NCBI GenBank assembly: GCA_001724995.1
Contig: MEFD01000013.1
Span: forward strand, 124,001-188,000
Source of the DNA: Rubrivivax sp. SCN 71-131
GTDB lineage: Bacteria; Pseudomonadota; Gammaproteobacteria; Burkholderiales; Burkholderiaceae_C
Direction of reading: 5' to 3'
DNA length: 64,000 nucleotides
The translations under genes were made by a program, and so were the position numbers. Shown here piece by piece: positions 1 to 64,000 of this stretch (its first letter is position 1; every line of letters starts with the position of its first letter). The notes beneath the pieces are model-generated. The model did not search any database and was not told where the DNA came from. It saw only the letters and a list, made by a program, of their open reading frames with translations.

Positions 1-258
1 GGCCATGGTGAAGCCGAAGTCCTGCTTGCCCTGGCCGATCAGCTGCAGGTTGGCGACCGAGGCGCCGGTGACTTCGGCGGTCGCCTCCCAGCCCTTGACG
101 TGCTTCGACAGGATGGACGCCATGCCGCCGCCCAGCGGGTAGTAGACGCCGCCGGTGCCGCCGGTTCCGATGGCCAGCCGGGTCGTGGTCTGCGCGGCGA
201 GCGGGCCCGCCAGGCAGAGGGCCGCACCGACCAGGACTCCAGTCAGCATTCGCTTCAT
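1..258 (-). CDS. TAXI-family TRAP transporter substrate-binding protein (partial)
   Basis: Only the first 86 residues are in the window; the 3' end lies beyond base 1. The start begins MKRMLTGVLVGAALCLAG and reads through a typical Sec signal peptide ending near AAQ, followed by a mature start TTRLAIGTGGTGGVYYPLGG. The GTGGTGGVYYPLGG stretch is characteristic of TAXI (TRAP-associated extracytoplasmic immunogenic) receptors, which capture small organic acids or amino acids in the periplasm for a fused TRAP permease. An AGGAG ribosome site lies about 9 bases before the ATG. The permease genes would be expected downstream, outside the window. Family assignment is firm; the substrate cannot be told. 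Confidence 0.85.
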   Translation of the reverse strand, partial: MKRMLTGVLVGAALCLAGPLAAQTTTRLAIGTGGTGGVYYPLGGGMASILSKHVKGWEATAEVTGASVANLQLIGQGKQDFGFTMA

Positions 259-383
259 GTTCACGCTCTCCTCGAGAAAGGTTACGGAACCCGCCGCCTC
301 GCCGCGGTCCGGGTCGGGCCAGCGAGTGTAGCGACGCGATCGGTCGCGCCGCATGAGGGAAATCCGCGCGCCGCCGGCGCGGC

Positions 384-3300
384 TCAGCGCGCCAGCACCG
401 GCGCGAGGGCCTTGCCGGTATGCGTGGCGGCCGCGACGACCTGCTCCGGCGTCCCTTCGGCGACGATGCGTCCGCCCCCCGCGCCGCCCTCGGGACCGAG
501 GTCGATGACCCAATCGGCCTCGGCGATGACGTCCAGGTCATGCTCGATGACGAGCACGCTGTGGCCGCCATCGACGAGTCGGTGCAGCACGCGGATGAGC
601 TTCTGGACGTCGGCCATGTGCAGACCGACGGTCGGCTCGTCGAGGACGTAGAGCGTGTGCGCCGGCCGGTTGCCGCGGCGTGTGAGGTCGTCGCGCGCCT
701 TGGCGAGCTCGGTCACCAGCTTGATGCGCTGCGCCTCGCCGCCAGACAGCGTGGGCGAAGGCTGGCCGAGCGTGAGGTAGCCCAGGCCCACGTCCTGCAG
801 CAGCTTGAGCGGATGGCTGACGACGGGCATGCTGGCGAAGAAGTCGACGGCCTCGTCGACCTCCATCTGCAGCACCTCCCCGATGTGACGGCCGCGCCAG
901 GTGACGGCAAGTGTCTGCGGGTTGAAGCGCTGGCCGTGGCAGACGTCGCAGGGCAGCTTGACGTCGGGGAGGAAGCTCATCGCGATCGTGCGCATGCCCT
1001 GCCCCTCGCAGGCGGGGCAGCGGCCGTCGCCGGTGTTGAAGGAGAAGCGCGCCGCGCCGTAGCCGCGCGCCCTGGCCTCCAGCGTCTCGGTGAAGAGCTT
1101 GCGGATCGCATCCCAGAAGCCGACGTAGGTCGCCGGGCAGCTGCGCGGCGTCTTGCCGATCGGCGTCTGGTCGACCTCGAGCACGCGCGCGATCGCGTCG
1201 GTCCCGCGCAGGCCGAGGCAGCCGACGAGCGGCGGCAAGGCGCCGGCGTCGCGCGCCTTGTCGGCCGGCGCGCCCTTTCCGGCGCGGCTGCCGCGACCGC
1301 CACGACCGCCGCGGGCGGCCACGGTGGCCTGCACGTTGGCCAGCAGCACTTCGCGCGCCAGCGTGCTCTTGCCCGAGCCGCTGACGCCGCTGATGGCCAC
1401 CAGGCGCTGCAGCGGCACGCGCAGGTCCAGGCGCTGCAGGTTGTGCAACTGCGCGCCGCGGACTTCGAGCGCCGGCGCCTCGGGCGCCAGCGCCCGCCGC
1501 GGCTGCAGCGGGTGCACGAGCGGCGCGGCGAGCAGCCGGCCGGTGAGCGAGTCGGCGTGCCGCGACAGTTCTTCCACCGTACCTTCGGCGACCAGCCGGC
1601 CGCCGCGCTTGCCGGCACCGGGGCCGATGTCGATGACGTGGTCGGCGCGGCGGATGGTGTCCTCGTCATGCTCGACGACGACGAGCGTGTTGCCCTTGTC
1701 GCCGAGCTTGTGCAGCGCCGAGAGCAGGATGCCATTGTCGCGCGGGTGCAGGCCGATCGTCGGCTCGTCGAGCACGTAGCACACGCCCTGCAGGTTGCTG
1801 CCGAGCTGTGCGGCCAGGCGGATGCGCTGCGCCTCGCCGCCGGAGAGCGTGGGCGCGGCACGGTCCAGCGTCAGGTAGGCCAGGCCCACCTCCTGCAGGA
1901 AGGCCAGGCGGCTGCGCACCTCGGCGACGACGTCGCGTGCGATCTCGGCGTCGCGACCCGTGAGCTGCAGGCCGTCGATCCAGCGCGCGACCTCGTGCAC
2001 CGACAGCCGCGCCAACTCGCCGATCGCGCGCCCGTCGAAGGTGACGGCGCGCGCGGCGGCGTTCAGCCGCGCGCCCTGGCACTCGGGGCAGGGTTCGTCG
2101 GCGAGGCCCTCGACCTCGGGCTCCTCGGACGGGAAGCTGTGCTCGCGGCCCTGGCCGTCGTCGACGATCACCGAATCGTCGAAGGCCTTGCGCTGCTCGC
2201 GCGTCAGCGCCAGGCCCGTGCCCACGCAGTGCGGGCACCAGCCATGCTTGCTGTTGTAGCTGAACATGCGCGGATCCAGCTCCGGGTAGCTGGTGCCGCA
2301 CTGCGGGCAGGCGCGCTTGGTGCTGAAGACCTGCACCTGCCCGATGGGCGCCGTCGGCAGCCCGAGTTCGAGTGCCACCGACAGGCCCGCCAGCGGCTGC
2401 AGCAGGTGCACGACGCCCTTGCCGTGCTCCAGCGCCTTCGTCAGCAGCGTACGCAGCTCGCCTTCGGCCGCCGCGGCGACGACGAGGTCGCCCACCGGCA
2501 GCTCGATCGTGTGCTCCTTGAAGCGGTCGATGCGCGGGAAAGGATCGACGCGCACGAACTCGCCGTCGACGCGCAGGTGCGTGTGGCCGCGCGCCTTGGC
2601 CCACTTGGCGAGGTCGGTGTAGACGCCCTTGCGGTGGACGACCAGCGGCGCGAGCAGGCCGACATGCCGCCCGGCGTGCTCGCGCAGGATCTGCGCGGCG
2701 ATGCTCTCGGCGCTCTGCGCGCGCACCGGCGCGCCGTCGTGCACGCAGTGCTGGATGCCCAGCTTGACCCACAGCAGGCGCAGGAAATGCCAGACCTCGG
2801 TCGTCGTCGCCACCGTGCTCTTGCGCCCGCCGCGCGAGAGACGCTGCTCGATGGCCACCGTCGGCGGAATGCCGTAGACGGCGTCGACCTCGGGCCGGCC
2901 CGCGGGCTGCACGATGCTGCGCGCGTAGGCGTTCAGGCTCTCGAGGTAGCGGCGCTGGCCCTCGTTGAAGAGGATGTCGAAGGCCAGCGTACTCTTGCCC
3001 GAGCCGCTGACGCCGGTGATGACGTTGAACTTGCCGCGCGGGATGTCGACCGAGAGGCTCTTGAGGTTGTGCTCGCGGGCGTTAACGATGGAGATGGCGT
3101 CGTGGGCGGGGCGGATGGCGGGGAGAGACTTGGCCTGAGGGTGCAGCCTTACCACCACCCCGCCATCGGCCGCCATCGGCAGCGCGAGACCCAGCGCCTC
3201 CTCGTAGTCGCGCAGCGCCTGCCCGGTGTGCGAGCTCGGGTGCGCCTTCACGTCGTCGGGCGTGCCCGTGCAGACGATCTCCCCGCCACCCTCGCCGCCC

Positions 3301-6089
3301 TCCGGTCCCAGGTCGACGATCCAGTCGGCGGCGCGGATCACGTCGAGGTTGTGCTCGATCACGAGCAGCGAATGCCCGGCGTCGAGCAGCTTGCGCAGCG
3401 CGCGCATCAGCTTGGCGATGTCGTCGAAGTGCAGGCCGGTCGTCGGCTCGTCGAAGAGGAAGAGCGTGCCCTTCTTCGCCGCCGGCTGGCGCGGGCCGGT
3501 CGCGGCCTGCGCGAGGAAGCCGGCAAGCTTCAGGCGCTGCGCCTCGCCGCCCGAGAGCGTGGGCACCGGCTGGCCCAGGCGCACGTAGTCCAGGCCGACG
3601 TCGAGGATGGGCTGCAGCCGCGCGACGACCTCGCGATCGTTCTGGAACCAATGCGCCGCCTCGGCGACCGTCAGCTCGAGCACGTCGGCGATGCTGAAGC
3701 GCTCGGGGCCGCGCGTGAGCTTCACGTCCAGCACCTCGGCGCGGTAGCGGCGGCCGTCGCAGTCGGGGCAGCGCAGGTAGACGTCGGAGAGGAACTGCAT
3801 CTCGACGCGCTCGAAGCCGCTGCCGCCGCAGGTCGGGCAGCGCCCGTCGCCGGCGTTGAAGCTGAAGGTGCCCGCGCTGTAGCCGCGCTCGCGCGCCAGC
3901 GGCACTTCGGCGAAGAGCTTGCGGAACTCGTCGAAGGCGCCGACGTAGCTGGCCGGGTTGCTGCGCGCGGTCATGCCGATCGGGCTCTGGTCGACGAAGA
4001 CCGCGTCGGCGAGCTGCTCGGCGCCGAGCAGGCGCTCGAAGGCGCCGGGCGCCTCGGTCGCCTTGCCGAAGTGGCGCGCCAGCGCCGGATGGAGCACGTC
4101 CTGCACCAGCGTGCTCTTGCCCGAGCCGCTGATGCCGGTGACGACGACCAGGCGCTGCAGCGGCAGCTCGAGCGTCACGCCCTGCAGGTTGTGCTCGCGC
4201 GCGCCTTCGAGCACGAGGCGCGGCGTGCCCGCCTGCACCAGGCGCCGGAAACCCAGGCTCACCTGCTTGCGCGCGCCGAGGTAGGCGCCGGTGAGCGTGT
4301 CCGCGCTGCGTGCCTGCTCGGGCGTGCCGTCGAAGACGATCTGTCCGCCGCGCTCGCCGGGGCCCGGGCCCATGTCGAGCAGCCGGTCGGCGGCGAGCAT
4401 CACCGCCGGGTCGTGCTCGACGACGACCAGCGTGTTGCCGGCGTCGCGCAGGCGCTGCATCGCCTGCACGATGCGGTTCATGTCGCGCGGGTGCAGGCCG
4501 ATGCTCGGCTCGTCGAGCACGAAGAGCGTGTTCACGAGGCTCGTGCCCAGCGCCGTCGTCAGGTTGATGCGCTGCACCTCGCCGCCGCTGAGCGTGCGGC
4601 TCTGGCGGTCCAGCGCCAGGTAGCCGATGCCGACGTCGCACAGGTACTTCAGCCGCGTGCGCACCTCGGCCAGCAGCAGCGCAAGCGCCTCGTCGAGCAT
4701 CCCCTGCTGCAGCCGCAAGCCGTCGAAGAAGCGGAAGAGGCGCGCGATCGGCAGCTGCATCAGGTCGTGCAGGCACAACCCCGGCAGGGCCTCGAGCTGC
4801 GCGCGCGTCCATTTCACGCCGGTCGGCATGAAGCGCTGCGCGGGCGGCAGCACGGCGTCGGCGTCCGCGCGGCTGCCGATGCGCCACAGCAGCGCCTCGG
4901 GCTGCAGGCGCGCGCCGCCGCAGGCGCTGCACGGCGTGTAGCTGCGGTACTTCGACAAGAGCACGCGGATGTGCATCTTGTAGGCCTTGCTCTCCAGGTA
5001 GCCGAAGAAGCGGCGGATGCCGTACCACTGCTTGTTCCAGTCGCCCTGCCAGTGCGGGCTGCCCTCGATCACCCAGTCGCGCTGCGCCGGCGTGAGCTGG
5101 CTCCAGGCGGTGTCGCGCGGGATGCCGGCCTCGCCCGCGTACTTGACGAGGTCGTCCTGGCACTCCTTCCAGGCCGGCGTCTGCAGCGGCTTGATGGCGC
5201 CGCTGCGCAGCGTCTTGCGCGCGTCGGGGATGACGAGCCCGAAGTCGACGCCGATCACGCGGCCGAAGCCGCGGCAGGTCTCGCAGGCGCCGAAGGCCGA
5301 GTTGAAGCTGAAGAGCGCGGGCTGCGGGTCGGCGTAGCGGCGCCCGCTCTCCGGGCAGTGCAGCCCGGTCGACCAGCGCCAGAGCTGCTGCAGCTCGTCG
5401 ACGTGCACGTCGAGCCGGCCGCCGCCGCGCTTGAGCGCGGTCTCGATCGCCTCGGCGGCGCGCACCGGCTCCACGTTCCCGAAGCGAAAGCGGTCGGCGA
5501 CGACGGCGAGGATCTTGCGCTGCCCCTCGACGCGCTCGCCGTGCACGCGCGTGAAGCCGCTGGCCGAGAGCCACTGCGCCTGCTGCTCGGCGCTGGTGTC
5601 GGCCGGCAGCTCGACCGGGAAGCTGAGCACGAGGCGCGGGTCGCCCGCGGCCGCGGCGCGCTGCTGCAGATCTTCGAGGATGGTCTGTGCCGAGTCGTGC
5701 CGCACCGGCAGCGCGGTGTCGGCGTCGAAGAGCTGCGCGGCGCGCGCGAACAGCAGCTTCAGGTGGTCGTTGAGCTCGGTCATCGTCCCGACCGTGCTGC
5801 GGCTAGTGCGCACCGGGTTGGTCTGGTCGATGGCGATGGCCGGCGGCACGCCGTCGACGCGGTCGACCGCCGGGCGGTCCATGCGGTCGAGGAACTGGCG
5901 CGCGTAGGCGCTGAAGGTCTCGACGTAGCGCCGCTGCCCCTCGGCGTACAAGGTGTCGAAGACGAGGCTGGACTTGCCCGAACCGCTGACCCCGGTGACC
6001 ACCGTCAGCTCGCCGGTGCGGATGTCCAGGTCCAGGTTCTTCAGGTTGTGCTGGCGGGCGCCGCGGATGCGGATGACACCGGAGGGCAT
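384..6089 (-). CDS. uvrA: Double-length UvrA: two complete UvrA units fused head to tail
   Basis: A 1901-aa protein, about twice the usual 940 aa of UvrA, the damage-recognition ATPase of the UvrABC nucleotide excision repair system. It has four ABC ATPase cores: Walker A motifs GVSGSGKS or GISGSGKS near residues 33, 650, 1024 and 1564, and LSGGE signatures near 498, 843, 1411 and 1778. Each half also has CxxC zinc-finger pairs (for example CPTCGGSG...CPDC in the first half and CPACEGQG...CDVC in the second). The halves are diverged, not a recent duplication. A glycine/arginine-rich low-complexity insert follows the fourth Walker A. No strong ribosome site precedes the ATG. A normal-length uvrA probably exists elsewhere. 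UvrA identity is certain; the role of the fusion is unknown. Confidence 0.95.
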   Translation of the reverse strand: MPSGVIRIRGARQHNLKNLDLDIRTGELTVVTGVSGSGKSSLVFDTLYAEGQRRYVETFSAYARQFLDRMDRPAVDRVDGVPPAIAIDQTNPVRTSRSTVGTMTELNDHLKLLFARAAQLFDADTALPVRHDSAQTILEDLQQRAAAAGDPRLVLSFPVELPADTSAEQQAQWLSASGFTRVHGERVEGQRKILAVVADRFRFGNVEPVRAAEAIETALKRGGGRLDVHVDELQQLWRWSTGLHCPESGRRYADPQPALFSFNSAFGACETCRGFGRVIGVDFGLVIPDARKTLRSGAIKPLQTPAWKECQDDLVKYAGEAGIPRDTAWSQLTPAQRDWVIEGSPHWQGDWNKQWYGIRRFFGYLESKAYKMHIRVLLSKYRSYTPCSACGGARLQPEALLWRIGSRADADAVLPPAQRFMPTGVKWTRAQLEALPGLCLHDLMQLPIARLFRFFDGLRLQQGMLDEALALLLAEVRTRLKYLCDVGIGYLALDRQSRTLSGGEVQRINLTTALGTSLVNTLFVLDEPSIGLHPRDMNRIVQAMQRLRDAGNTLVVVEHDPAVMLAADRLLDMGPGPGERGGQIVFDGTPEQARSADTLTGAYLGARKQVSLGFRRLVQAGTPRLVLEGAREHNLQGVTLELPLQRLVVVTGISGSGKSTLVQDVLHPALARHFGKATEAPGAFERLLGAEQLADAVFVDQSPIGMTARSNPASYVGAFDEFRKLFAEVPLARERGYSAGTFSFNAGDGRCPTCGGSGFERVEMQFLSDVYLRCPDCDGRRYRAEVLDVKLTRGPERFSIADVLELTVAEAAHWFQNDREVVARLQPILDVGLDYVRLGQPVPTLSGGEAQRLKLAGFLAQAATGPRQPAAKKGTLFLFDEPTTGLHFDDIAKLMRALRKLLDAGHSLLVIEHNLDVIRAADWIVDLGPEGGEGGGEIVCTGTPDDVKAHPSSHTGQALRDYEEALGLALPMAADGGVVVRLHPQAKSLPAIRPAHDAISIVNAREHNLKSLSVDIPRGKFNVITGVSGSGKSTLAFDILFNEGQRRYLESLNAYARSIVQPAGRPEVDAVYGIPPTVAIEQRLSRGGRKSTVATTTEVWHFLRLLWVKLGIQHCVHDGAPVRAQSAESIAAQILREHAGRHVGLLAPLVVHRKGVYTDLAKWAKARGHTHLRVDGEFVRVDPFPRIDRFKEHTIELPVGDLVVAAAAEGELRTLLTKALEHGKGVVHLLQPLAGLSVALELGLPTAPIGQVQVFSTKRACPQCGTSYPELDPRMFSYNSKHGWCPHCVGTGLALTREQRKAFDDSVIVDDGQGREHSFPSEEPEVEGLADEPCPECQGARLNAAARAVTFDGRAIGELARLSVHEVARWIDGLQLTGRDAEIARDVVAEVRSRLAFLQEVGLAYLTLDRAAPTLSGGEAQRIRLAAQLGSNLQGVCYVLDEPTIGLHPRDNGILLSALHKLGDKGNTLVVVEHDEDTIRRADHVIDIGPGAGKRGGRLVAEGTVEELSRHADSLTGRLLAAPLVHPLQPRRALAPEAPALEVRGAQLHNLQRLDLRVPLQRLVAISGVSGSGKSTLAREVLLANVQATVAARGGRGGRGSRAGKGAPADKARDAGALPPLVGCLGLRGTDAIARVLEVDQTPIGKTPRSCPATYVGFWDAIRKLFTETLEARARGYGAARFSFNTGDGRCPACEGQGMRTIAMSFLPDVKLPCDVCHGQRFNPQTLAVTWRGRHIGEVLQMEVDEAVDFFASMPVVSHPLKLLQDVGLGYLTLGQPSPTLSGGEAQRIKLVTELAKARDDLTRRGNRPAHTLYVLDEPTVGLHMADVQKLIRVLHRLVDGGHSVLVIEHDLDVIAEADWVIDLGPEGGAGGGRIVAEGTPEQVVAAATHTGKALAPVLAR

Positions 6090-6228
6090 GGCGGTAGGAG
6101 GCCTGAATGACGAGGCGAACCTTTCATTCTAGGGCGCGGCTTTCCCCCCGCTTCGATCGGGCGGCCCTCGTCGCGGCGACGCCGATCAGGCGTCGCGCAC
6201 CGTGCTGCCGCCCGGCTTCTCAGGCTTC

Positions 6229-7188
6229 TCAGGACTGGTAGCCCGACTTCTTCACGACCGGCGCCCACTGGGCGCGGTAGGCCTTGAGCATCGCAGCGGT
6301 CTGCTGCGGCGTGCGCGCCACCGGATCGACCTTGGCGGCGTGGAACTTGCGCTTCGTGTCCTCGTCGAGCATCACTTCGCGGATCGCCGCACCGAGCGCC
6401 GCCACGCGCTCCCGGGGCATTGCCGCGGACGCGAAGAAGGCGTTCCAGCCGGTTGCGGACAGGTTCATCCCGGCCTCCTTGAAGGTCGGGATGTCGGGCG
6501 AGAACGGCGAGCGCTTGACGTTGGACGAGGCCAGTACGCGCAGCTTGCCGCCTTCGTGCTGCGGCAGCAGCGTGTCCAGCGTGTCGACGGCCACCGGGAT
6601 CTGGCCGCCGATGAGATCGGTGACGAGCGGACCCGAGCCCCGGTAGCCGATGACCTGGGCCTGTACCTTCGCGGCCTCGCTGACCATCAGGGCGAAGAAG
6701 TGCGGCAGGCTGCCGGTGGCCGGCACGCCGAAGTTCGTCTGCTCGGGGTTCGCGCGCAGCCACGCAAGCAGGTGCTGAAGCTCCTTGACCGGGACCGCCG
6801 ACGCGACCGCGATGCCGAACTCGTACTCGCTGACCTGCGAGACCGGCTGGAAGTCGCGATCCGGGTCGTAGCCGCTGTCCTTGAAGACCAGCGGCGCGAT
6901 CAGCATCGTCGCCGGATTGGCGACCACCAGCACCGACTGGTTCGCGGGCGTGCCCTTGGTCTGCTGCATCGCGACGCGTCCACCGGCGCCGGCCTTGTTC
7001 TCAACGATCACGTTCTGGCCGAGCTTGGGGCTCAGCTTCTCGGCGACGATGCGTGCGGCGCGGTCACTCGAGCCGCCGGGTGCGTAGGGCACGACGATGC
7101 GCAGGCTGCCGTCCTGCGCGCGCGACGGAAGCGTAAGCGGTGCCGCGAGGATGGTCGCGGCGGCCTTCAGGAGCGGGCGTCGTAGCAT
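6229..7188 (-). CDS. Bug-family tripartite tricarboxylate (TTT) transporter receptor
   Basis: A 319-aa periplasmic binding protein. It begins MLRRPLLKAAATILAAPL, a signal peptide with a twin-arginine-like RR, then the classical Bug opening LRIVVPYAPGGSSDRAARIVAEKL and later GSLPHFFALM and VDTLDTLLPQHEGGKLRVLA. Bug proteins bind carboxylates or other small anions, usually for a TctAB permease, and are hugely expanded as orphans in Burkholderiales; no permease genes are adjacent here. The start at 7188 was preferred because GGAG sits 8 bases upstream; an in-frame ATG at 7203 would add five residues. It lies 139 bases from uvrA on the same strand. Ligand unknown. Confidence 0.9.
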   Translation of the reverse strand: MLRRPLLKAAATILAAPLTLPSRAQDGSLRIVVPYAPGGSSDRAARIVAEKLSPKLGQNVIVENKAGAGGRVAMQQTKGTPANQSVLVVANPATMLIAPLVFKDSGYDPDRDFQPVSQVSEYEFGIAVASAVPVKELQHLLAWLRANPEQTNFGVPATGSLPHFFALMVSEAAKVQAQVIGYRGSGPLVTDLIGGQIPVAVDTLDTLLPQHEGGKLRVLASSNVKRSPFSPDIPTFKEAGMNLSATGWNAFFASAAMPRERVAALGAAIREVMLDEDTKRKFHAAKVDPVARTPQQTAAMLKAYRAQWAPVVKKSGYQS

Positions 7189-7449
7189 GCTGCTTTTCTC
7201 CATCCGGCTGTTCGTGCCGACAGGCGCGACTCTATGCCGCGATCGACGCGGCGCCAATCCGTCCGAGTGCCCGATCGGCGCAAGCACGTCCTGCGGGTTC
7301 TACAGGCAAGCAGTCTCCCTCCGAGGTCGACGAGCGGCTTGTGGCTGAGGACCGGGGCAGCCGGCGCCTGGTGACGAGTCCCCAGGTATGGGAGCGCTTG
7401 GCAGGGGTCCGCCGGGGCGGCTCGACGGCGGCAGCCAAACGGAGCGCAA

Positions 7450-8376
7450 TCAGGCGGCTTGGGTAGGTGTCTTGCAAGGGATGCTCGAGGTCTCATCAGC
7501 CGTCGTCGCCGCGCTGCGCAGGCGTCGCCACTGCTGGTCGACCTCGGACTGCAGCGCGGCGACGCGGCCGGCGTCGAGGCGGCGGTAGCGCGACTGCTCC
7601 TTCAGGTAGCCGTCGATGCGCAGGTCCTCGTCGATGCGTCCGGCGGTGATGCGCACGCGCTCGCCGTGCTCGATCTCGAAGAGCGGGAAGACGCCGGCCT
7701 CCACCGCCTTGCGCGCGGTGCGCACGGCGCCGTCCTCGGCCAGGCCCCAGCCCGGCACGCAGGGGATGAGGACGATGATGACCTTGGTGCCGCGGATGGT
7801 CTTGGCCTTCTCGACCTTGGCCTTCAGGTCGTTGAGGTGCGAGGGGCTGGCGGTGGCGACGTAGGGCGTGCGGTGCGCGGCCAGGATCTCGACCATGTTC
7901 TTCTTCTGCGTGAACTTGCCCTCGGGCGTGCTGCCGGTGACGGCGCCCAGCGGCGTCGACGAGCTCTTCTGCCCGCCGGTGTTCATGTAGCCCTCGTTGT
8001 CGAAGCAGAAGTAGAGGATGTCCTCGTTGCGCTCGATCGCCGAGGACAGCGCCTGCAGGCCGATGTCGTAGGTGCCGCCGTCGCCGACGAAGCAGAACAC
8101 CGTGGTGTCGCGCTTGTTGCGCGCGTTGAGCGCGCGCTTGACGCCGCTGGCCGAGGCCGCGGCCGACTCCAGCGTGGTGTGGAACATCGGCACCTTCACC
8201 GAGGAGATCGGGTAGCCGCCGCTAATCATCGCCGAGCACGAGGGCGAGACGACGCCGATGGCGTCGTCGCCGATGGTGTTGAGGATGACGCGGATCGTCA
8301 CCGGCTCGGAACAGCCCGGGCAGGCGACGTGGCCGGAGCAGAACTGGCCCTGGTCTTCGTAGTCGATGTTCTTCAC
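7450..8376 (-). CDS. 2-oxoacid:acceptor oxidoreductase beta subunit (TPP-binding)
   Basis: A 308-aa thiamine-diphosphate-binding subunit of the pyruvate:ferredoxin oxidoreductase superfamily. The N-terminus has the cluster motif CSGHVACPGC, then the TPP/Mg motif GDGGTYDIGLQALSSAIERN ending in FDNEGYMNTGGQ. It would oxidatively decarboxylate a 2-oxo acid to an acyl-CoA together with the alpha and gamma subunits just upstream. The start is GTG; GGAG lies 8 bases before the GTG at 8376, while an alternative GTG at 8385 overlaps the alpha stop as GTGA. This is the last gene of a four-gene operon. The substrate (pyruvate, 2-oxoglutarate, phenylglyoxylate and others) cannot be fixed from sequence alone. 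Confidence 0.9.
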   Translation of the reverse strand: MKNIDYEDQGQFCSGHVACPGCSEPVTIRVILNTIGDDAIGVVSPSCSAMISGGYPISSVKVPMFHTTLESAAASASGVKRALNARNKRDTTVFCFVGDGGTYDIGLQALSSAIERNEDILYFCFDNEGYMNTGGQKSSSTPLGAVTGSTPEGKFTQKKNMVEILAAHRTPYVATASPSHLNDLKAKVEKAKTIRGTKVIIVLIPCVPGWGLAEDGAVRTARKAVEAGVFPLFEIEHGERVRITAGRIDEDLRIDGYLKEQSRYRRLDAGRVAALQSEVDQQWRRLRSAATTADETSSIPCKTPTQAA

Positions 8377-8381
8377 GCTTG

Positions 8382-9551
8382 TCACTCCACCCAGACGGGA
8401 TCGGGCCGCGCTTCGCGGCTGCGGAATTCGGCCACCCACTCGCGGATCCGTGCCGACGAGACGTTGACGCCGCCCACGCCGGCCAGCAGGCCGTGCAGGC
8501 GCGGTGCCACCGGCGTGCCGAAGAGCACGCTCTTCAACTCCTGGTGCAGCACGCCGCCGGTGCCCGGCGAGTAGTTGCGGTCGAGCACGATGGCGCAGGG
8601 CACGCCGGCCAGCGCCTCGCGCAGCGCCGCCGCCGGCAGCGGCCGGAACAGCCGCACCTTGAGCATGCCCACGGCCAGCCCCTCCTTGCGCATCGCGTTC
8701 ACCGCGTGGCGCACCGTGCCGGCCATCGAGCCCATGGTCACCAGCACCACCTCCGCGCCTTCGAGGTGGTGGCCTTCGAGGAGGTCGCGGTGGCGCCCGG
8801 TGAGCTCGCCCCAGCGCGCGCCGGTGCTGCGGATGAGACCCGGCACCTGCGCCATCGCCGCGTCGAGGTCGACGCGCGAGCGGCGCCAGGTCGCCTGGTC
8901 GGTGGGCGCGCAGTAGGACGCGCTGTGCGCGTTGTCGAGCGAGAACTCCGGCCGGTAGGGCGGCAGGAAGGCATCGACCAGTTCCTGCGTCGGCACGTCG
9001 ACCGGCTCCATCGCATGCGAGACGTAGAAGGCGTCGTGGCTGACCATCGCCGGCAGCTTGACGGCTTCGGCCACGGCGAAGAGCTGGATCACGCTGTCCA
9101 GCGACTCCTGCGGGCTCTCGCTGTAGAGCTGGATCCAGCCGGTGTCGCGCTGCGCCAGGCTGTCGATCTGGTCGGGCCAGAAGCCCCAGGGCGCGGCCGG
9201 CGTGCGGTTGACGTTGCACATCACGATCGGCGTGCGCGCGCCGGAGGCGAAGTGCAGCAGCTCGTGCATGAGCAGAAGGCCCTGCGAGGAGGTCGCGGTG
9301 AAGACGCGCGCGCCGGTGGCCGAGGCGGCGATGCAGGCCGCCATCGCCGAGTGCTCGGACTCCGGCGTCAGCAGCTCGGCCGTGATGCCGCCTTCGGCGT
9401 GCAGCTCGGTGATGCGCTCGAGGATCGGCGTCTGCGGCGTGATCGGGTAGACCGGAATGACGTCAGGACGGGCCAGCATGACGGCGTTCGACACCGCGTG
9501 GTTGCCGCTCAGCAGCACGCCGCGGCTGCGTTCGCGTACGGTCGTCGTCAT
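8382..9551 (-). CDS. 2-oxoacid:acceptor oxidoreductase alpha subunit
   Basis: A 389-aa alpha subunit. Recognisable blocks are GNHAVSNAVMLARPDVIPVYPITPQTP near the N-terminus, ESEHSAMAACIAASATGAR, TSSQGLLLMHELLHFASGAR and RDTGWIQLYSESPQESLD, all typical of PorA/KorA/VorB/PadG-type subunits that form half of the TPP active site. The ATG lies two bases after the stop of the preceding reductase gene, and the C-terminus overlaps or abuts the beta-subunit start, so subunits are made together. Where many PorA proteins have an Asn-Arg-Ala patch this one reads NVNRTPAAPWGFWPDQIDS, which may reflect a different substrate pocket. Confidence 0.9.
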   Translation of the reverse strand: MTTTVRERSRGVLLSGNHAVSNAVMLARPDVIPVYPITPQTPILERITELHAEGGITAELLTPESEHSAMAACIAASATGARVFTATSSQGLLLMHELLHFASGARTPIVMCNVNRTPAAPWGFWPDQIDSLAQRDTGWIQLYSESPQESLDSVIQLFAVAEAVKLPAMVSHDAFYVSHAMEPVDVPTQELVDAFLPPYRPEFSLDNAHSASYCAPTDQATWRRSRVDLDAAMAQVPGLIRSTGARWGELTGRHRDLLEGHHLEGAEVVLVTMGSMAGTVRHAVNAMRKEGLAVGMLKVRLFRPLPAAALREALAGVPCAIVLDRNYSPGTGGVLHQELKSVLFGTPVAPRLHGLLAGVGGVNVSSARIREWVAEFRSREARPDPVWVE

Positions 9552-9553
9552 GG

Positions 9554-11215
9554 TCAAAGCCTTTCCTCGTTGCGCATCATCACCGCGCCGGTGGGGCATT
9601 CCTCGACGCACAGGCCGCAGCCCTTGCAGTGGTCGTAGCGCACGGTGTAGCCCGTCTCCGTGCGCTCGATGGCCGCGTCCGGGCAGTAGAAGTAGCAGTT
9701 GTCGCACTGCGTGCAGGTGCCGCAGCTGAAGCAGCGCTGCGACTCCGCCTGCGCCGCCGCGTCGTCGAGCCGGCCCTGCACTTCGGCAAAGCTGCCAAGC
9801 CGCTCGTCGACGCCGCGGATCGGCGCCTCCCGGCGCGGCGCGCGCGGGTAGTAGCTGGTGTTGATCTGCTCGAAGGGAACGGTGGCACCGACCTCGAGAT
9901 TGGGCACGGTTTCGCCGCTCACGTAGGCCGCGATCTCGATCGCCGCCTTCTTGCCCATGCCCACCGCCTCGGTGAAGAAGCGCTGCAGGCTGGCGACGTC
10001 GCCGCCCGCGAAGACGCCCTCGGCGCTGGTGCGAAAGCCGGCGTCGACGCCGATCACCGGGCCGGCGGCGTCCAGCAGGCCGCGCCAGCGTTCGAGGTCG
10101 GTGCCCTGGCCGATCGAGGGCACGACGAGATCGGCGGCCCGCGTGAAGGCGCTGCCCTCGATCGGCGTCACCTTGAACTCGCCGCGCGTGGCGCCGGGCT
10201 CGAAGGCCACGCGCACGCAGTGCAGGACGAGGCCGGTCCCGTTCGGCTCGACGCGCTGCAGCATCGCGCCGCAGACGAAACGCACGTCTTCTTCCACCGC
10301 CTCGTCGACCTCGATGCGCTGCGCGGGCAGCGCGCCTTCGGCCTCCAGCGCGAGCACGCTCACCTCGCGGCCCAGGCGCCGCGCCGTGCGCGCCACGTCC
10401 ATCGCCGCGCTGCCGCCGCCGATGACGACGACGCGCGCGCCCGGCGCGATCGCCTCGCCGGCGTTGGCCGCGGCGAGGAAGTCGGCGCCGTCGACGACCC
10501 AGGGCTGGCCGTAGTCCAGCCCCGGCAAGGGGCGCGAGCGCGTGGCACCGGTGGCCAGGAAGACGGCATCGAACTGCGCGCGCAGCTCGGCCAGCGCCGC
10601 CGCCGACTCGATCATCGCGCCGCGGCGCACCTCCACGCCGAGATCGACGATGCGGCGGACCTCGCCGTCGAGCACGCGCTTGTCGAGCCGGTAGTCGGGG
10701 ATGCCATAGCGCAGCAGCCCGCCCAGTTCGGGCCGCGACTCGAAGAGCGTGACCTGCAGGCCGCGCCGGCGCAGCTGGTAGGCCGCGGACAGGCCGGCCG
10801 GGCCGCCGCCAACGATGGCGATGCGCTTGCGGCGCTCGGTCGCCGGCTTCGGATAGACCCAGCCGGCGGCCAGCGCCGCGTCGCCGACGTGGCGCTCGAG
10901 CGCGCAGATGCTCACCGACTCGTCATGCTGCTGGCGGTTGCAGGCGCTCTCGCAGGGGTGGTGGCAGATGCGCCCGGCGATCGCCGGGAAGGGGTTGTTC
11001 TCGACCAGCAGCTCCCAGGCCCGGCGCAGATTGCCGGCGCGCACTTCGCCGATCCAGCGCGCGATCGTGCCGTTCACCGGGCAGGCGGCCAGGCAGGGCG
11101 CGGCCGTGCTGCGGTACTCCGGCGCGCGCGTGCGCCAGGTGCCGGTGATGCGCGTGCGCGAATTGCGCGTCGTCCAGAGCGAGGCGGAGTCGTTCGATGC
11201 CAGGGGCAAGTTCAT
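9554..11215 (-). CDS. GltD-like NAD(P)/FAD oxidoreductase fused to a C-terminal 2x[4Fe-4S] ferredoxin
   Basis: A 553-aa protein. The N-terminus has the [4Fe-4S] cysteines of glutamate-synthase small subunits (C41, C45, C84, C88, C92). The FAD loop GGGPAG is at residues 136-141, and the NAD(P) loop IGGGSAAMDVARTARRLG follows. The last 60 residues are ferredoxin-like, with CDNCYFYCP and CKGCGLCVEECP. Placed between the gamma and alpha subunits of a 2-oxoacid oxidoreductase, it most likely passes electrons from the TPP enzyme to NAD(P)+, as PadH does for phenylglyoxylate:NAD+ oxidoreductase, with the usual separate delta ferredoxin subunit fused on. Domain calls are firm; the electron route is inferred. 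Confidence 0.88.
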   Translation of the reverse strand: MNLPLASNDSASLWTTRNSRTRITGTWRTRAPEYRSTAAPCLAACPVNGTIARWIGEVRAGNLRRAWELLVENNPFPAIAGRICHHPCESACNRQQHDESVSICALERHVGDAALAAGWVYPKPATERRKRIAIVGGGPAGLSAAYQLRRRGLQVTLFESRPELGGLLRYGIPDYRLDKRVLDGEVRRIVDLGVEVRRGAMIESAAALAELRAQFDAVFLATGATRSRPLPGLDYGQPWVVDGADFLAAANAGEAIAPGARVVVIGGGSAAMDVARTARRLGREVSVLALEAEGALPAQRIEVDEAVEEDVRFVCGAMLQRVEPNGTGLVLHCVRVAFEPGATRGEFKVTPIEGSAFTRAADLVVPSIGQGTDLERWRGLLDAAGPVIGVDAGFRTSAEGVFAGGDVASLQRFFTEAVGMGKKAAIEIAAYVSGETVPNLEVGATVPFEQINTSYYPRAPRREAPIRGVDERLGSFAEVQGRLDDAAAQAESQRCFSCGTCTQCDNCYFYCPDAAIERTETGYTVRYDHCKGCGLCVEECPTGAVMMRNEERL

Positions 11216-11227
11216 GGCGGGGCTTTC

Positions 11228-11794
11228 TCAGGACGCGGCCAGCGCGAGGCCGCCCGCCTGCATCTCGCGCGCGAGGCCGAAGGCGTGGCGGCAGGCGGCG
11301 AGGTTCTGTTCCTTCATTCCGGGCGCGGTCTGCTCGATCACCTCGCACAGGGTGTCCAGGCGCGGCTCGTCCATGAGTGCCGCCAGCGCACCCAGCAGCG
11401 CCGAGTTGACGACCTTGCCGAGGCCGAACTCGAGCGCGATGCGGCGGCCGTCGATCGGCACGAAGCCGAAGTCGCCGAGTGCGGCGAACTCGTCCGCCGC
11501 CTTCGCGCTGTTGACGACGATGCGCGTGCCGCGGTGGGCGCGCTCGAGCAGGTTCGCGTCCAGCAGCGAGGCGTCGAAGCACAGGATGGCGTCGGCGCGC
11601 TCGATGTTGCAGCGCAGGATCACCGGCTCCTCGTCGACGCGGATCGACGAGGCCACCGGCCCGCCGCGGCGCGCGCCGCCGTAGGTGGCGAAGGACTGCA
11701 CGTACTTGCCTTCGGCGAAGAAGGCCTGCGCCAACTGGTTGCCGGCCACCTGGGCACCCTGCCCGCCGCGCCCGACGATGATGATTTCGCGCAT
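11228..11794 (-). CDS. 2-oxoacid:acceptor oxidoreductase gamma subunit
   Basis: A 188-aa gamma subunit starting [20 protein letters not shown], the signature of the PorG/KorC/VorA family, with later [17 protein letters not shown]. It is first in the operon gamma-reductase-alpha-beta. The ATG at 11794 has GGAG about 9 bases upstream; the longer upstream reading frame is not protein-like. It diverges from tpx, and the 287-base gap between them must hold promoters for both. Gamma subunits help hold the complex together and shape the CoA-binding site in this superfamily. Confidence 0.9.
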
Positions 11795-12081
11795 GGAAAC
11801 GGCTCTCCAACACTCGCCCGCAAGGGCTGCGGGCGTGGGGTCCAGGGATGACGGGCAGGGTTCGGGAGCGACGACACCCGAGCCCAAGCTCCAGGCACCC
11901 CACGGGGGGGCGAAGGAGCGGGGCCGATTCTCGACGGCGTGCAGGCGCGACTTCTTTGACCGAGCACAGGCCAAGCGGTGAAAGCCGGGCTTCGACAAGG
12001 GTCACGGGGGCGCAGCGGGCAAGGGGCTGCGCGCGCACCCTAGGATCCCCTTTGCATCCACCACGTCAAAGGAATGAATCC

Positions 12082-12582
12082 ATGTCCAGCGTGACCTTCA
12101 AGGGCAACCCCGTCAACGTCGCCGGCACGCTGCCGGCGGTCGGCAGCCAGGCACCGGCGTTCTCGCTGGTGGCCGGCGACCTCTCGGACAAGACGCTGGC
12201 CGACTTCGCCGGCAAGCGCAAGGTGCTGAACGTCTTCCCGAGCCTCGACACGCCGGTGTGCGCGGCCTCGGTGCGCCACTTCAACCAGGACGCCGCCGGC
12301 CTTGCCGACACCGCGGTGCTGTGCATCTCGGCCGACCTGCCGTTCGCGCAAGGGCGCTTCTGCGGCGCCGAGGGCATCAAGAACGTGACCATGCTCTCGA
12401 CGCTGCGCGGCGCGCGCTTCCTGCGCGACTACGGCGTCGCGATCGACAGCGGCCCGCTCACCGGCCTGGCCGCGCGCGCGGTGTTCGTGCTCGACGCCGA
12501 CGACAAGCTGCTGCACGCGCAACTCGTCCCCGAGATCGCGCAGGAACCCGACTACGCCACCGCCCTGGCCGCGCTGCGCTGA
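12082..12582 (+). CDS. tpx: Thiol peroxidase Tpx
   Basis: A 166-aa atypical 2-Cys peroxiredoxin that reduces H2O2 and alkyl hydroperoxides using thioredoxin. The peroxidatic cysteine is C60 in FPSLDTPVC, and the resolving cysteine is C94 in GRFCGAEG, spaced as in E. coli Tpx (C61/C95). Length and order match the family throughout. AAGGA lies about 9 bases before the ATG; upstream in-frame codons back to 11848 are not coding-like. It diverges from the ferredoxin-type oxidoreductase operon, whose iron-sulfur enzymes are oxygen sensitive, though a functional link is only a guess. Confidence 0.95.
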
Positions 12583-12626
12583 GGGACGCAGGCCTCGGCG
12601 CGCCGAAGTCGGCGATCATCGCGCCC

Positions 12627-13136
12627 ATGAAAGTCTTCGGCATCGCCGGCCATTCCGGCATGGGCAAGACCACGCTGCTCGAGCGGCTGGTGCCCGAGTT
12701 GCGTGCGCGCGGCCTCGTCGTCTCGCTCATCAAGCACAGCCACAAGACGATCGAGATCGACCGCCCGGGCAAGGACTCCTGGCGCGCGCGGCAGGCCGGC
12801 TGCCAGGAGGTGCTGCTGCTGGGCGAAGACCGCTGGGCGCTGATGCACGAACTGCGCGGCGACACCGAGCCGCCGCTGCCCTACCTGCTGTCGCGCATCC
12901 AGCGCTGCGACCTGGTGCTGGTCGAGGGCTTCAAGAGCGGCGACTTCCCCAAGCTCGAGGTCTGGCGCGAGGCCGAGGGCAAGCCCACGCTGTGGCCGGA
13001 CTGGCCGGGCATCGTCGCGCTCGCGGCCGAGGGCAAGGTACCCGTCGACGTGCCGCGCATGCTGGCGCTGGACGACACGCAGGCGATCGCCGACTGCGTG
13101 CTCGAGTCGGCGGCAGGCGTGGAATCCGTCGGCTGA
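12627..13136 (+). CDS. mobB: Molybdopterin-guanine dinucleotide biosynthesis protein MobB
   Basis: A 169-aa P-loop GTPase family protein. The Walker A is GHSGMGKTT at residues 8-16, followed by LIKHSHKTIEIDRPGKDSWRAR and DLVLVEGFKSGDFPKLEVWR, all standard MobB blocks. MobB assists MobA in adding GMP to molybdopterin for bis-MGD enzymes such as nitrate reductase or formate dehydrogenase. It follows tpx by 44 bases on the same strand and converges with the hydrolase gene on the other strand. No other molybdenum cofactor gene is in the window. A denitrifier with NirS would need it for nitrate reductase, which is a reasonable but unproven link. Confidence 0.93.
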   Translation: MKVFGIAGHSGMGKTTLLERLVPELRARGLVVSLIKHSHKTIEIDRPGKDSWRARQAGCQEVLLLGEDRWALMHELRGDTEPPLPYLLSRIQRCDLVLVEGFKSGDFPKLEVWREAEGKPTLWPDWPGIVALAAEGKVPVDVPRMLALDDTQAIADCVLESAAGVESVG

Positions 13137-13176
13137 AGCCCGCACCTGCAGGCGCGCCCCGTCGGCGCACGCTCGT

Positions 13177-14013
13177 TCAGGCCGCCAGGAAGCGCTCGAC
13201 AAGCGCGTACTGCTCGGGCGTGTTCAGCGCCGGCGCGTGGCCGCAGCCCGGGATGGTGGCGACCACCGCGCGCGGGCCGCGCGTGCGCATGGCCTCGGCG
13301 ACCTCGGGCAACAGCAGGTCGGAGTTCTCGCCGCGCAGGCACAGCACGGGAATGGTGAGCGCATCCCAGGCCGTCCACTGGTCGTAGTCGCGCGGATGGT
13401 GGATGAACTGCTGCACCATCGCCGGGTCGTAGTGCGGCGTCACGCGGCCATCGGGCAGGCGGCGCATCGAGGTCTCGGCGAGCAGCCGCCACATCGCATC
13501 GTCGAGCCGGCCATAGGGTGCGTAGATGCGACGGAAGTACTGCTCGAGCTCCTGCATGGTGGCAAAGGCCGGCGGGCTGCCGGCGTAGCCGCGGATGCGC
13601 TGCACCGCCTCCTCGGCCAGCTCGGGGCCGATGTCGTTGAGCAGCAGCTTGCGGATGCGCCCGCGCAAGTGCCCGGCGGCCGCGCGCAGGCCGATGGCCC
13701 CGCCCATGCTGGTGCCCAGCCACAGGCACTCGCGCACGCCGAGTTGGTCCAGCAGCGACACCGCCAGCCGCTCGTAGAAGGCCAGGCAGTACTCCTCGGC
13801 CGGACGCGGGCTCCATTCGCTCAGCCCGCGTCCGATGGTGTCCGGACAGAGCACGCGAAAGCGCGGCGCCAGGTGCGCGGCGATGTGGTCCATGTCGCGC
13901 CCGGTGCGCGCCAGGCCGTGCCAGGCGACGATCACCTCGCGCTGCTGCGCGCCCCACTCGGTGAAGTGGATCTCGCGGCCCTCGCAGACCAGGTAGCGGG
14001 AACGGGGTTTCAT
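13177..14013 (-). CDS. Alpha/beta hydrolase encoded at the end of the liv operon
   Basis: A 278-aa alpha/beta-hydrolase fold protein without a signal peptide. The catalytic triad is visible: nucleophile S102 in GTSMGG, acid D232 in RGENSDLL and H259 in GCGHAP. HG near residue 32 supplies the oxyanion hole. The start overlaps the livM stop as ATGA, so it is translationally coupled to the branched-chain transporter genes. That suggests it acts on the transported compound or a derivative (ester, amide or lactone), so the transporter may import something other than plain leucine or valine. The exact reaction is unknown. Confidence 0.88.
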   Translation of the reverse strand: MKPRSRYLVCEGREIHFTEWGAQQREVIVAWHGLARTGRDMDHIAAHLAPRFRVLCPDTIGRGLSEWSPRPAEEYCLAFYERLAVSLLDQLGVRECLWLGTSMGGAIGLRAAAGHLRGRIRKLLLNDIGPELAEEAVQRIRGYAGSPPAFATMQELEQYFRRIYAPYGRLDDAMWRLLAETSMRRLPDGRVTPHYDPAMVQQFIHHPRDYDQWTAWDALTIPVLCLRGENSDLLLPEVAEAMRTRGPRAVVATIPGCGHAPALNTPEQYALVERFLAA

Positions 14014-15116
14014 CGCGCGACACCGACCGCGGCGCCGGCGGCACGGCGCGCCAGCGCCCGTGCGCGCAGACGACCGACGATGCCGGTGGGGAAGTAGTAG
14101 ACGGAGAGCACGAACAGCACGCCAAGCCACAGCAGCCAGCGGTCGGGCGAGACGATCTGCGACAGTACGGGCACGCCTTCGAGCGCGCCGGCACCCAGCG
14201 CCAGCAGGTCCTGCAGGTAGTTCTGCGCCAGCACGAACAGCGCCGCCCCGACCGCCGCGCCGTACATCGTCCCCATGCCGCCGATGACGACGATGAGCAG
14301 GATGTCGAGCATGATCTCGAACGACAGCGTCGTGTCCGGCCCGACGTAGCGCAGCCACAGCGCCAGCAGCGCGCCGGCCAGCGTGGCGAAGGCCGCCGAG
14401 AGCACGTTGCTCCAGGTGCGGTAGACGACGGTCGAGTAGCCGATCGCCTCGGCGCGGAAGTCGTTCTCGCGGATCGCCTGCAGCACGCGCCCGAAGGGTG
14501 AATTGACGATGCGCAGCAGGGCCAGGAAGAGCAGCAGCACGGCCGCGAAGAGCAGGTAGTAGGTGAAGATCTTGCCGTCGACGTCGACGCCGAGGAGGGG
14601 GCTCTCGAAGGGCTCGAAGCTGGGCGAGAGCCAGGTCGGGTTGCGGAAGGTCAGCCCGTCCTCGCCGCCGGTGAGCTCCGAGAGCTGCGAGGCCAGGGTC
14701 TGGAAGGCCGCGGCCACGGCCAGCGTGATCATGGCGTAGAAGATCGCCTTCACGCGCAGCGAGAACAGGCCGATGAGCAGCGACAGCAGCAGCGACAGCA
14801 GCAACGCCGCCGCGGTGCCGGCGAGCACCGCTGCCCAGCCCTCGCCCAGGCGCGTGCTCGCGATCGCGATGCCGTAGGCGCCGATGCCGAAGAACATCGT
14901 GTGCGCGAAGCTGACGATGCCGGTGTAGCCCAGCAGCAGGTCGAAGCTGGCGACGAGCAGGATGAAGACCAGCGTCTTGGCCGCCACGCTCAGCGCCTTG
15001 GCCCCCGGGAAGGCAAAGGGCGCGACCGCCAGCGCCACGAGGACGACGACGAGCGCCAGCGCCAGCAGCCGGCTGCGCGGGCGGTCGTGCGAGAGGAGGC
15101 GATCAAGCATGGCCAT
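14010..15116 (-). CDS. livM: Branched-chain amino acid type ABC transporter permease LivM
   Basis: A 368-aa inner-membrane permease of the HAAT family with about ten hydrophobic segments. It has the conserved family blocks SFDLLLGYTGIVSFAHTMFFGIGAYG near the N-terminus and AIRENDFRAEAIGY and IGGMGTMYGAAVGAALF in the second half. It pairs with LivH to form the membrane channel. The ATG at 15116 starts two bases after the livH stop; a second ATG at 15110 has GAGG 6 bases upstream and could be the real start. Its stop overlaps the hydrolase start. The substrate may be a branched-chain amino acid, an amide or an aromatic acid. Confidence 0.93.
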   Translation of the reverse strand: MAMLDRLLSHDRPRSRLLALALVVVLVALAVAPFAFPGAKALSVAAKTLVFILLVASFDLLLGYTGIVSFAHTMFFGIGAYGIAIASTRLGEGWAAVLAGTAAALLLSLLLSLLIGLFSLRVKAIFYAMITLAVAAAFQTLASQLSELTGGEDGLTFRNPTWLSPSFEPFESPLLGVDVDGKIFTYYLLFAAVLLLFLALLRIVNSPFGRVLQAIRENDFRAEAIGYSTVVYRTWSNVLSAAFATLAGALLALWLRYVGPDTTLSFEIMLDILLIVVIGGMGTMYGAAVGAALFVLAQNYLQDLLALGAGALEGVPVLSQIVSPDRWLLWLGVLFVLSVYYFPTGIVGRLRARALARRAAGAAVGVAR

Positions 15117-15118
15117 CC

Positions 15119-16144
15119 TCAGCGGTTCGTGACCGGGTACAAGCCCTGCGGCCGCCACAGCAGGATGGCGACCATCAGCGCGATGTTCGAGAACAGCGCC
15201 ACCTTGGGTGCGAGGAAACCGGTGTAGTTGGCCATCAGGCCCACCAGCAGCGCGCCGATGAAGCAGCCCAGCGTGGAGCCCAGGCCGCCGATGATGATGA
15301 CGATGAAGATGAGGATGTTGACCTGCGCGCCGATCTGCGGCGACACCGCCTGCTGGTACAGACCCCACATCACGCCGCCCATGCCGGCGAGCGCCGAGCC
15401 GGCGACGAAGACGCCGACGAAGAGGCGCCGGATGCGGTAGCCCAGCGACTCGACCATCTCGCGGTCCTGCACGCCGGCGCGGATCAGCAGGCCGACCTTG
15501 GTGCGCGCGAGCGTCCAGGCCAGCAGCGCGAACACCGCCAGGCCGACGATCGCGGCGACGACGCGGTACTTCTCGATCGCCGCGTCGCCGAGGTAGAAGG
15601 CGCCGCGCAGCGGCGCGGGCATCGGCAGCGCGATCTGCAGCGGGCCCCAGACGACCTTGATCAGCTCCTCGCCGACGATCATGCCGCCCATGGTGATGAG
15701 GATCTGCTTCAGGTGCAGGCCATACACCGGGCGCACGATGACGCGCTCGAAGGCCCAGCCGATGGCACCGGCCACCGCCATCGCCACGAGCATCGCCGTG
15801 AAGATCGCCAGCAGCGTCTGCAGCACGCCCTGGTCGGCATAGGCCGCCATGCCGCCCATCACCGTCGTCGCGACGAAGGCCCCGAGCGCGATGAACAGGC
15901 CGTGCCCGAAGTTGAGCACATCCATGAGGCCGAAGATCAGCGTCAGGCCCGAGGCGATGACGAAGATGATGAGCCCCATCGCCAGCCCGGCGAAGGTCAG
16001 CGTGAGCCAGCTGCTGCCGCTGGCGATGGCCGGCAGGGCCGCCGCCATCAGCGCCAGCAGCAACAGCACCGGCTTGCCGTCGAACGCGCTCCTGGGCATG
16101 GCCAGCGGCGCGTCGGCCGACGCCGCGGTGTTCGCGGTATTCAT
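15119..16144 (-). CDS. livH: Branched-chain amino acid type ABC transporter permease LivH
   Basis: A 341-aa membrane protein with about eight to ten hydrophobic helices and the LivH motif SGLTLIFGLMDVLNFGHG near residue 65, plus IIIGGLGSTLGCFIGALLVG toward the C-terminus. It has a longer than usual polar N-terminal tail (about 25 residues) before the first helix. Its ATG overlaps the livF stop as ATGA, so the order livF-livH-livM is tightly coupled. It forms the translocation pore with LivM and is energised by LivF and LivG. Confidence 0.93.
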   Translation of the reverse strand: MNTANTAASADAPLAMPRSAFDGKPVLLLLALMAAALPAIASGSSWLTLTFAGLAMGLIIFVIASGLTLIFGLMDVLNFGHGLFIALGAFVATTVMGGMAAYADQGVLQTLLAIFTAMLVAMAVAGAIGWAFERVIVRPVYGLHLKQILITMGGMIVGEELIKVVWGPLQIALPMPAPLRGAFYLGDAAIEKYRVVAAIVGLAVFALLAWTLARTKVGLLIRAGVQDREMVESLGYRIRRLFVGVFVAGSALAGMGGVMWGLYQQAVSPQIGAQVNILIFIVIIIGGLGSTLGCFIGALLVGLMANYTGFLAPKVALFSNIALMVAILLWRPQGLYPVTNR

Positions 16145-16878
16145 TGGTGCGCTCCCAGGGACAGGCCCAGCAGCCGCTGCTGCAGGGCGACGTCCTCGGC
16201 CAGCTCGGCCATCGCGCCGGCGTGCACGACGCGGCCGTCGTCCATCACCGCCACGGTGTCGCCGAGCGCCTTGGCCATGAGGAAGTTCTGCTCGACGAGC
16301 AGGATGGTCGTCTGCTGCGCCTTCAGTTCGCGCAGCGCGCCGATGAGGTTGCCGATGATGGCCGGCGCCAGCCCCTTGCTCGGCTCGTCGATGAGGATGA
16401 GCGCGCGCGGCTCGCAGATCGCGCGCGCGACGGCGAGCATCTGCTTCTGCCCGCCCGAGAGCTTGCCCGCGGGGTGGAGCCAGAAGGTCCGCAGCGCCGG
16501 AAAGAGGCCGAAGATCCACTGCAGCCGCTGCCGGTCGAGCTCGTCTTCGTGGCGCGCGCCTCGCGCGGCGAGCACCATGTTCTCCTTCACCGTGAGGTCG
16601 CTGAAGATGCCCATGCTCTCGGGCACGTAGGCGATGCCCGAAGCGGCGATCTCCGGCGTCGCGCGATTCGCGATCGGCGCGCCGCGGAAGGCGATCGATC
16701 CCTGTGACGCACCCCACAGGCCCATGATGGTGCGCAGCGTGGTCGTCTTGCCGGCGCCGTTGCGGCCGAGCAGCATCGTCACCTGGCCCTCGGGCACGGC
16801 GAGATCGACGCCGTGCAGGATGTGATAGGCGCCGATGTGCGTGTGCACGCCGCGCAGTTCGAGCAGAGCACCGCTCAC
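16141..16878 (-). CDS. livF: Branched-chain amino acid type ABC transporter ATPase LivF
   Basis: A 245-aa ATP-binding subunit. It has Walker A LGRNGAGKTT, the LivF-type phrase SGIAYVPESMGIFSDLTVKEN, signature KLSGGQKQMLAVARA and Walker B ALILIDEPSKGLAP. The start is GTG (VSGALLELRGV), overlapping the livG stop as GTGA. There is no other credible start because upstream codons belong to livG. It hydrolyses ATP with LivG to drive LivHM. Confidence 0.93.
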   Translation of the reverse strand: MSGALLELRGVHTHIGAYHILHGVDLAVPEGQVTMLLGRNGAGKTTTLRTIMGLWGASQGSIAFRGAPIANRATPEIAASGIAYVPESMGIFSDLTVKENMVLAARGARHEDELDRQRLQWIFGLFPALRTFWLHPAGKLSGGQKQMLAVARAICEPRALILIDEPSKGLAPAIIGNLIGALRELKAQQTTILLVEQNFLMAKALGDTVAVMDDGRVVHAGAMAELAEDVALQQRLLGLSLGAHQ

Positions 16879-17654
16879 GCCGGCTCCTCGGCGGCCATGC
16901 CCAGATAGGCTTGCTGGACGACGGGCGAGGCGATCACCGTGGCCGGCTCGCCGTCGGCGACGAGCTGGCCGTTGTGCAGCACGATGATGCGGTCGGAGAG
17001 CTCGCGCACGACGTCCATCTTGTGCTCGACGAGCAGGATGACGATGTCCTTGCGGCTCTTCAGCGCGCGGATCAGGTCCAGCACCACCGGCACCTCGTCG
17101 ACGCTCATGCCGGCGGTGGGCTCGTCGAACATGTAGACCTTGGGGTCCAGCGCCATCAGCAGCGCCACCTCGAGCTTGCGCTGGTCGCCGTGCGGCAGGC
17201 TGCTGGCGGGCACGCGCGCCTTCTCCGCGAGCCGCACCTGATCGAGGATGCGGTCGGCCTCGGCGATCCAGCCTGCGTGGTCCAGCCACACGCGCAGCAT
17301 GTCGCGCGCGAGGCCCAGCGCGCTGCGCCCGCGCCCGGCCTCGCGCGCCTGGATCGCCAGGCGCACGTTCTCGTGCACGCTCAGGTTCGGGAACAGCTGC
17401 GTGAGCTGGAACGCGCGCCCCAGGCCCCGGTGCGTGCGCTGCGCCGCGGGCAGCGCGGTGATGTCCTGGCCATCCAGCCGCACGCGCCCTTCGCTGGCCG
17501 GCAACTGGCCGGAGATGAGGTTGAAGTAGGTCGTCTTGCCCGCGCCGTTGGGGCCGACGATGGCCGTCAGCGTGCCCGGCTCGAAGCGGCACGAGACGTG
17601 GTCGACGGCGACGTGGCCGCCGAAGCGAATCGTGAGGTCCTGAGTTTCGAGCAT
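16875..17654 (-). CDS. livG: Branched-chain amino acid type ABC transporter ATPase LivG
   Basis: A 259-aa ATP-binding subunit with Walker A IVGPNGAGKTT, the LivG-type phrase GLGRAFQLTQLFPNLSVHENV and the D-loop region KVYMFDEPTAGMSVDEV. The C-terminus VIASPVVQQAYLG is typical of LivG. It begins the GFHM segment, separated from livK by a 166-base gap full of GC-rich stem-loops that may reduce read-through from livK. The signature is SLPHGDQRKLEVALLMA, with SLPHG in place of LSGGQ, a common natural variant in this subfamily. Confidence 0.93.
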   Translation of the reverse strand: MLETQDLTIRFGGHVAVDHVSCRFEPGTLTAIVGPNGAGKTTYFNLISGQLPASEGRVRLDGQDITALPAAQRTHRGLGRAFQLTQLFPNLSVHENVRLAIQAREAGRGRSALGLARDMLRVWLDHAGWIAEADRILDQVRLAEKARVPASSLPHGDQRKLEVALLMALDPKVYMFDEPTAGMSVDEVPVVLDLIRALKSRKDIVILLVEHKMDVVRELSDRIIVLHNGQLVADGEPATVIASPVVQQAYLGMAAEEPA

Positions 17655-17776
17655 GAAGAAGCCGGGAACGCGCGTTTCGTCCCTGTTTCGTCCCTTCGGG
17701 ACCGGTCGCCGCAGGCGACCAGGGGCGATGGGGTTAACGGGCCGAACCCGATCCGGGTTCCCCGGGCGGGTTCGGT

Positions 17777-17813
17777 AGCCCCCTCGGGGGCGGCCGCCAG
17801 GCGGCCGGGGGCT
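17777..17813 (-). terminator. Intercistronic stem-loop between livK and livG
   Basis: A perfect 7-bp inverted repeat (AGCCCCC and GGGGGCT) encloses a second one (GGCCGCC and GCGGCC region) just after the livK stop. There is no run of T after it, so it looks like an attenuator or mRNA-stabilising 3' hairpin rather than a full terminator. Such hairpins often let the binding protein be made in excess over the permease subunits. Other smaller hairpins fill the rest of the 166-base gap. Confidence 0.55.
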
Positions 17814-17820
17814 CAGACGT

Positions 17821-19026
17821 TCAACGCTTGTTGCGGATCGGGATCTGCAGCTCGCTGGCGGGAATGACGCGCACCAGCTCGGGCACGCCCCAGGCGAAGG
17901 CCGGATCGTTCTTGATGCGGAAGTGGAACATGTCCTGCATCGCCTGGTGATCCTCCTTGCGGAAGGTCATCTTGCCCTTGGGCGTGTCGAAGCTCATGCC
18001 TTCCATCGTGGCGATGAGCTTGTTGGCCCGGGTGTCGCCGCCGCTCTTCTTCAGCGCCTCGACCACCGCCATGGCCGCGCTCATGCCGCCGGCGGTGAAG
18101 AAGTCGGGCGGCGTCCTGAACTGCTTGTAGTGGTTGGCCACCAGCCACTCGTTGGCGGCGTTCTTCGGAATGCCGAAGTAGTAGTAGAGCGCGCCTTCCA
18201 TGCCGGGGAAGTTCTTGTAGGCGACCATCGCCGGCAGGATGTTGCCGCCGGTGGCGAGCTTGATGCCGTAGCGCTTCTCGAGCTCGAGGTCGGCGATCTT
18301 CGGGAACGGGGTCGGCGCGCCCGACCAGGCTACCGAGAGGTACCTGTTGCCCTTCTCGTCCTTGAGCTTGTCGATGATGCGCTGCAGGCCGGCGGTGAAG
18401 TCGGTCGTGCCCACGGGCAGGTATTCCTCGTGGACGATCTTCGCCTTCTTGGTGAACTCCTTGGCGGCCTTGACGCCGTCGCGCCCGAAGGCGTTGTCGT
18501 TGGCGAGGATGGCGACGACGTTGCCCGGCTGGTCAAGCGCTGCGGCGTTGGCCGCGGCGTCCTGGCTGCTGTTGCGGCCGGTGCGGAAGATGTACTTGTT
18601 CCACTTGTCGCCGGTGATGCTGTCGGCCACCGCCGGCTCCACCAGCAGGATCTTCTTGTACTCCTCGGCCACCGGCAGCATGGCCAGGGCCACCGGGCTG
18701 GCGGTCGGACCGACGGCGATGTCGACTTTGTCGTCGGCGTAGGCCGCGGCCAGCGCTGCCTTGCCGACGTCGGGCTTGCCCTGGTCGTCCTTCTCGATCA
18801 CCACCAGCTTCTTGCCGGCCACCGTCATGGTGCCGCCGGTGGCGTAGTCCAGCCCCATGTTGAAGCCGACGATCATCTGCTTGGCATAGGCCTCGAGCGG
18901 TCCGGTCTTGCTCTGGATGACGGCAATCTTGATCTCGCCCGCGGACTGGGCGAGGGCGCTGGTGCCCAGACCCGCCAGGGCGGCGGCGGCCAGGAGACCA
19001 AGGGCGAACGGGCGGCGATGGGTCAT
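17821..19026 (-). CDS. livK: ABC transporter substrate-binding protein, LivK type
   Basis: A 401-aa periplasmic receptor. Its signal peptide MTHRRPFALGLLAAAALAGL ends at ALAQ, and the mature protein starts SAGEIKIAVIQSKTGPLEAYAKQM. VGPTASPVALAMLPVAEEYKK and the LANDNAFGRDGVKAAKEF block place it in the peripl_BP_6 (HAAT) family. Long cousins of this kind often bind aromatic acids, amides or short-chain compounds rather than leucine. The start has GGAG 10 bases upstream. It is the first gene of the liv unit and lies 245 bases after a sigma-54-type regulator on the same strand; two imperfect repeats in that gap may control it. Confidence 0.92.
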   Translation of the reverse strand: MTHRRPFALGLLAAAALAGLGTSALAQSAGEIKIAVIQSKTGPLEAYAKQMIVGFNMGLDYATGGTMTVAGKKLVVIEKDDQGKPDVGKAALAAAYADDKVDIAVGPTASPVALAMLPVAEEYKKILLVEPAVADSITGDKWNKYIFRTGRNSSQDAAANAAALDQPGNVVAILANDNAFGRDGVKAAKEFTKKAKIVHEEYLPVGTTDFTAGLQRIIDKLKDEKGNRYLSVAWSGAPTPFPKIADLELEKRYGIKLATGGNILPAMVAYKNFPGMEGALYYYFGIPKNAANEWLVANHYKQFRTPPDFFTAGGMSAAMAVVEALKKSGGDTRANKLIATMEGMSFDTPKGKMTFRKEDHQAMQDMFHFRIKNDPAFAWGVPELVRVIPASELQIPIRNKR

Positions 19027-19072
19027 GCGGGACTCTCCAGTCAAGACAGGTGTGCGACAGAAACGCATGACC

Positions 19073-19103
19073 CGTGCCGAAATCGGCAATTCAAGGGTAA
19101 ATA
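19073..19103. promoter_or_regulatory. Imperfect direct repeat, copy A, upstream of livK
   Basis: Read on the minus strand this contains TATTTAC, then AATTGCC, then GGCACG. The same three blocks in the same order recur at 19197-19229. Both copies lie between the sigma-54-family regulator and livK, 47 and 171 bases from the livK ATG. The arrangement looks like a duplicated operator or upstream activating site. No -24/-12 promoter (TGGC-N8-TGC) was recognised near it. Function is inferred from repetition only. Confidence 0.4.
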
Positions 19104-19196
19104 CTGATCTTTCGAGTGAGAGCCGAGCGTCGAACGCCTCCACGCCACGGCATGGCCCGGGACGGAACCCGGAAATGACCGAATTCAAGTCAACTG

Positions 19197-19229
19197 CGTG
19201 CCTCGATTTCGGGCAATTGCCTGTAAATA
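19197..19229. promoter_or_regulatory. Imperfect direct repeat, copy B, upstream of livK
   Basis: Second copy of the TATTTAC...AATTGCC...GGCACG element, about 125 bases from copy A. It includes the exact 10-base palindrome GGCAATTGCC at 19212-19221. The distance of about twelve helical turns would put both copies on one DNA face, which suits an enhancer-type pair. Confidence 0.4.
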
Positions 19230-19271
19230 GGACAATGATTCGTCCGGTGCTGCCTGGCGCAACGCGGCGCG

Positions 19272-20861
19272 TCAACCCGGTGCGGGCGAATCCGACGCGC
19301 CCCTGGCCTGGGCCAGCTCCGGCCAGCGCGCCAGCCGTTCGTAGAGCGCCGCGCGTGACATCTGCAACAGGCGCGCCGCGGCGAGCTTGTTTCCGGCCGT
19401 GGCCTGCAGGGCGGCGGCGATGGCGCGACGCTCGACGTCTTCGACCTGCTGCGCCAGCGGCTGCAGCGAGATGGACGCGCCCGCCCGCGGCGGCCGCGGC
19501 GCGGGATCTTGTCCGGCCCGCTCGCGAAGTGCGGGCGCCCCGGTCGTGTCGGGCAGGGCCGAAGCGGGGCGCGCAGCGGCTGCCGCATGCCCGGCCTGCA
19601 GCCGCAGGGCGGCGGCGAAATGTGCCGGCGCGAGCACCGCATCGTCGGTCATCAGCGCGGCCTGTTCGAGCACGTTGCGCAGCTCGCGGATGTTGCCGCG
19701 CCAGGGCTGCGCGGCCAGCAGGTCCAGCGCCTCGGGCGTCAAGCCCTTCTGCGGCAGGCCGCTGCGCCGGGCGATGTCCTCGGCCAGCGCCTCGGCCAGC
19801 GCTTCCAGGTCATCCAGGCGTTCGCGCAGCGGCGGCAGCCGGATGGGCAGCACGTTCAGCCGGTAGAAGAGGTCGGCGCGGAACTGGCCGTCGGCCACCA
19901 TCGCCGCGAGATCGCGGCTGGTGGCGGCGATGATGCGCACGTCGACGCGCTCGACGCGGTTGCTGCCCAGCGCCTCGATCTCCTGCTCCTGCAAGGCGCG
20001 CAGCAGCTTGCTCTGCAGCACCAGCGGCATGTCGCCGATCTCGTCGAGGAAGAGCGTGCCGCCATCGGCGAGCTTGAACTTGCCCTCGCGTCCCTTGCGC
20101 TCGGCACCGGTGTAGGCGCCGGGCGCGACGCCGAAGAACTCGGCCTCGAGCAGCGTGTCGGGCACGGCGGCGATGTTCACGCCGACGAAGGGTCGCGCGG
20201 CGCGGCCGCTCGCGGCATGGATGGCGTGCGCGAGCAATTCCTTGCCGGTGCCGGTCTCGCCCAGCAGCAGCACGCTGGACCCCGTCTGCGCCACGCGCCG
20301 CGCCGCGCGCTTGACGTCCAGCGCTGCCGGACTGCTGCCGATGAAGCTCGCCACCGTGTACTTGGGGCGGCGCTGCGCCGCCAGTTGCGCGCGCGCCTGC
20401 TCCAGCTCGCCCTGCAGGCGCGCGAACTTCTGCATCAGCGGCTGCATGCGCGACTCGGGGTGGTCGAGCATCACCATGCCGAAGGCGCCGATGACCTCGC
20501 CGGCCTCGCCGCGCAGCGGCAGCCGGCTGACGAGAAAGGTGCCGGCGTGGTTGCTGAGCAGGTCGACGAGGATGGCCTCGCCGGTCTCGATCACCTGGCC
20601 GAGCATGGTGTTGGGGATCACCTCCTCGACGCGGCGCCCGACGAAATCGCGCTCGCTCGGGAAGCCCAGCGCCGGCAGAAAGCTCTTGTAGCCTTCGCTG
20701 ATCCAGACGATGCGGTGCTCGCGGTCGACGACGAGCGTGCCCATCGCCGCCTGCGCGAACGCGTCGAACATGCTCTGCGCGGCCAGGCGCAGCACCCGCT
20801 CGGCATCCAGCGACAGGCGCGGTGCCGCGAGCGTGTCGGGCCTGGGCGTGGCGGGAGGCAT
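19272..20861 (-). CDS. Sigma-54-dependent Fis-family transcriptional activator with N-terminal PAS domain
   Basis: A 529-aa enhancer-binding protein. A PAS-like sensor covers roughly residues 28-140 and a short coiled linker follows. The AAA+ domain has Walker A GETGTGKE at 191-198, the sigma-54 contact loop as GAYTGA at 238-243 (usual GAFTGA) and Walker B LFLDE at 260-264. The C-terminus is a Fis helix-turn-helix, [22 protein letters not shown]. It is codirectional with livK downstream and divergent from matB, so it could control either. The Tyr in the GAFTGA loop is a known natural variant. The signal is unknown; the PAS domain suggests a small-molecule or redox cue. Confidence 0.9.
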
Positions 20862-21001
20862 GGCGCCGACTCTAGCGCGGGCGCAGCGGCAGCCCGCGGC
20901 GCCCGCGCCGCGGCACGCGTGGCAAGATGGCGGCCCCACCCCTTGGGGCATCACGCGAGACCGTCCGGCAACGCGTGCCCGCAAGCCCCGCATCGACGAC
21001 G

Positions 21002-22540
21002 ATGAGCCAAGGCAACCTCTTCACGGCACTGCGCCGCGCCTTCCCGGCCGACCTCGACCAGGTGGCGGTCGAGACCGCCGACACGGCCACGCCGTTGCAC
21101 TACACCTGGCGCGACCTCGAACGCGGCACGGCGATGATGGCCAACCTGCTGGAGAGCCTGTCGCTGCCGCCGCTGTCGCGCGTGGCGGTACAGGTCGACA
21201 AGAGCGTCGAGGCGCTGATGCTCTACCTGGCCGTGCTGCGCGCAGGCCACGTCTACCTGCCGCTGAACAACGCCTACCAGGCCGCGGAGGTCGAGTACTT
21301 CATCGGCGATGCCGAACCGGCGGTCTTCGTCTGCGCTGGCCGCCACTTCGGCTGGGTGAGCACGCTGGCCTTTCGCCTGGGCACGCGCAACGTCTTCACG
21401 CTCGACGACGACCGCAGCGGCTCGCTGCTCGCGCGCGCCGCGTACCACGCCGACGTGCACGAACCCGCGCGCCGCCGCAGCGACGAGATCGCTGCGATCG
21501 TCTACACCAGCGGCACCACCGGGCGCAGCAAGGGCGCGATGCTCACGCACGGCAACCTGCTCTCCAACGCGCGCGTGCTGAAGGACGCCTGGGGCTGGAT
21601 CCCCGGCGACGTGCTGATCCACGCGCTGCCGATCTTCCACGTGCACGGCCTCTTCGTCGCCCTGCACGGCGCGCTGCTCAACGCCAGCCGCATGATCTGG
21701 TTCGGCCGGTTCGAGCCGAAGGCGGTGATCGCGCGCCTGCCCGAGGCCAGCGTCTTCATGGGCGTGCCCACGCTCTACGTGCGCATGCTCGCCGAAGCCT
21801 CGCTCACGCGCGGGGCCTGCCGGCACATGCGGATCTTCATCAGCGGCTCCGCGCCGCTGCTGCTGGACACCTTCGCGCAGTGGCAGCAGCGCACCGGGCA
21901 CACCCTCCTCGAGCGCTACGGCATGAGCGAGACGGTGATGCTCACCTCCAACCCGTATTCGCCGGCCAGCGGCCGCCGCGGCGGCACGGTCGGCTTCGCG
22001 CTTCCCGGCGTCGGCCTGCGCGTGCACGACGAGCTGGAGCAGCCCTTGCCTGCGGGCGAGATCGGCGGCATCCAGGTGCGCGGGCCGAACGTCTTCTCGG
22101 GCTACTGGCGCATGCCCGAGAAGACCGCTGCCGAGTTCACCGAGGACGGCTGGTTCCGGACCGGCGACGTCGGCCGGATCGACGCCGACGGCTACGTGAC
22201 GATCGTCGGCCGCAGCAAGGACCTCGTCATCAGCGGCGGCTACAACGTCTATCCGGCGGAGATCGAGGGCTATCTGAACGAAATGCCCGGCGTGGCCGAG
22301 AGCGCCGTGATCGGCGTGCCGCACCCCGACTTCGGCGAGGGCGTCGTGGCCGTCGTCGTGCCGCGCCCCGGCGCCGCGCCGGATGCGCAGGCGCTGATCG
22401 CGTCGCTCAAGTGCCGCATCGCGAGCTTCAAGGTACCCAAGTCGCTCTTCGTCGTGCCCGAGCTGCCCCGCAACGCGATGGGCAAGGTGCAGAAGAACCT
22501 GCTGCGAGAGCAACACAAGACCCTCTTCACCCGCGCCTGA
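21002..22540 (+). CDS. matB: Malonyl-CoA synthetase (malonate--CoA ligase) MatB
   Basis: A 512-aa acyl-adenylate-forming enzyme. The AMP-binding core is YTSGTTGRSKGAMLTHGNL, followed by the MatB-like run DVLIHALPIFHVHGLFVALHG, FISGSAPLLLDTFAQW and ERYGMSETVMLTSNPY. The C-terminal motif is GRSKDLVISGGYNVYPAEIE, with the catalytic lysine near NAMGKVQKNLL. It activates malonate, or methylmalonate in some members, to the CoA thioester. The first gene of a three-gene operon, it diverges from a sigma-54 activator across 140 bases. No good ribosome site precedes the chosen ATG; an in-frame ATG at 20927 exists. No malonyl-CoA decarboxylase (matA) or TRAP/MatC transporter is adjacent. Confidence 0.9.
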   Translation: MSQGNLFTALRRAFPADLDQVAVETADTATPLHYTWRDLERGTAMMANLLESLSLPPLSRVAVQVDKSVEALMLYLAVLRAGHVYLPLNNAYQAAEVEYFIGDAEPAVFVCAGRHFGWVSTLAFRLGTRNVFTLDDDRSGSLLARAAYHADVHEPARRRSDEIAAIVYTSGTTGRSKGAMLTHGNLLSNARVLKDAWGWIPGDVLIHALPIFHVHGLFVALHGALLNASRMIWFGRFEPKAVIARLPEASVFMGVPTLYVRMLAEASLTRGACRHMRIFISGSAPLLLDTFAQWQQRTGHTLLERYGMSETVMLTSNPYSPASGRRGGTVGFALPGVGLRVHDELEQPLPAGEIGGIQVRGPNVFSGYWRMPEKTAAEFTEDGWFRTGDVGRIDADGYVTIVGRSKDLVISGGYNVYPAEIEGYLNEMPGVAESAVIGVPHPDFGEGVVAVVVPRPGAAPDAQALIASLKCRIASFKVPKSLFVVPELPRNAMGKVQKNLLREQHKTLFTRA

Positions 22541-22549
22541 ATCCGCGTC

Positions 22550-23152
22550 ATGAGCATCGCCCACCGCATCCGCATCAAGAAGCGCGAAGTGCGCAGCGCG
22601 CACTTCAACCGCCTCGTCAACGTCACGCTGGAGTGGCAGCGCAGCGACGGCCGCTGGCAGGAGCAGCAGCGCGAGACCGTCGACCACGGCGACGCCGCGG
22701 CGATCCTGCTCTACGACCCGAAGCGGCGCACGGTGGTGCTGCTGCGGCAGATGCGCGTACCGGGCTTCGAGAACGGCTGCGACGCGCTGATGGTCGAAGT
22801 GCCCGCCGGGCTGCTGGACGGCGCCTCGCCGGCCGAGTGCGCGCGCGCCGAAGCCGAGCAGGAAGTGGGCTACCGCACGCGCGAGCCGCGCTTCGTCTTC
22901 GACGCCTTCATGAGCCCGGGCACGCTGACCGAGCGTGTGCACGGTTTCGTCTGCGAGTACGACGAGCGCGACCGCATCGCCGACGGCGGCGGACTCGAGC
23001 ACGAGGGCGAGGACATCGAGGTCTTCGAGCTGCCCTTCGACGAGGCGATGGCGATGGTCGCCGACGGCCGCATCCGCGACGCCAAGACCATCATGCTGCT
23101 GCAGCACGCGGCGCTGCACCTGTTCGCGACCCCACCGCCGACGCGGTGCTAA
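22550..23152 (+). CDS. Nudix-family protein, NudK/GDP-mannose pyrophosphatase group, with altered Nudix box
   Basis: A 200-aa protein matching the ADP-ribose/GDP-mannose pyrophosphatase branch: LLRQMRVPGFENG, EVPAGLLDG, then FDAFMSPGTLTERVHGFVCEY and the C-terminal LPFDEAMAMVADGRIRDAKTIMLLQ. The catalytic helix reads AEAEQEVGY where NudK proteins have KEAIEETGY, so the basic residue and one of the two adjacent metal-binding glutamates (now Gln) are changed. Activity may be reduced or the protein may serve another role. It begins 9 bases after matB and is followed 46 bases later by an aminotransferase, so it belongs to that operon. Substrate unknown. Confidence 0.85.
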   Translation: MSIAHRIRIKKREVRSAHFNRLVNVTLEWQRSDGRWQEQQRETVDHGDAAAILLYDPKRRTVVLLRQMRVPGFENGCDALMVEVPAGLLDGASPAECARAEAEQEVGYRTREPRFVFDAFMSPGTLTERVHGFVCEYDERDRIADGGGLEHEGEDIEVFELPFDEAMAMVADGRIRDAKTIMLLQHAALHLFATPPPTRC

Positions 23153-23198
23153 GCTGGACGCATCCCCGTTCCGTGCCGAACCGCCTTCTGGAGAACCC

Positions 23199-24347
23199 AT
23201 GCCCGGCCTGCTGCCCCACGTCGACCCCGACGGCCTGCTCGAATACTCGGTCGTCTACACCGACCGTGCGCTCAATCACATGTCGAACAAGTTCCAGCAC
23301 GTCATGCTGGACATGGCCGCGATGCTCGAGGAGGTCTACGGCGCGCATTCGGCCGCGGTGATGCCCGGCAGCGGCACCTTCGGCATGGAGGCGGTGGCGC
23401 GCCAGTTCGCGCACGAGCGCAAGGTGCTCGTCATCCGCAACGGCTGGTTCAGCTACCGCTGGACGCAGATCTTCGAGATGGGCCGCATTCCGGCGCAGGA
23501 AATCGTCATGAAGGCGCGGCGTCTGGCGCCCGGCGCACAGCAGCCCTTCGTGCCGGCAGCCATCGACGAGGTGGTGGCGACCATCCGCCGCGAGCGCCCG
23601 GCGCTGGTCTTCGCGCCGCACGTGGAGACCGCCTCGGGGATGATGCTGCCCGAGGACTACATGCGGCAGATCGCCGCCGCAGTGCACGAGGCCGATGGCC
23701 TGTTCGTGCTCGACTGCATCGCCTCGGGCGCGATGTGGGTCGACATGCGCGCGGTCGGCGTCGACATCCTCATCAGCGCGCCGCAGAAGGGCTGGACCGG
23801 CTCACCCGGCTTTGCCTACGTGATGTTCTCCGAGCGTGCGCGCAAGGCCATCGAGGGCACGAGCAGCAGCAGCTTCGCCTGCGACCTGAAGAAGTGGCTG
23901 CAGATCATGCAGGCCTACAAGGACGGCGGCCACGCCTACCACGCGACGATGCCCACCGACGCCCTCACCGCCACGCGCGACGTCATGGCCGAGACGCGGG
24001 CGCTGGGCTTCCCCAAGCTGCAGGCGGCGCAGGCCGAACTCGGCCGGCGGGTGCGCACGCTGCTCGAGCGCCAGGGCTTCCCGAGCGTGGCCGCCGCGGG
24101 CTTCCAGGCGCCAGGTGTCGTGGTCAGTTACACGAATGACGCCGACGTCTCGAGCAGCAAGGCCTTCGCAGCGCTCGGGCTGCAGACCGCCGCCGGCGTG
24201 CCGCTGCAGTGCGACGAAGGACCCGACTTCCGCACTTTCCGCATCGGCCTGTTCGGTCTGGACAAGCTGCAGAACATCGAGCGCACCGTGGCCACGCTCG
24301 AGCAGGCGCTGGCGCGCATCGCCGAGGCCGGGCGCAAGGCCGCCTGA
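23199..24347 (+). CDS. Class V PLP-dependent aminotransferase (serine--pyruvate / alanine--glyoxylate type)
   Basis: A 382-aa fold-type I aminotransferase. The PLP lysine is K197 in SAPQKGWTGSPG. The substrate loop MPGSGTFGMEAVARQF and the LDCIASGAMWVDM stretch (Asp pairing with the PLP ring nitrogen) are in the expected places. Members interconvert alanine or serine with glyoxylate or other oxo acids. GGAG precedes the ATG at good spacing. As the third gene after matB and a Nudix protein, it may handle a small oxo acid derived from malonate-type substrates, but no direct pathway is obvious. The C-terminus ends before a convergent cytochrome gene. Confidence 0.88.
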   Translation: MPGLLPHVDPDGLLEYSVVYTDRALNHMSNKFQHVMLDMAAMLEEVYGAHSAAVMPGSGTFGMEAVARQFAHERKVLVIRNGWFSYRWTQIFEMGRIPAQEIVMKARRLAPGAQQPFVPAAIDEVVATIRRERPALVFAPHVETASGMMLPEDYMRQIAAAVHEADGLFVLDCIASGAMWVDMRAVGVDILISAPQKGWTGSPGFAYVMFSERARKAIEGTSSSSFACDLKKWLQIMQAYKDGGHAYHATMPTDALTATRDVMAETRALGFPKLQAAQAELGRRVRTLLERQGFPSVAAAGFQAPGVVVSYTNDADVSSSKAFAALGLQTAAGVPLQCDEGPDFRTFRIGLFGLDKLQNIERTVATLEQALARIAEAGRKAA

Positions 24348-24470
24348 AGCCGCGCCGCACACGACGGTCTCCGGGTCGCTCCCGCCGCGCCTGCGAATCG
24401 CCGGACGTTTCCCGGTCATTCCCGTCGCAGCGCCGGCAGGCGCGCTGCCCGCGCAGGCGGCAACGCAGGA

Positions 24471-24806
24471 TCAGCGCCGCGACGGGCCGCGCGCGGCGGC
24501 CATGCCGGCGCGCGGCGGGAAGCGGTAGATGCGCTCGTTGAGATGGCGCGCCACGTCCTCGATGTCGCGCCCGCTCCAGTTCAACTGCCCGACCGCCTGC
24601 CAGTGACGAACCTGCGCCTCGAGCGAGGTCCAGTCGGTCACCTGCCTGCGGTCGCGCCAGTGCACCTGGGTGTCGTGGCAGGCGATGCAGTGGTTGGCGT
24701 AGAGCATCTCGCCACGCCCTTGCACCGCCGCGCCCTGCGCGAGCGCCGCACCCGTGACCCATGCCGCTGCTGCGAGCAACGCGCGTGCCCGATTCAATCC
24801 GCCCAT
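24471..24806 (-). CDS. Small periplasmic c-type cytochrome
   Basis: A 111-aa protein with a signal peptide (MGGLNRARALLAAAAWVTGA, cleavage near ALAQ) and a single heme site CIACH at residues 40-44. A distal methionine is possible at M34 or in the basic C-terminal tail (GMAAARG), but none is obvious. The length and the sequence YANHCIACHDTQVHWRD resemble small monoheme cytochromes that act as soluble electron carriers. It stands alone, converging with the aminotransferase gene. Redox partner unknown. Confidence 0.85.
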   Translation of the reverse strand: MGGLNRARALLAAAAWVTGAALAQGAAVQGRGEMLYANHCIACHDTQVHWRDRRQVTDWTSLEAQVRHWQAVGQLNWSGRDIEDVARHLNERIYRFPPRAGMAAARGPSRR

Positions 24807-24862
24807 GCACGGCCTCCTCGGGCGGAATCATAGGGCGGCGCGCGGACACGGGAGTGCCGGCT

Positions 24863-25009
24863 TCAGGCGCGGGCAGGGCCGACGCTGCAGGCCCACACGG
24901 GGGCCGCGGCCTCGCTGACGGCGAGATGGTCGATGCCGGCGAAGAGGCTGGTCGACACGAGCAGGGCCAGGGCCAGGGCCGCGAGGCGGGCGCTCAGGGT
25001 GTTCGTCAT
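24863..25009 (-). CDS. 48-aa small protein with N-terminal hydrophobic segment
   Basis: A short reading frame MTNTLSARLAALALALLVST followed by SLFAGIDHLAVSEAAAPVWA and a short tail. GGAG lies 7 bases before the ATG, and third codon positions are almost all G or C as in neighbouring genes. It has a signal-peptide-like or single-membrane helix and then a short polar part. Similar tiny proteins with a hydrophobic start and a GI(D/N)xLA stretch are common in Burkholderiales, with no known function. It precedes the monoheme cytochrome on the same strand. Confidence 0.5.
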   Translation of the reverse strand: MTNTLSARLAALALALLVSTSLFAGIDHLAVSEAAAPVWACSVGPARA

Positions 25010-25180
25010 GATGGGGCTCCGGTTGCCGACAGAGACCTTGCCCTGTCGATGGGTCGCATCATCGATGTCGCCCGCGCCCGGCGCGAGCGACTTGCGACGA
25101 ACTGCGGCCAGGGCCGCATCAGCGGCCTGCAGCGCACGACGGACCGCAGCGAGACCCGCGCGCCCCGGCCCTTGGGGCTC

Positions 25181-27331
25181 TCAGTAGCGCACGCGCGCCA
25201 GGTAGGTCTGCTGCGCCGCCTCGCGCGCCTGGGCCAGCGTGACGATGCCCATCGCGGCGAGCAGCGGCACCATCTTCAGGAAGGCTTCGGCCGTGACCAT
25301 CGCGTCGCCCAGCGCCGTGTGGCGCCCGAGCAGGCTCACGCCCAGGCGCTCGGCGATCGCCTCCAGGCTGTGGCTCTCCTGCTGCGGGTGGATCACGGCC
25401 GAGAGCAGCAGCGTGTCCAGCACCGGCTGCGTGAAGCGCACGCCGCTGCCGGCCTCGGCGACCTGCAGGAAGGCCATGTCGAAGGCCGCGTTGTGCGCCA
25501 CCAGCACGGTGTCCTGGGCGAAGGCGTGGAAAGCCGGCAGCACCTGCTCGATGCCCGGTTGCCCGTTCACCATCGCCTGCGTGATGCCGTGGATGGCGAT
25601 GCCCGCAGCCGGCAGGTCGCGCCCGGGGTCGACGAGCTGCTCGAACAGCTCCTGCCGCCGCAGCTTGCCGGCGACGATGCGCGTGGCGCCGATCTGGATG
25701 ATGCGGTCGCCCTCGCGCGGCGCGAGGCCCGTGGTCTCGGTGTCGAAGACGGTGAAGCTGAGCTCGGCAAGCGCGCGCTCACCCAGCGCCGCGTCGGCTT
25801 CGCGGCTGCCGTAGAGGTCGAAGTCGTAGAACTCGGGGCGGCTGTCGCCGTGCAGCAGGTCCTCGCTCTCCAGGGCCGTTCCCTGCGCCGCCAGCGGCAG
25901 CAGGAAGCGAAAGACGTTGCCATGGCGCACGCGCTCGCGCTCGAACCAGAAGGCGCCGCCGTGGCGCTCGACGATGTCGCGCACGGTGAGCGCGCTGCCC
26001 TGCCCGCCGACGCGCATGGTCTCGGTCTCCCAGCCGGTGACGGTCTCGGTGCTGAGCCCGGCGCCGATCCACAGCAGGTCCAGCTGCGCGCGCCCGTCAC
26101 GCTCGACCAGGCGCAGCTGCAGCAACCTGACCTGGTAGTCCTCGACCAGCCTTGCGGCCAGGTACAGCAGCGCCTGCAGCAGCGAATAGCTGTCGACCTT
26201 CAGCCACAGGCCGGGCGTGATCGTGTCGACGACCGCGCGGCAGTCCAGGCGCTCGCCGATGCGCCGCGCCGCGGTGGCGACGAGGTCCGCGCCCAGCATG
26301 TCCTCGAGCGGCCAGCGCGTCTTCATCGCCTGCGTCGTATGCTGCGCGACCTCGCGGATGCGCGCGCTCATCGCCCCCACCTCCTCGCGCACCACAGCCT
26401 GGAAGCGCTCGCGCGTGGCCGCGTCCAGCTCGGGATCGTCGAGCAGCTCGACCGCGGCCTGCAGGTTGCCGAGCGAGGCCCGGCTGGTCTCGGTGAGCCG
26501 GTGCAGCATGTGGTCGCGCTCGTTCTCGTCGGCGAAGTCGCGCGTGATGTTCTCCAGCATGAGGACGAAGCCGAGCACCGAATCCTGCGCCGCCGGGTCG
26601 CGCACCGGCGCCATCTGCACGCGCAACAACTGGCCGCCGCGCGTGCCGGTGACGAACTGCGCCGACGGGTTGGCCGCGCCGCGCTGCAGCCGCTGCTGCA
26701 CGCTCTCGAGCGCATGCGCGACAAGCTCGCGATCGAACACCGCGTAGATGCTGCGCCCGATGCCCACCAGCTCCGCGCCCCCGGCCACCGCATCGGAGAG
26801 TGCGCGGAACTGCAGCCGCGCGCGCGCGTTGTAGAGCAGGATGCGGCCGTCGAGGTTGCACACGACCACGCTCTGCGCGAGCTCGGCCATCAGCGCGGCA
26901 AGGCGGCTGCGCTCGAGTTCGATGTCGCGCGCCGCGGCCTGCACGCGCGCGTCGACGCCCGACTGCAGCGCCCCGCGCTGGCGCACGAGCGCGTTGATCG
27001 CCTGCTGCAGCGCCTGCACTTCAGCAGCACCCGGCACCGCGAGCTCGCGCTGCACGTCGCCTTGCACCAGCACCTGCGCCTGCTCGGCCAGGCGCGCGCT
27101 GGAGGCGCCCCAGTGCAGCCAGGCGCGGCGCAGCAGCGCGCCCAGCGCCAGCGAGGCGAGCAGCCAGCCCATGAGCACGAGCGCGATGCGCTCCTGCAGC
27201 AGCGCCCAGAGCCGCTGGCGCTCGCCGGCAGGCAGCGTCGCCGACAGCCCCAACCCCAGCGCCAGCGTCCACAGCGCCAGCGCCAGCGCCGGCAGCAGCG
27301 CGGCGATGAACGCGCGCACGTCCTGCTTCAC
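25181..27331 (-). CDS. Membrane-bound PAS/kinase-like protein fused to a DnaQ-type 3'-5' exonuclease domain
   Basis: A 716-aa protein starting at a GTG that overlaps the receiver gene stop (GTGA). Two N-terminal membrane helices (about 8-32 and 47-70) lead into a HAMP-like linker, a PAS domain (around 160-260) and a kinase-like region where the usual phospho-accepting His is absent (HRLTETSRASLGNLQ). The ATPase part is degenerate (WIGAGLSTE, RDIVERHGGAFW). From about 518 on there is a complete DEDDh exonuclease: FDTETTGL, AHNAAFDMAFL and HTALGDAMVTAEAF. Family relatives are annotated as DNA polymerase III epsilon-like. The role is unknown; it likely listens to the same signal as the kinase and receiver upstream. 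Confidence 0.85.
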   Translation of the reverse strand: MKQDVRAFIAALLPALALALWTLALGLGLSATLPAGERQRLWALLQERIALVLMGWLLASLALGALLRRAWLHWGASSARLAEQAQVLVQGDVQRELAVPGAAEVQALQQAINALVRQRGALQSGVDARVQAAARDIELERSRLAALMAELAQSVVVCNLDGRILLYNARARLQFRALSDAVAGGAELVGIGRSIYAVFDRELVAHALESVQQRLQRGAANPSAQFVTGTRGGQLLRVQMAPVRDPAAQDSVLGFVLMLENITRDFADENERDHMLHRLTETSRASLGNLQAAVELLDDPELDAATRERFQAVVREEVGAMSARIREVAQHTTQAMKTRWPLEDMLGADLVATAARRIGERLDCRAVVDTITPGLWLKVDSYSLLQALLYLAARLVEDYQVRLLQLRLVERDGRAQLDLLWIGAGLSTETVTGWETETMRVGGQGSALTVRDIVERHGGAFWFERERVRHGNVFRFLLPLAAQGTALESEDLLHGDSRPEFYDFDLYGSREADAALGERALAELSFTVFDTETTGLAPREGDRIIQIGATRIVAGKLRRQELFEQLVDPGRDLPAAGIAIHGITQAMVNGQPGIEQVLPAFHAFAQDTVLVAHNAAFDMAFLQVAEAGSGVRFTQPVLDTLLLSAVIHPQQESHSLEAIAERLGVSLLGRHTALGDAMVTAEAFLKMVPLLAAMGIVTLAQAREAAQQTYLARVRY

Positions 27332-27702
27332 GCGCCCTGCCCGAGCAGCTCGCGCACGCGCGCGGCCAGCTCGCGCGTCGAGAAGGGCTTGGTCATGTAG
27401 GCGTCGGCACCCAGCGCCAGGCCCTGCGCGACGTCGGTGTCGCGCCCCTTGGCGGTGAGCAGCAGGATCTTCACGCCGGCCAGCGCCTCGTCGGCGCGCA
27501 CCGACTGGCAGACCTCGAAGCCGCTCTTGCCCGGCATCATCACGTCCAGCAGCACCAGCGCGGGCTTGTGCTCGCGGATCATCGACAGCGCCTGCTCGCC
27601 CTCGCGCGCCACCAGCACCTGGTGGCCCTCGCGCTTCATCAGGTACTCGAGCGAGATGACGATGTTGGGCTCGTCGTCGGCAATCAGGACCTTGTGCGTC
27701 AT
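27328..27702 (-). CDS. Receiver-only response regulator
   Basis: A 124-aa CheY-like receiver with nothing attached. It has the acidic pocket DDE near residues 9-11, the phospho-acceptor Asp in VLLDVMMPG, Thr in LLLTAKG and Lys in YMTKPFSTREL. Its ATG overlaps the kinase stop (ATGA) and its stop overlaps the exonuclease-fusion start (GTGA), so three proteins are made together. In the related CrbS-CrbR system the regulator carries a LuxR-type DNA-binding domain; here there is none, so output must go through a protein partner, possibly the exonuclease fusion. Confidence 0.92.
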   Translation of the reverse strand: MTHKVLIADDEPNIVISLEYLMKREGHQVLVAREGEQALSMIREHKPALVLLDVMMPGKSGFEVCQSVRADEALAGVKILLLTAKGRDTDVAQGLALGADAYMTKPFSTRELAARVRELLGQGA

Positions 27703-30392
27703 GGACCGGCCTCCGGATCGGCGGATGGATGCTGCCACGGAAGTTCGAAGCCGAAGCACGCGCCCTGCCCCGGCTCGGAGCGCAGCCACATGCGGCCGCC
27801 GAAATGCTCGACGATCTCGCGGCTGATCGGCAGGCCCAGGCCCGTGCCCTGCGGGCGGCTCGTCGCATCGCCGCCCTGGCGGAACTTCTCGAACACCAGC
27901 GCCTGCTGCGCCGCCGGCACGCCCGGGCCGTTGTCCTGCACCTCGACGCGCGCGGCATCGGCATCGGCCGTGAGCCGCACCTCGACGCGCCCGCCCGTGG
28001 CGGGAACGAACTTGGCGGCGTTGGAGAGCAGGTTGAGCATGACCTGCAGCAGCCGGTCGGGGTCGGCCCGCAGCAGCGGCACCGAGGCCGGCAGATCCAG
28101 CACCAGCGCGGCACCGCGCTCGCGCCAGAGCTCGGCCGTCGTCGCCGCCGCGCGCTCGACGAGTTCGCGCAGGTCGACGTCGGCGCTGCGCCACTCGGCA
28201 CGGCCGGCCTCGATCTTGGCCATGTCCAGCACCTGGTTGACGAGGCGCGACAGGCGCTCGCCCTCGGCGACGATGAGGCCGAGGAACTGCTCGCGCTGCT
28301 CGGTCGGCATGCCGGGGTCGTCGCGCATCAGCTCGGCCAGGGCGCGGATGCTGGTCAGCGGCGTGCGCAGCTCGTGCGTGACACTGCTCATGAAGTCGTC
28401 CTTGAGCCGGTCCAGGCGCGCCAGCTCCTCGTTGACGTGGCGCAGCGCCGAGGCCTCCTCGACGATGCGCAGCACGTCGTCCAGGCCCAGCGCCTCCTCC
28501 TCGACGACGGAGGCGACCATCACGCGCGCCGAGGCGCTGCCGATGGTGCCGGCAAGCTGCGTCTCCACCCACTGCACGGTCTGCGCGTCGCCAGGGAGCG
28601 CGCGCGCCCCGGCGACGCCGCGCTCGCGCGCGTAGGCCTCGAACAGCACGGCCGCGCGCTCCAGGCCGAGGAAGCGCCCGGCCAGCGCCTGCAGCTGCGG
28701 CACCTCGGCGCGCCCGCGCCAGAAGGCCTGCGTGCTGGCCTCGTGCTCGAAGACGTCGACGAAGCGCAGCGCCTGCGCCGCCTCGGCCGCACTCGGCGGC
28801 CGCCACAGCGCGACACCGACGTAGAGGCCGACGTTGGCGAGCAGGCTCCAGAAGAGCGAGTGCGTCAGGTTGTCCATGCCGGCAAGGCCGAGCATCGCCT
28901 CCGGGCGCAGCCAGGCCAGCCCGAAGAGGCCCTCGTGCAGGAAGGCATCGGGCATCCAGCCGCTCTTGGCGATGCTGGGCAGCATCAGCGTCCAGGCCCA
29001 CAGCAGCGCACCGGCGGCCAGTCCGGCCAGCGCGCCGTTGCGCGTGCCGCCCTTCCAGAACAGGCCGCCGAGCAGCGCCGGCGCGAACTGCGCCACCGCC
29101 GCGAAGCTGATGAGTCCGATGCTGACCAGCGCGTAGGCCTCGCCGGCGACGCGGAAATAGACGTAGCCCAGCAGCAGCAGGGCGACGATGACGCCGCGGC
29201 GGATCGCCAGCAGCACGCGCGTGAGGTCGCGCGCGGCAAAGCCCGGCCGCTGCAACAGCCACGGCAGCATGAGGTCGTTGCAGACCATGGTCGAGACGGC
29301 GATCGCCTCGACGATGACCATGCCGGTGGCCGCCGAAAGCCCGCCGATGAAGGCGGCCAGCGCCAGCCAGGGCTCGCCGCTTGCCAGCGGCAGGCTGAGC
29401 ACGAAGGTCTCGGGGTCGGCGCCGCCACCCTCGAAGAAGAGCAGGCCGCCGAGCGCGATCGGCAGCACGAAGACGTTGATCGCCAGCAGATAGGCCGGGA
29501 AGGCCCAGGCGGCGCGGCGCACATGCGCCTCGTCGACGTTCTCCACCACCATCACCTGGAACTGGCGCGGCAGCAGGATCACCGAGAGCATGGCCAGCAG
29601 CATGAGGCCGAACCACTGGTCGTAGGCGAAGGGCTGGCCGACGCCGCCGCCAGAGAGCACGCGGGCGACCTCGGGCGTGGCGTCGATGCGCGCCGCCAGC
29701 GCCGCCGGGCCGTCGAACAGGCTCCAGGTCACGAAGGCGCCGACGGCGACGAAGGCCAGCAGCTTGACCACCGACTCGGCGGCGATCGCCGCCACCATGC
29801 CCTCGTAGCGCTGGGTCGTGTCGAGGTGCCGCGTGCCGAAGGCGATGGTGAAACCGGCGAGCACGAGCGCCACGTAGAGCGTGGTGTCGCTCCACCAGGA
29901 GCCGGTCTCGCCGACCGCGGCCCCGGTGAGCAGCGCGTAGCCGCTGGCCACCGCCTTCAACTGCAGCGCGACGTAGGGCACGACGCCGACGAGCGCGATC
30001 AGCGTCACCAGCGCCGCCAGCGCGCGACTCTTGCCGTAGCGGCTGGAGATGAAGTCGGCGATCGAGGTGATGCGCCAGGTGCGCGCGATGCGGATCATCT
30101 TGCGCAGCACCGCCCAGGCCAGCACCATCGCCAGCGTCGGCCCGAGGTAGATCGGCAGGAACCACATGCCGGTGCTCGCGGCGCGGCCGATGCTGCCGAA
30201 GTAGGTCCAGGCGCTGCAGTACACGCCCATCGAGAGCGCGTAGACCCAGCCGCTGGAAATCACGCTGCGACCGGCGTCGGCGCGCCGGTCGGCCCAGGCG
30301 GCGACCGCGAACAGCGCCAGCAGGTAGGCGAAGGACGCGCCGACGACCAGCGCCGGCGTCAGCGCCAGAGCCGGCACCGCCGCCTCAGTCAT
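27699..30392 (-). CDS. SLC5-type transporter/sensor histidine kinase (CrbS-like)
   Basis: An 897-aa hybrid. The first 540 or so residues are a sodium:solute symporter fold with about 13 helices (SGWVYALSMGVYCSAWTYFG, FGTRHLDTTQRYEGMVAAIA). A short linker then leads to a histidine kinase: phospho-acceptor His in SSVTHELRTPLTSIRAL near 671, N box LLSNAAKF, G1 DNGPGVP and G2 GTGLGL. CrbS proteins sense acetate or a related cue and control acetyl-CoA synthetase and actP. The nearby DUF485-actP operon on the same strand fits that role. Its start overlaps the 56-aa membrane gene by 8 bases. Confidence 0.92.
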   Translation of the reverse strand: MTEAAVPALALTPALVVGASFAYLLALFAVAAWADRRADAGRSVISSGWVYALSMGVYCSAWTYFGSIGRAASTGMWFLPIYLGPTLAMVLAWAVLRKMIRIARTWRITSIADFISSRYGKSRALAALVTLIALVGVVPYVALQLKAVASGYALLTGAAVGETGSWWSDTTLYVALVLAGFTIAFGTRHLDTTQRYEGMVAAIAAESVVKLLAFVAVGAFVTWSLFDGPAALAARIDATPEVARVLSGGGVGQPFAYDQWFGLMLLAMLSVILLPRQFQVMVVENVDEAHVRRAAWAFPAYLLAINVFVLPIALGGLLFFEGGGADPETFVLSLPLASGEPWLALAAFIGGLSAATGMVIVEAIAVSTMVCNDLMLPWLLQRPGFAARDLTRVLLAIRRGVIVALLLLGYVYFRVAGEAYALVSIGLISFAAVAQFAPALLGGLFWKGGTRNGALAGLAAGALLWAWTLMLPSIAKSGWMPDAFLHEGLFGLAWLRPEAMLGLAGMDNLTHSLFWSLLANVGLYVGVALWRPPSAAEAAQALRFVDVFEHEASTQAFWRGRAEVPQLQALAGRFLGLERAAVLFEAYARERGVAGARALPGDAQTVQWVETQLAGTIGSASARVMVASVVEEEALGLDDVLRIVEEASALRHVNEELARLDRLKDDFMSSVTHELRTPLTSIRALAELMRDDPGMPTEQREQFLGLIVAEGERLSRLVNQVLDMAKIEAGRAEWRSADVDLRELVERAAATTAELWRERGAALVLDLPASVPLLRADPDRLLQVMLNLLSNAAKFVPATGGRVEVRLTADADAARVEVQDNGPGVPAAQQALVFEKFRQGGDATSRPQGTGLGLPISREIVEHFGGRMWLRSEPGQGACFGFELPWQHPSADPEAGP

Positions 30393-30555
30393 CGCGCCGC
30401 TCCATGACCCAGGCCAGCGCCGCGATCACCGCGCCCCAGAGCGCGAACAGCGCCATCGGCTGCTGCACCCACAGCTGCGCCAGCGGGAAGTCGAAGACCA
30501 GCCAGCCGGCCACGAACAGTGCCAGCAGGCGTTGCACGATGGGGCTGCGCTTCAT
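30385..30555 (-). CDS. 56-aa two-helix membrane protein
   Basis: A small frame beginning MKRSPIVQRLLALFVAGWLV with two hydrophobic segments (about 9-25 and 34-51) and ending MERRDD. Its last codons overlap the start of the transporter/kinase gene by 8 bases, so it is probably translationally coupled to it. It lies 18 bases after the DUF294 protein stop. Base composition matches the neighbours. Function unknown; its place suggests a small partner of the sensor kinase or transporter. Confidence 0.75.
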   Translation of the reverse strand: MKRSPIVQRLLALFVAGWLVFDFPLAQLWVQQPMALFALWGAVIAALAWVMERRDD

Positions 30556-30573
30556 CGGCGGGTCGGATCGCGG

Positions 30574-32022
30574 CTAGAGGCGCTCGAGGTGGAAGTGCTG
30601 GCGCAGGAAGGCGCGAAAGCGCTTCACGATGGCCAGCGCGTCGTGCAGCGGCTCGCGCTCCAGCGCGCCGAGCTCCGACGGCCGCACCTCGTTGCCCGGC
30701 CGCGCGCCTCGCGTACGCTGGTGCAGCTGGTGCGTCAGCCGCAGCGCCATCAGGAAGTGCAGCGCATCGAGCAGGTCGCGCGCCAGCGCGGCGTCGATGC
30801 GGCCGGCCGCCTGCAAGGCCTGCAGCCGCGCCGCCGTGCCGGGCTCGCGCACGCGGTACTGCAGCGCCAGCGCGCGCACACCGTGCACGATCGGGAAGGT
30901 GCCCAGCTTCTTCAGGTCCAGCGGCGTCTCGTCGCGCCCCTTGCGCCCGGCGGCAAGACGCGTCCAGAAGTTGCCCGGCTCCTGGAACTGGTCCGCGGCG
31001 GCGGCAAAGCGCGCCAGGTACTGGTCCTGTCCGGCCAGCAGCGCGTCGAGGTGGTCGCGCGCAGCGGCCAGCAACGTGCCGTCGCCGGCCACCGCGGCGG
31101 CATCGAAGAAGATCGCCAGCTGCAGCGGCCCTTCGGGGTCGTGCCCGTAGAGCCACTGGCGCAGCGACTCGCGAAAGCCGGACAGCGGCTGCCGCCAGCG
31201 CGGTGAGGTGAGCATGATGCCGCCCGGGCAGGGCGGATAGCCGAACTCCGCCAGCGCGGCGGCGAAGTGCGCGGCGATGCCGTTCAGGCCGGGGAAGTCG
31301 AAGCCGTCGCGCAGCAGCAGGGCGTTGTCCTGGTCGGTCTTCAGGATCTGCTCGCCGCGGCCCTCGCTGCCCATCACCAGCAGGCAGCTGTTGGCCGCCA
31401 GCTCGGGCGGCGCCAGCAGAGCCCACAGGCGCGCGAAGAGCCGCCGATTGAGCTCGGTCACCAGCCGTGCGATGCGCTCGATGCGGATGCCACTGCCGTG
31501 CAGCAGGCCGATCATCTCGTCGATGCGACGCGCCGCCACGCCGAGCTCGGCCACGCCCTGGGCGTGCTCGATCTGCTGCGCGGCCAGGTAGGAGTGGTTG
31601 GCGACGAAGCTCACCAGGTCGAGTTGGCCGAGCAGGCCCAGCACCTCATCGCCGTCGCGCACCAGCACCCGGTGCACGTGATGGCGCACCATCAGCCACA
31701 GCGCCTCGAAGACCTCGGCGTCGGCCTGCACCTCGATGAGCTCGAAGCGCGCCGCGGCGCGCAGCGGCAACTGCTGCGGCGGTTGCTCGTGCAGCAGCGC
31801 GTCGCGCAGGTCGGTGGTGGTGAAGATGCCCAGGCGTTCGGCGCCGTCCTGTACGTCGCGCACGAGCGCCGCGGTGGCGCGATGCGCGGCGAGCTCGCGG
31901 CAGGCGCTGACGAGGTCGAGCGCGCCGTCGAGCACCAGCGCCTTGCGTACGAAGGTGTCGCGCACGCGCGCGGTCATGAGCGAGAGCATCTCGCGCTGAG
32001 ATTCGGTGACCGTCATCGGCAT
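30574..32022 (-). CDS. CBS-domain/DUF294 putative nucleotidyltransferase
   Basis: A 482-aa cytoplasmic protein. Paired CBS-like repeats occupy roughly residues 10-140. The GlnD-like nucleotidyltransferase core GSEGRGEQILKTDQDNALLL follows near 215, then the DUF294 C-terminal helical region. Most relatives also have an N-terminal cyclic-nucleotide domain, which this one lacks. They are commonly found beside actP and CrbS-type kinases and are thought to be signal-dependent transferases, but the target is not established. The ATG at 32022 was chosen; 32016 is also possible. It lies between the actP terminator and the 56-aa gene. Confidence 0.88.
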   Translation of the reverse strand: MPMTVTESQREMLSLMTARVRDTFVRKALVLDGALDLVSACRELAAHRATAALVRDVQDGAERLGIFTTTDLRDALLHEQPPQQLPLRAAARFELIEVQADAEVFEALWLMVRHHVHRVLVRDGDEVLGLLGQLDLVSFVANHSYLAAQQIEHAQGVAELGVAARRIDEMIGLLHGSGIRIERIARLVTELNRRLFARLWALLAPPELAANSCLLVMGSEGRGEQILKTDQDNALLLRDGFDFPGLNGIAAHFAAALAEFGYPPCPGGIMLTSPRWRQPLSGFRESLRQWLYGHDPEGPLQLAIFFDAAAVAGDGTLLAAARDHLDALLAGQDQYLARFAAAADQFQEPGNFWTRLAAGRKGRDETPLDLKKLGTFPIVHGVRALALQYRVREPGTAARLQALQAAGRIDAALARDLLDALHFLMALRLTHQLHQRTRGARPGNEVRPSELGALEREPLHDALAIVKRFRAFLRQHFHLERL

Positions 32023-32065
32023 GCCGCCTGCCCTGCAGCCCAAGGCCTGAAGCCCGAAGCGAAGA

Positions 32066-32102
32066 AGGGGACCGCAAGCCCCGGGAAGGCCTGCGGTCCC
32101 CT
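32066..32102 (-). terminator. Rho-independent-type terminator after actP
   Basis: An 11-bp perfect inverted repeat (AGGGGACCGCA and TGCGGTCCCCT) with a 15-base loop sits 20 bases after the actP stop, followed on the minus strand by a short T-rich stretch (TTCTTCG). It separates the DUF485-actP transcript from the DUF294 gene. Confidence 0.75.
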
Positions 32103-32121
32103 CATGGACGCGCGAACGCGC

Positions 32122-33846
32122 TCAATGCCCGGATGCGCCGGACGCGCCGATGCCCGTCTCCGAGCGCACCTGCTGCGCGAGGAAGCCGGCCTTGTCCTGC
32201 ACCCCGCGCTTGCTCGTGTCGAGGACCGAGAACAGCCAGATGCCGACGAAGCCGATGGTCATGCTGAACAGCGCCGGGCTGGTGTAGGGGAACCAGGCCG
32301 AGCCCTTGGGGTTGCCGAGCGTGGCTTCCCACACCGCGGGCGAGACCACCGTCAACGCCACCGAGCTGATGAGGCCAAGGAAGCCGCCGATCACCGCGCC
32401 GCGCGTCGTGCAGCCCTTCCACAGCACGCTCATCAGCAGCACCGGGAAGTTGGCCGAGGCCGCGATCGCGAAGGCCAGGCTCACCATGAAGGCGATGTTC
32501 TGCTTCTCGAAGGCGATGCCCAGCAGCACCGCGATGATGCCGAGCACCACCGTCGTGATGCGCGAGACCTTCAGCTCGGCCGCGCTGTCGGACTTGCCGC
32601 CCTTGATCACCGTGCCGTAGAGGTCGTGCGAGACCGCCGAGGCCCCCGAGAGCGTGAGGCCGGCCACCACCGCGAGGATGGTGGCGAACGCCACCGCCGA
32701 GATGAAGCCGAGGAAGACGTTGCCGCCGACCGCATTGGCCAGGTGCACCGCCGCCATGTTGCTGCCGCCGAGCAGGCCGCCCTGGGCGTCGAGGAAGCCC
32801 GGGTTGGTGAGCACGAAGACGATGGCGCCGAAGCCGATGATGAAGGTCAGCACGTAGAAGTAGCCAATCCAGGTCGTCGCCCACAGCACCGACTTGCGCG
32901 CCTCCTTGGCGTTCGGGACGGTGAAGAAGCGCATCAGGATGTGCGGCAGCCCGGCGGTGCCGAACATCAGCGCCATGCCGAAGCTGATGGCGCTGATCGG
33001 GTCCTTCACGAAGCCGCCCGGACCCATGATGGAGAAGCCGATCCGGGCCGCCTCCTCGGGCGACCTGCCGGACTGCGCCGCCAGATCGCTCTTGATCTGC
33101 ACCGACCTGGCGAACATCGCCTCGGGGCTGAAGCCGAACTCGGCCATCACCATGAAGGCCATGAAGGTCGCGCCGCCGAGCAGCATGATGGCCTTGACGA
33201 TCTGCACCCAGGTGGTGGCCGTCATGCCGCCGAACAGCACGTAGACCATCATCAGCACGCCGACGATGACCACGGCGTACATGTAGTCCAGGCCGAAGAG
33301 CAGCTTGATGAGCTGCCCGGCGCCGACCATCTGCGCGATCAGGTAGAAGGCCACCACCACCAGCGTGCCGCTGGCGGCGAAGATCCGCACCGGCGTCTGC
33401 GAGAAGCGAAAGGCCGCCACGTCGGCGAAGGTGAACTTGCCGAGGTTGCGCAGCCGCTCGGCCAGCAGGAAGGTCACCACCGGCCAGCCGACGAGGAAGC
33501 CGATCGAGTAGATCAGGCCGTCGAAGCCCGAGGCCATCACCGCCGCCGAGATGCCGAGGAACGAGGCCGCCGACATGTAGTCGCCGGCGATCGCCAGGCC
33601 GTTCTGGAAGCCGGTGATGCCGCCGCCCGCCGTGTAGAAGTCGGCCGCGCTCTTCGTGCGCGATGCCGCCCATTTGGTGATGAACAGCGTGAAGACCACG
33701 AACACGCCGAACATGCCGATGGCGGTCCAGTTGGTGGCCTGCTTCTCGGCCTGGCCGAGGTCGCCGCCGGCGGCCAGGGCCACGCTGGCAAAGGCAGCCC
33801 CGCACAGGGCGGCGGCACCGAGGACGAGCTTGGAGGAGGATCTCAC
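32122..33846 (-). CDS. actP: Acetate/cation symporter ActP
   Basis: A 574-aa sodium:solute symporter. It has an N-terminal signal-like segment ([16 protein letters not shown]...LAAGG) and about 13 transmembrane helices. The family blocks [34 protein letters not shown] and [19 protein letters not shown] are clear. ActP takes up acetate, glycolate and similar short acids. The start is GTG, overlapping the DUF485 stop as GTGA, the standard arrangement for this pair. A terminator follows. Regulation is probably by the CrbS-like system downstream. Confidence 0.95.
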
Positions 33847-34151
33847 TTCAGCACCTCGCGGTTGATGTCGTCGGAGAGCTGGTCGAACTCCTTGTTCGCG
33901 CGAAGCACGTAGATCGCGGTGATTGCGATCGTGAAGAGGATGACCACCAGGCCGATCGGCATGCCCCAGGTCGTGACGCCCTCGCCGATGCGCGTGGCCA
34001 GCAGTTCCTTGTCGAAGGCCACGAGCAGGATGAAACCGTAGTACACGACCAGCATCGCCACGGTCAGCACCCAGCCGAAGCTGCTTCGCTTGCGCTTCAA
34101 TTCCTGGTACTTGGGGTGCGCAGCGATGCGCTGCGTCAGGTCGGCTTGCAT
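33843..34151 (-). CDS. DUF485 membrane protein, partner of ActP
   Basis: A 102-aa protein with two transmembrane helices (about 27-45 and 61-82). It starts [20 protein letters not shown] and contains the DUF485 phrase [20 protein letters not shown]. It is normally found just before actP and is thought to assist or stabilise the permease. GGAG is 8 bases before the ATG. Its C-terminal stop overlaps the actP GTG. The 525-base region upstream must carry the operon promoter. Confidence 0.92.
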
Positions 34152-34676
34152 TGACGGTCTCCTTGCAGACAACGGCGGCATGGCACGCGGACGGTGCTGC
34201 GCCTGGACCCGCATCTTTCAGCGAAGGACTGACCTTGCTCTGACGCGAAGCCAACGCAGGCTGACAAAGCTTGCCCCTTCCCGGGGCAATACGGAATGCC
34301 CTAAGGGAAAATCCCGAGATCGAAACGCGTCTCGAGGGTGGCGCGGGGCTTGGCAGCGGCACCTCTCGTCCGCGCGCATGCGCCCCTCGTCGTGTCCAGG
34401 CCGAATCTCGTGCATCGAGTTGTATCGCCACCCCCTAGAACGCAGGTCAACGGGGCAGGAAGTGGCCGCCCGATCCGCCGGAGGTGGTGCGCGAGCAGAT
34501 GCGCGCCAAGGGTCTGACGCCGGCGGTGCCGCCTGGGCACAAGCGGTAGAGCCGGGTACCGAGCTACCCTTCGAATCCCGCCTGCCGACAGGCCGCGCCC
34601 AAGAATCGCCTTGGATTGCATGCTTGGCGGCATGCGGCTGATCGCTGTCTCCAGGACCCCGTCCGGCGGGACAGCC
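34152..34676. other. 525-base gap: actP promoter region plus a possible coding relic
   Basis: No intact gene was recognised. The part nearest DUF485 holds a perfect 7-bp inverted repeat at 34271-34289. Farther up, on the plus strand, bases 34461-34548 can be read as an in-frame stretch beginning WPPDPPEVVREQMRAKGLTP and ending at TAG, with a protein-like composition but no start codon or ribosome site. It could be the tail of a lost gene. The remainder shows nothing clear. Confidence 0.5.
34271..34289. promoter_or_regulatory. Inverted repeat in the actP promoter region
   Basis: TTGCCCC and GGGGCAA form perfect 7-bp arms with a 5-base spacer, 120 to 138 bases before the DUF485 start. The symmetry and position suit a transcription factor operator. 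No factor can be named. A G/C-rich repeat of this size could arise by chance in such DNA, so confidence is limited. Confidence 0.35.
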
Positions 34677-35303
34677 TCAGCGCCGCTGCACGCCCGCGCG
34701 CGGCGCGCCTTCGCGTGCCCAGGCCGGGCCCTCGAACCAGGCGTCGCCACGCAGCGCGTCGGCGAGCATCGGTAGCGCGTCCAGGCCCCAGAAGAGGCGG
34801 CCATCGAGCCCGAAACTCGGCACGCCGAAGACGCCTTGCGCGATCGCCTCCGCAGTCGAGGCGCGCAACGCGTCCTTGACTTCGGCGGCCTCCGGGTCGC
34901 GCGACGGCGCCAGTTCCGCCCGCAGGGCCACGAGACGCGCCGGATCGCTCGCGTCTTCGCCGCCGCGCCAGACGTGGCGCAGGATGGCCTCGACGACGCG
35001 GCGATTGGGCCCGCAGGCCAGCGCCAGGCGCAGCAGCGGCAGCGGGTTGAAGGGGTGCAGCGCGGGCGTGTCCATCGGGATGCGGTGGCGGTGCGCAAGC
35101 CAGTGCACGTGACGGAAGGTCCAGGCGCGCTTGGGCTCGACTTCCGCCGGCCCCTTGCTGCCGTGCTGCTGCAGCAGCGCTGCCAGCAGCGCCGGGCGGT
35201 AGACGACCTCGTGGCTCAGGCCCTGCAGCGCTTCGGGCAGGCGCTCGAAGGCGAGGTAGGTGAACGGCGAGAGCGGGTCGAACCAGAAGTCGATGCGCTT
35301 CAT
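34677..35303 (-). CDS. 2-hydroxychromene-2-carboxylate isomerase family (DsbA/GST-kappa fold) protein
   Basis: A 208-aa protein beginning MKRIDFWFDPLSPFTYLAFE. A serine (S12) sits where kappa-class GSTs and NahD-type isomerases bind glutathione. Downstream are HPFNPLPLLRLALACGP and GVFGVPSFGLDGRLFWGLD, the family cis-Pro region. NahD isomerises a naphthalene intermediate, but many homologues stand beside fatty-acid or amino-acid catabolic genes with no known substrate. Its ATG overlaps the ybaK-like stop (ATGA), so it is the last gene of the leucine-degradation operon. Confidence 0.85.
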   Translation of the reverse strand: MKRIDFWFDPLSPFTYLAFERLPEALQGLSHEVVYRPALLAALLQQHGSKGPAEVEPKRAWTFRHVHWLAHRHRIPMDTPALHPFNPLPLLRLALACGPNRRVVEAILRHVWRGGEDASDPARLVALRAELAPSRDPEAAEVKDALRASTAEAIAQGVFGVPSFGLDGRLFWGLDALPMLADALRGDAWFEGPAWAREGAPRAGVQRR

Positions 35304-35806
35304 GCCGGTTTCGCCTCCTGCACCACGTCGGCCACCGGCGCGCCGGTGAGTTCGACGAGTTGCTGCGGCGACAGCGGGAAGACGCCATTCGGATGCCCCG
35401 CGGCGGCCCACACGACGTCGAAGCGGAAGAGCTCGCGATCGATCAGCATCACCGGCGGTGTCAGGTGCGCAACCGGTGACACGCCACCGATCGAGAAGCC
35501 GGTCGCGGCCTTGACGAAATCGGCGTCGGCGCGCGCGAGTGCGCCGGTGATCGCCGCGACGCGCTTCTCGTCGACACGCTGGTCGCCGCTGGTGACGACG
35601 AGCACCGCCGCGTCGTCGGCCTTGCGGCGAAAGACCACGCTCTTGGCGATCTGGCCGATCGTCACACCCAGCGCGTCGGCCGCCTCCTGGCTCGTGCGCG
35701 CGCTTGCCTCGAGCCAGCGTGCGGCGTGCGGGTGGCCACGCGCGGCGAGCGCCTGCGCCACGCGCTGAAAGCCCTCGGGGCGGTTCTGCAGGTCTTCCCC
35801 CGGCAT
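35300..35806 (-). CDS. YbaK/aminoacyl-tRNA deacylase-like protein
   Basis: A 168-aa protein of the YbaK/ProX editing-domain family. It has IGQIAKSVVFRRKADDAAVLVVTSGDQRVD with the conserved lysine, then ATGFSIGGVSPVAHLTPPVMLIDREL. Members hydrolyse mischarged aminoacyl-tRNAs such as Ala-tRNA(Pro) or Cys-tRNA(Pro). It sits between the HMG-CoA lyase and the DsbA-like isomerase, overlapping the latter as ATGA. AGAGG is 8 bases before the ATG. The link to leucine breakdown is not evident. Confidence 0.88.
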   Translation of the reverse strand: MPGEDLQNRPEGFQRVAQALAARGHPHAARWLEASARTSQEAADALGVTIGQIAKSVVFRRKADDAAVLVVTSGDQRVDEKRVAAITGALARADADFVKAATGFSIGGVSPVAHLTPPVMLIDRELFRFDVVWAAAGHPNGVFPLSPQQLVELTGAPVADVVQEAKPA

Positions 35807-35837
35807 CGTCACGTCCTCTCCTCCAAGGTCTTCTCGC

Positions 35838-36755
35838 TCACGCCGGAACACCGGAGCCACGCCTGGCCAGCCGCGCACGGCTGACGCGCGCGACCGGCGC
35901 ACGGCCCAGCACCCCCGAGATGAAGGCCGCGGTGTCGACGAGTGCGTCGAGATCGATGCCCGTGGCGATGCCCATGCCGTGCAGCATGAAGACCACGTCC
36001 TCGGTGGCGACGTTGCCGCTGGCGCCCTTGGCGTAGGGGCAGCCGCCCAGGCCGGCGACGCTCGCGTCGAAGCGTGCGATACCCAGCTCCAGACAGGCCA
36101 GGATGTTGGCCAGCGCCTGGCCGTAGGTGTCATGAAAGTGTCCGCTGACTTCGGCCAGTGAATAGTGCCGGAGCGCGCGCTCCATCACCGCCTGCGCCGC
36201 ACGCGGCGTGCCGGTGCCGATGGTGTCGGCGATGCCGCAGTGATCCACGCCGATGCCCTTCATGCCCACGACGACGCGCTCGACCTCGTCCGCGCTCACG
36301 GTCCCCTGGTAGGGACAGCCGAGCGCGCAGGAGATCGCCCCGCGCACCTTCACGCCCTCGGCATGCGCCGCCTGCACGACCGGCGCGAAGCGCTCGAGGC
36401 TTTCCTCGATCGAGCAGTTGATGTTCCGGCGGCTGAAGGCCTCGGTCGCGGCGGCGAACACCACCACCTCGTCGACGCGCGCCGCCAGCGCCGCCTCCAG
36501 GCCCTGCAGGTTGGGCGTCAGCACCGACCAGCGCACGCCGGGCTGGCGCGCGATGCCGGCCATCACCGCGGCGTTGTCGGCCATCTGCGGCACCCACTTC
36601 GGGCTCACGAAGCTGGTGGCCTCGATCTCGCGGCAGCCCGCGGCCTGCAGCCGCTGCACGAGCTCGATCTTCTGCGCCGTGGGAATGAGCTGCGCCTCGT
36701 TCTGCAGGCCGTCGCGCGGGCCGACCTCGACCAGGGTGACACGCTCGGGGATCAT
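35838..36755 (-). CDS. liuE: Hydroxymethylglutaryl-CoA lyase
   Basis: A 305-aa TIM-barrel enzyme that splits HMG-CoA into acetoacetate and acetyl-CoA, the last step of leucine breakdown. It has the N-terminal motif VEVGPRDGLQNE, SGHFHDTYGQALAN with metal-binding histidines, and the signature ASVAGLGGCPYAKGASGNVATEDV with the catalytic cysteine. Its ATG overlaps the stop of the biotin-carboxylase subunit gene (ATGA). Confidence 0.95.
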   Translation of the reverse strand: MIPERVTLVEVGPRDGLQNEAQLIPTAQKIELVQRLQAAGCREIEATSFVSPKWVPQMADNAAVMAGIARQPGVRWSVLTPNLQGLEAALAARVDEVVVFAAATEAFSRRNINCSIEESLERFAPVVQAAHAEGVKVRGAISCALGCPYQGTVSADEVERVVVGMKGIGVDHCGIADTIGTGTPRAAQAVMERALRHYSLAEVSGHFHDTYGQALANILACLELGIARFDASVAGLGGCPYAKGASGNVATEDVVFMLHGMGIATGIDLDALVDTAAFISGVLGRAPVARVSRARLARRGSGVPA

Positions 36756-38770
36756 GCCGCGCCCGCCTCGACCGCAGCCAGGCTCAGCAGCTCGGCGCCT
36801 TCGGCCACCGGGTCGCCGGGCGCGAAGAAGAGCTCCTGCACCCGGCCGTCGCGCGGCGCGCTGATGGTGTGCTCCATCTTCATCGCCTCCAGCACCGCCA
36901 GCGCCTGGCCGCGCCGCACCTTCTCGCCCGCGGCGACGAGGAAGGCGATCAGCTTGCCCGGCATCGGCGCGCCCAGGCCGCCCTCCTCCCCCGCCAGCTC
37001 GGCCGCGCGCGCCAGCGGGTCGGGCCGCAGCACCTGCGCCGAGCCGTCGCTGGCGAAGACGCTGAAATCCTCGCCTTGCGCGTACACCGTCAGGCGCAGC
37101 TGGCGTTCGCCGACCTGCACTTCATGGACGTTGCCGCCGAGCGCGCGCGCACTCAGCGGCCAGCGCTGCTCGCCGATCTGCAGCATGACGCTGCCGTCGT
37201 GCAGGCGCAGCAGCCGTGCGGCCAGCGGCTGGCCGTCGAGCATGAGGTCCAGGCGCCGCTGCGCGCCGCCATGCAGGCGCCAACCGTCGCGCCGCGACCA
37301 GGGGTCGGCATCCTGCAGCGCCTGCTCCGCGGCGCGAACCTGCGCGAACACGCCGGCGGCGGCGGCCTGCGGCGGCAGCGAGGGCCGGCCGAAGAGTTCG
37401 CCGCGCGCACGCTCGATGAGCGCGGTGTCCAGGTCCGCGGTGGCGAAGGCGCGCGTGCCGACGACGCGGCGCAGGAAGGCGACGTTACTGTGCAGGCCGA
37501 CGACATGCGTGTCGCGCAGCGCGGCGTCCAGGCGCGAGAGCGCCTGGGCGCGCGTCTGCCCCCAGACGATGAGCTTGGCGATCATCGAGTCGTAGTAGGG
37601 GCTCACCGCGTCGCCCTCGCCGAAGCCGGTGTCCACACGCGGCAGCACCGCGTCGGGCGTGAAGCTCGCGTGCTCGGGCCAGCGCATCACGCGCAGCGTG
37701 CCGGTGGCGGGCAGGAAGTCCTTCTCGGGGTTCTCGGCGCAGATGCGCGCCTCGATCGCGTGGCCGCGCAGGCTGACCTGCTCCTGCGTCAGCGGCAGCC
37801 GCTCGCCGGCGGCAACGCGCAGCTGCCACTCGACGAGATCCAGCCCGGTGACGGCCTCGGTCACCGGATGCTCGACCTGCAGCCGCGTGTTCATCTCCAT
37901 GAAGTAGGCCTGGAGGTCGCCGTCGTTGAGCTCCTCGGCGACGAACTCGACCGTGCCCGCACCGACGTAGCCCACCGCCTTCGCCGCGGCGACGGCGGCC
38001 GCACCCATCTCGGCGCGGCGCTTCTCGCTCAAGCCGGGTGCGGGAGATTCCTCGAGCAGCTTCTGGTGCCGGCGCTGCACCGAGCAGTCGCGCTCGCCGA
38101 GGTGGATGACGTTGCCGTGGCGGTCGGCGAAGACCTGGATCTCGATGTGCCGCGGCCGCGTCACGTAGCGCTCGACGAGCACGTGCGCGTTGCCGAAGGC
38201 GGCCTCGGCCTCGCGCTGGCAGCTCGCCAGCGCCTCGGCGAAGTCGGCGGCGCGCTCGACGCGGCGCATTCCCTTGCCGCCGCCACCGGCGCTGGCCTTG
38301 ATGAGCACCGGGTAGCCGATGGCCTCGGCCTCGCGCGCGAGCAGCCCCGCGTCGTTGTCCTGCCCGTGATAGCCCGGAACGAGCGGCACGCCGGCGGCTC
38401 CCATGAGCGCCTTGGCCGCGGCCTTGTCGCCCATGGCGGCGATCGCCTGCGGCGGCGGCCCGATGAAGACCAGTCCGGCGTCGGCGCAGGCGCGCGCAAA
38501 GGCCTCGTTCTCGGAGAGGAACCCGTAGCCCGGGTGCACCGCCTGCGCGCCGCTGGTCAGCGCGGTGTCCAGCATGCGCCGCCACACGAGGTAGCTCTCG
38601 CGCGGGGCACTGCCGCCGATGTGCATCGCCTCGTCGCAGGCCAGCACGTGGCGCGCGCGCGCGTCGGCGTCGGAGTACACGGCCACGGTGCGGATCGACA
38701 GGCGCCGCGCGGTGGCGGCGATGCGGCAGGCGATCTCACCGCGATTGGCAATCAGGATCTTCTGGAACAT
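36752..38770 (-). CDS. liuD: Methylcrotonyl-CoA carboxylase biotin-containing alpha subunit
   Basis: A 672-aa biotin carboxylase plus biotin carrier. It starts MFQKILIANRGEIACRI and has the ATP-grasp loop KASAGGGGKGMR, the biotin carboxylase signature FMEMNTRLQVEHPVTE, and a C-terminal biotinyl site EAMKMEHT near residue 635. With the LiuB subunit it carboxylates 3-methylcrotonyl-CoA using ATP and bicarbonate. Order, length and neighbours (LiuB, LiuC, HMG-CoA lyase) make this more likely than acetyl- or propionyl-CoA carboxylase. A DUF4126 gene separates it from liuC. Confidence 0.94.
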   Translation of the reverse strand: MFQKILIANRGEIACRIAATARRLSIRTVAVYSDADARARHVLACDEAMHIGGSAPRESYLVWRRMLDTALTSGAQAVHPGYGFLSENEAFARACADAGLVFIGPPPQAIAAMGDKAAAKALMGAAGVPLVPGYHGQDNDAGLLAREAEAIGYPVLIKASAGGGGKGMRRVERAADFAEALASCQREAEAAFGNAHVLVERYVTRPRHIEIQVFADRHGNVIHLGERDCSVQRRHQKLLEESPAPGLSEKRRAEMGAAAVAAAKAVGYVGAGTVEFVAEELNDGDLQAYFMEMNTRLQVEHPVTEAVTGLDLVEWQLRVAAGERLPLTQEQVSLRGHAIEARICAENPEKDFLPATGTLRVMRWPEHASFTPDAVLPRVDTGFGEGDAVSPYYDSMIAKLIVWGQTRAQALSRLDAALRDTHVVGLHSNVAFLRRVVGTRAFATADLDTALIERARGELFGRPSLPPQAAAAGVFAQVRAAEQALQDADPWSRRDGWRLHGGAQRRLDLMLDGQPLAARLLRLHDGSVMLQIGEQRWPLSARALGGNVHEVQVGERQLRLTVYAQGEDFSVFASDGSAQVLRPDPLARAAELAGEEGGLGAPMPGKLIAFLVAAGEKVRRGQALAVLEAMKMEHTISAPRDGRVQELFFAPGDPVAEGAELLSLAAVEAGAA

Positions 38771-38775
38771 CGACC

Positions 38776-39417
38776 TCACCTCGGCAGCGCGGGCATGGGC
38801 TGGGGATCGGCCTCGCGGCCGCTCAGGCGGCGCCAGAGCGCGCGCACGAACTTGAATGTCAGCAGGATCAGCGTCACCGCCAGCATGAGCGCGAGCGCCA
38901 GCGCGGCGAAGAACCACAGCGGATGCTCGAAGGCCAGCCACAGCAGCGCCGGCACCGAGACGTCGCCCAGCAGCGACAGGCCGAGGTTCGAGAAGGGTTC
39001 GGGCGAGGTGTTCACTGCGGCACGCGTGCTCGCCTTGGCGGTGTGCGCGGTGGCCGCCAGCGTGCCACCGAGCAGCCCGGCGACGACGGCCCAGGTGGCG
39101 TGGTCGCCGCCGAAGGCCGCGGCCGCGAGCGCGGCGCCGGCCGGGATGCGGATGAAGGTGTGCACCGCGTCCCACACACTGTCCAGCGCCGGGATCTTGT
39201 CGGCGAAGAACTCGAGCGCCACCAGCACGCCGGCCACGGTCAGCACGATCGGGTGCTGCAGCAGCGCCAGCCCCGGCGGCAGCGGCACCCAGCCCAGCGC
39301 CCCGGCCGCACCGGTGAGGAAGACGACGGCGTACAGCCGCATGCCGCTGCCGAAGCCCAGCGCCGCGGCCAGCGCGGCGAGCTGCGTCAGGTCCAGGGCG
39401 CTCAGGTTGCTTTCCAT
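38776..39417 (-). CDS. DUF4126 membrane protein inside the liu operon
   Basis: A 213-aa membrane protein with about five hydrophobic segments. The DUF4126 blocks GFGSGMRLYAVVFLTGAAG and ALEFFADKIPALDSVWDAVH are clear. The start overlaps the end of the hydratase gene by 16 bases, and its stop lies 5 bases before the carboxylase subunit start. DUF4126 proteins have no known function. Their placement inside a leucine-degradation operon is unusual; it could reflect a membrane role in the pathway or an insertion tolerated by the operon. Confidence 0.9.
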   Translation of the reverse strand: MESNLSALDLTQLAALAAALGFGSGMRLYAVVFLTGAAGALGWVPLPPGLALLQHPIVLTVAGVLVALEFFADKIPALDSVWDAVHTFIRIPAGAALAAAAFGGDHATWAVVAGLLGGTLAATAHTAKASTRAAVNTSPEPFSNLGLSLLGDVSVPALLWLAFEHPLWFFAALALALMLAVTLILLTFKFVRALWRRLSGREADPQPMPALPR

Positions 39418-40187
39418 GCCGGCTTCCGCTTCTCGAGGAAGGAGCGTACGCCTTCGCGCCCCTCGGCGCTGGCGCGGATGTCGGCGATGCGCCGGGCCGT
39501 TTCGGCGCGCAGGGCGGCGTCGATCGGCCGTCCGGCAAGATCCTTCACGAGCTGCTTGCAGGCCTTCACCGCCTGCGGCCCGTTGGCCACCAGCGCCGCG
39601 ACGATCTCCGCCAGCCTGGCATCGAGTGCCGCCGGCGCCACGCATTCATGCACGAAGCCGAGCGCCCGCGCCGTGGACGCGTCGAAGCGCTCGGCGGTGA
39701 GGAAGTAGCGCCGCGCCGCCTGCTCGCCCATCGCCCGCACCACATAGGGGCCGATGGTCGCCGGCAGCAGGCCCAGCCGCGCCTCGCTGAGACAGAACTG
39801 CACGCCCTCGGCGGCCAGCAGCACGTCGCAGCAGGCGGCTAGGCCCATGCCGCCGGCATAGCAGTCGCCGTGCACGCGGCCGACCACCGGCAGCGGGCAG
39901 CTGTCGATGGCCCACAGCATCTCGGCCAGCACCTCGGCATCCGCGCGGTTCTCGTCCCAGCCGTAGCCGGCCATGGCGCGCATCCAGTTCAGGTCGGCGC
40001 CGGCGCAGAAGGTCTTGCCCCGCCCCCCGAGCACGATCACGCGCAGCTGCGCGTCGGCAGCGAGTTCGCCAAAGGCCTGGCGCAAGCCGGCAATGAGTTC
40101 GCTGTTGAAGGCGTTGCGCACTTCGGGCCGGTCGAGCCAGATCTCGGCCACGAACGGCGTGGGACGACGGATCTCGAGCGTGGTCAT
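39402..40187 (-). CDS. liuC: Enoyl-CoA hydratase family, probable methylglutaconyl-CoA hydratase
   Basis: A 261-aa crotonase-fold protein. It has the oxyanion and CoA-binding segment RGKTFCAGADLNWM, GDCYAGGMGLAACCDVLLA and the catalytic-Glu region FCLSEARLGLLPATIGPYV. One of the two catalytic glutamates of classical hydratases is Gly here, as in LiuC-type enzymes. Sandwiched between the carboxylase subunits, it should hydrate 3-methylglutaconyl-CoA to HMG-CoA. The start at 40187 is 54 bases after the liuB stop. Confidence 0.9.
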   Translation of the reverse strand: MTTLEIRRPTPFVAEIWLDRPEVRNAFNSELIAGLRQAFGELAADAQLRVIVLGGRGKTFCAGADLNWMRAMAGYGWDENRADAEVLAEMLWAIDSCPLPVVGRVHGDCYAGGMGLAACCDVLLAAEGVQFCLSEARLGLLPATIGPYVVRAMGEQAARRYFLTAERFDASTARALGFVHECVAPAALDARLAEIVAALVANGPQAVKACKQLVKDLAGRPIDAALRAETARRIADIRASAEGREGVRSFLEKRKPAWKAT

Positions 40188-40240
40188 CGTGTCTCCTGCG
40201 GCCGGCGCGCCTGGCCTGGCGGCGGCGGCCGGCCGGCCTG

Positions 40241-41851
40241 CTACATGCGGAAAAGCCCGAAGGCCGGCTGCTTCGGGATGGGGGCGTTCAGGCTCGCCGA
40301 GATCGACAGCGCCAGCACGCGGCGCGTATCCGCGGGGTCGATGACGCCGTCGTCCCACAGCCGCGCGCTGGCGTAGTACGGATGCCCCTGGTGCTCGTAC
40401 TGCGCCAGGATGGGCTGCTTGAATGCGGCCTCGTCCGCGGCGCTCCAGTGGCTGCCCTTCGCCTCGAGGGCGTCGCGCCGGACCGTGGCCAGCACGTTGG
40501 CCGCCTGCTCGCCGCCCATGACCGAGACGCGGGCGCTGGGCCACATCCACAGGAAGCGCGGCGAGTAGGCGCGCCCGCACATACCGTAGTTGCCGGCGCC
40601 GAAGCTGCCGCCGATGATGAGCGTGAACTTGGGCACCGTGGCCGTGGCCACCGCCGTCACCATCTTCGCGCCGTGGCGCGCGATGCCCTCGTTCTCGTAG
40701 CGGCGCCCGACCATGAAGCCGGTGATGTTCTGGATGAAGACGAGCGGGATGCGGCGCTGGCAGCACAGCTCGATGAAGTGCGCGCCCTTCTGCGCGCTCT
40801 CCGAGAACAGGATGCCGTTGTTGGCGACGATGCCCACGGGCATGCCTTCGAGGTGCGCGAAGCCCGTCACCAGCGTGGTGCCGAAGCGCGCCTTGAACTC
40901 GTCGAATTCGCTGCCGTCGACGACGCGCGCGATGATCTCGCGCACGTCGTAGGGCTTGCGCGGGTCCGCGGGGATGACGCCGTGCAGCTCCTGCGGGTCG
41001 AACAGCGGCGGGCGCGCCGGCTGCAGCACGAGCTGCTCGGGCTTGCGCCAGTTCAGGTTGCCGACGGCGCGCCGCGCCAGCGCCAGCGCGTGCAGGTCGT
41101 TGTCGGCGAGGTGGTCGGCCACGCCCGAGAGCCGCGTGTGCACGTCGCCGCCGCCCAGGTCCTCGGCCGAGACGACCTCGCCGATGGCCGCCTTCACCAG
41201 CGGCGGCCCGCCGAGGAAGATCGTGCCCTGGTTGCGCACGATGATGGTCTCGTCGCTCATCGCCGGCACGTAGGCGCCGCCGGCCGTGCAGCTGCCCATG
41301 ACGACGGCGATCTGCGGAATGCCCTTGGCACTCAGGTTGGCCTGGTTGTAGAAGATGCGGCCGAAGTGCTCGCGGTCGGGGAAAACCTCGTCCTGCGTCG
41401 GCAGGTTGGCGCCGCCGGAGTCGACGAGGTAGATGCAGGGCAGGCGGTTCTGCTCGGCGATCTCCTGCGCGCGCAGGTGCTTCTTCACGGTGAGCGGGAA
41501 GTAGCTGCCGCCCTTGACGGTGGCGTCGTTGCAGACGATCACGCACTCGACCCCGGCCACGCGGCCGACGCCGGCGATGATCCCGGCGCCCGGCGCGGCG
41601 TTGTCGTAGACGTTCAACGCCGCCAGCGCACCGACTTCGAGGAAGGGCGTATCGGGGTCCAGCAGCATCTCCACGCGCTCGCGCGGCAGCAGCTTGCCGC
41701 GCCTGGTGTGGCGCGCGCGCGCCGCGGCGCCACCACCCTCGGCGTTCTGGCGCAGCTTGGCGCCCAGGTCCGCCACCTGCTGCCGCATCTGCGTGCTCGC
41801 CGCCTTGAAGGCCTCGGAACGGACGTTGAGCTGGGAGCTGAGCGTGGCCAT
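40241..41851 (-). CDS. liuB: Methylcrotonyl-CoA carboxylase carboxyltransferase beta subunit
   Basis: A 536-aa carboxyltransferase of the acetyl/propionyl/methylcrotonyl family. It starts [20 protein letters not shown] and has [40 protein letters not shown] and [19 protein letters not shown] with [14 protein letters not shown], which are typical of methylcrotonyl-CoA carboxylases. It is the first gene of the operon on this strand. A MerR/LiuR-like palindrome lies 67 bases upstream of its start. No liuA (isovaleryl-CoA dehydrogenase) or liuR precedes it; instead a divergent signalling gene begins 305 bases away. Confidence 0.95.
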
Positions 41852-42156
41852 GGTGTCTCCGGCAGGGATGCGGCGCCGCTGGCGGGACGCGCAGCCATGC
41901 GCGCCCGAGGCCAGGCACGTTGACGTTTACGTCAACGCCGAACGATTCTAGGGGCGTGTCATCCTCACGCTTTGCCGCCGCGCCTGCCGACGCGCGCTGC
42001 GGCGCGCTCAAGCGCCGGCGGCCGTGACCGATACCAGGTCACGAAGGCCGGCGCCGCCCTCGAGGCCCGGAGCATGCGGCATGGTGCGCGCCCCCCGAAC
42101 CGGCGCCTGGGCCGCAAGACCGCAGGCCGCACTCGAGAGGATCACGCAGGCGTTTC
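41852..42156. other. 305-base divergent promoter region, liuB versus diguanylate cyclase
   Basis: No gene was recognised. The region holds the perfect palindrome at 41918-41937 on the liuB side. A possible TAGAAT -10 (minus strand, 41945-41950) lies next to the palindrome. The half near the cyclase gene is GC-rich and shows only an AGAGG about 17 bases before its ATG. Confidence 0.6.
41918..41937. promoter_or_regulatory. liuR box: LiuR/MerR-like palindromic operator upstream of liuB
   Basis: Two perfect 9-bp arms, CGTTGACGT and ACGTCAACG, are separated by TT. The MerR-family regulator LiuR controls liu operons in many proteobacteria through a palindrome of the TTGACGT-ACGTCAA type placed between promoter elements, and this site agrees with that general form. 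The liuR gene itself is not in the window. Assignment rests on the palindrome plus the operon behind it. Confidence 0.7.
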
Positions 42157-45100
42157 ATGATGCGGGAGTGGTGTTTTCGCGACGGGCTCGGCCCATTCGC
42201 CCGGCTGCTGGGGCTGCTGCTGGCCTTCGCCCTGCTCACGCTGTCGGGCCTGCCGGCCCGCGCCGGCACCGGCGAAGCCGGCCTGCCGCTGCTGCGCAAC
42301 TACGACACGGTGGGGCACGGCGGCAGCGTGCAGAACTGGGCTGTCGTGCAGGACCGCCGCGGCGTGATGTACTTCGGCAGCACCGACGACGGCGTGCTCG
42401 AGTTCGACGGCGCCAGCTGGCGCACGATCGCCACGCCCAACCGCTCGACCATCCGCTCGCTGGCCCTGGGCCGGGACGGCCGCATCTACGTCGGCGCCAT
42501 CGGCGAGATCGGCTACCTCGCGCCCGACGCGAACGGGGCCCTGCAGTTCGTCTCGCTGCTGGATCGGCTGCCGGCAGCGCAGCGCGACTTCGCCGACGTC
42601 TGGAGCACCTTCGCCACCGACGACGGCGTCTACTTCACGACATTCAAGCGGGTGATCCGCGTCCAGGGCGACAAGGTCCGGGTGTGGAACGCCAGCGGCG
42701 CCTTCCACATCGCACACATGGCGCGCGATCGACTCTACGTGCGCGAGGTCGGCCGCGGCCTGATGGAGCTCGTCGGCGATGCGCTGCGCCCGGTGCCCGG
42801 GGGCGAGCGCCTGGCCGACGAGAAGATCGCCGCCGTGTTCGCCTGGCCCGAAGCCGACGGCAGCGACCAGGGCGCGCTGCTCATCGGCACGCGCACGCAG
42901 GGCTTCTACCTCCTGGCCAACGGACACATGCGCCGCTGGCAGACGCAGGCCGACACCGAACTCAGGCATGGCCAGTTCTACAGCGCGACGCGGCTGGCCG
43001 ATGGGCGCCTGGCGGCGGCCACGCTGCTCGCCGGCGTGTTCCTGCTCGACCCCGAGGGTCGGCTCGCGGGCAGGATCGACAAGTCCACCGGACTGTCAGG
43101 ACCGACCGTGTACGCGCTCTGCCAGGACCGCCAGGGCGGCCTCTGGATGGCCCTGGACAAGGGCGTCGCACGCGCCGAAGTGGCGGCGCCGCTGACCCAT
43201 TTCAGTGCGCTCAACGGACTCGAAGGCAACACCATCGCCCTCCACCGCCACCGCGGCACGCTCTACGTCGGCACCACGCAGGGGCTGTTGCGGCTGCAGG
43301 CAGAAGCGGGGCGGGCCGCGCGTCTCATCCCGGTGCCGCAGATCACCGGGCAGGTCTGGGCCTTCCTGGACGTCGACGATGCGCTGCTCGTCGGCGGCAT
43401 GCACGGGGTGCATGAGCTGCGCGCAGGCCGCTGGCGGCTCGTGCGGCCGTCGGCGCAGAACACGGTCATGCTGCAGCGCTCAAAGCGGGACCCGAGCCGC
43501 GTCTACGTGGGCATGCTCGACGGCCTGGCGACGATGCGTGCCCAGGGCGCGCGCTGGATCGACGAAGGGCCGGTGGCGGGACTGGACGACGAGATCCGCA
43601 ACGTTTTTGAGCAGGAGAACGGCCGCCTCTGGCTAGGCACGATGTCCTCCGGGACGATCGACCTGCCGCTGCTGCGCGACGGGCGGCGCGACGCGCAGGC
43701 CGCACAGCACGCGCGCCGCTTCGGCGCCGGGCAAGGACTGCCCGCGGGGCCGGTCTTCATCCACCCGATCCGCGGCGAGCCGGCGTTCGCCACCAGCAGG
43801 GGCATCTTCCGCTTCGACGCCGCAGCCGCACGCTTTGCCGCCGACCCCCGCTTCGCGCAGCTCTTCGGCCGCGAGACACGACAGGCATTCCCGCTCGTCG
43901 AGGATGCGCGCGGCCGCGTCTGGATGTTCAGCCAGAACCTCGAGCGCAGCACCAAGGAAAGCGGCGCCGCCGTGCCCGCGAACGACCCGTCTGGCCGCTA
44001 CCGCTGGGAGCAAGGGCCGCTGGCCGGCATCGCGGGCACGGCACAAGCCACCGTCTTCGTCGAGGAAGACGCGGTCTGGATCGGTGGCGACGACGGCATC
44101 TTCCGCCTGGACACCGGCCGGCCGTCGCCAATCGAACCGCCTTTCCAGGCGCTCGTTCGCCGCGTCGCGGGCCGCGACGGCACGCTGCGCTTCGGCGGCG
44201 CGCGCGGCCACGCCGCCGCCGAGTTCGACGCCGATCACAACGCGCTGCGCTTCGAGTTCGCCGCGCCTGCCTTCGGCGCGCGGCCCAATCGCTTCCAGGT
44301 GCTGCTGCAGGGACTGGACCGCGACTGGAGTCCCCCGACCCGCGAGGCCTACCTCGATTACACCAACCTGCGCGAAGGCGATTACCGGTTCCGGGTGCGC
44401 GCGATCAGCCCGTACGGCCAGATCAGCGGCGAGGACAGCTGGGCGTTCCGCATCCTGCCGCCCTGGTACCGCACCTCGCTGGCCTACCTGGCCTACGCAC
44501 TGGCCGCGGGCCTGGCGGTGCTGGCGCTCGGGAGCTGGCGCTCGGCGGCGCTGCGCGCGCGCAACCGCCACCTCGCGCAACTCGTGGCCACGCAGACGCG
44601 GGAACTGTCCGAGGCCAACCGCGCGCTGCAGACGGCCAACGCCTCGCTGGCCGAGATCTCGCTCACCGATGCGCTCACCGGGTTGAAGAACCGCCGCTAC
44701 CTGGCCGAGCGCATCGCCGAGGACCTGGCCGTGCTGCGGCGATCGCACACGCAGGCGGTGATGCTGGCTCGCGGCGGCGCCTTCGACGACGACGCGCAAC
44801 TCACCTTCATCATGGTCGACATCGACCGCTTCAAGCAGATCAACGACCGGTACGGCCATGCCGCGGGCGACCGCGTGCTCGAGCAGTTCGGCGGCATCCT
44901 GCGCAGCATCTGCCGCGACACCGACACCGCCGTGCGCTGGGGCGGCGAGGAATTCCTGCTCGTCGCTCGGCACACCCCGGTCGAGTCAGGCATGGTGCTG
45001 GCCGAGCGCATCCGCATGCAGGTCGCCGCACACCCCTTCGTGCTCGACGACGGCCACGTGCTGCAGTGCAGCTGCTCGCTGGGCCTCGCCGGCTTCCCGC

Positions 45101-45339
45101 TCGACCCGGCGGCACCGGAGCGCACGCGCTGGGAGTTCTCGGTCAAGCTCGCCGACCAATGCCTCTACGAGGCCAAGCGCGCCGGGCGCAACACCTGGGT
45201 GGGCGTGCGCCCGACGGGCCAGGTGCCGCACGCGCACGTGCCGCCCCCCACCGAGCTGAGCGCGGCCGTCGCGGGCGGCTGGCTCGAACTGCTGCGCATG
45301 TCCCCGCTGTCGCCGCAGGCGGCGCCAGCGGCGGTCTGA
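42157..45339 (+). CDS. Ligand-binding beta-propeller (Reg_prop) diguanylate cyclase
   Basis: A 1060-aa membrane sensor. A signal peptide or N-terminal helix (residues 14-35) precedes two large periplasmic beta-propellers made of Reg_prop-type repeats (WAVVQDRRGVMYFGSTDDGV, WMALDKGVARAEV), a Y_Y_Y domain near 690-765, a membrane helix at about 772-792, a coiled linker and a C-terminal GGDEF domain. The active site is GGEEF at 929-933, and the inhibitory site RDTD lies five residues before it, so the enzyme should make c-di-GMP and be feedback-inhibited. The signal is unknown; Reg_prop sensors often bind sugars or polymers. It stands alone, diverging from the liu operon and converging with the cytochrome b-reductase gene. 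Confidence 0.9.
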   Translation: MMREWCFRDGLGPFARLLGLLLAFALLTLSGLPARAGTGEAGLPLLRNYDTVGHGGSVQNWAVVQDRRGVMYFGSTDDGVLEFDGASWRTIATPNRSTIRSLALGRDGRIYVGAIGEIGYLAPDANGALQFVSLLDRLPAAQRDFADVWSTFATDDGVYFTTFKRVIRVQGDKVRVWNASGAFHIAHMARDRLYVREVGRGLMELVGDALRPVPGGERLADEKIAAVFAWPEADGSDQGALLIGTRTQGFYLLANGHMRRWQTQADTELRHGQFYSATRLADGRLAAATLLAGVFLLDPEGRLAGRIDKSTGLSGPTVYALCQDRQGGLWMALDKGVARAEVAAPLTHFSALNGLEGNTIALHRHRGTLYVGTTQGLLRLQAEAGRAARLIPVPQITGQVWAFLDVDDALLVGGMHGVHELRAGRWRLVRPSAQNTVMLQRSKRDPSRVYVGMLDGLATMRAQGARWIDEGPVAGLDDEIRNVFEQENGRLWLGTMSSGTIDLPLLRDGRRDAQAAQHARRFGAGQGLPAGPVFIHPIRGEPAFATSRGIFRFDAAAARFAADPRFAQLFGRETRQAFPLVEDARGRVWMFSQNLERSTKESGAAVPANDPSGRYRWEQGPLAGIAGTAQATVFVEEDAVWIGGDDGIFRLDTGRPSPIEPPFQALVRRVAGRDGTLRFGGARGHAAAEFDADHNALRFEFAAPAFGARPNRFQVLLQGLDRDWSPPTREAYLDYTNLREGDYRFRVRAISPYGQISGEDSWAFRILPPWYRTSLAYLAYALAAGLAVLALGSWRSAALRARNRHLAQLVATQTRELSEANRALQTANASLAEISLTDALTGLKNRRYLAERIAEDLAVLRRSHTQAVMLARGGAFDDDAQLTFIMVDIDRFKQINDRYGHAAGDRVLEQFGGILRSICRDTDTAVRWGGEEFLLVARHTPVESGMVLAERIRMQVAAHPFVLDDGHVLQCSCSLGLAGFPLDPAAPERTRWEFSVKLADQCLYEAKRAGRNTWVGVRPTGQVPHAHVPPPTELSAAVAGGWLELLRMSPLSPQAAPAAV

Positions 45340-45375
45340 CGGGAGAGTTGATTTCTCGCAGGAGCGCCCTGGCCT

Positions 45376-47349
45376 TCAGGACGCCGCGGGCGCCGTCGGC
45401 GCCGCCGCCGTACCGGCATCCGCCGCCGTGGCACGCGGGGTCGGCACGAAGGCGTCGGAGAAGCAGTACTGCTCGCCCAGGCCGTGCGCAAGAAAGTCCG
45501 GCACCGCCGCCTGCACCATGCGCACCGAGCCGCAGGCGTAGACCTCGTGCCCGCTGAGGTCGGGGTGATCCTCCAGCAGCGCCTGGTGCACGAAGCCGCG
45601 CCGTCCGCCCCAGACGTCGTCGGGGCCCAGGTCGGAGAGCACGGGCACGTAGCGGAACTGCGACTGCTCGGCCTGCCAGCGCGCGAGCAGGTCCTGCAGG
45701 TAGAGATCCGACTCCTTGCGCACCCCCCAGTACAGCGCGATCGGGCGTTGGACGCCGCGGCGGAAGGCGTCCTCGAGGATGCTCTTGATCGGCGCGAAGC
45801 CGGTGGCGCCCGCGACCATGAGGATCGGGCGCTCGCTGTCGTGCAGCGTGAAGCGGCCCAGCGGCCCCTCGAACTCGACCGTGTCGCCCTCCTTCATCTG
45901 CTCGAACACGTGCGTCGTGTAGCGCCCGCCGGGGACGAGGCGGATGTGCAGCTCGATCACGTCGCCGGCGGTGGACGGCGGCGCCGCGGTGTCGCGCGGC
46001 GCGGTGGCGAATGAGAACGCGCGCTTGGCCCCGTCCGCGAGCACGATGTTGATGTACTGCCCGGCCTTGTAGTCGATGTGCTGGCCGCTGGGCAGCTCGA
46101 GCCAGACGAGCATCAGGTCGGCTGACAGGCGCTGCATGCGCTGCACGCGCGCGCTGTAGCGCACGAGCGCCTGGACATCCTCGGCGGCAAGCGAGGCCAC
46201 GCCTTCGACCTCGATTTCCATGTCCTCGAGCGGCACCGCGCAGCACATCAGTGCCTGGCCGCGCGCGCGCATCGCCGCCGTCAGCGCGGCCTCCTGGTAG
46301 GGTCCGTGGTCGAAGCGGCCGTTGAGCACCGTGCATACGCACACGCCGCAGCCGCCGGAGCGGCAGTCGTAGGGCAGCGCCAGACCTGCGCGCAGGCCGG
46401 CCTCGAGCAGCGTCTCGCCGTGGCGCGCGCCGACGCGCGCCGGTCCGGGATGCATCGCCACCTGGCGCATCGTGTGCCCGTTGCGCTTGGGCGGCAGCCA
46501 GGGCATGAGCATCAGCACGAGCGTGCCGCCGATCACCACCGCCCACACCACGCCCAGCGGCCCGGACTGGATGAACGGGAACAGTGGCAGCAGGAACCAG
46601 TCCAGCGACAGCGTCGACGAGGCCGAGTGCAGTTCCGCCGGGCCCTGGCTGGCCACCGGAAGCGCCAGCGCCAGCACGACCAGCATGATGCCCATGGCCA
46701 GCGCGATCGGGCGCGGCGGCTGGGTCGTGGCCTTGGGCACGCGCTGCACGTGCACCCACATCAGCAGCAGCGTCACAAGCGGCACGCCGATATGGATGAA
46801 GACGAGCAGCGAGAACAGGCGGTCGCTGACGTGCTCGGGCAGGATGAAGTTGCGGATCAGCCGGCCGTCGAAGCCCGGCAGCCAGTCCAGCCACTCGAAG
46901 CTCGCCTGGGTCACGAACTGCGCCAGCCGGTCCCAGGGCAGCATGAAGCCGTTGATGCCGGCGATGTAGACCAGCCACAGCAGCACCACGCCGGTGACCC
47001 AGGACACCCAGCGAAAGCCGCGCAGCCGGTCGAAGGCGAAGTAGCGCAACATGTGCACGAGCATCGTCAGCACCATCGCGTCCGACGCGTAGCGGTGCAC
47101 CGCGCGCAGGATGCTGCCCAGGCCGAAGCCGCCGTGCGTGATCGCCTCGACCGAGCGGTAGGCGCCGCTGACACTGGTATCGAAGAAGGCGTAGAGCACG
47201 AGGCCCGTGGCGCTGACGACCCAGAACAGGAAGAAGGTGATCGGCCCGAGGTGGTAGAGCGGGTTCATGCGATCGCCGAAGGCGCGGTTGAACACCGCCT
47301 CGGCCGCCATGAAGATGCGGCGGATCAGCCGCTGCAGCAGTTCGCTCAT
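45376..47349 (-). CDS. Cytochrome b fused to [2Fe-2S] ferredoxin and FAD/NAD(P) reductase
   Basis: A 657-aa fusion. Residues 1-290 are a cytochrome b/b6-like membrane part with two pairs of histidines 14 apart (H85/H99 and H186/H200) for two b hemes. A plant-type [2Fe-2S] domain follows with C329, C334, C337 and C369 or C370. The rest is a ferredoxin-NADP reductase module: FAD-binding RAFSFATAP near 443 and NAD-binding GATGFAP at 514-520. It could pass electrons between NAD(P)H and the quinone pool. A similar cytochrome b/b6 fused to NAD(P) and flavin domains was noted in Accumulibacter. Its start overlaps the NorB/CcoN-like gene stop (ATGA). Domains are certain; direction of flow is not. Confidence 0.88.
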   Translation of the reverse strand: MSELLQRLIRRIFMAAEAVFNRAFGDRMNPLYHLGPITFFLFWVVSATGLVLYAFFDTSVSGAYRSVEAITHGGFGLGSILRAVHRYASDAMVLTMLVHMLRYFAFDRLRGFRWVSWVTGVVLLWLVYIAGINGFMLPWDRLAQFVTQASFEWLDWLPGFDGRLIRNFILPEHVSDRLFSLLVFIHIGVPLVTLLLMWVHVQRVPKATTQPPRPIALAMGIMLVVLALALPVASQGPAELHSASSTLSLDWFLLPLFPFIQSGPLGVVWAVVIGGTLVLMLMPWLPPKRNGHTMRQVAMHPGPARVGARHGETLLEAGLRAGLALPYDCRSGGCGVCVCTVLNGRFDHGPYQEAALTAAMRARGQALMCCAVPLEDMEIEVEGVASLAAEDVQALVRYSARVQRMQRLSADLMLVWLELPSGQHIDYKAGQYINIVLADGAKRAFSFATAPRDTAAPPSTAGDVIELHIRLVPGGRYTTHVFEQMKEGDTVEFEGPLGRFTLHDSERPILMVAGATGFAPIKSILEDAFRRGVQRPIALYWGVRKESDLYLQDLLARWQAEQSQFRYVPVLSDLGPDDVWGGRRGFVHQALLEDHPDLSGHEVYACGSVRMVQAAVPDFLAHGLGEQYCFSDAFVPTPRATAADAGTAAAPTAPAAS

Positions 47350-48833
47350 CGCGCCCCCTCGGTGCCCACGGCGCGCCCGGCGTCGTCCTTGTCGCGTCCG
47401 TCCCGGGGCGCCCGCATCGCGCGCAGCACGACGACGGCGAAGAGCAGGCCGCCGACGATCGCCAGCAGGCCGCCCAGGCCCATCAAGCCCATGCCGGCGA
47501 CTTCGCCGGTGCTGCGCAGCACCTGCTCGGACCCGGCCACCTTGCGCTGCACGCCGTAGCCGCCGGACCACACCAGGCCGATGATGTGCAGCAGTTGCCC
47601 GAGGCCGTAGAGCCAGGGCTGCAGCGTCGCCAGGCGCCCCGCCGGGGCACCGTAGCCGAGCTCGGGCAGCAGCCGGTAGACCACGCCCATCAGCGCCAGC
47701 GTGACGCCGACGATGCAGCCGTGGTAGTGCGCCGGGATCTTGACGTTGCTGCCGTGGATCGTCATGCCGATCAGGCCGCCGGCGACGAACAGCAGCATCG
47801 ACGCCAGCAGCGCCGCACGCAGCGGGCGCTGCACCGGGTCCAGCCGGCGCTGCGGCAGCAGCGCCACCAGCACGGCCAGCGCCAGCGGTGCGATCGCCAG
47901 GCCGCCGCCCAGGCGCATCGCCCAGGTGTGCAGATCACGGTGTTCGACCGAGCTCACATCGTGCATCAGGTAGGCCAGCGGCGTGACGAACACGCTCACC
48001 AGCGCAATCGCGAACAGCAGCAGCACCACGCGCGCGCTCAGCGGCACGCGGGCGCCGCAGGCGTGGGCCAGTGCCAGCCAGGAAACCAGCATGAGAAGGG
48101 TCCAGGTGAACTGCAGCGCGTGGCCGCCGCCCCAGTAGAGGATCTCGTAGTAGGCCTTGGACGGCAGATCCATCGGCACCACGGCCAGCGACCACGCGAA
48201 GGCCACCAGCGCCACGCCCGCCGCCACGGCGCTGGCGTGCAGGCCAAAGCGCAGCGCGCCGGTGCCGTCGACGGCGATGCCGACCTTCTCGGCCCGCGTC
48301 AGCGCCAGCAGCACGAGCAGCAGCGCCCCCGCGGCGAAGAGCCACAGCGCAGCGCGAAAGCCGTTGCTGTCGAGCATCGGGATGTAGTTGGCCATCACCG
48401 CCTCGCCGGGGTCGATGAATGCCGCGAGCGCCATGCCCAGCGCACCGAGGCCGCAGAGCACGAGCGAGGCGTACGCGACGCGCAGGCCCGCGTCAGACAT
48501 CGAGCGCAGGTTCAGGCTCCACAGCAGGCCGGCGATGGCCACGAACCAGACCAGCACCGAGAGGTCGACGTGCACCACCAGGGCAACGCGGAAGAAGTCG
48601 CCCGCGGGCAGCCAGGCGTTGACGCCAGGCGTGCGCGCCAGCACGAGCAGCACCGAGAACAGGCCCGAGCCGACCAGCGCGGCAAGCGCCAGCGCGAGCC
48701 AGGCGCGCGCGAGGTGGCGCCGTCCGGCGTCGACCGCCGGCAGCCGGTAGGCCGCGGGCGTCGAGGCCGTGAGCGGGCGTCCGGGCGCGCCGCGGCGGAT
48801 GCGGTCGTGCAGCGAAAGCGATTCGGAGTTCAT
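47346..48833 (-). CDS. Heme-copper oxidase superfamily subunit I-like protein (NorB/CcoN-like, atypical)
   Basis: A 495-aa membrane protein with about twelve helices. Likely ligands are H88 (HVDLSVLVWF), H238 (WGGGHALQFTW) and the pair H369/H371 in IPAHYHGCIVG. The +4 residue after H238, the place of the cross-linked Tyr in oxidases, is F242. In the helix VII position usually occupied by His-His it reads H291-D292 (LMHDVSS). No matching CuA or cytochrome c subunit is adjacent. It overlaps both neighbours by ATGA. It could be a NO reductase-like enzyme, an O2-reacting enzyme of new type, or a structural quinol-binding partner of the cytochrome b fusions. Confidence 0.8.
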   Translation of the reverse strand: MNSESLSLHDRIRRGAPGRPLTASTPAAYRLPAVDAGRRHLARAWLALALAALVGSGLFSVLLVLARTPGVNAWLPAGDFFRVALVVHVDLSVLVWFVAIAGLLWSLNLRSMSDAGLRVAYASLVLCGLGALGMALAAFIDPGEAVMANYIPMLDSNGFRAALWLFAAGALLLVLLALTRAEKVGIAVDGTGALRFGLHASAVAAGVALVAFAWSLAVVPMDLPSKAYYEILYWGGGHALQFTWTLLMLVSWLALAHACGARVPLSARVVLLLFAIALVSVFVTPLAYLMHDVSSVEHRDLHTWAMRLGGGLAIAPLALAVLVALLPQRRLDPVQRPLRAALLASMLLFVAGGLIGMTIHGSNVKIPAHYHGCIVGVTLALMGVVYRLLPELGYGAPAGRLATLQPWLYGLGQLLHIIGLVWSGGYGVQRKVAGSEQVLRSTGEVAGMGLMGLGGLLAIVGGLLFAVVVLRAMRAPRDGRDKDDAGRAVGTEGAR

Positions 48834-49381
48834 TGCAGCGTGATGCCGCCCTTCTCGGCGTCGAAGTCGATCACCAGCACCTGCCCGGCGGCGAGCTTGA
48901 CCGTGGCCTCGCGTTCATGCGTCTGGGCGCCCGGGCGGACATCGTCGTTGAGCCGCACGCGCAGGCGGTGCTCGCCGGCCGGCACGACCAGGCGCTCGTA
49001 GATCGAGGAGGCGCCGTCCTTGGAGAGTCCGGTGGGCGCCACGACGCGGCTGAGGACGCTGCTGCCGTCGAGTTCGACATCGACCGACAGCGGCGCGCGC
49101 TCGCGCGGGCAGTCCATCGGCGCGCGCATGTTGGGCGGCATCTTCGCCAGCTCTTCCGCGCTGCGCTTGCGGCATTCGCCCACCGGCTTGCCGACGCGGC
49201 TGATGCTGACCTTGATCTGTGCCTGGTCGGCACCCATCGGGTGGTACAGCGGCCACTGCGAGAAGACGCCAACGGCCAGCGCAAACGCCCCGTAGAGCAC
49301 GAACTGGCCGACCCAGCGCGCGGGGCCGGTGGGCGCTGCGGGGCGCGTCTTAGACACGATGGATGCGTTGGTCGGTTTCAT
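48830..49381 (-). CDS. 183-aa membrane-anchored periplasmic protein of unknown function
   Basis: Not recognised. One N-terminal membrane helix (about residues 24-42) is followed by a periplasmic part of mixed polar character with a Cys pair (C70 in GECRKRSAEEL and C91 in MDCPRER) and a beta-rich C-terminal half (VELDGSSVL, AGEHRLRVRLNDD). It resembles an anchor or accessory subunit more than FixH. The first 32 bases overlap the end of the cytochrome b-MvhD gene, and its stop overlaps the start of the heme-copper protein (ATGA), so all are co-translated. It may be a metal-delivery or assembly factor. Confidence 0.8.
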   Translation of the reverse strand: MKPTNASIVSKTRPAAPTGPARWVGQFVLYGAFALAVGVFSQWPLYHPMGADQAQIKVSISRVGKPVGECRKRSAEELAKMPPNMRAPMDCPRERAPLSVDVELDGSSVLSRVVAPTGLSKDGASSIYERLVVPAGEHRLRVRLNDDVRPGAQTHEREATVKLAAGQVLVIDFDAEKGGITLQ

Positions 49382-50915
49382 CGGGCTCGATTGTCATGGA
49401 CTGCACCCGTCGGCGCAGGGTTTCTACCGTACTCGCGACCTGGGATTCCTCCCCGGCGCCGGCGAAGACGAGCGCGACGCGCTCGGGCCGCACGTGGGCG
49501 CGCAGGTGCGGCTCGCGCGCCGCGGCCAGGCGTTCGGCGGTCCAGCGCCCGCCGAGGCGGAACTCGCAGCCGTCGAGGGCGCAGGGGGCGATGACCACGC
49601 CGGCCGCGCCGTCACGCAGCGCGTACTCGACGAAGGACGGCGGAAGCTGACCCGCGCACAGCAGGCGCAGGCGGCACAGATCGTCGCCCTGCAGCGCATC
49701 GAGGTCGGCGCCGTGGTCGCAGCCGAAGACGACCAGCGGCCGCTCCGCAGGGTGCGTCTCGAGCGCCTCACGCAGGTGCTCGCGCAGCGCATCGACGGGC
49801 AACTGCGGCATGTCGATGCCGGTGCGCAGATGCTCGCCGCGCCGAAACGGCGTCGACGACGGGCAGGCGCCGGCGCAGATGCCGCAGCCCACGCACAGGT
49901 CCGGGTCGACCACGGCAAGCTGGCGTCCGGGACGCTGGTTCGGGTGCGCGACCATCGTCACCGCGGCGTAGGGGCAGTCGACGAAGCAGCGCCTGCAGCC
50001 GTTGCAGTTGTCCGGATCGACGAGCGCGGTCGCCGCGCGCTGCGGCTGCGGCAGGAAGGGCAGCGCGAAGAGCAGCAGCATCGCACCCAGCACCAGCGCC
50101 CAGGTGAAGGCCGCGGAGGTGGCGTCGGTCAGCGGATGCAGCCACAGCAGCAGCCAGTCCAGGTGCAGCGACGCGGGAACGCGGTCGAGCGCGGCCGGCG
50201 CGTGGCTCGTCACCGGGCGCAGCAGGGCAAGCAGGGCAAGCGTCGCCGTCAGGCCGCGCACCAGCGGCCGCGGCGGCAACACCGCGACGTGGCTCAGGCG
50301 CTGGATGTGGAACCACAGCCCGAACAGCAGCAGCAGCGGCACGCCGACGTGCACGAAGATGAAAAGCGAAAAGAGGCGATCGCCCACCGCCGCTGCGGAG
50401 AGGAAGTTGCGCGCCAGTGGCGCCGCGAGCAGCGGCAAGGCGTCCAGCCACTCGGCGGTGGAGAGGGCCGAATACTGCGCGAGCTCGTCCCAGATCAGCC
50501 AGAAGCCGCCGATGGCGCTGACGAAGACGAAGGCCAGCAGCGGCACGCCGGTGAGCCAGTGAAAGCGGCGTACGCCGCGCTCGTGGCCATGCAGCCACTC
50601 GCGCAGGATGTGCAGCAGCAGCACGATCATCAGCAGATCGGCTGCATAGCGATGCACGCCGCGCAGCAGCCGGCCCAGGCCGAGCGGCACCCGTGCCAGG
50701 CCTTCGATCGAGCGATAGGCGCCCTCGACCGAGGTGTCGAAGAGGGCGAACAGGATGGTGCCGCTGGCCGCCAGCAGGCCGAACGCCAGCAGGCCGATCG
50801 ATCCCAGGTGCCGCAGGGGGTTGCTGCCCCTCCCGAGCAGGCTGTCGAGCCGAAGCTCGACCGCCTGCCATGCGCTCAGGCCGTACTGCCGGATACCGCG
50901 GGAGGCAGGCTGCAT
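49350..50915 (-). CDS. Cytochrome b fused to two [4Fe-4S] clusters and an MvhD-like domain
   Basis: A 521-aa fusion. The N-terminal cytochrome b/b6-like part has His pairs H88/H102 and H189/H203. It is followed by a two-cluster ferredoxin (C304, C307, C310, C314 and C341, C344, C347, C351). The C-terminal 130 residues, with C399, C414/C420, C445 and C450 (VVFGCDHGAD, LLCAGQLPPSFVEYALRDG, IAPCALDGCEF), look like MvhD, the [2Fe-2S] subunit that links hydrogenases to heterodisulfide reductases. Such a fusion could join the quinone pool to a low-potential donor or thiol redox couple. The chosen ATG at 50915 overlaps the SCO gene by 40 bases; 50957 is also possible. Confidence 0.82.
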   Translation of the reverse strand: MQPASRGIRQYGLSAWQAVELRLDSLLGRGSNPLRHLGSIGLLAFGLLAASGTILFALFDTSVEGAYRSIEGLARVPLGLGRLLRGVHRYAADLLMIVLLLHILREWLHGHERGVRRFHWLTGVPLLAFVFVSAIGGFWLIWDELAQYSALSTAEWLDALPLLAAPLARNFLSAAAVGDRLFSLFIFVHVGVPLLLLFGLWFHIQRLSHVAVLPPRPLVRGLTATLALLALLRPVTSHAPAALDRVPASLHLDWLLLWLHPLTDATSAAFTWALVLGAMLLLFALPFLPQPQRAATALVDPDNCNGCRRCFVDCPYAAVTMVAHPNQRPGRQLAVVDPDLCVGCGICAGACPSSTPFRRGEHLRTGIDMPQLPVDALREHLREALETHPAERPLVVFGCDHGADLDALQGDDLCRLRLLCAGQLPPSFVEYALRDGAAGVVIAPCALDGCEFRLGGRWTAERLAAAREPHLRAHVRPERVALVFAGAGEESQVASTVETLRRRVQSMTIEPDETDQRIHRV

Positions 50916-51799
50916 GCCGGGCGCTCGCTGCGGCGCTGACGGCGTTGCCGATGCCATTCGAGCAGGAAGTAGGCGCCAACCGTGAGGAAGAACAGCAGAC
51001 CGCCGACGATCACCAGGATCAGCTTGGTGTCGTAACGGTATTCGCCGGTCTCGGCGTCGTAGACGGTGCACAGGATGCGCACGCGCTCGACGAGGGCCGC
51101 GAAGGCGTTGGGCGGCGGCGGCGCGTGGCGCAGCAGCAATTCGCGCAAGGGCACGCCGAGCTGGTCGGCGCGCAGCTTGTTGCCCAGCACCTGGGTGTGG
51201 ATGCGGCCCTTGGCGTCGACGACGGTGACGCCCAGCAGGTGGTCGAATCCCGCGGGCGTGGCGACGTAGCTGAAGCCGAAGGCGCGGGTCAGCTCCGGCA
51301 CCTGCGGGCGCGTCGGGCTGAGGAAATTCCAGTTGCGGTGCGCGATGCGGTGTTGCGCGGCGAACGAACGCATCGCCTCGGGCGAGTCGAAGGGCTGATT
51401 GAAGCCGATGCTGACGACGTTGAACTGGCTCTCGCCGAGCATGCGATCCAGACCGCGGACCGCCTCGTAGAGCTCACGCGTCTGCGCCGGGCAGATCTGG
51501 AAACAGCCGGTGTAGATGAAGCTGACGAGCAGCGGCTTGCCGCGGTAGTCGGAGAGGCGTACCAGCTTGCCGCTGCGGTCCCGCAACTCCATCTCGGGCA
51601 CCACGCGCCCGATGGCCTCCTGAGACAGGCGCAGCGCCTCGTGCTCGTCGAGCGAAGGCACCTGGCCGGGCTGGCGCGGGGCGGCGCCCGGGGTGTCCTG
51701 AGCGGGCGCAAGGCCGGCGGCAAGCGCCAGCAGCGAAGCCCCGAGAAAGCGCGTCAGGCCGGCACGGCGGCGGTTCGGCGCATCAGCGCAGTGTGGCAT
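50876..51799 (-). CDS. senC: SCO1/SenC-family copper chaperone with C-terminal membrane anchor
   Basis: A 307-aa thioredoxin-fold protein. It has a signal peptide ending near PAQ, copper ligands C99 and C103 in YTGCFQICP and H187 in GFDHLLG, and an extra C-terminal membrane helix (about 262-284). SCO proteins deliver copper to the CuA site of subunit II. The usual CPxxC is here CFQIC. Its start overlaps the cyoE stop by 17 bases. Presence of a CuA subunit upstream explains its need; sNOR clusters of ammonia oxidisers also carry a senC gene. Confidence 0.9.
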   Translation of the reverse strand: MPHCADAPNRRRAGLTRFLGASLLALAAGLAPAQDTPGAAPRQPGQVPSLDEHEALRLSQEAIGRVVPEMELRDRSGKLVRLSDYRGKPLLVSFIYTGCFQICPAQTRELYEAVRGLDRMLGESQFNVVSIGFNQPFDSPEAMRSFAAQHRIAHRNWNFLSPTRPQVPELTRAFGFSYVATPAGFDHLLGVTVVDAKGRIHTQVLGNKLRADQLGVPLRELLLRHAPPPPNAFAALVERVRILCTVYDAETGEYRYDTKLILVIVGGLLFFLTVGAYFLLEWHRQRRQRRSERPACSLPPAVSGSTA

Positions 51800-52712
51800 C
51801 GAGCAGCACGCCGACGATGAGGGCGCTGAGCTGGACCATGGAGGCGAAGAAGGCCGACATCGCCGTCTCGCGCCTCGGATCACGCGCCAGCACGTGCGTC
51901 TTGCGCAGGAAATGCGCCCCCCCCAGCACCGCGCCGACGGCGTAGGCCCAGCCCGCCCCGAAGGCCATCGGCGCCAGCGACACCGCGACGAGCGCGACCG
52001 CGTTGGCGTGCACGATGCGCGCGGCTCGCGCGCGACCCACGACGACCGGCAGCATCGGCACGCCGGCCGCGGCGTACTGGTCCTCGTTGGCGATGGCCAG
52101 GCTCCAGAAGTGGGGCGGCGTCCAGAGAAACAGCACCAGGGCCAGCAGCAGGGCCTGCGGACCGATCGCGGGGTCGACCGCTGCGGCACCGGCCAGCACG
52201 GCAAAGCTTCCGGCCAGGCCACCGATGACGATGTTCCAGGGCGTGCGGCGCTTGAGGCCCACCGTGTAGACGATGGCGTAGGTCAGCGCCCCCAGCAGCA
52301 CGAAGACGGCCGCGACGACGTTCACCCACCAGGCCGCTGCAGCGACCGCGAGGACCAGCAGGCCGACGATGATCGCCATCCAGCCGCCGCTGCGCGGCAA
52401 GGCCCCGCTGGCGAAGGCGCGCCCGCGGGTGCGCTTCATCAGCCGGTCGCTGTCGGCCTCGACGTACTGGTTGAAGGCGCCGGCGCTGGCCGACGCCACC
52501 AGCACCGACAGCGCCAGGATGACGGCCTGCGCCGCGCTTACCGATCCCTCGGGCACGATGGCCAGGCCCGCGATCGCAGTGAGCATGATCAGCACGCCGA
52601 TGCGCAGCTTGAACACGCCCAGCACCGTCCGCCAGCGCGCCCCGGCCGGCTGCGCCGCGTCTGCGGCGCCGGCGGCGAATGCGGGGGCGGCAAGCGGGTC
52701 GGGTCGATTCAT
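51783..52712 (-). CDS. cyoE: Protoheme IX farnesyltransferase (heme O synthase)
   Basis: A 309-aa membrane prenyltransferase with about eight or nine helices. It has the DxxxD motif as FNQYVEADSDRLMKRTRGR and the second polar loop WTPPHFWSLAIANEDQYAAAGVPMLP. It converts heme B to heme O. With the heme A synthase homologues nearby it could supply heme A to the heme-copper subunit upstream. GGAGG is only two bases from the ATG. Confidence 0.95.
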   Translation of the reverse strand: MNRPDPLAAPAFAAGAADAAQPAGARWRTVLGVFKLRIGVLIMLTAIAGLAIVPEGSVSAAQAVILALSVLVASASAGAFNQYVEADSDRLMKRTRGRAFASGALPRSGGWMAIIVGLLVLAVAAAAWWVNVVAAVFVLLGALTYAIVYTVGLKRRTPWNIVIGGLAGSFAVLAGAAAVDPAIGPQALLLALVLFLWTPPHFWSLAIANEDQYAAAGVPMLPVVVGRARAARIVHANAVALVAVSLAPMAFGAGWAYAVGAVLGGAHFLRKTHVLARDPRRETAMSAFFASMVQLSALIVGVLLDATLR

Positions 52713-52758
52713 CGCCTCCTCCAGGTCGGTCGTCTCGGGTTCGCGGCAAGGACGCGCT

Positions 52759-54456
52759 TCAGCTCATGCCCCACAGCGTGGAGAGGTACTTCCAGTTGAT
52801 GAAGTAGTAGAGCACGAAGGCGATCAGGAACACCATGGCCAGGGCGAAAGTCCCCGGTGCCGCGAAGCCCATCGAGCCGTAGGTCTGCGCGGCCACGGTC
52901 GGCGCGGCGCGCGGCACCGGCGTGGTCACGGCGCTGAGCTTGCCGTCATCGAGCTTCCTGCCCCACAGCAGCGAGCCGACGGTGACGTAGACGAAGGCGA
53001 TGCCGCCGAAGATCGCCGCCAGGCCGCCGATGCCCACGAGGCCCATCATCAGGTAGGCGGCGCCCGGCCACTCGTAGGCCATTGCCGCACCCTCGAAGGC
53101 CATGTCCCAGTGGCGGCGCGAGACGCCCAGGGTGCCCGCACCCATCATCACGAGACAGAAGAAGTACATCGAGAAGCCGAACAGGTAGATCTGCCACAGC
53201 GCGAGCTTGGGCGCGATCATCTCGCGCTTGAAGAGCACGGGGATGAGGTAGTAGGTCAGCGCCATGAAGGTCAGCGTCGTGCCCACCACCACCGTGGCGT
53301 GGAAGTGCCCGGGGACGTAGATCGTGTTGTGGATGATCAGGTTGAGCTGCTCGGTGCCCATCATCACGCCGGTGATGCCGCCGAGGAAGCCGAAGCCGAT
53401 GATCGAGATGAACACGCCGGCGAAGGTCGGGTTGCCCCAGGGCGCCTTGCGCAGCCACTCGAACAGGCCCTTGGTGTAGCCTTTCTGGCGCTGCGCGACT
53501 TCCATTGCGCCCGGAACCGTCAGGCCGTGCAGCATCGAGGCCAGCACCGCGGCGTACATGAAGTAGCTGGTGTTGACGACCTTCCACGCCGTGCCCACGC
53601 CCGGGTCGGCGAGCAGGTGGTGCGCGCTGGCCAGTTGCAGGAACAGGATGTAGAGCAGGAAGGCCATGCGGCTGACGCGCTCGCTCATCGGCTTGGCGCC
53701 GAGCGCGATCGCAGCCACCAGGTACCAGACCGAGACGTGCGTGGCGACGTTGATCTGCTGCGAGGAGTGACCCAGCGCCCACCACACGGTGCGGTAGATC
53801 AGCGGATCGACGTTCATCAGGCCCAGCGACATCAGCCAGGCCGGGATGATGATGATGGCGCCCGAGAGCAGCGTGAAGACGGCGATGATCGCCGCGGTCA
53901 GCGCGCCGAAGGTGACGAGCGGAACCGAGCCCTCGTAGGTCTTCTCGCGCTTGGCGACGACGAGCGTGCCGAAGAAGACAAAGCAGCCGATGAGCGCGCC
54001 GACGGCGAACAGGATGATGCCCAGATAGAACATCGGCTCGGCCATCATCGGCACGTAGCTGGTCATCATGACGCTGGACGCACCGCGGAAGACCGCGACG
54101 TTGTTCATGATCGAGCCGACGACCATGAGCACGAAGCCGAGCCAGGCGATCTTGGGCGTCGCGATGCGACATCTGAGCAAGGTCGACGAGCAGAAGTGCA
54201 GCACCGCGATCTCGAAGAAGATGATCCAGAAGATCAGCATGTCGAGGCCGTGGGCCGTGAGCACCATGTAGAAGGTGTCGGCCTCGAGCCAGCGGATCGC
54301 CGGCCAGCGCGTGAGCACGACGCCGATGGCCAGGATGCCGCCGATGGCCAGCCAGACGACGGCGACGAAGGCGTGCGCCTTGATCAGCTTTTCCGCCTGG
54401 GCCTCGAACTGCAGGCCCGAGCGCGGGCAGGTACGGTAGGTGGTTGAAGCACTCAT
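52759..54456 (-). CDS. B-family heme-copper reductase subunit I lacking the active-site tyrosine (sNOR/NorY-like candidate)
   Basis: A 565-aa subunit I with about 13 helices. Ligand histidines are H69, H230, H279/H280 (SAHHLLADPG), H384 and H386 (VPGHFHATV), close to Thermus ba3 oxidase numbering (72, 233, 282, 283, 384, 386). The residue equal to the cross-linked Tyr (ba3 Y237) is Q234 in LGHSSQQINV. Oxygen reductases need that Tyr; its loss is typical of NO reductases in this superfamily, including the sNOR group with a CuA subunit. The adjacent CuA subunit, senC and nirS favour NO reduction. Two heme A synthase homologues nearby are the main argument for an oxidase. It is 10 bases from subunit II. 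Confidence 0.85.
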   Translation of the reverse strand: MSASTTYRTCPRSGLQFEAQAEKLIKAHAFVAVVWLAIGGILAIGVVLTRWPAIRWLEADTFYMVLTAHGLDMLIFWIIFFEIAVLHFCSSTLLRCRIATPKIAWLGFVLMVVGSIMNNVAVFRGASSVMMTSYVPMMAEPMFYLGIILFAVGALIGCFVFFGTLVVAKREKTYEGSVPLVTFGALTAAIIAVFTLLSGAIIIIPAWLMSLGLMNVDPLIYRTVWWALGHSSQQINVATHVSVWYLVAAIALGAKPMSERVSRMAFLLYILFLQLASAHHLLADPGVGTAWKVVNTSYFMYAAVLASMLHGLTVPGAMEVAQRQKGYTKGLFEWLRKAPWGNPTFAGVFISIIGFGFLGGITGVMMGTEQLNLIIHNTIYVPGHFHATVVVGTTLTFMALTYYLIPVLFKREMIAPKLALWQIYLFGFSMYFFCLVMMGAGTLGVSRRHWDMAFEGAAMAYEWPGAAYLMMGLVGIGGLAAIFGGIAFVYVTVGSLLWGRKLDDGKLSAVTTPVPRAAPTVAAQTYGSMGFAAPGTFALAMVFLIAFVLYYFINWKYLSTLWGMS

Positions 54457-54466
54457 CTTGTTCTCC

Positions 54467-55006
54467 TCACTTCACGTACAGGCGGCTGACCATGCGGTGG
54501 TGGCCGATGCCGCAGAACTCGTTGCAGACGAGTCCGTACGTCCCCGATTGGTTGGGCGTCACGGTGATCACGTGCTCGAAGCCCGGCACCAACTGGATGT
54601 TGATGTTCGCCGGCTGCAGCGAGAAGCCGTGGTTGTAGTCCATCGCCGTCAGGTGCAGGCGGTAGGTCTTGCCCTTCTCCAGCTCGAGGATGGGATAGAA
54701 GTTCCAGAGGCGACCGAGCAGGTAGACGTCCGAGCCCGCGGGCGGCGCGACGACCGGGATCTCCTCCTCGGTCTCCTTGCGCACGGTGTACTTGTCGACC
54801 ATGTCCTGCACCTTCACCATGAACTGGTCGGGGCGGGTGCGGTAGGTCTCGGTGGACAGGTTCTGGGTGCCCCAGATGTGCCAGCCGACCATCATGAAGA
54901 AGAGGATCAGACACCAGATCACCGCGATCGTGATCCACGTGCCCTCGATACGGTCGATCGGGTGCTTGTACCAAAGCCGTTCGGCGGGCGGAAGAATGGC
55001 GCTCAT
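54467..55006 (-). CDS. CuA-containing subunit II of the B-family heme-copper reductase
   Basis: A 179-aa subunit II with one N-terminal membrane helix (about 22-44) and a cupredoxin domain. CuA ligands are intact: H126 (MDYNHGFSL), C161, C165, H169 and M172 in CNEFCGIGHHRM. Spacing matches ba3 subunit II exactly. It receives electrons from cytochrome c or a cupredoxin and passes them to subunit I. It precedes subunit I by 10 bases and follows a 53-aa subunit. Confidence 0.92.
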   Translation of the reverse strand: MSAILPPAERLWYKHPIDRIEGTWITIAVIWCLILFFMMVGWHIWGTQNLSTETYRTRPDQFMVKVQDMVDKYTVRKETEEEIPVVAPPAGSDVYLLGRLWNFYPILELEKGKTYRLHLTAMDYNHGFSLQPANINIQLVPGFEHVITVTPNQSGTYGLVCNEFCGIGHHRMVSRLYVK

Positions 55007-55030
55007 TTGGACGTGCTCCTGCGCTTTGGC

Positions 55031-55192
55031 TTATTTGGTGACGGGCAGAAGAAGGATCTCGACGACGCCCCACAGGTTGTAGACAACCATCGGGATCAGC
55101 ACGCCCAGAAAGAGCAGGATGAACGGGCTGTCGAGCAGCTGTTGCATCATGGGCACGGGTTCGTTCGGATCGTCGTGATGGGGTGTGGACAT
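55031..55192 (-). CDS. 53-aa single-helix subunit at the head of the heme-copper operon
   Basis: Starts MSTPHHDDPNEPVPMMQQLL and has one membrane helix (about 23-47) and a short tail. GGAG is 5 bases before the ATG. B-family oxidases of the ba3 type have a comparable tiny subunit IIa, so it is probably a structural subunit. It is the first gene of the operon running to the cytochrome b-reductase gene, with an FNR/Dnr-like box 90 bases upstream. Confidence 0.8.
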   Translation of the reverse strand: MSTPHHDDPNEPVPMMQQLLDSPFILLFLGVLIPMVVYNLWGVVEILLLPVTK

Positions 55193-55262
55193 GGCCGCTC
55201 CTTCGGTCGTACGTACGGGCAGGCGGGCCCGAGCGCCCTCCTCGCTGCGTTGCATTCTTTGA

Positions 55263-55279
55263 CCTACTGGGACAGTAGG
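55263..55279. promoter_or_regulatory. Perfect inverted repeat in the heme-copper operon promoter
   Basis: CCTACTG and CAGTAGG are separated by three bases. It lies between the FNR/Dnr-like box and the first gene, probably over the core promoter. It may be an operator for a second regulator or an mRNA-start hairpin. Confidence 0.4.
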
Positions 55280-55281
55280 AC

Positions 55282-55295
55282 ATGAACCAGATCAA
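55282..55295 (-). promoter_or_regulatory. FNR/Dnr-like box upstream of the heme-copper operon
   Basis: Minus strand TTGATCTGGTTCAT matches TTGAT-N4-ATCAA in 8 of 10 positions. Its centre is about 96 bases before the first start codon, which would put transcription start near 55247 if the box sits at -41.5. It could also influence the divergent heme A synthase gene. Confidence 0.6.
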
Positions 55296-55466
55296 GGAAT
55301 GACGTTTGGGTCCGCGAACGATATCTTGTGCCGCGCCCGTGGCGTCGTGGGCGCAACATCGCGTTTCCCCGCATGGCCGTCCGCGGCTCGTTGTTGTAGC
55401 CGCGATCTCCGCCGCGCATGGCGAACCCCGTGATGTCGCAGGCTAGCATCGGCGCCCCGCAGCCCG

Positions 55467-56408
55467 ATGCCGTCGACGATGCCCGCAGATCCCTCTCTTG
55501 AACGTCGGCGTCGCGCGGTACGCGCGCTCGCCTGGGTCGTGGCCGCGCTGATGGTGGCGACGATCGTGCTCAGCGCGTACATGCGGCTGGTGCAGTCGGG
55601 CCTGGGCTGCGCACCCTGGCCGACGTGCTTCGCGCAGGGCGCGCCCACCGACGCGGGCGCGCCCGCCGCGGCGGGCGTTGCGCTGGCGCGGCTGCTGCAT
55701 CGGATCGTCGCCTCCGTCGTGCTGGTGCTGGTGATCCTGCTCGTGCTCGCGACGCTGACGATGCGCCCGCGTCTGCGGATCGAAGGCCGCGCCGCGATGG
55801 TGCTGCTGCTGCTGACGCTTGCGCTGGCAGCGCTGGGCGTGACGATGCGCGGCTCGACCTTGCCCGCCGTGGTGCTCGGCAACCTCACGGGCGGCTTCCT
55901 CATGCTGGCCGTGGCGACGCGCCTGGCCTGGCCGGCGGCCGCGCCCGCCGGCGCGCTCGCGACGCTGGCGCGCGTGTCGCTGCTCATGCTGCTGGCGCAG
56001 ATCGCACTCGGCGCGATGCTGAGCGCCACGCGCACGGCGTGGGGGTGCGACGGATTCGCTTCATGCCTGCAGCAGGCAGCCGCGCTCGATTGGAGCTGGC
56101 GACTGCTCGACCCCTGGAGCAACGGCAGCCTGCCGCAGGCCGCGACCGCGACCGCGGCCGCACGCGGCGCCTGGCTGCAGCTGCTGCATCGCAGTGCAGC
56201 GCTGGCCCTGCTGCCGTTGATCGGGGCGCTGGCGCTCGTGCTGTGGCGGGTGCGGCGGCGTGGCGGGGCCGCGGTGCTTGCCGCGTTGCTGGTCGCGCAG
56301 CTGCTCGTTGGCGGCCTGCTGCCAGCGTCCGGCTGGCCGCTGGCGCAGGTGCTCGTGCACAACCTCAGCGCGGCGCTGCTGCTGGCCCTGCTGCTGCGCC
56401 TGGCCTGA
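55467..56408 (+). CDS. ctaA: Heme A synthase family protein (CtaA/COX15-like), first copy
   Basis: A 313-aa membrane protein with about eight helices. Family marks are YMRLVQSGLGCAPWPTCF, LLHRIVASVVLV, TMRGSTLPAVVLGNLTGG and WLQLLHRSAALALLPL with paired histidines. Heme A synthase oxidises the methyl group of heme O. Two in-frame ATGs (55467 and 55479) are possible. It diverges from the heme-copper operon across 274 bases and converges with a second homologue, overlapping it by 44 bases. This copy has a short N-terminus and variable periplasmic loops. Confidence 0.85.
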   Translation: MPSTMPADPSLERRRRAVRALAWVVAALMVATIVLSAYMRLVQSGLGCAPWPTCFAQGAPTDAGAPAAAGVALARLLHRIVASVVLVLVILLVLATLTMRPRLRIEGRAAMVLLLLTLALAALGVTMRGSTLPAVVLGNLTGGFLMLAVATRLAWPAAAPAGALATLARVSLLMLLAQIALGAMLSATRTAWGCDGFASCLQQAAALDWSWRLLDPWSNGSLPQAATATAAARGAWLQLLHRSAALALLPLIGALALVLWRVRRRGGAAVLAALLVAQLLVGGLLPASGWPLAQVLVHNLSAALLLALLLRLA

Positions 56409-57537
56409 ACGCGACGCTTGCGCCCGCGCCCCGCTCGCCCCGGGTGCGCGTGAGCAGGGCGGTGACGCAGACGATCGCCGCACCGGCACCGCCGGTATGC
56501 GAAAGCGCAGCAAGGATCGGCCAGCCGAGCACGACGTTGGAGAGCCCGCTGGCCAGCTGCCACGCCGCCAGCGCCGCCAGCGCCAGGCCGTAGCCACGCA
56601 GCGTCGGCTCGTCGCTGCGGCGCAGCGCCCAGGCCAGCACCAGCATGCAGGCCAGCACGAGGTAGGCCCCCAGCCGATGCACGTAGTGGATCGCGGTCAG
56701 GGCCGCAAAGGGCAGCAGATCGCCCGCGGCCGTCGCCCCGAGGTCGCGCAGCACGGTGAAGCCGTGCCTGAAGTCCATCGGCGGCCACCACGAGCCCTGG
56801 CAGCGCGGGAACTCGCTGCACGCCAGCACGGCGTAGTTGGTGCTGACCCAGCCGCCGAGTGCGGACTGCAGGAACAGCAGCGCCAGCATCGCCCAGGCCG
56901 CGCTGCGCAAGCCCGTGGAGACCGCAATCGCCGGCTGGCGGCGATCGCGCGCCAGCACCGTGATCAGTACCAGGCCGAGGTAGCCGCCCAGCAGGTGCAG
57001 GGTGACGATCGCGGGGTAGAGCTTGAGCGTCACCGTCAGGGCGCCAAAGGCGCCCTGCACACAGACCCACACGAAGACCGCGCTCGCCCAGGCCGGCGAC
57101 AGCGCCGAGTGCGGGTCGCGTCGACGCTGCCACCAGGCAGCGATCATCATGAAGGTGATGAGCGCGCCGATCGACGTCGCCGCGTAGCGGTGGATCATCT
57201 CGATCCAGGCCTTGCCGTGCGTCACCGGGCCGCTGGGCATCGCCGTCTCCGCGGCAAGGATCTCGTGGCGTGCGCCCAGCGGGCTCGCGTTGCCGTAGCA
57301 GCCGGGCCAGTCGGGGCAGCCCAGACCCGAGTCGGTGAGTCTCGTGAAGGCACCAAAGAGCACGAGGTCGAAGGTCAGGAAGAGCAGCAGCCGCGCCAGC
57401 ATCTGCCAGCGCTCGCCGCCTGCACCGCCGCGGTGGCGCACGAGGATCCAGGCCAGCGGCAGCAGGGCGACGACGGCGCCGACGAGCATCAGCTGCGCCG
57501 CCGGGGTGAGGTCGTACAGGGACGGGGAGACTTGCAT
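56365..57537 (-). CDS. ctaA: Heme A synthase family protein (CtaA/COX15-like), second copy
   Basis: A 390-aa membrane protein, longer than its neighbour. It has AFTRLTDSGLGCPDWPGCYG with the cysteine pair, WIEMIHRYAATSIGALITF, VTLHLLGGYLGLVL, ACSEFPRCQGSW and AIHYVHRLGAYLVLA with the heme-ligating histidines in all four expected places. It probably is the active heme A synthase. The start at 57537 was chosen because upstream residues are not conserved-looking. The 3' end overlaps the other copy on the opposite strand. Confidence 0.88.
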   Translation of the reverse strand: MQVSPSLYDLTPAAQLMLVGAVVALLPLAWILVRHRGGAGGERWQMLARLLLFLTFDLVLFGAFTRLTDSGLGCPDWPGCYGNASPLGARHEILAAETAMPSGPVTHGKAWIEMIHRYAATSIGALITFMMIAAWWQRRRDPHSALSPAWASAVFVWVCVQGAFGALTVTLKLYPAIVTLHLLGGYLGLVLITVLARDRRQPAIAVSTGLRSAAWAMLALLFLQSALGGWVSTNYAVLACSEFPRCQGSWWPPMDFRHGFTVLRDLGATAAGDLLPFAALTAIHYVHRLGAYLVLACMLVLAWALRRSDEPTLRGYGLALAALAAWQLASGLSNVVLGWPILAALSHTGGAGAAIVCVTALLTRTRGERGAGASVAFRPGAAAGPAAAPR

Positions 57538-57659
57538 GCGGCGCAAGACTAACCGCTCGGCGACGGCCGGCGAATCCGGCACACTCGGCGCATGAACGAA
57601 GAAGCCACCGGCCCGCAGGGCTCCATGCAAGCCGCGGCGTTCCCGCCGGGGAACGCCCG

Positions 57660-58922
57660 ATGAAGCCGCGCCGCATCGCTCTGGGCGTCGCCGCCACGCT
57701 CGCGGTCGCCGCCGCCGCCTTCTGGTTCAGCCTCGACAAGGAGACGCGCGGGCTGCTGGCGACGCTGCCGACCAATCGCGACCTGCTGTTCTGGAGTACG
57801 CCGCAGCGCGACGCCGCCTTCCGCGCGCTCGACCGCATCCCGCTGCTGGCGCGCTCGCACGTCATGCAGCCCGGCGCCGCCGTGCGCCCGCTGCCGCCGG
57901 GGCCGCCGCTGGCCCTGCCGCTGGACGTCGACGCCTACATGGCGGGACAGCGCAGCGCGGCGCTGCTCGTGCTGCACGAGGGTCGCCTGCGCCTCGAGCG
58001 CTACGGGCTGGACTTCGACGCCCAGGGCCGCTGGACCAGCTTCTCGGTCGCCAAGTCCTTCACGTCGACCCTGGTCGGCGCCGCCTTGGCCGACGGGCAC
58101 ATCCGCAGCATGGACGACAAGGTGAGCGCGTACATCACCGACATGAAGGGCTCGGCCTACGACGAGGTCAGCGTGCGCCAGCTCTTGACGATGACTTCGG
58201 GCGTGCAGTGGAACGAGGACTACGCCGATCCGGCCTCGGACGTCGCGCGCTTCAACAACCACGAGCCCGAGCCCGGCGTCGATGCCCTGGTGAGCTACAT
58301 GCGCCGGCTGCCGCGCGCCGCGCCACCCGGGTCGCGCTGGCACTACAGCACCGGCGAGACCAACCTCATCGGCATCCTCGTCGCGCGGGCGACCGGCCGG
58401 CCGCTGGCGCAGTACCTGCAGGAGAAGATCTGGCGGCACCTGGGGGTCGAACAGCAGGCGACCTGGCTGCTGAGCAAGACCGGGCAGGAGATCAGCGGCT
58501 GCTGCATCCAGGCCGGTGCGCGCGACTACGCGCGCTTCGGACAGTTCATCCTCGAAGGCGCGACGCTGGGCGGCCGCCGCATCGTGCCCGCGGGCTGGCT
58601 CGAGGCGGCCACGCACAAGCAGGCCGACATCGGCACCCCCGGCCGCGGCTACGGCTACCAGTGGTGGACCTACGACGACGGCAGCTTCGCCGCGCGCGGC
58701 ATCTTCGGCCAGGGCATCTTCATCGATCCGCAGCGGCGCCTGGTGATCGTCTCCAACGCCGACTGGGGCGGCGGCGCGCGCGACCCGGTGGCCAGCCCGG
58801 CCCGCGAAGCCTTCTACCGTGCGGTGCAGACGGCGCTGGACGCCGAAGCCGCAGCCCAGGCCGTCGCGCCGGGCGCACAGCCCGGCATCGCGGCGGCGCC
58901 CGGGGCCGATCCCCGCCGTTGA
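57660..58922 (+). CDS. Serine hydrolase of the beta-lactamase/penicillin-binding protein class C family
   Basis: A 420-aa protein with an N-terminal membrane or signal helix (about 5-25). The catalytic SxxK is SVAK in FSVAKSFTSTLVG, the second motif is YST in WHYSTGETNLIG and a later GYGYQWWTYDDG matches the family C-terminus. Members hydrolyse esters, amides or cell-wall peptides and are rarely true beta-lactamases. Nothing ties it to respiration except position between the heme A and regulator genes. The alanine-rich C-terminal tail looks disordered. Confidence 0.88.
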   Translation: MKPRRIALGVAATLAVAAAAFWFSLDKETRGLLATLPTNRDLLFWSTPQRDAAFRALDRIPLLARSHVMQPGAAVRPLPPGPPLALPLDVDAYMAGQRSAALLVLHEGRLRLERYGLDFDAQGRWTSFSVAKSFTSTLVGAALADGHIRSMDDKVSAYITDMKGSAYDEVSVRQLLTMTSGVQWNEDYADPASDVARFNNHEPEPGVDALVSYMRRLPRAAPPGSRWHYSTGETNLIGILVARATGRPLAQYLQEKIWRHLGVEQQATWLLSKTGQEISGCCIQAGARDYARFGQFILEGATLGGRRIVPAGWLEAATHKQADIGTPGRGYGYQWWTYDDGSFAARGIFGQGIFIDPQRRLVIVSNADWGGGARDPVASPAREAFYRAVQTALDAEAAAQAVAPGAQPGIAAAPGADPRR

Positions 58923-58943
58923 GCTTGGCCTATCATTCGACGC

Positions 58944-58957
58944 TTGATTCATCTCAA
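58944..58957 (+). promoter_or_regulatory. FNR/Dnr-like box upstream of the Crp/Fnr-family regulator
   Basis: TTGATTCATCTCAA matches TTGAT-N4-ATCAA in 9 of 10 positions, about 105 bases before the regulator ATG. It suggests that the regulator controls itself or is under another FNR. Confidence 0.7.
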
Positions 58958-59061
58958 GCAACAAGGCCCGGTGCCGACGAGCATCGGCCGTCGAGTGTCT
59001 CGGGAAGCCGCCCGGAGTCCACCGCCGCCGCGGGCGCCGTCCGCGCAGGAGCCGCCACCTC

Positions 59062-59775
59062 ATGCAAGAACCGGTCCGCCCCGTCAGCGGCTTCAACCTG
59101 CCTCGATACCTGTCGATGCAGCCGCTGTTCCAGGAGATGGACGCGCTCGAACTCGACCGCCTCGCGCAGGGCTGCACGCTGCACCGCTTCGCGCGCGGGG
59201 AGATGGTCTTTCGCGTCGGTGAACCCTGCAACGCCTTTCACGTCGCGGTCACCGGCCAGGTCAAGCTCTACGTCGTCTCGCCGGCCGGCGCGGAGAAGGT
59301 GATCGAGATCGTCGGCCCGGGGCAGAGCTTCGCCGAGGCGCTGATGTTCACCGGGCGGCCCTACATCCTCAACGCCCAGGCGCTGGCCGACTCGCTCGTG
59401 CTGTCGATCGGCAAGGCCACCGTGGTCGGCGAGATCGAGCGCGAGCCTCGCTTCGCCATGCGCATGCTGGCCGGCATCTCGCGCCGGATGCACGGCTTGA
59501 TCCACGACGTCGAGAGCTACGCGCTGCACAGCGGCATCCAGCGGGTCATCGGCTACCTGCTGCGCGACCAGGTCGCGGAGGACTGCGTCAGCGGCGAGGT
59601 TCTGACGGTCTCGCTGCCGGTGAGCAAGGCAACGATCGCCTCGCGGCTGTCGCTCACCCCCGAGTACTTCTCGCGCGTGCTGCACGAATTGGAGGCCGCG
59701 GGCCTGGTGCGCATCGACAGGCGCGAAGTGCACATTCTCGACGTGCTCCGGCTCTCGACCTACCAGCCGCGCTGA
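59062..59775 (+). CDS. Crp/Fnr-family regulator of the Dnr/Nnr type
   Basis: A 237-aa protein with a cyclic-nucleotide-like sensor domain (about 20-140), a long dimerisation helix (LAGISRRMHGLIHDVESYAL) and a C-terminal helix-turn-helix (LPVSKATIASRLSLTPEYFSRVL). The N-terminal cysteines that hold the [4Fe-4S] cluster of Fnr are absent, so it is probably a Dnr/Nnr-type sensor of nitric oxide. The recognition helix keeps the Glu and Ser/Arg pattern (TPEYFSR) for TTGAT half-sites. Boxes of that type stand before this gene, nirS and the heme-copper operon. Its 3' end overlaps the convergent d1-like gene frame. Confidence 0.9.
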   Translation: MQEPVRPVSGFNLPRYLSMQPLFQEMDALELDRLAQGCTLHRFARGEMVFRVGEPCNAFHVAVTGQVKLYVVSPAGAEKVIEIVGPGQSFAEALMFTGRPYILNAQALADSLVLSIGKATVVGEIEREPRFAMRMLAGISRRMHGLIHDVESYALHSGIQRVIGYLLRDQVAEDCVSGEVLTVSLPVSKATIASRLSLTPEYFSRVLHELEAAGLVRIDRREVHILDVLRLSTYQPR

Positions 59776-60550
59776 GCGAGGCGGGGCCCCGGTCGCGCCG
59801 CGGGCGCCGGCGCGGCAGCAGCCGGGCTGCACGCAGATCCAGACGCAAGGGCGGGCCGCCGCGCCGGTCGGGGACGACGAGCAGGCTGCGGCCCTCCTCC
59901 TGCAGTGTCTGCGCCGCCCCGAGATCGGGGTCGGCCTCGAGCGCGAAACGCGCGATCGGGCGTCGCACGTCCAGATGGACGAGCACCAGTCGCGCGCGTG
60001 GAGGTGCCGCCGCCCCGTGCCCGACCGCCCCGTCGGCGACGCGGCCGAGCACGTAGGCCCCGCTGGCATCGGCGGCAAACGCGGCGAGCGGCTCCTGCAG
60101 CCGCACGCGCCGCACGCCGAGGAAGCCGGGCCTGGCAATGCCCTCGCCCATGCGGTAGTCGTGCACGTAGCCGTCGAAGATCGGTTCCGCGTCGACGTCG
60201 AGCGGGATCTCCCACAGCTCGGGCAGCCCCTCGAAAGCGAGGGCGAAGCTGCGCCGCGCCGGCAGCGCCCGCAGCGCGCTCGCCCGGCCCCGCTCGCGCC
60301 CATCCAGCGAGACGGCGCGATGCTGCCGACGCGTGCCCTCGCCGACCGCCTGCACGACCACCTGGTCGCCCTCGACCGAAAGCCGCCAGCGGCCGTCGGC
60401 GGAAACGATCGGGGCCGGCGCTGCGGCCACGGACGCCGCCGCGCCCACCGGCGTGTCGACAGCCGTTGGCGCAGCGGCGCTCGCGGCCGTCGACGCCAGC
60501 GCGCCGGCCGCCACCCAACGCGCGAGCAGGGCGCGCCTGCCTGGACTCAT
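59654..60550 (-). CDS. Cytochrome d1/NirF-like propeller protein with uncertain 3' end
   Basis: A 298-aa frame starting MSPGRRALLARWVAAGALAS, a Tat-like signal peptide. Segments such as SFALAFEGLPELWEIPLDV, VHDYRMGEGIARPGFLGVRR and LVLVHLDVRRPIARFALEAD resemble the heme d1-binding propeller of NirS/NirF-type proteins, and it follows nirS on the same strand. It is short for NirF (about 390). The last 41 codons overlap the regulator gene antisense and are arginine-rich, unlike protein, so the true stop may have been lost or a frameshift lies near 59780-59870; another frame stops at 59760. NirF acts in heme d1 synthesis. Family call is tentative. Confidence 0.55.
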   Translation of the reverse strand: MSPGRRALLARWVAAGALASTAASAAAPTAVDTPVGAAASVAAAPAPIVSADGRWRLSVEGDQVVVQAVGEGTRRQHRAVSLDGRERGRASALRALPARRSFALAFEGLPELWEIPLDVDAEPIFDGYVHDYRMGEGIARPGFLGVRRVRLQEPLAAFAADASGAYVLGRVADGAVGHGAAAPPRARLVLVHLDVRRPIARFALEADPDLGAAQTLQEEGRSLLVVPDRRGGPPLRLDLRAARLLPRRRPRRDRGPASLSAAGRSRAGARRECALRACRCAPGPRPPIRAARARSTRG

Positions 60551-60576
60551 CGCCTCATGCTCCTTGGCCCGAAAGG

Positions 60577-60615
60577 GCACGGGGGCCGGCACGCGATTCG
60601 CGCCGGCCCCCGTGC
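60577..60615 (-). terminator. Long GC-rich stem-loop between nirS and the d1-like gene
   Basis: A perfect 14-bp inverted repeat (GCACGGGGGCCGGC and GCCGGCCCCCGTGC), with an inner CGCG-ATT-CGCG that extends the stem, lies 64 bases after the nirS stop. No T run follows. It probably stabilises the nirS message end or reduces read-through to the d1-like gene. Confidence 0.65.
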
Positions 60616-60678
60616 GGGATCCCGTGCAGCCGGCAGCGTGAGCCTGCCGCGCGGGATCGGCGTCCGCTGACGGATCGA

Positions 60679-64000
<3,322 letters not shown>

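Follow-up and report, generated by a model that had tools for sequence, protein, structure and literature searches.

Two cytochrome b fusions as candidate electron-input modules of a putative glutamine-type (eNOR-like) nitric oxide reductase operon in Rubrivivax

The DNA studied here is from Rubrivivax sp. SCN 71-131 (MEFD01000013.1). The window, by which the whole analysed stretch is meant, measures 64,000 nt, and the region under study is 45,376-50,915. The two cytochrome b fusion genes in it, P1 and P2, form the downstream end of a longer operon that reaches upstream to about 55192. The features of the locus are given below, with the basis of each assignment in brackets.

45376..47349, minus strand: P2, cytochrome b plus [2Fe-2S]-FAD-NAD(P) reductase (Pfam, NCBIfam, residues)
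47346..48833, minus strand: HCO495, 495-aa heme-copper-fold protein (PF00115 E 1.6e-13)
48830..49381, minus strand: h183, 183-aa protein, N-terminal TM plus beta-sandwich (AlphaFold, gene neighbourhood)
49350..50957, minus strand: P1, cytochrome b plus 2x[4Fe-4S] plus MvhD/FlpD [2Fe-2S] (Pfam, NCBIfam, residues)
50876..51820, minus strand: SCO, copper chaperone family (SCO1-SenC E 3e-12)
51783..52712, minus strand: ctaB/cyoE, heme O synthase, UbiA family (PF01040 E 2e-51)
52759..54456, minus strand: suI, B-family heme-copper subunit I with Q234, eNOR-like (COX1 E 1e-61; alignment to ba3 structures; HxxQQ motif)
54467..55006, minus strand: suII, CuA subunit II (COX2 PF00116 24.3 bits, cut-off 22)
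55031..55192, minus strand: small single-TM protein, 53 aa from an internal ATG within ORF 55031-55255
59062..59775, plus strand: CRP/FNR-family regulator near nirS (cNMP_binding plus HTH_Crp_2)
60679..62370, minus strand: nirS, cytochrome cd1 nitrite reductase (Cytochrom_D1 E 2e-148 plus N-terminal cytochrome c domain)

Going by the coordinates, P1 and h183 overlap by 32 nt, h183 and HCO495 by 4 nt, and HCO495 and P2 by 4 nt, which fits the co-translation that had been proposed for these genes. The eight-gene order is repeated across dozens of loci, so the grouping is not chance. A match to the small TM gene directly precedes suII in all 9 wider-phylum loci that have suI, and also in Defluviimonas, Thermomicrobium and two Accumulibacter loci; in size and position its product resembles subunit IIa of ba3 oxidases. 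The Defluviimonas counterpart of ctaB is annotated as heme o synthase, and SCO presumably serves the CuA site. The regulator near nirS is a candidate regulator of the cluster. In a consensus-based scan, 52 of 84 loci have an FNR/DNR-like box ahead of suII, versus 19 of 420 random pieces. The window's own box has two mismatches, which counts against the reading favoured below.

Both cytochrome b fusions are real, as their Pfam matches confirm. P1 starts at 50957; the start at 50915 in the initial annotation is an internal Met. The protein consists of a cytochrome b of 4 TM with 2 hemes (Cytochrome_B, E 7e-18), then 2 TM with a DW motif, then cluster domains with Fer4-type matches at two clusters. 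The MvhD assignment holds in a profile search, where FlpD (PF02662, the MvhD family) scores 47.5 bits against a cut-off of 22.3. The best NCBIfam match is to the ferredoxin+MvhD C-terminus of HdrA2 (E 3.5e-25), at 88 bits far under that model's whole-protein cut-off. P2 has the same layout of 4 TM with 2 hemes and 2 TM with DW, followed by the reductase (Cytochrome_B E 4e-18, Fer2, FAD_binding_6, NAD_binding_1).

All four heme histidines claimed for each protein are present: H102/H116/H203/H217 in P1, which are the earlier numbers plus 14, and H85/H99/H186/H200 in P2. Those of P1 are invariant in 18 P1 proteins and those of P2 in 19 P2 proteins. The MvhD cluster cysteines C413, C434, C459 and C464 are likewise invariant in the 18. 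The 22 further P1 proteins, from 20 loci outside the order, keep the histidines, these cysteines and indeed all key residues. A tree of the cytochrome b domain separates the 27 P2 rows from the rest by a branch with support 99; this was a quick, unfinished build, with no usable outgroup and 18 rows unlabelled.

P1's MvhD domain had led to the suggestion of bifurcation or thiol exchange. These ideas have no support here: Pfam and NCBIfam find no flavin domain in P1, and the operon proteins scanned include no hydrogenase or Hdr-type component. Flavin-based bifurcation and heterodisulfide/thiol exchange were rejected on these counts. The FAD of P2 is only of the ferredoxin-reductase type, though a separate flavin partner is conceivable.

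A cd1-like G[FY]xLxWD motif is conserved in both fusions, as is an invariant DW within the loop corresponding to the PEWY loop of bc1. Quinone binding by P1 and P2 is therefore possible. With 6 TM, the proteins would have their redox domains in the cytoplasm. The conserved motifs favour a reverse flow of electrons, in which a bc1-like p-side site of P1/P2 would oxidise quinol and the b hemes would pass the electrons on, to NAD(P)+ in the case of P2 and to a ferredoxin-like acceptor in that of P1, with the membrane potential or a high-potential NirS/NOR branch as the driving force. This comes close to the role once reportedly proposed for a cytochrome b/b6-NAD(P)-flavin fusion from Accumulibacter, said to have been described in a 2006 study. 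Among enhanced biological phosphorus removal (EBPR) bacteria, a novel cytochrome is named as a possible help for anaerobic reducing power in an excerpt of PMC2289847. However, electron transfer from the p- to the n-side is uphill against the membrane potential, no Rieske protein or cytochrome c1 is found among the operon proteins scanned, and the association actually seen is with nirS and an enzyme resembling NO reductase. We regard reverse flow as unlikely.

The 183-aa protein h183 is modelled by AlphaFold with a pLDDT of 89 as a single N-terminal TM plus a beta-sandwich domain, the latter presumably periplasmic. Nothing reliable is related to it in Pfam, NCBIfam, a PDB profile search (E<=0.001) or Foldseek. 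It has two invariant cysteines, C70 and C91, and no clear cofactor site or recognised cofactor motif. Named loci, here and below, are the best 80 of at least 402 relatives, and thus lean to the window's kin; two of them (L060 and L061) look like near-copies. In this set h183 adjoins a cytochrome b fusion in 50 of 50 long loci and in 76 of all 80. Three of the other four loci end at P1, and the fourth, L137, shows no h183. Elsewhere in the phylum, P1 is beside h183 in 20 of 20 loci read.

HCO495 had been called heme-copper-like. The fold stands, both in PF00115 and in Foldseek, where the AlphaFold model (pLDDT 88.7) matches cbb3 oxidase 3mk7 at E 7e-8, but the CuB His pair is missing. The protein has heme ligands H88, H369 and H371 plus H238, and no subunit II of its own. 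There is no sequence match in the PDB, even when searched as a profile, and its placement comes from the fold search plus a match between its profile and that of the suI family (E 5e-29). HCO495 is a diverged relative of suI that lacks the CuB pair. The profile alignment sets A287/Y288 at the pair (helix VII), while placing by eye gives 289/290 and a weak comparison 290/291; no copy has two His at any of these. An adjacent His pair at 286-292 is absent in 58 of 58 homologs; single histidines occur at 291 in 25, at 288 in 2 and at 292 in 1. Against a single NorB the HCO495 profile reaches a probability of 7.5, and against a single B-family oxidase 34, single sequences being a poorer comparison partner than the ten-row suI alignment.

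The initial annotation overlooked that the operon also holds a glutamine-type heme-copper enzyme with a CuA subunit, with nirS nearby, and these together point to NO reduction. In an alignment to ba3 structures, Q234 of suI stands where oxygen reductases have their cross-linked Tyr. Gln is found there in 68 of 68 named copies (four further named matches fell short of the position), 15 of 15 from the order, 9 of 9 from the phylum and 4 of 4 from plasmids, while 8 of 8 lower-scoring B-family copies, taken from 68 plasmid records, have Tyr. The three CuB His and the heme His (H230, H279, H280, H384, H386) are conserved in every named (66 of 66), order (15 of 15) and phylum (9 of 9) copy that aligns over all five positions; two named copies reached only part. 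Both Thermus copies have Lys at 386. The CuA ligands of suII are complete (H126, C161, E163, C165, H169, M172) and kept in the same numbers (66/66, 15/15 and 9/9) of copies aligned over them.

A Gln for the cross-linked Tyr is the eNOR criterion in the available part of PMC8756737, where sNOR and the Bacillus CuA-NOR have N, not Q. With this signature, the CuB and heme histidines and a cupredoxin-type subunit II, suI appears as an eNOR-like, Gln-type subunit. On one Thermus plasmid, suI and nirS are about 3 kb apart. No P1 or P2 was found in the 21 kb read near the Thermus and Thermomicrobium relatives, so the reductase itself does not require the fusions, a point against the reading favoured below.

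Existing annotation calls suI copies subunit I of a cbb3-type or b(o/a)3-type cytochrome c oxidase. Taken at face value, these annotations and the Accumulibacter literature describe a microaerobic ba3-type oxygen reductase with an extra NADH input. The complete CuB, heme and CuA ligands agree with that, and a ba3 enzyme is among the terminal oxidases of all Accumulibacter in the part of PMC6446978 consulted. The Gln in every copy aligned, where the other B-family copies have Tyr, argues against it, as does the strong tie to NirS and to missing canonical NORs described next. A further point against it comes from the same part of PMC6446978, where UW-1 'ba3' transcripts are high in anaerobic stages and fall after aeration. 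An oxygen reductase is quite unlikely in our estimation.

Of the 200 genomes in a survey of the window's order, 20 have P1 and/or P2. Sixteen have both, which bears out the expected co-occurrence within the order. The pairing does not seem to be general, for none of 20 P1 stretches of 4 to 20 kb read elsewhere in the phylum shows P2, though a P2 gene may lie farther off in those genomes. suI is present in 19 of the 200 genomes, all among these 20; the one without it, G153, is an assembly of 580 contigs. NirS (PF02239, E<=1e-40, a family that also takes in NirS relatives) occurs in 19 of the 20 cluster genomes versus 36 of the 180 others (Fisher, p 2.6e-11). nirS lies in the window itself as well, and the idea of a redox system with two input modules and a link to denitrification holds up. 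Neither cNOR nor qNOR is found in 12 of the 19 NirS genomes with the cluster, versus 2 of the 36 without it (p 7.5e-6, in a Fisher test that ignores relatedness). The window's own genome has NirS and, at the thresholds used, no NirK, NorB, qNOR or NosZ. Two results count against the favoured reading: 7 of the 19 NirS-positive cluster genomes have cNOR or qNOR as well, and one cluster genome, G100, shows no NirS.

Outside the window's family, 32 genomes have P1, and the wider-phylum set comprises 20 of them. nirS and/or suI is seen in 17 of these 20 Pseudomonadota P1 loci; the three that lack both lie on contigs only 5 to 11 kb long. Genome-wide, suI is found in 28 of 33 P1 genomes, and in 16 of 16 of good quality. 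In part of the phylum P1-h183 adjoins nirS, while suI is found over 10 kb away or on a different contig. This arrangement, and the invariant C70 and C91 of h183 with no clear cofactor site, would suit a role of P1/h183 (and P2) in serving NirS or in d1-heme/metal-centre maturation and repair, by moving reductant from cytoplasm to periplasm for assembly under nitrosative stress. Yet in the window's order P1 is usually in one run with suI, and a double heme chain with a dicluster is what one would expect for bulk electron transfer. Maturation strikes us as very unlikely.

We therefore prefer, as probable though far from secure, to see the region as the end through which electrons enter an operon-encoded NO reductase system of the glutamine (eNOR-like) type. 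P1 and P2 are best read as cytoplasmic-side input modules of this putative system, a reading that rests on sequence and gene neighbourhood. NirS would make NO, and suI/suII would reduce it to N2O, as the published eNOR signature and the complementarity with cNOR/qNOR suggest. CtaB and SCO, judged by family, would mature the heme and copper of suI/suII. Electrons would enter P2 from NAD(P)H via FAD and [2Fe-2S], and P1 from a low-potential donor via the MvhD [2Fe-2S] and two [4Fe-4S]. Both would pass them to two b hemes across the membrane, and onward to quinone or a periplasmic-side acceptor serving suII and/or NirS. From its co-occurrence and TM, h183 would be the periplasmic-side partner of P1/P2. 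HCO495, having lost the CuB pair, would be a heme-bearing relay or an NO-binding or regulatory subunit, not a catalytic oxidase.

Two points weigh against this NO reductase reading: the CuA subunit suggests a cytochrome c donor, yet none of the operon proteins was recognised as a carrier between b heme and CuA, h183 having no recognised cofactor motif; and 'ba3' transcripts in Accumulibacter UW-LDO-IC changed little, according to the consulted part of PMC6446978. In a speculative extension, itself unlikely, P1/h183, P2/h183, suI/suII and NirS would form a denitrification supercomplex bypassing bc1. A p-side quinone site would bifurcate, sending one electron to NO/nitrite reduction and the other via the b hemes, to NAD(P)+ in the case of P2 and to a low-potential carrier in that of P1. 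In reverse, NAD(P)H and a ferredoxin-like donor would be wired across the membrane to NO reduction, with HCO495 a relay or NO sensor with no normal copper site.

Some NirS bacteria seem to make toxic NO with no enzyme to remove it, and Accumulibacter, central to wastewater phosphorus removal, is a named example. All 10 Accumulibacter genomes searched have suI, and 7 of the 10, many of them drafts, have no match at E 1e-20 to the one profile used, of the qNOR type. In the part of PMC6446978 seen, norZ is in few Accumulibacter genomes only and norBC in none. A literature search turned up no paper naming eNOR together with Accumulibacter. The published Accumulibacter "ba3 oxidase" may be the missing NO reductase. 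If suI is one, the 'missing' enzyme sits under a ba3 oxygen oxidase annotation and predictions of N2O output change. In that case the cytochrome b fusions would represent a new route for feeding NO reduction with electrons, and a testable role would emerge for the 'novel cytochrome' of 2006.

Several known systems resemble parts of this one. The C-terminus of P1 matches, under cut-off, the ferredoxin and MvhD end of HdrA2 from methanogens; it differs in that P1 has no HdrA flavin core, its MvhD is joined to a membrane cytochrome b, and no HdrBC or hydrogenase is found among the operon proteins here. In QmoABC, of sulfate reduction, MvhD-type and heme b parts also meet the quinone pool, but as separate subunits and with an HdrA flavin. 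The literature found on MvhD/cytochrome b/4Fe-4S fusions, as far as titles and the starts of abstracts tell, concerns archaea, Chloroflexi and a sulfate reducer.

With the cytochrome b of bc1/b6f, P1 and P2 have in common the fold, the bis-His hemes and the cd1- and PEWY-like motifs. ExtP and ExtQ of selenite/tellurite operons are also similar, in matches under cut-off (ExtP model E 2e-24 to P1 and E 3e-28 to P2; ExtQ model E 2.5e-5 to P1). Unlike all of these, P1 and P2 carry fused cytoplasmic redox domains. The 2006 Accumulibacter fusion reportedly has the architecture of P2, and Accumulibacter loci do carry P2. Here, in contrast, P2 travels mainly in Betaproteobacteria with P1, h183 and the eNOR-like enzyme, and this company suggests a nitrogen-oxide role. 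The likeness to eNOR itself, drawn from residue signature and subunit make-up, lies in the Gln at the cross-linked Tyr position, the cupredoxin-type subunit II beside subunit I and the B-family core; the difference is that here cytochrome b fusions, h183 and a paralog lacking the CuB pair are encoded in the same operon as the enzyme.

The operon is longer than the four genes (P1, h183, HCO495 and P2) that the initial annotation had correctly joined; the five genes upstream of these had gone unseen. In the direction of transcription, on the minus strand, the order is a 53-aa protein with a single transmembrane (TM) helix, suII (a CuA subunit II), suI (a heme-copper subunit I), ctaB (heme O synthase), a gene of the SCO copper chaperone family, P1, h183 (the 183-aa protein), HCO495 (a 495-aa protein) and P2. 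The genes next to it are:

42157-45339, plus strand: large sensor carrying Y_Y_Y and GGDEF domains as well as two-component propeller repeats; it adjoins the operon's 3' end, on the opposite strand
55467-56408, plus strand: COX15/CtaA-family (heme A synthase) gene
56365-57630, minus strand: second COX15/CtaA-family gene, overlapping the first convergently

One of the COX15/CtaA pair is far more divergent (E 1.5e-20 versus 1.6e-73), and this divergent gene also adjoins the locus in several relatives.

P1 and P2 are indeed two cytochrome b fusions with different electron-input domains. In P1, two extra TM helices come after the cytochrome b, then a pair of [4Fe-4S] clusters and finally an MvhD/FlpD domain. 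P2 has the same membrane part, and then [2Fe-2S], FAD and NAD(P) domains. The four heme histidines claimed for P1 are invariant across 18 P1 proteins, as are eight dicluster and four MvhD cysteines; all 18 key residues checked are also kept in 22 additional P1 proteins, encoded at 20 loci that lie outside the order. A cd1-like motif is present in both families, and the TM5-TM6 loop has an invariant Asp-Trp. Both features are similar to the Qo region in the cytochrome b of bc1, which makes quinone binding by P1 and P2 plausible. The TM positions come from a hydropathy scan, and some were set manually with the cytochrome b fold as a guide. In a quick tree, its search unfinished and its outgroup unusable, all 27 P2 cytochrome b domains fall on one side of one branch (support 99).

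suI, which aligns with ba3 oxidases, still has the histidines for CuB and heme. A Gln (Q234) replaces the cross-linked Tyr in every copy aligned over that position: 68 of 68 from named loci, 15 of 15 from the order, 9 of 9 from the phylum and 4 of 4 from plasmids. Tyr is found there in all 8 of the other B-family copies that were fetched from 68 plasmid records. According to excerpts of PMC8756737, this Gln identifies an eNOR, and annotation often labels enzymes of this kind as cytochrome c oxidase genes; an excerpt of PMC11388526 describes eNOR as biochemically characterised. The CuA ligand set of suII is complete. One of the Thermus plasmid copies of suI has nirS at a distance of about 3 kb, and a second is near a multicopper oxidase gene. 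In two Thermus thermophilus plasmid copies (L057 9983-11668, L058 9983-11665) the motif is GHFK instead of GHFH. Because Lys stands where the second low-spin heme His would be, this heme site may be different.

HCO495 is confidently modelled with a heme-copper subunit I fold (pLDDT 88.7). Its closest PDB structure is cbb3 3mk7 (E 7e-8), and a profile comparison links it to the suI family with a probability of 99.8 (E 5e-29), so that in all likelihood HCO495 is a divergent paralog. The initial description as heme-copper-like holds for the fold; the CuB His pair is missing. The profile alignment puts H238 on the CuB His of suI, Q241 on its first Gln and A287/Y288 on its CuB pair. None of the 58 homologs examined has adjacent histidines at 286-292 (25 have a single His at 291, 2 at 288), and H88, H238, H369 and H371 are invariant. 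Judged by these residues, a normal oxidase or NO reductase is unlikely. h183 is modelled as one TM helix plus a beta-sandwich (pLDDT 89); searches gave no convincing relative.

The same gene set recurs in 24 loci of relatives, as seen in a translated search with the eight larger window proteins. In four of these (L035, L037, L046, L048) h183 occurs twice around the fusions. With P1 as query, the best 80 of 402 listed relatives were taken as the named loci. Among the 50 longer than 20.5 kb, h183 and P2 occur in 50 each, suI, suII and SCO in 48 each, ctaB in 45 and HCO495 in 44. By record title, most belong to Betaproteobacteria or to unresolved Proteobacteria; Accumulibacter accounts for ten loci, and four (L066, L084, L110, L114) carry the names of Gammaproteobacteria groups. 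A Defluviimonas plasmid has the run suII-suI-cyoE-SCO-P1-h183; within the sequence read there, neither P2 nor HCO495 occurs. The next gene there (L033 16080-16484) is annotated as hemerythrin family, which binds oxygen or NO.

P1 and/or P2 occur in 20 of 200 genomes of the order (P1 in 17, P2 in 19), and all 19 genomes with suI are among these 20. The idea that P1 and P2 go together mostly holds within the order, where 16 of the 20 have both, but does not look general across the phylum. There, P1 is present in 34 of 398 genomes, and loci were read from 20 of the 32 P1 genomes outside the window's family: h183 is beside P1 in all 20, suI is found in 9, HCO495 in 2 and P2 in none of the stretches read. 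NirS of at least 51 percent identity is in 11 of them, and either suI or such a NirS in 17; the remaining three loci stand on contigs measuring 5 to 11 kb. Genome-wide, suI is in 28 of 33 P1 genomes (the window's own left out), including all 16 that are of good quality. From this co-occurrence we infer that, in this phylum, the Gln-type enzyme has P1-h183 as its core companion; P2 and HCO495 look like later additions. Two loci from small genomes (L158, L159; family f79) have a tandem pair of P1-type genes followed by h183 and HCO495, with no P2 within the stretch read.

The window carries nirS and a CRP/FNR regulator. An ORF at 62494-63999 (plus strand), divergent from nirS, reads by eye like a TonB-dependent receptor. 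NirS-family matches occur in 19 of the 20 cluster genomes versus 36 of 180 others (p 2.6e-11), NirK in 0 versus 21 and NosZ in 4 versus 25. The S. meliloti NorB query matches in 3 cluster genomes and the C. necator qNOR query in 4. Among the NirS genomes, neither query matches in 12 of the 19 that have the cluster, versus 2 of the 36 that do not (p 7.5e-6, kinship ignored). The window's own genome has NirS; NirK, NorB, qNOR and NosZ are all absent at the thresholds used. The FNR/DNR-like box TTGAYNNNNRTCAA occurs with at most one mismatch 239-372 bases upstream of suII in 52 of 84 loci; the same holds for 19 of 420 random pieces and for 9 of 420 shuffles. In the window itself, the best box has two mismatches.

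In the excerpted text of PMC6446978, all Accumulibacter genomes have aa3, ba3 and cbb3 oxidases, few have norZ and none norBC. It also has the ba3 operon as predicted to be FNR-regulated, with UW-1 transcripts high in anaerobic stages and dropping after aeration, and UW-LDO-IC transcripts changing little. All 10 Accumulibacter genomes searched have suI (fragmented in one of them), and 3 of the 10 have qNOR. The cbaA of that paper is probably suI.

Domain make-up, gene order, co-occurrence and active-site residues are established for the locus. As to mechanism, suI/suII would reduce NO, with electrons entering P1 and P2 from the cytoplasm and crossing via the two b hemes; h183 would be the periplasmic partner. 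Reverse or bifurcating flow through P1 and P2 is kept as a rival. Reverse flow would go against the membrane potential and the genes accompany the NO-producing NirS, which is why we prefer entry from the cytoplasm.

No literature linking either fusion to a Gln-type NO reductase is among the matches listed, a search whose scope did not take in the main eNOR paper. The parts themselves are not new: the Gln-type NO reductase is already known, and a cytochrome b-flavin fusion has reportedly been described in Accumulibacter.
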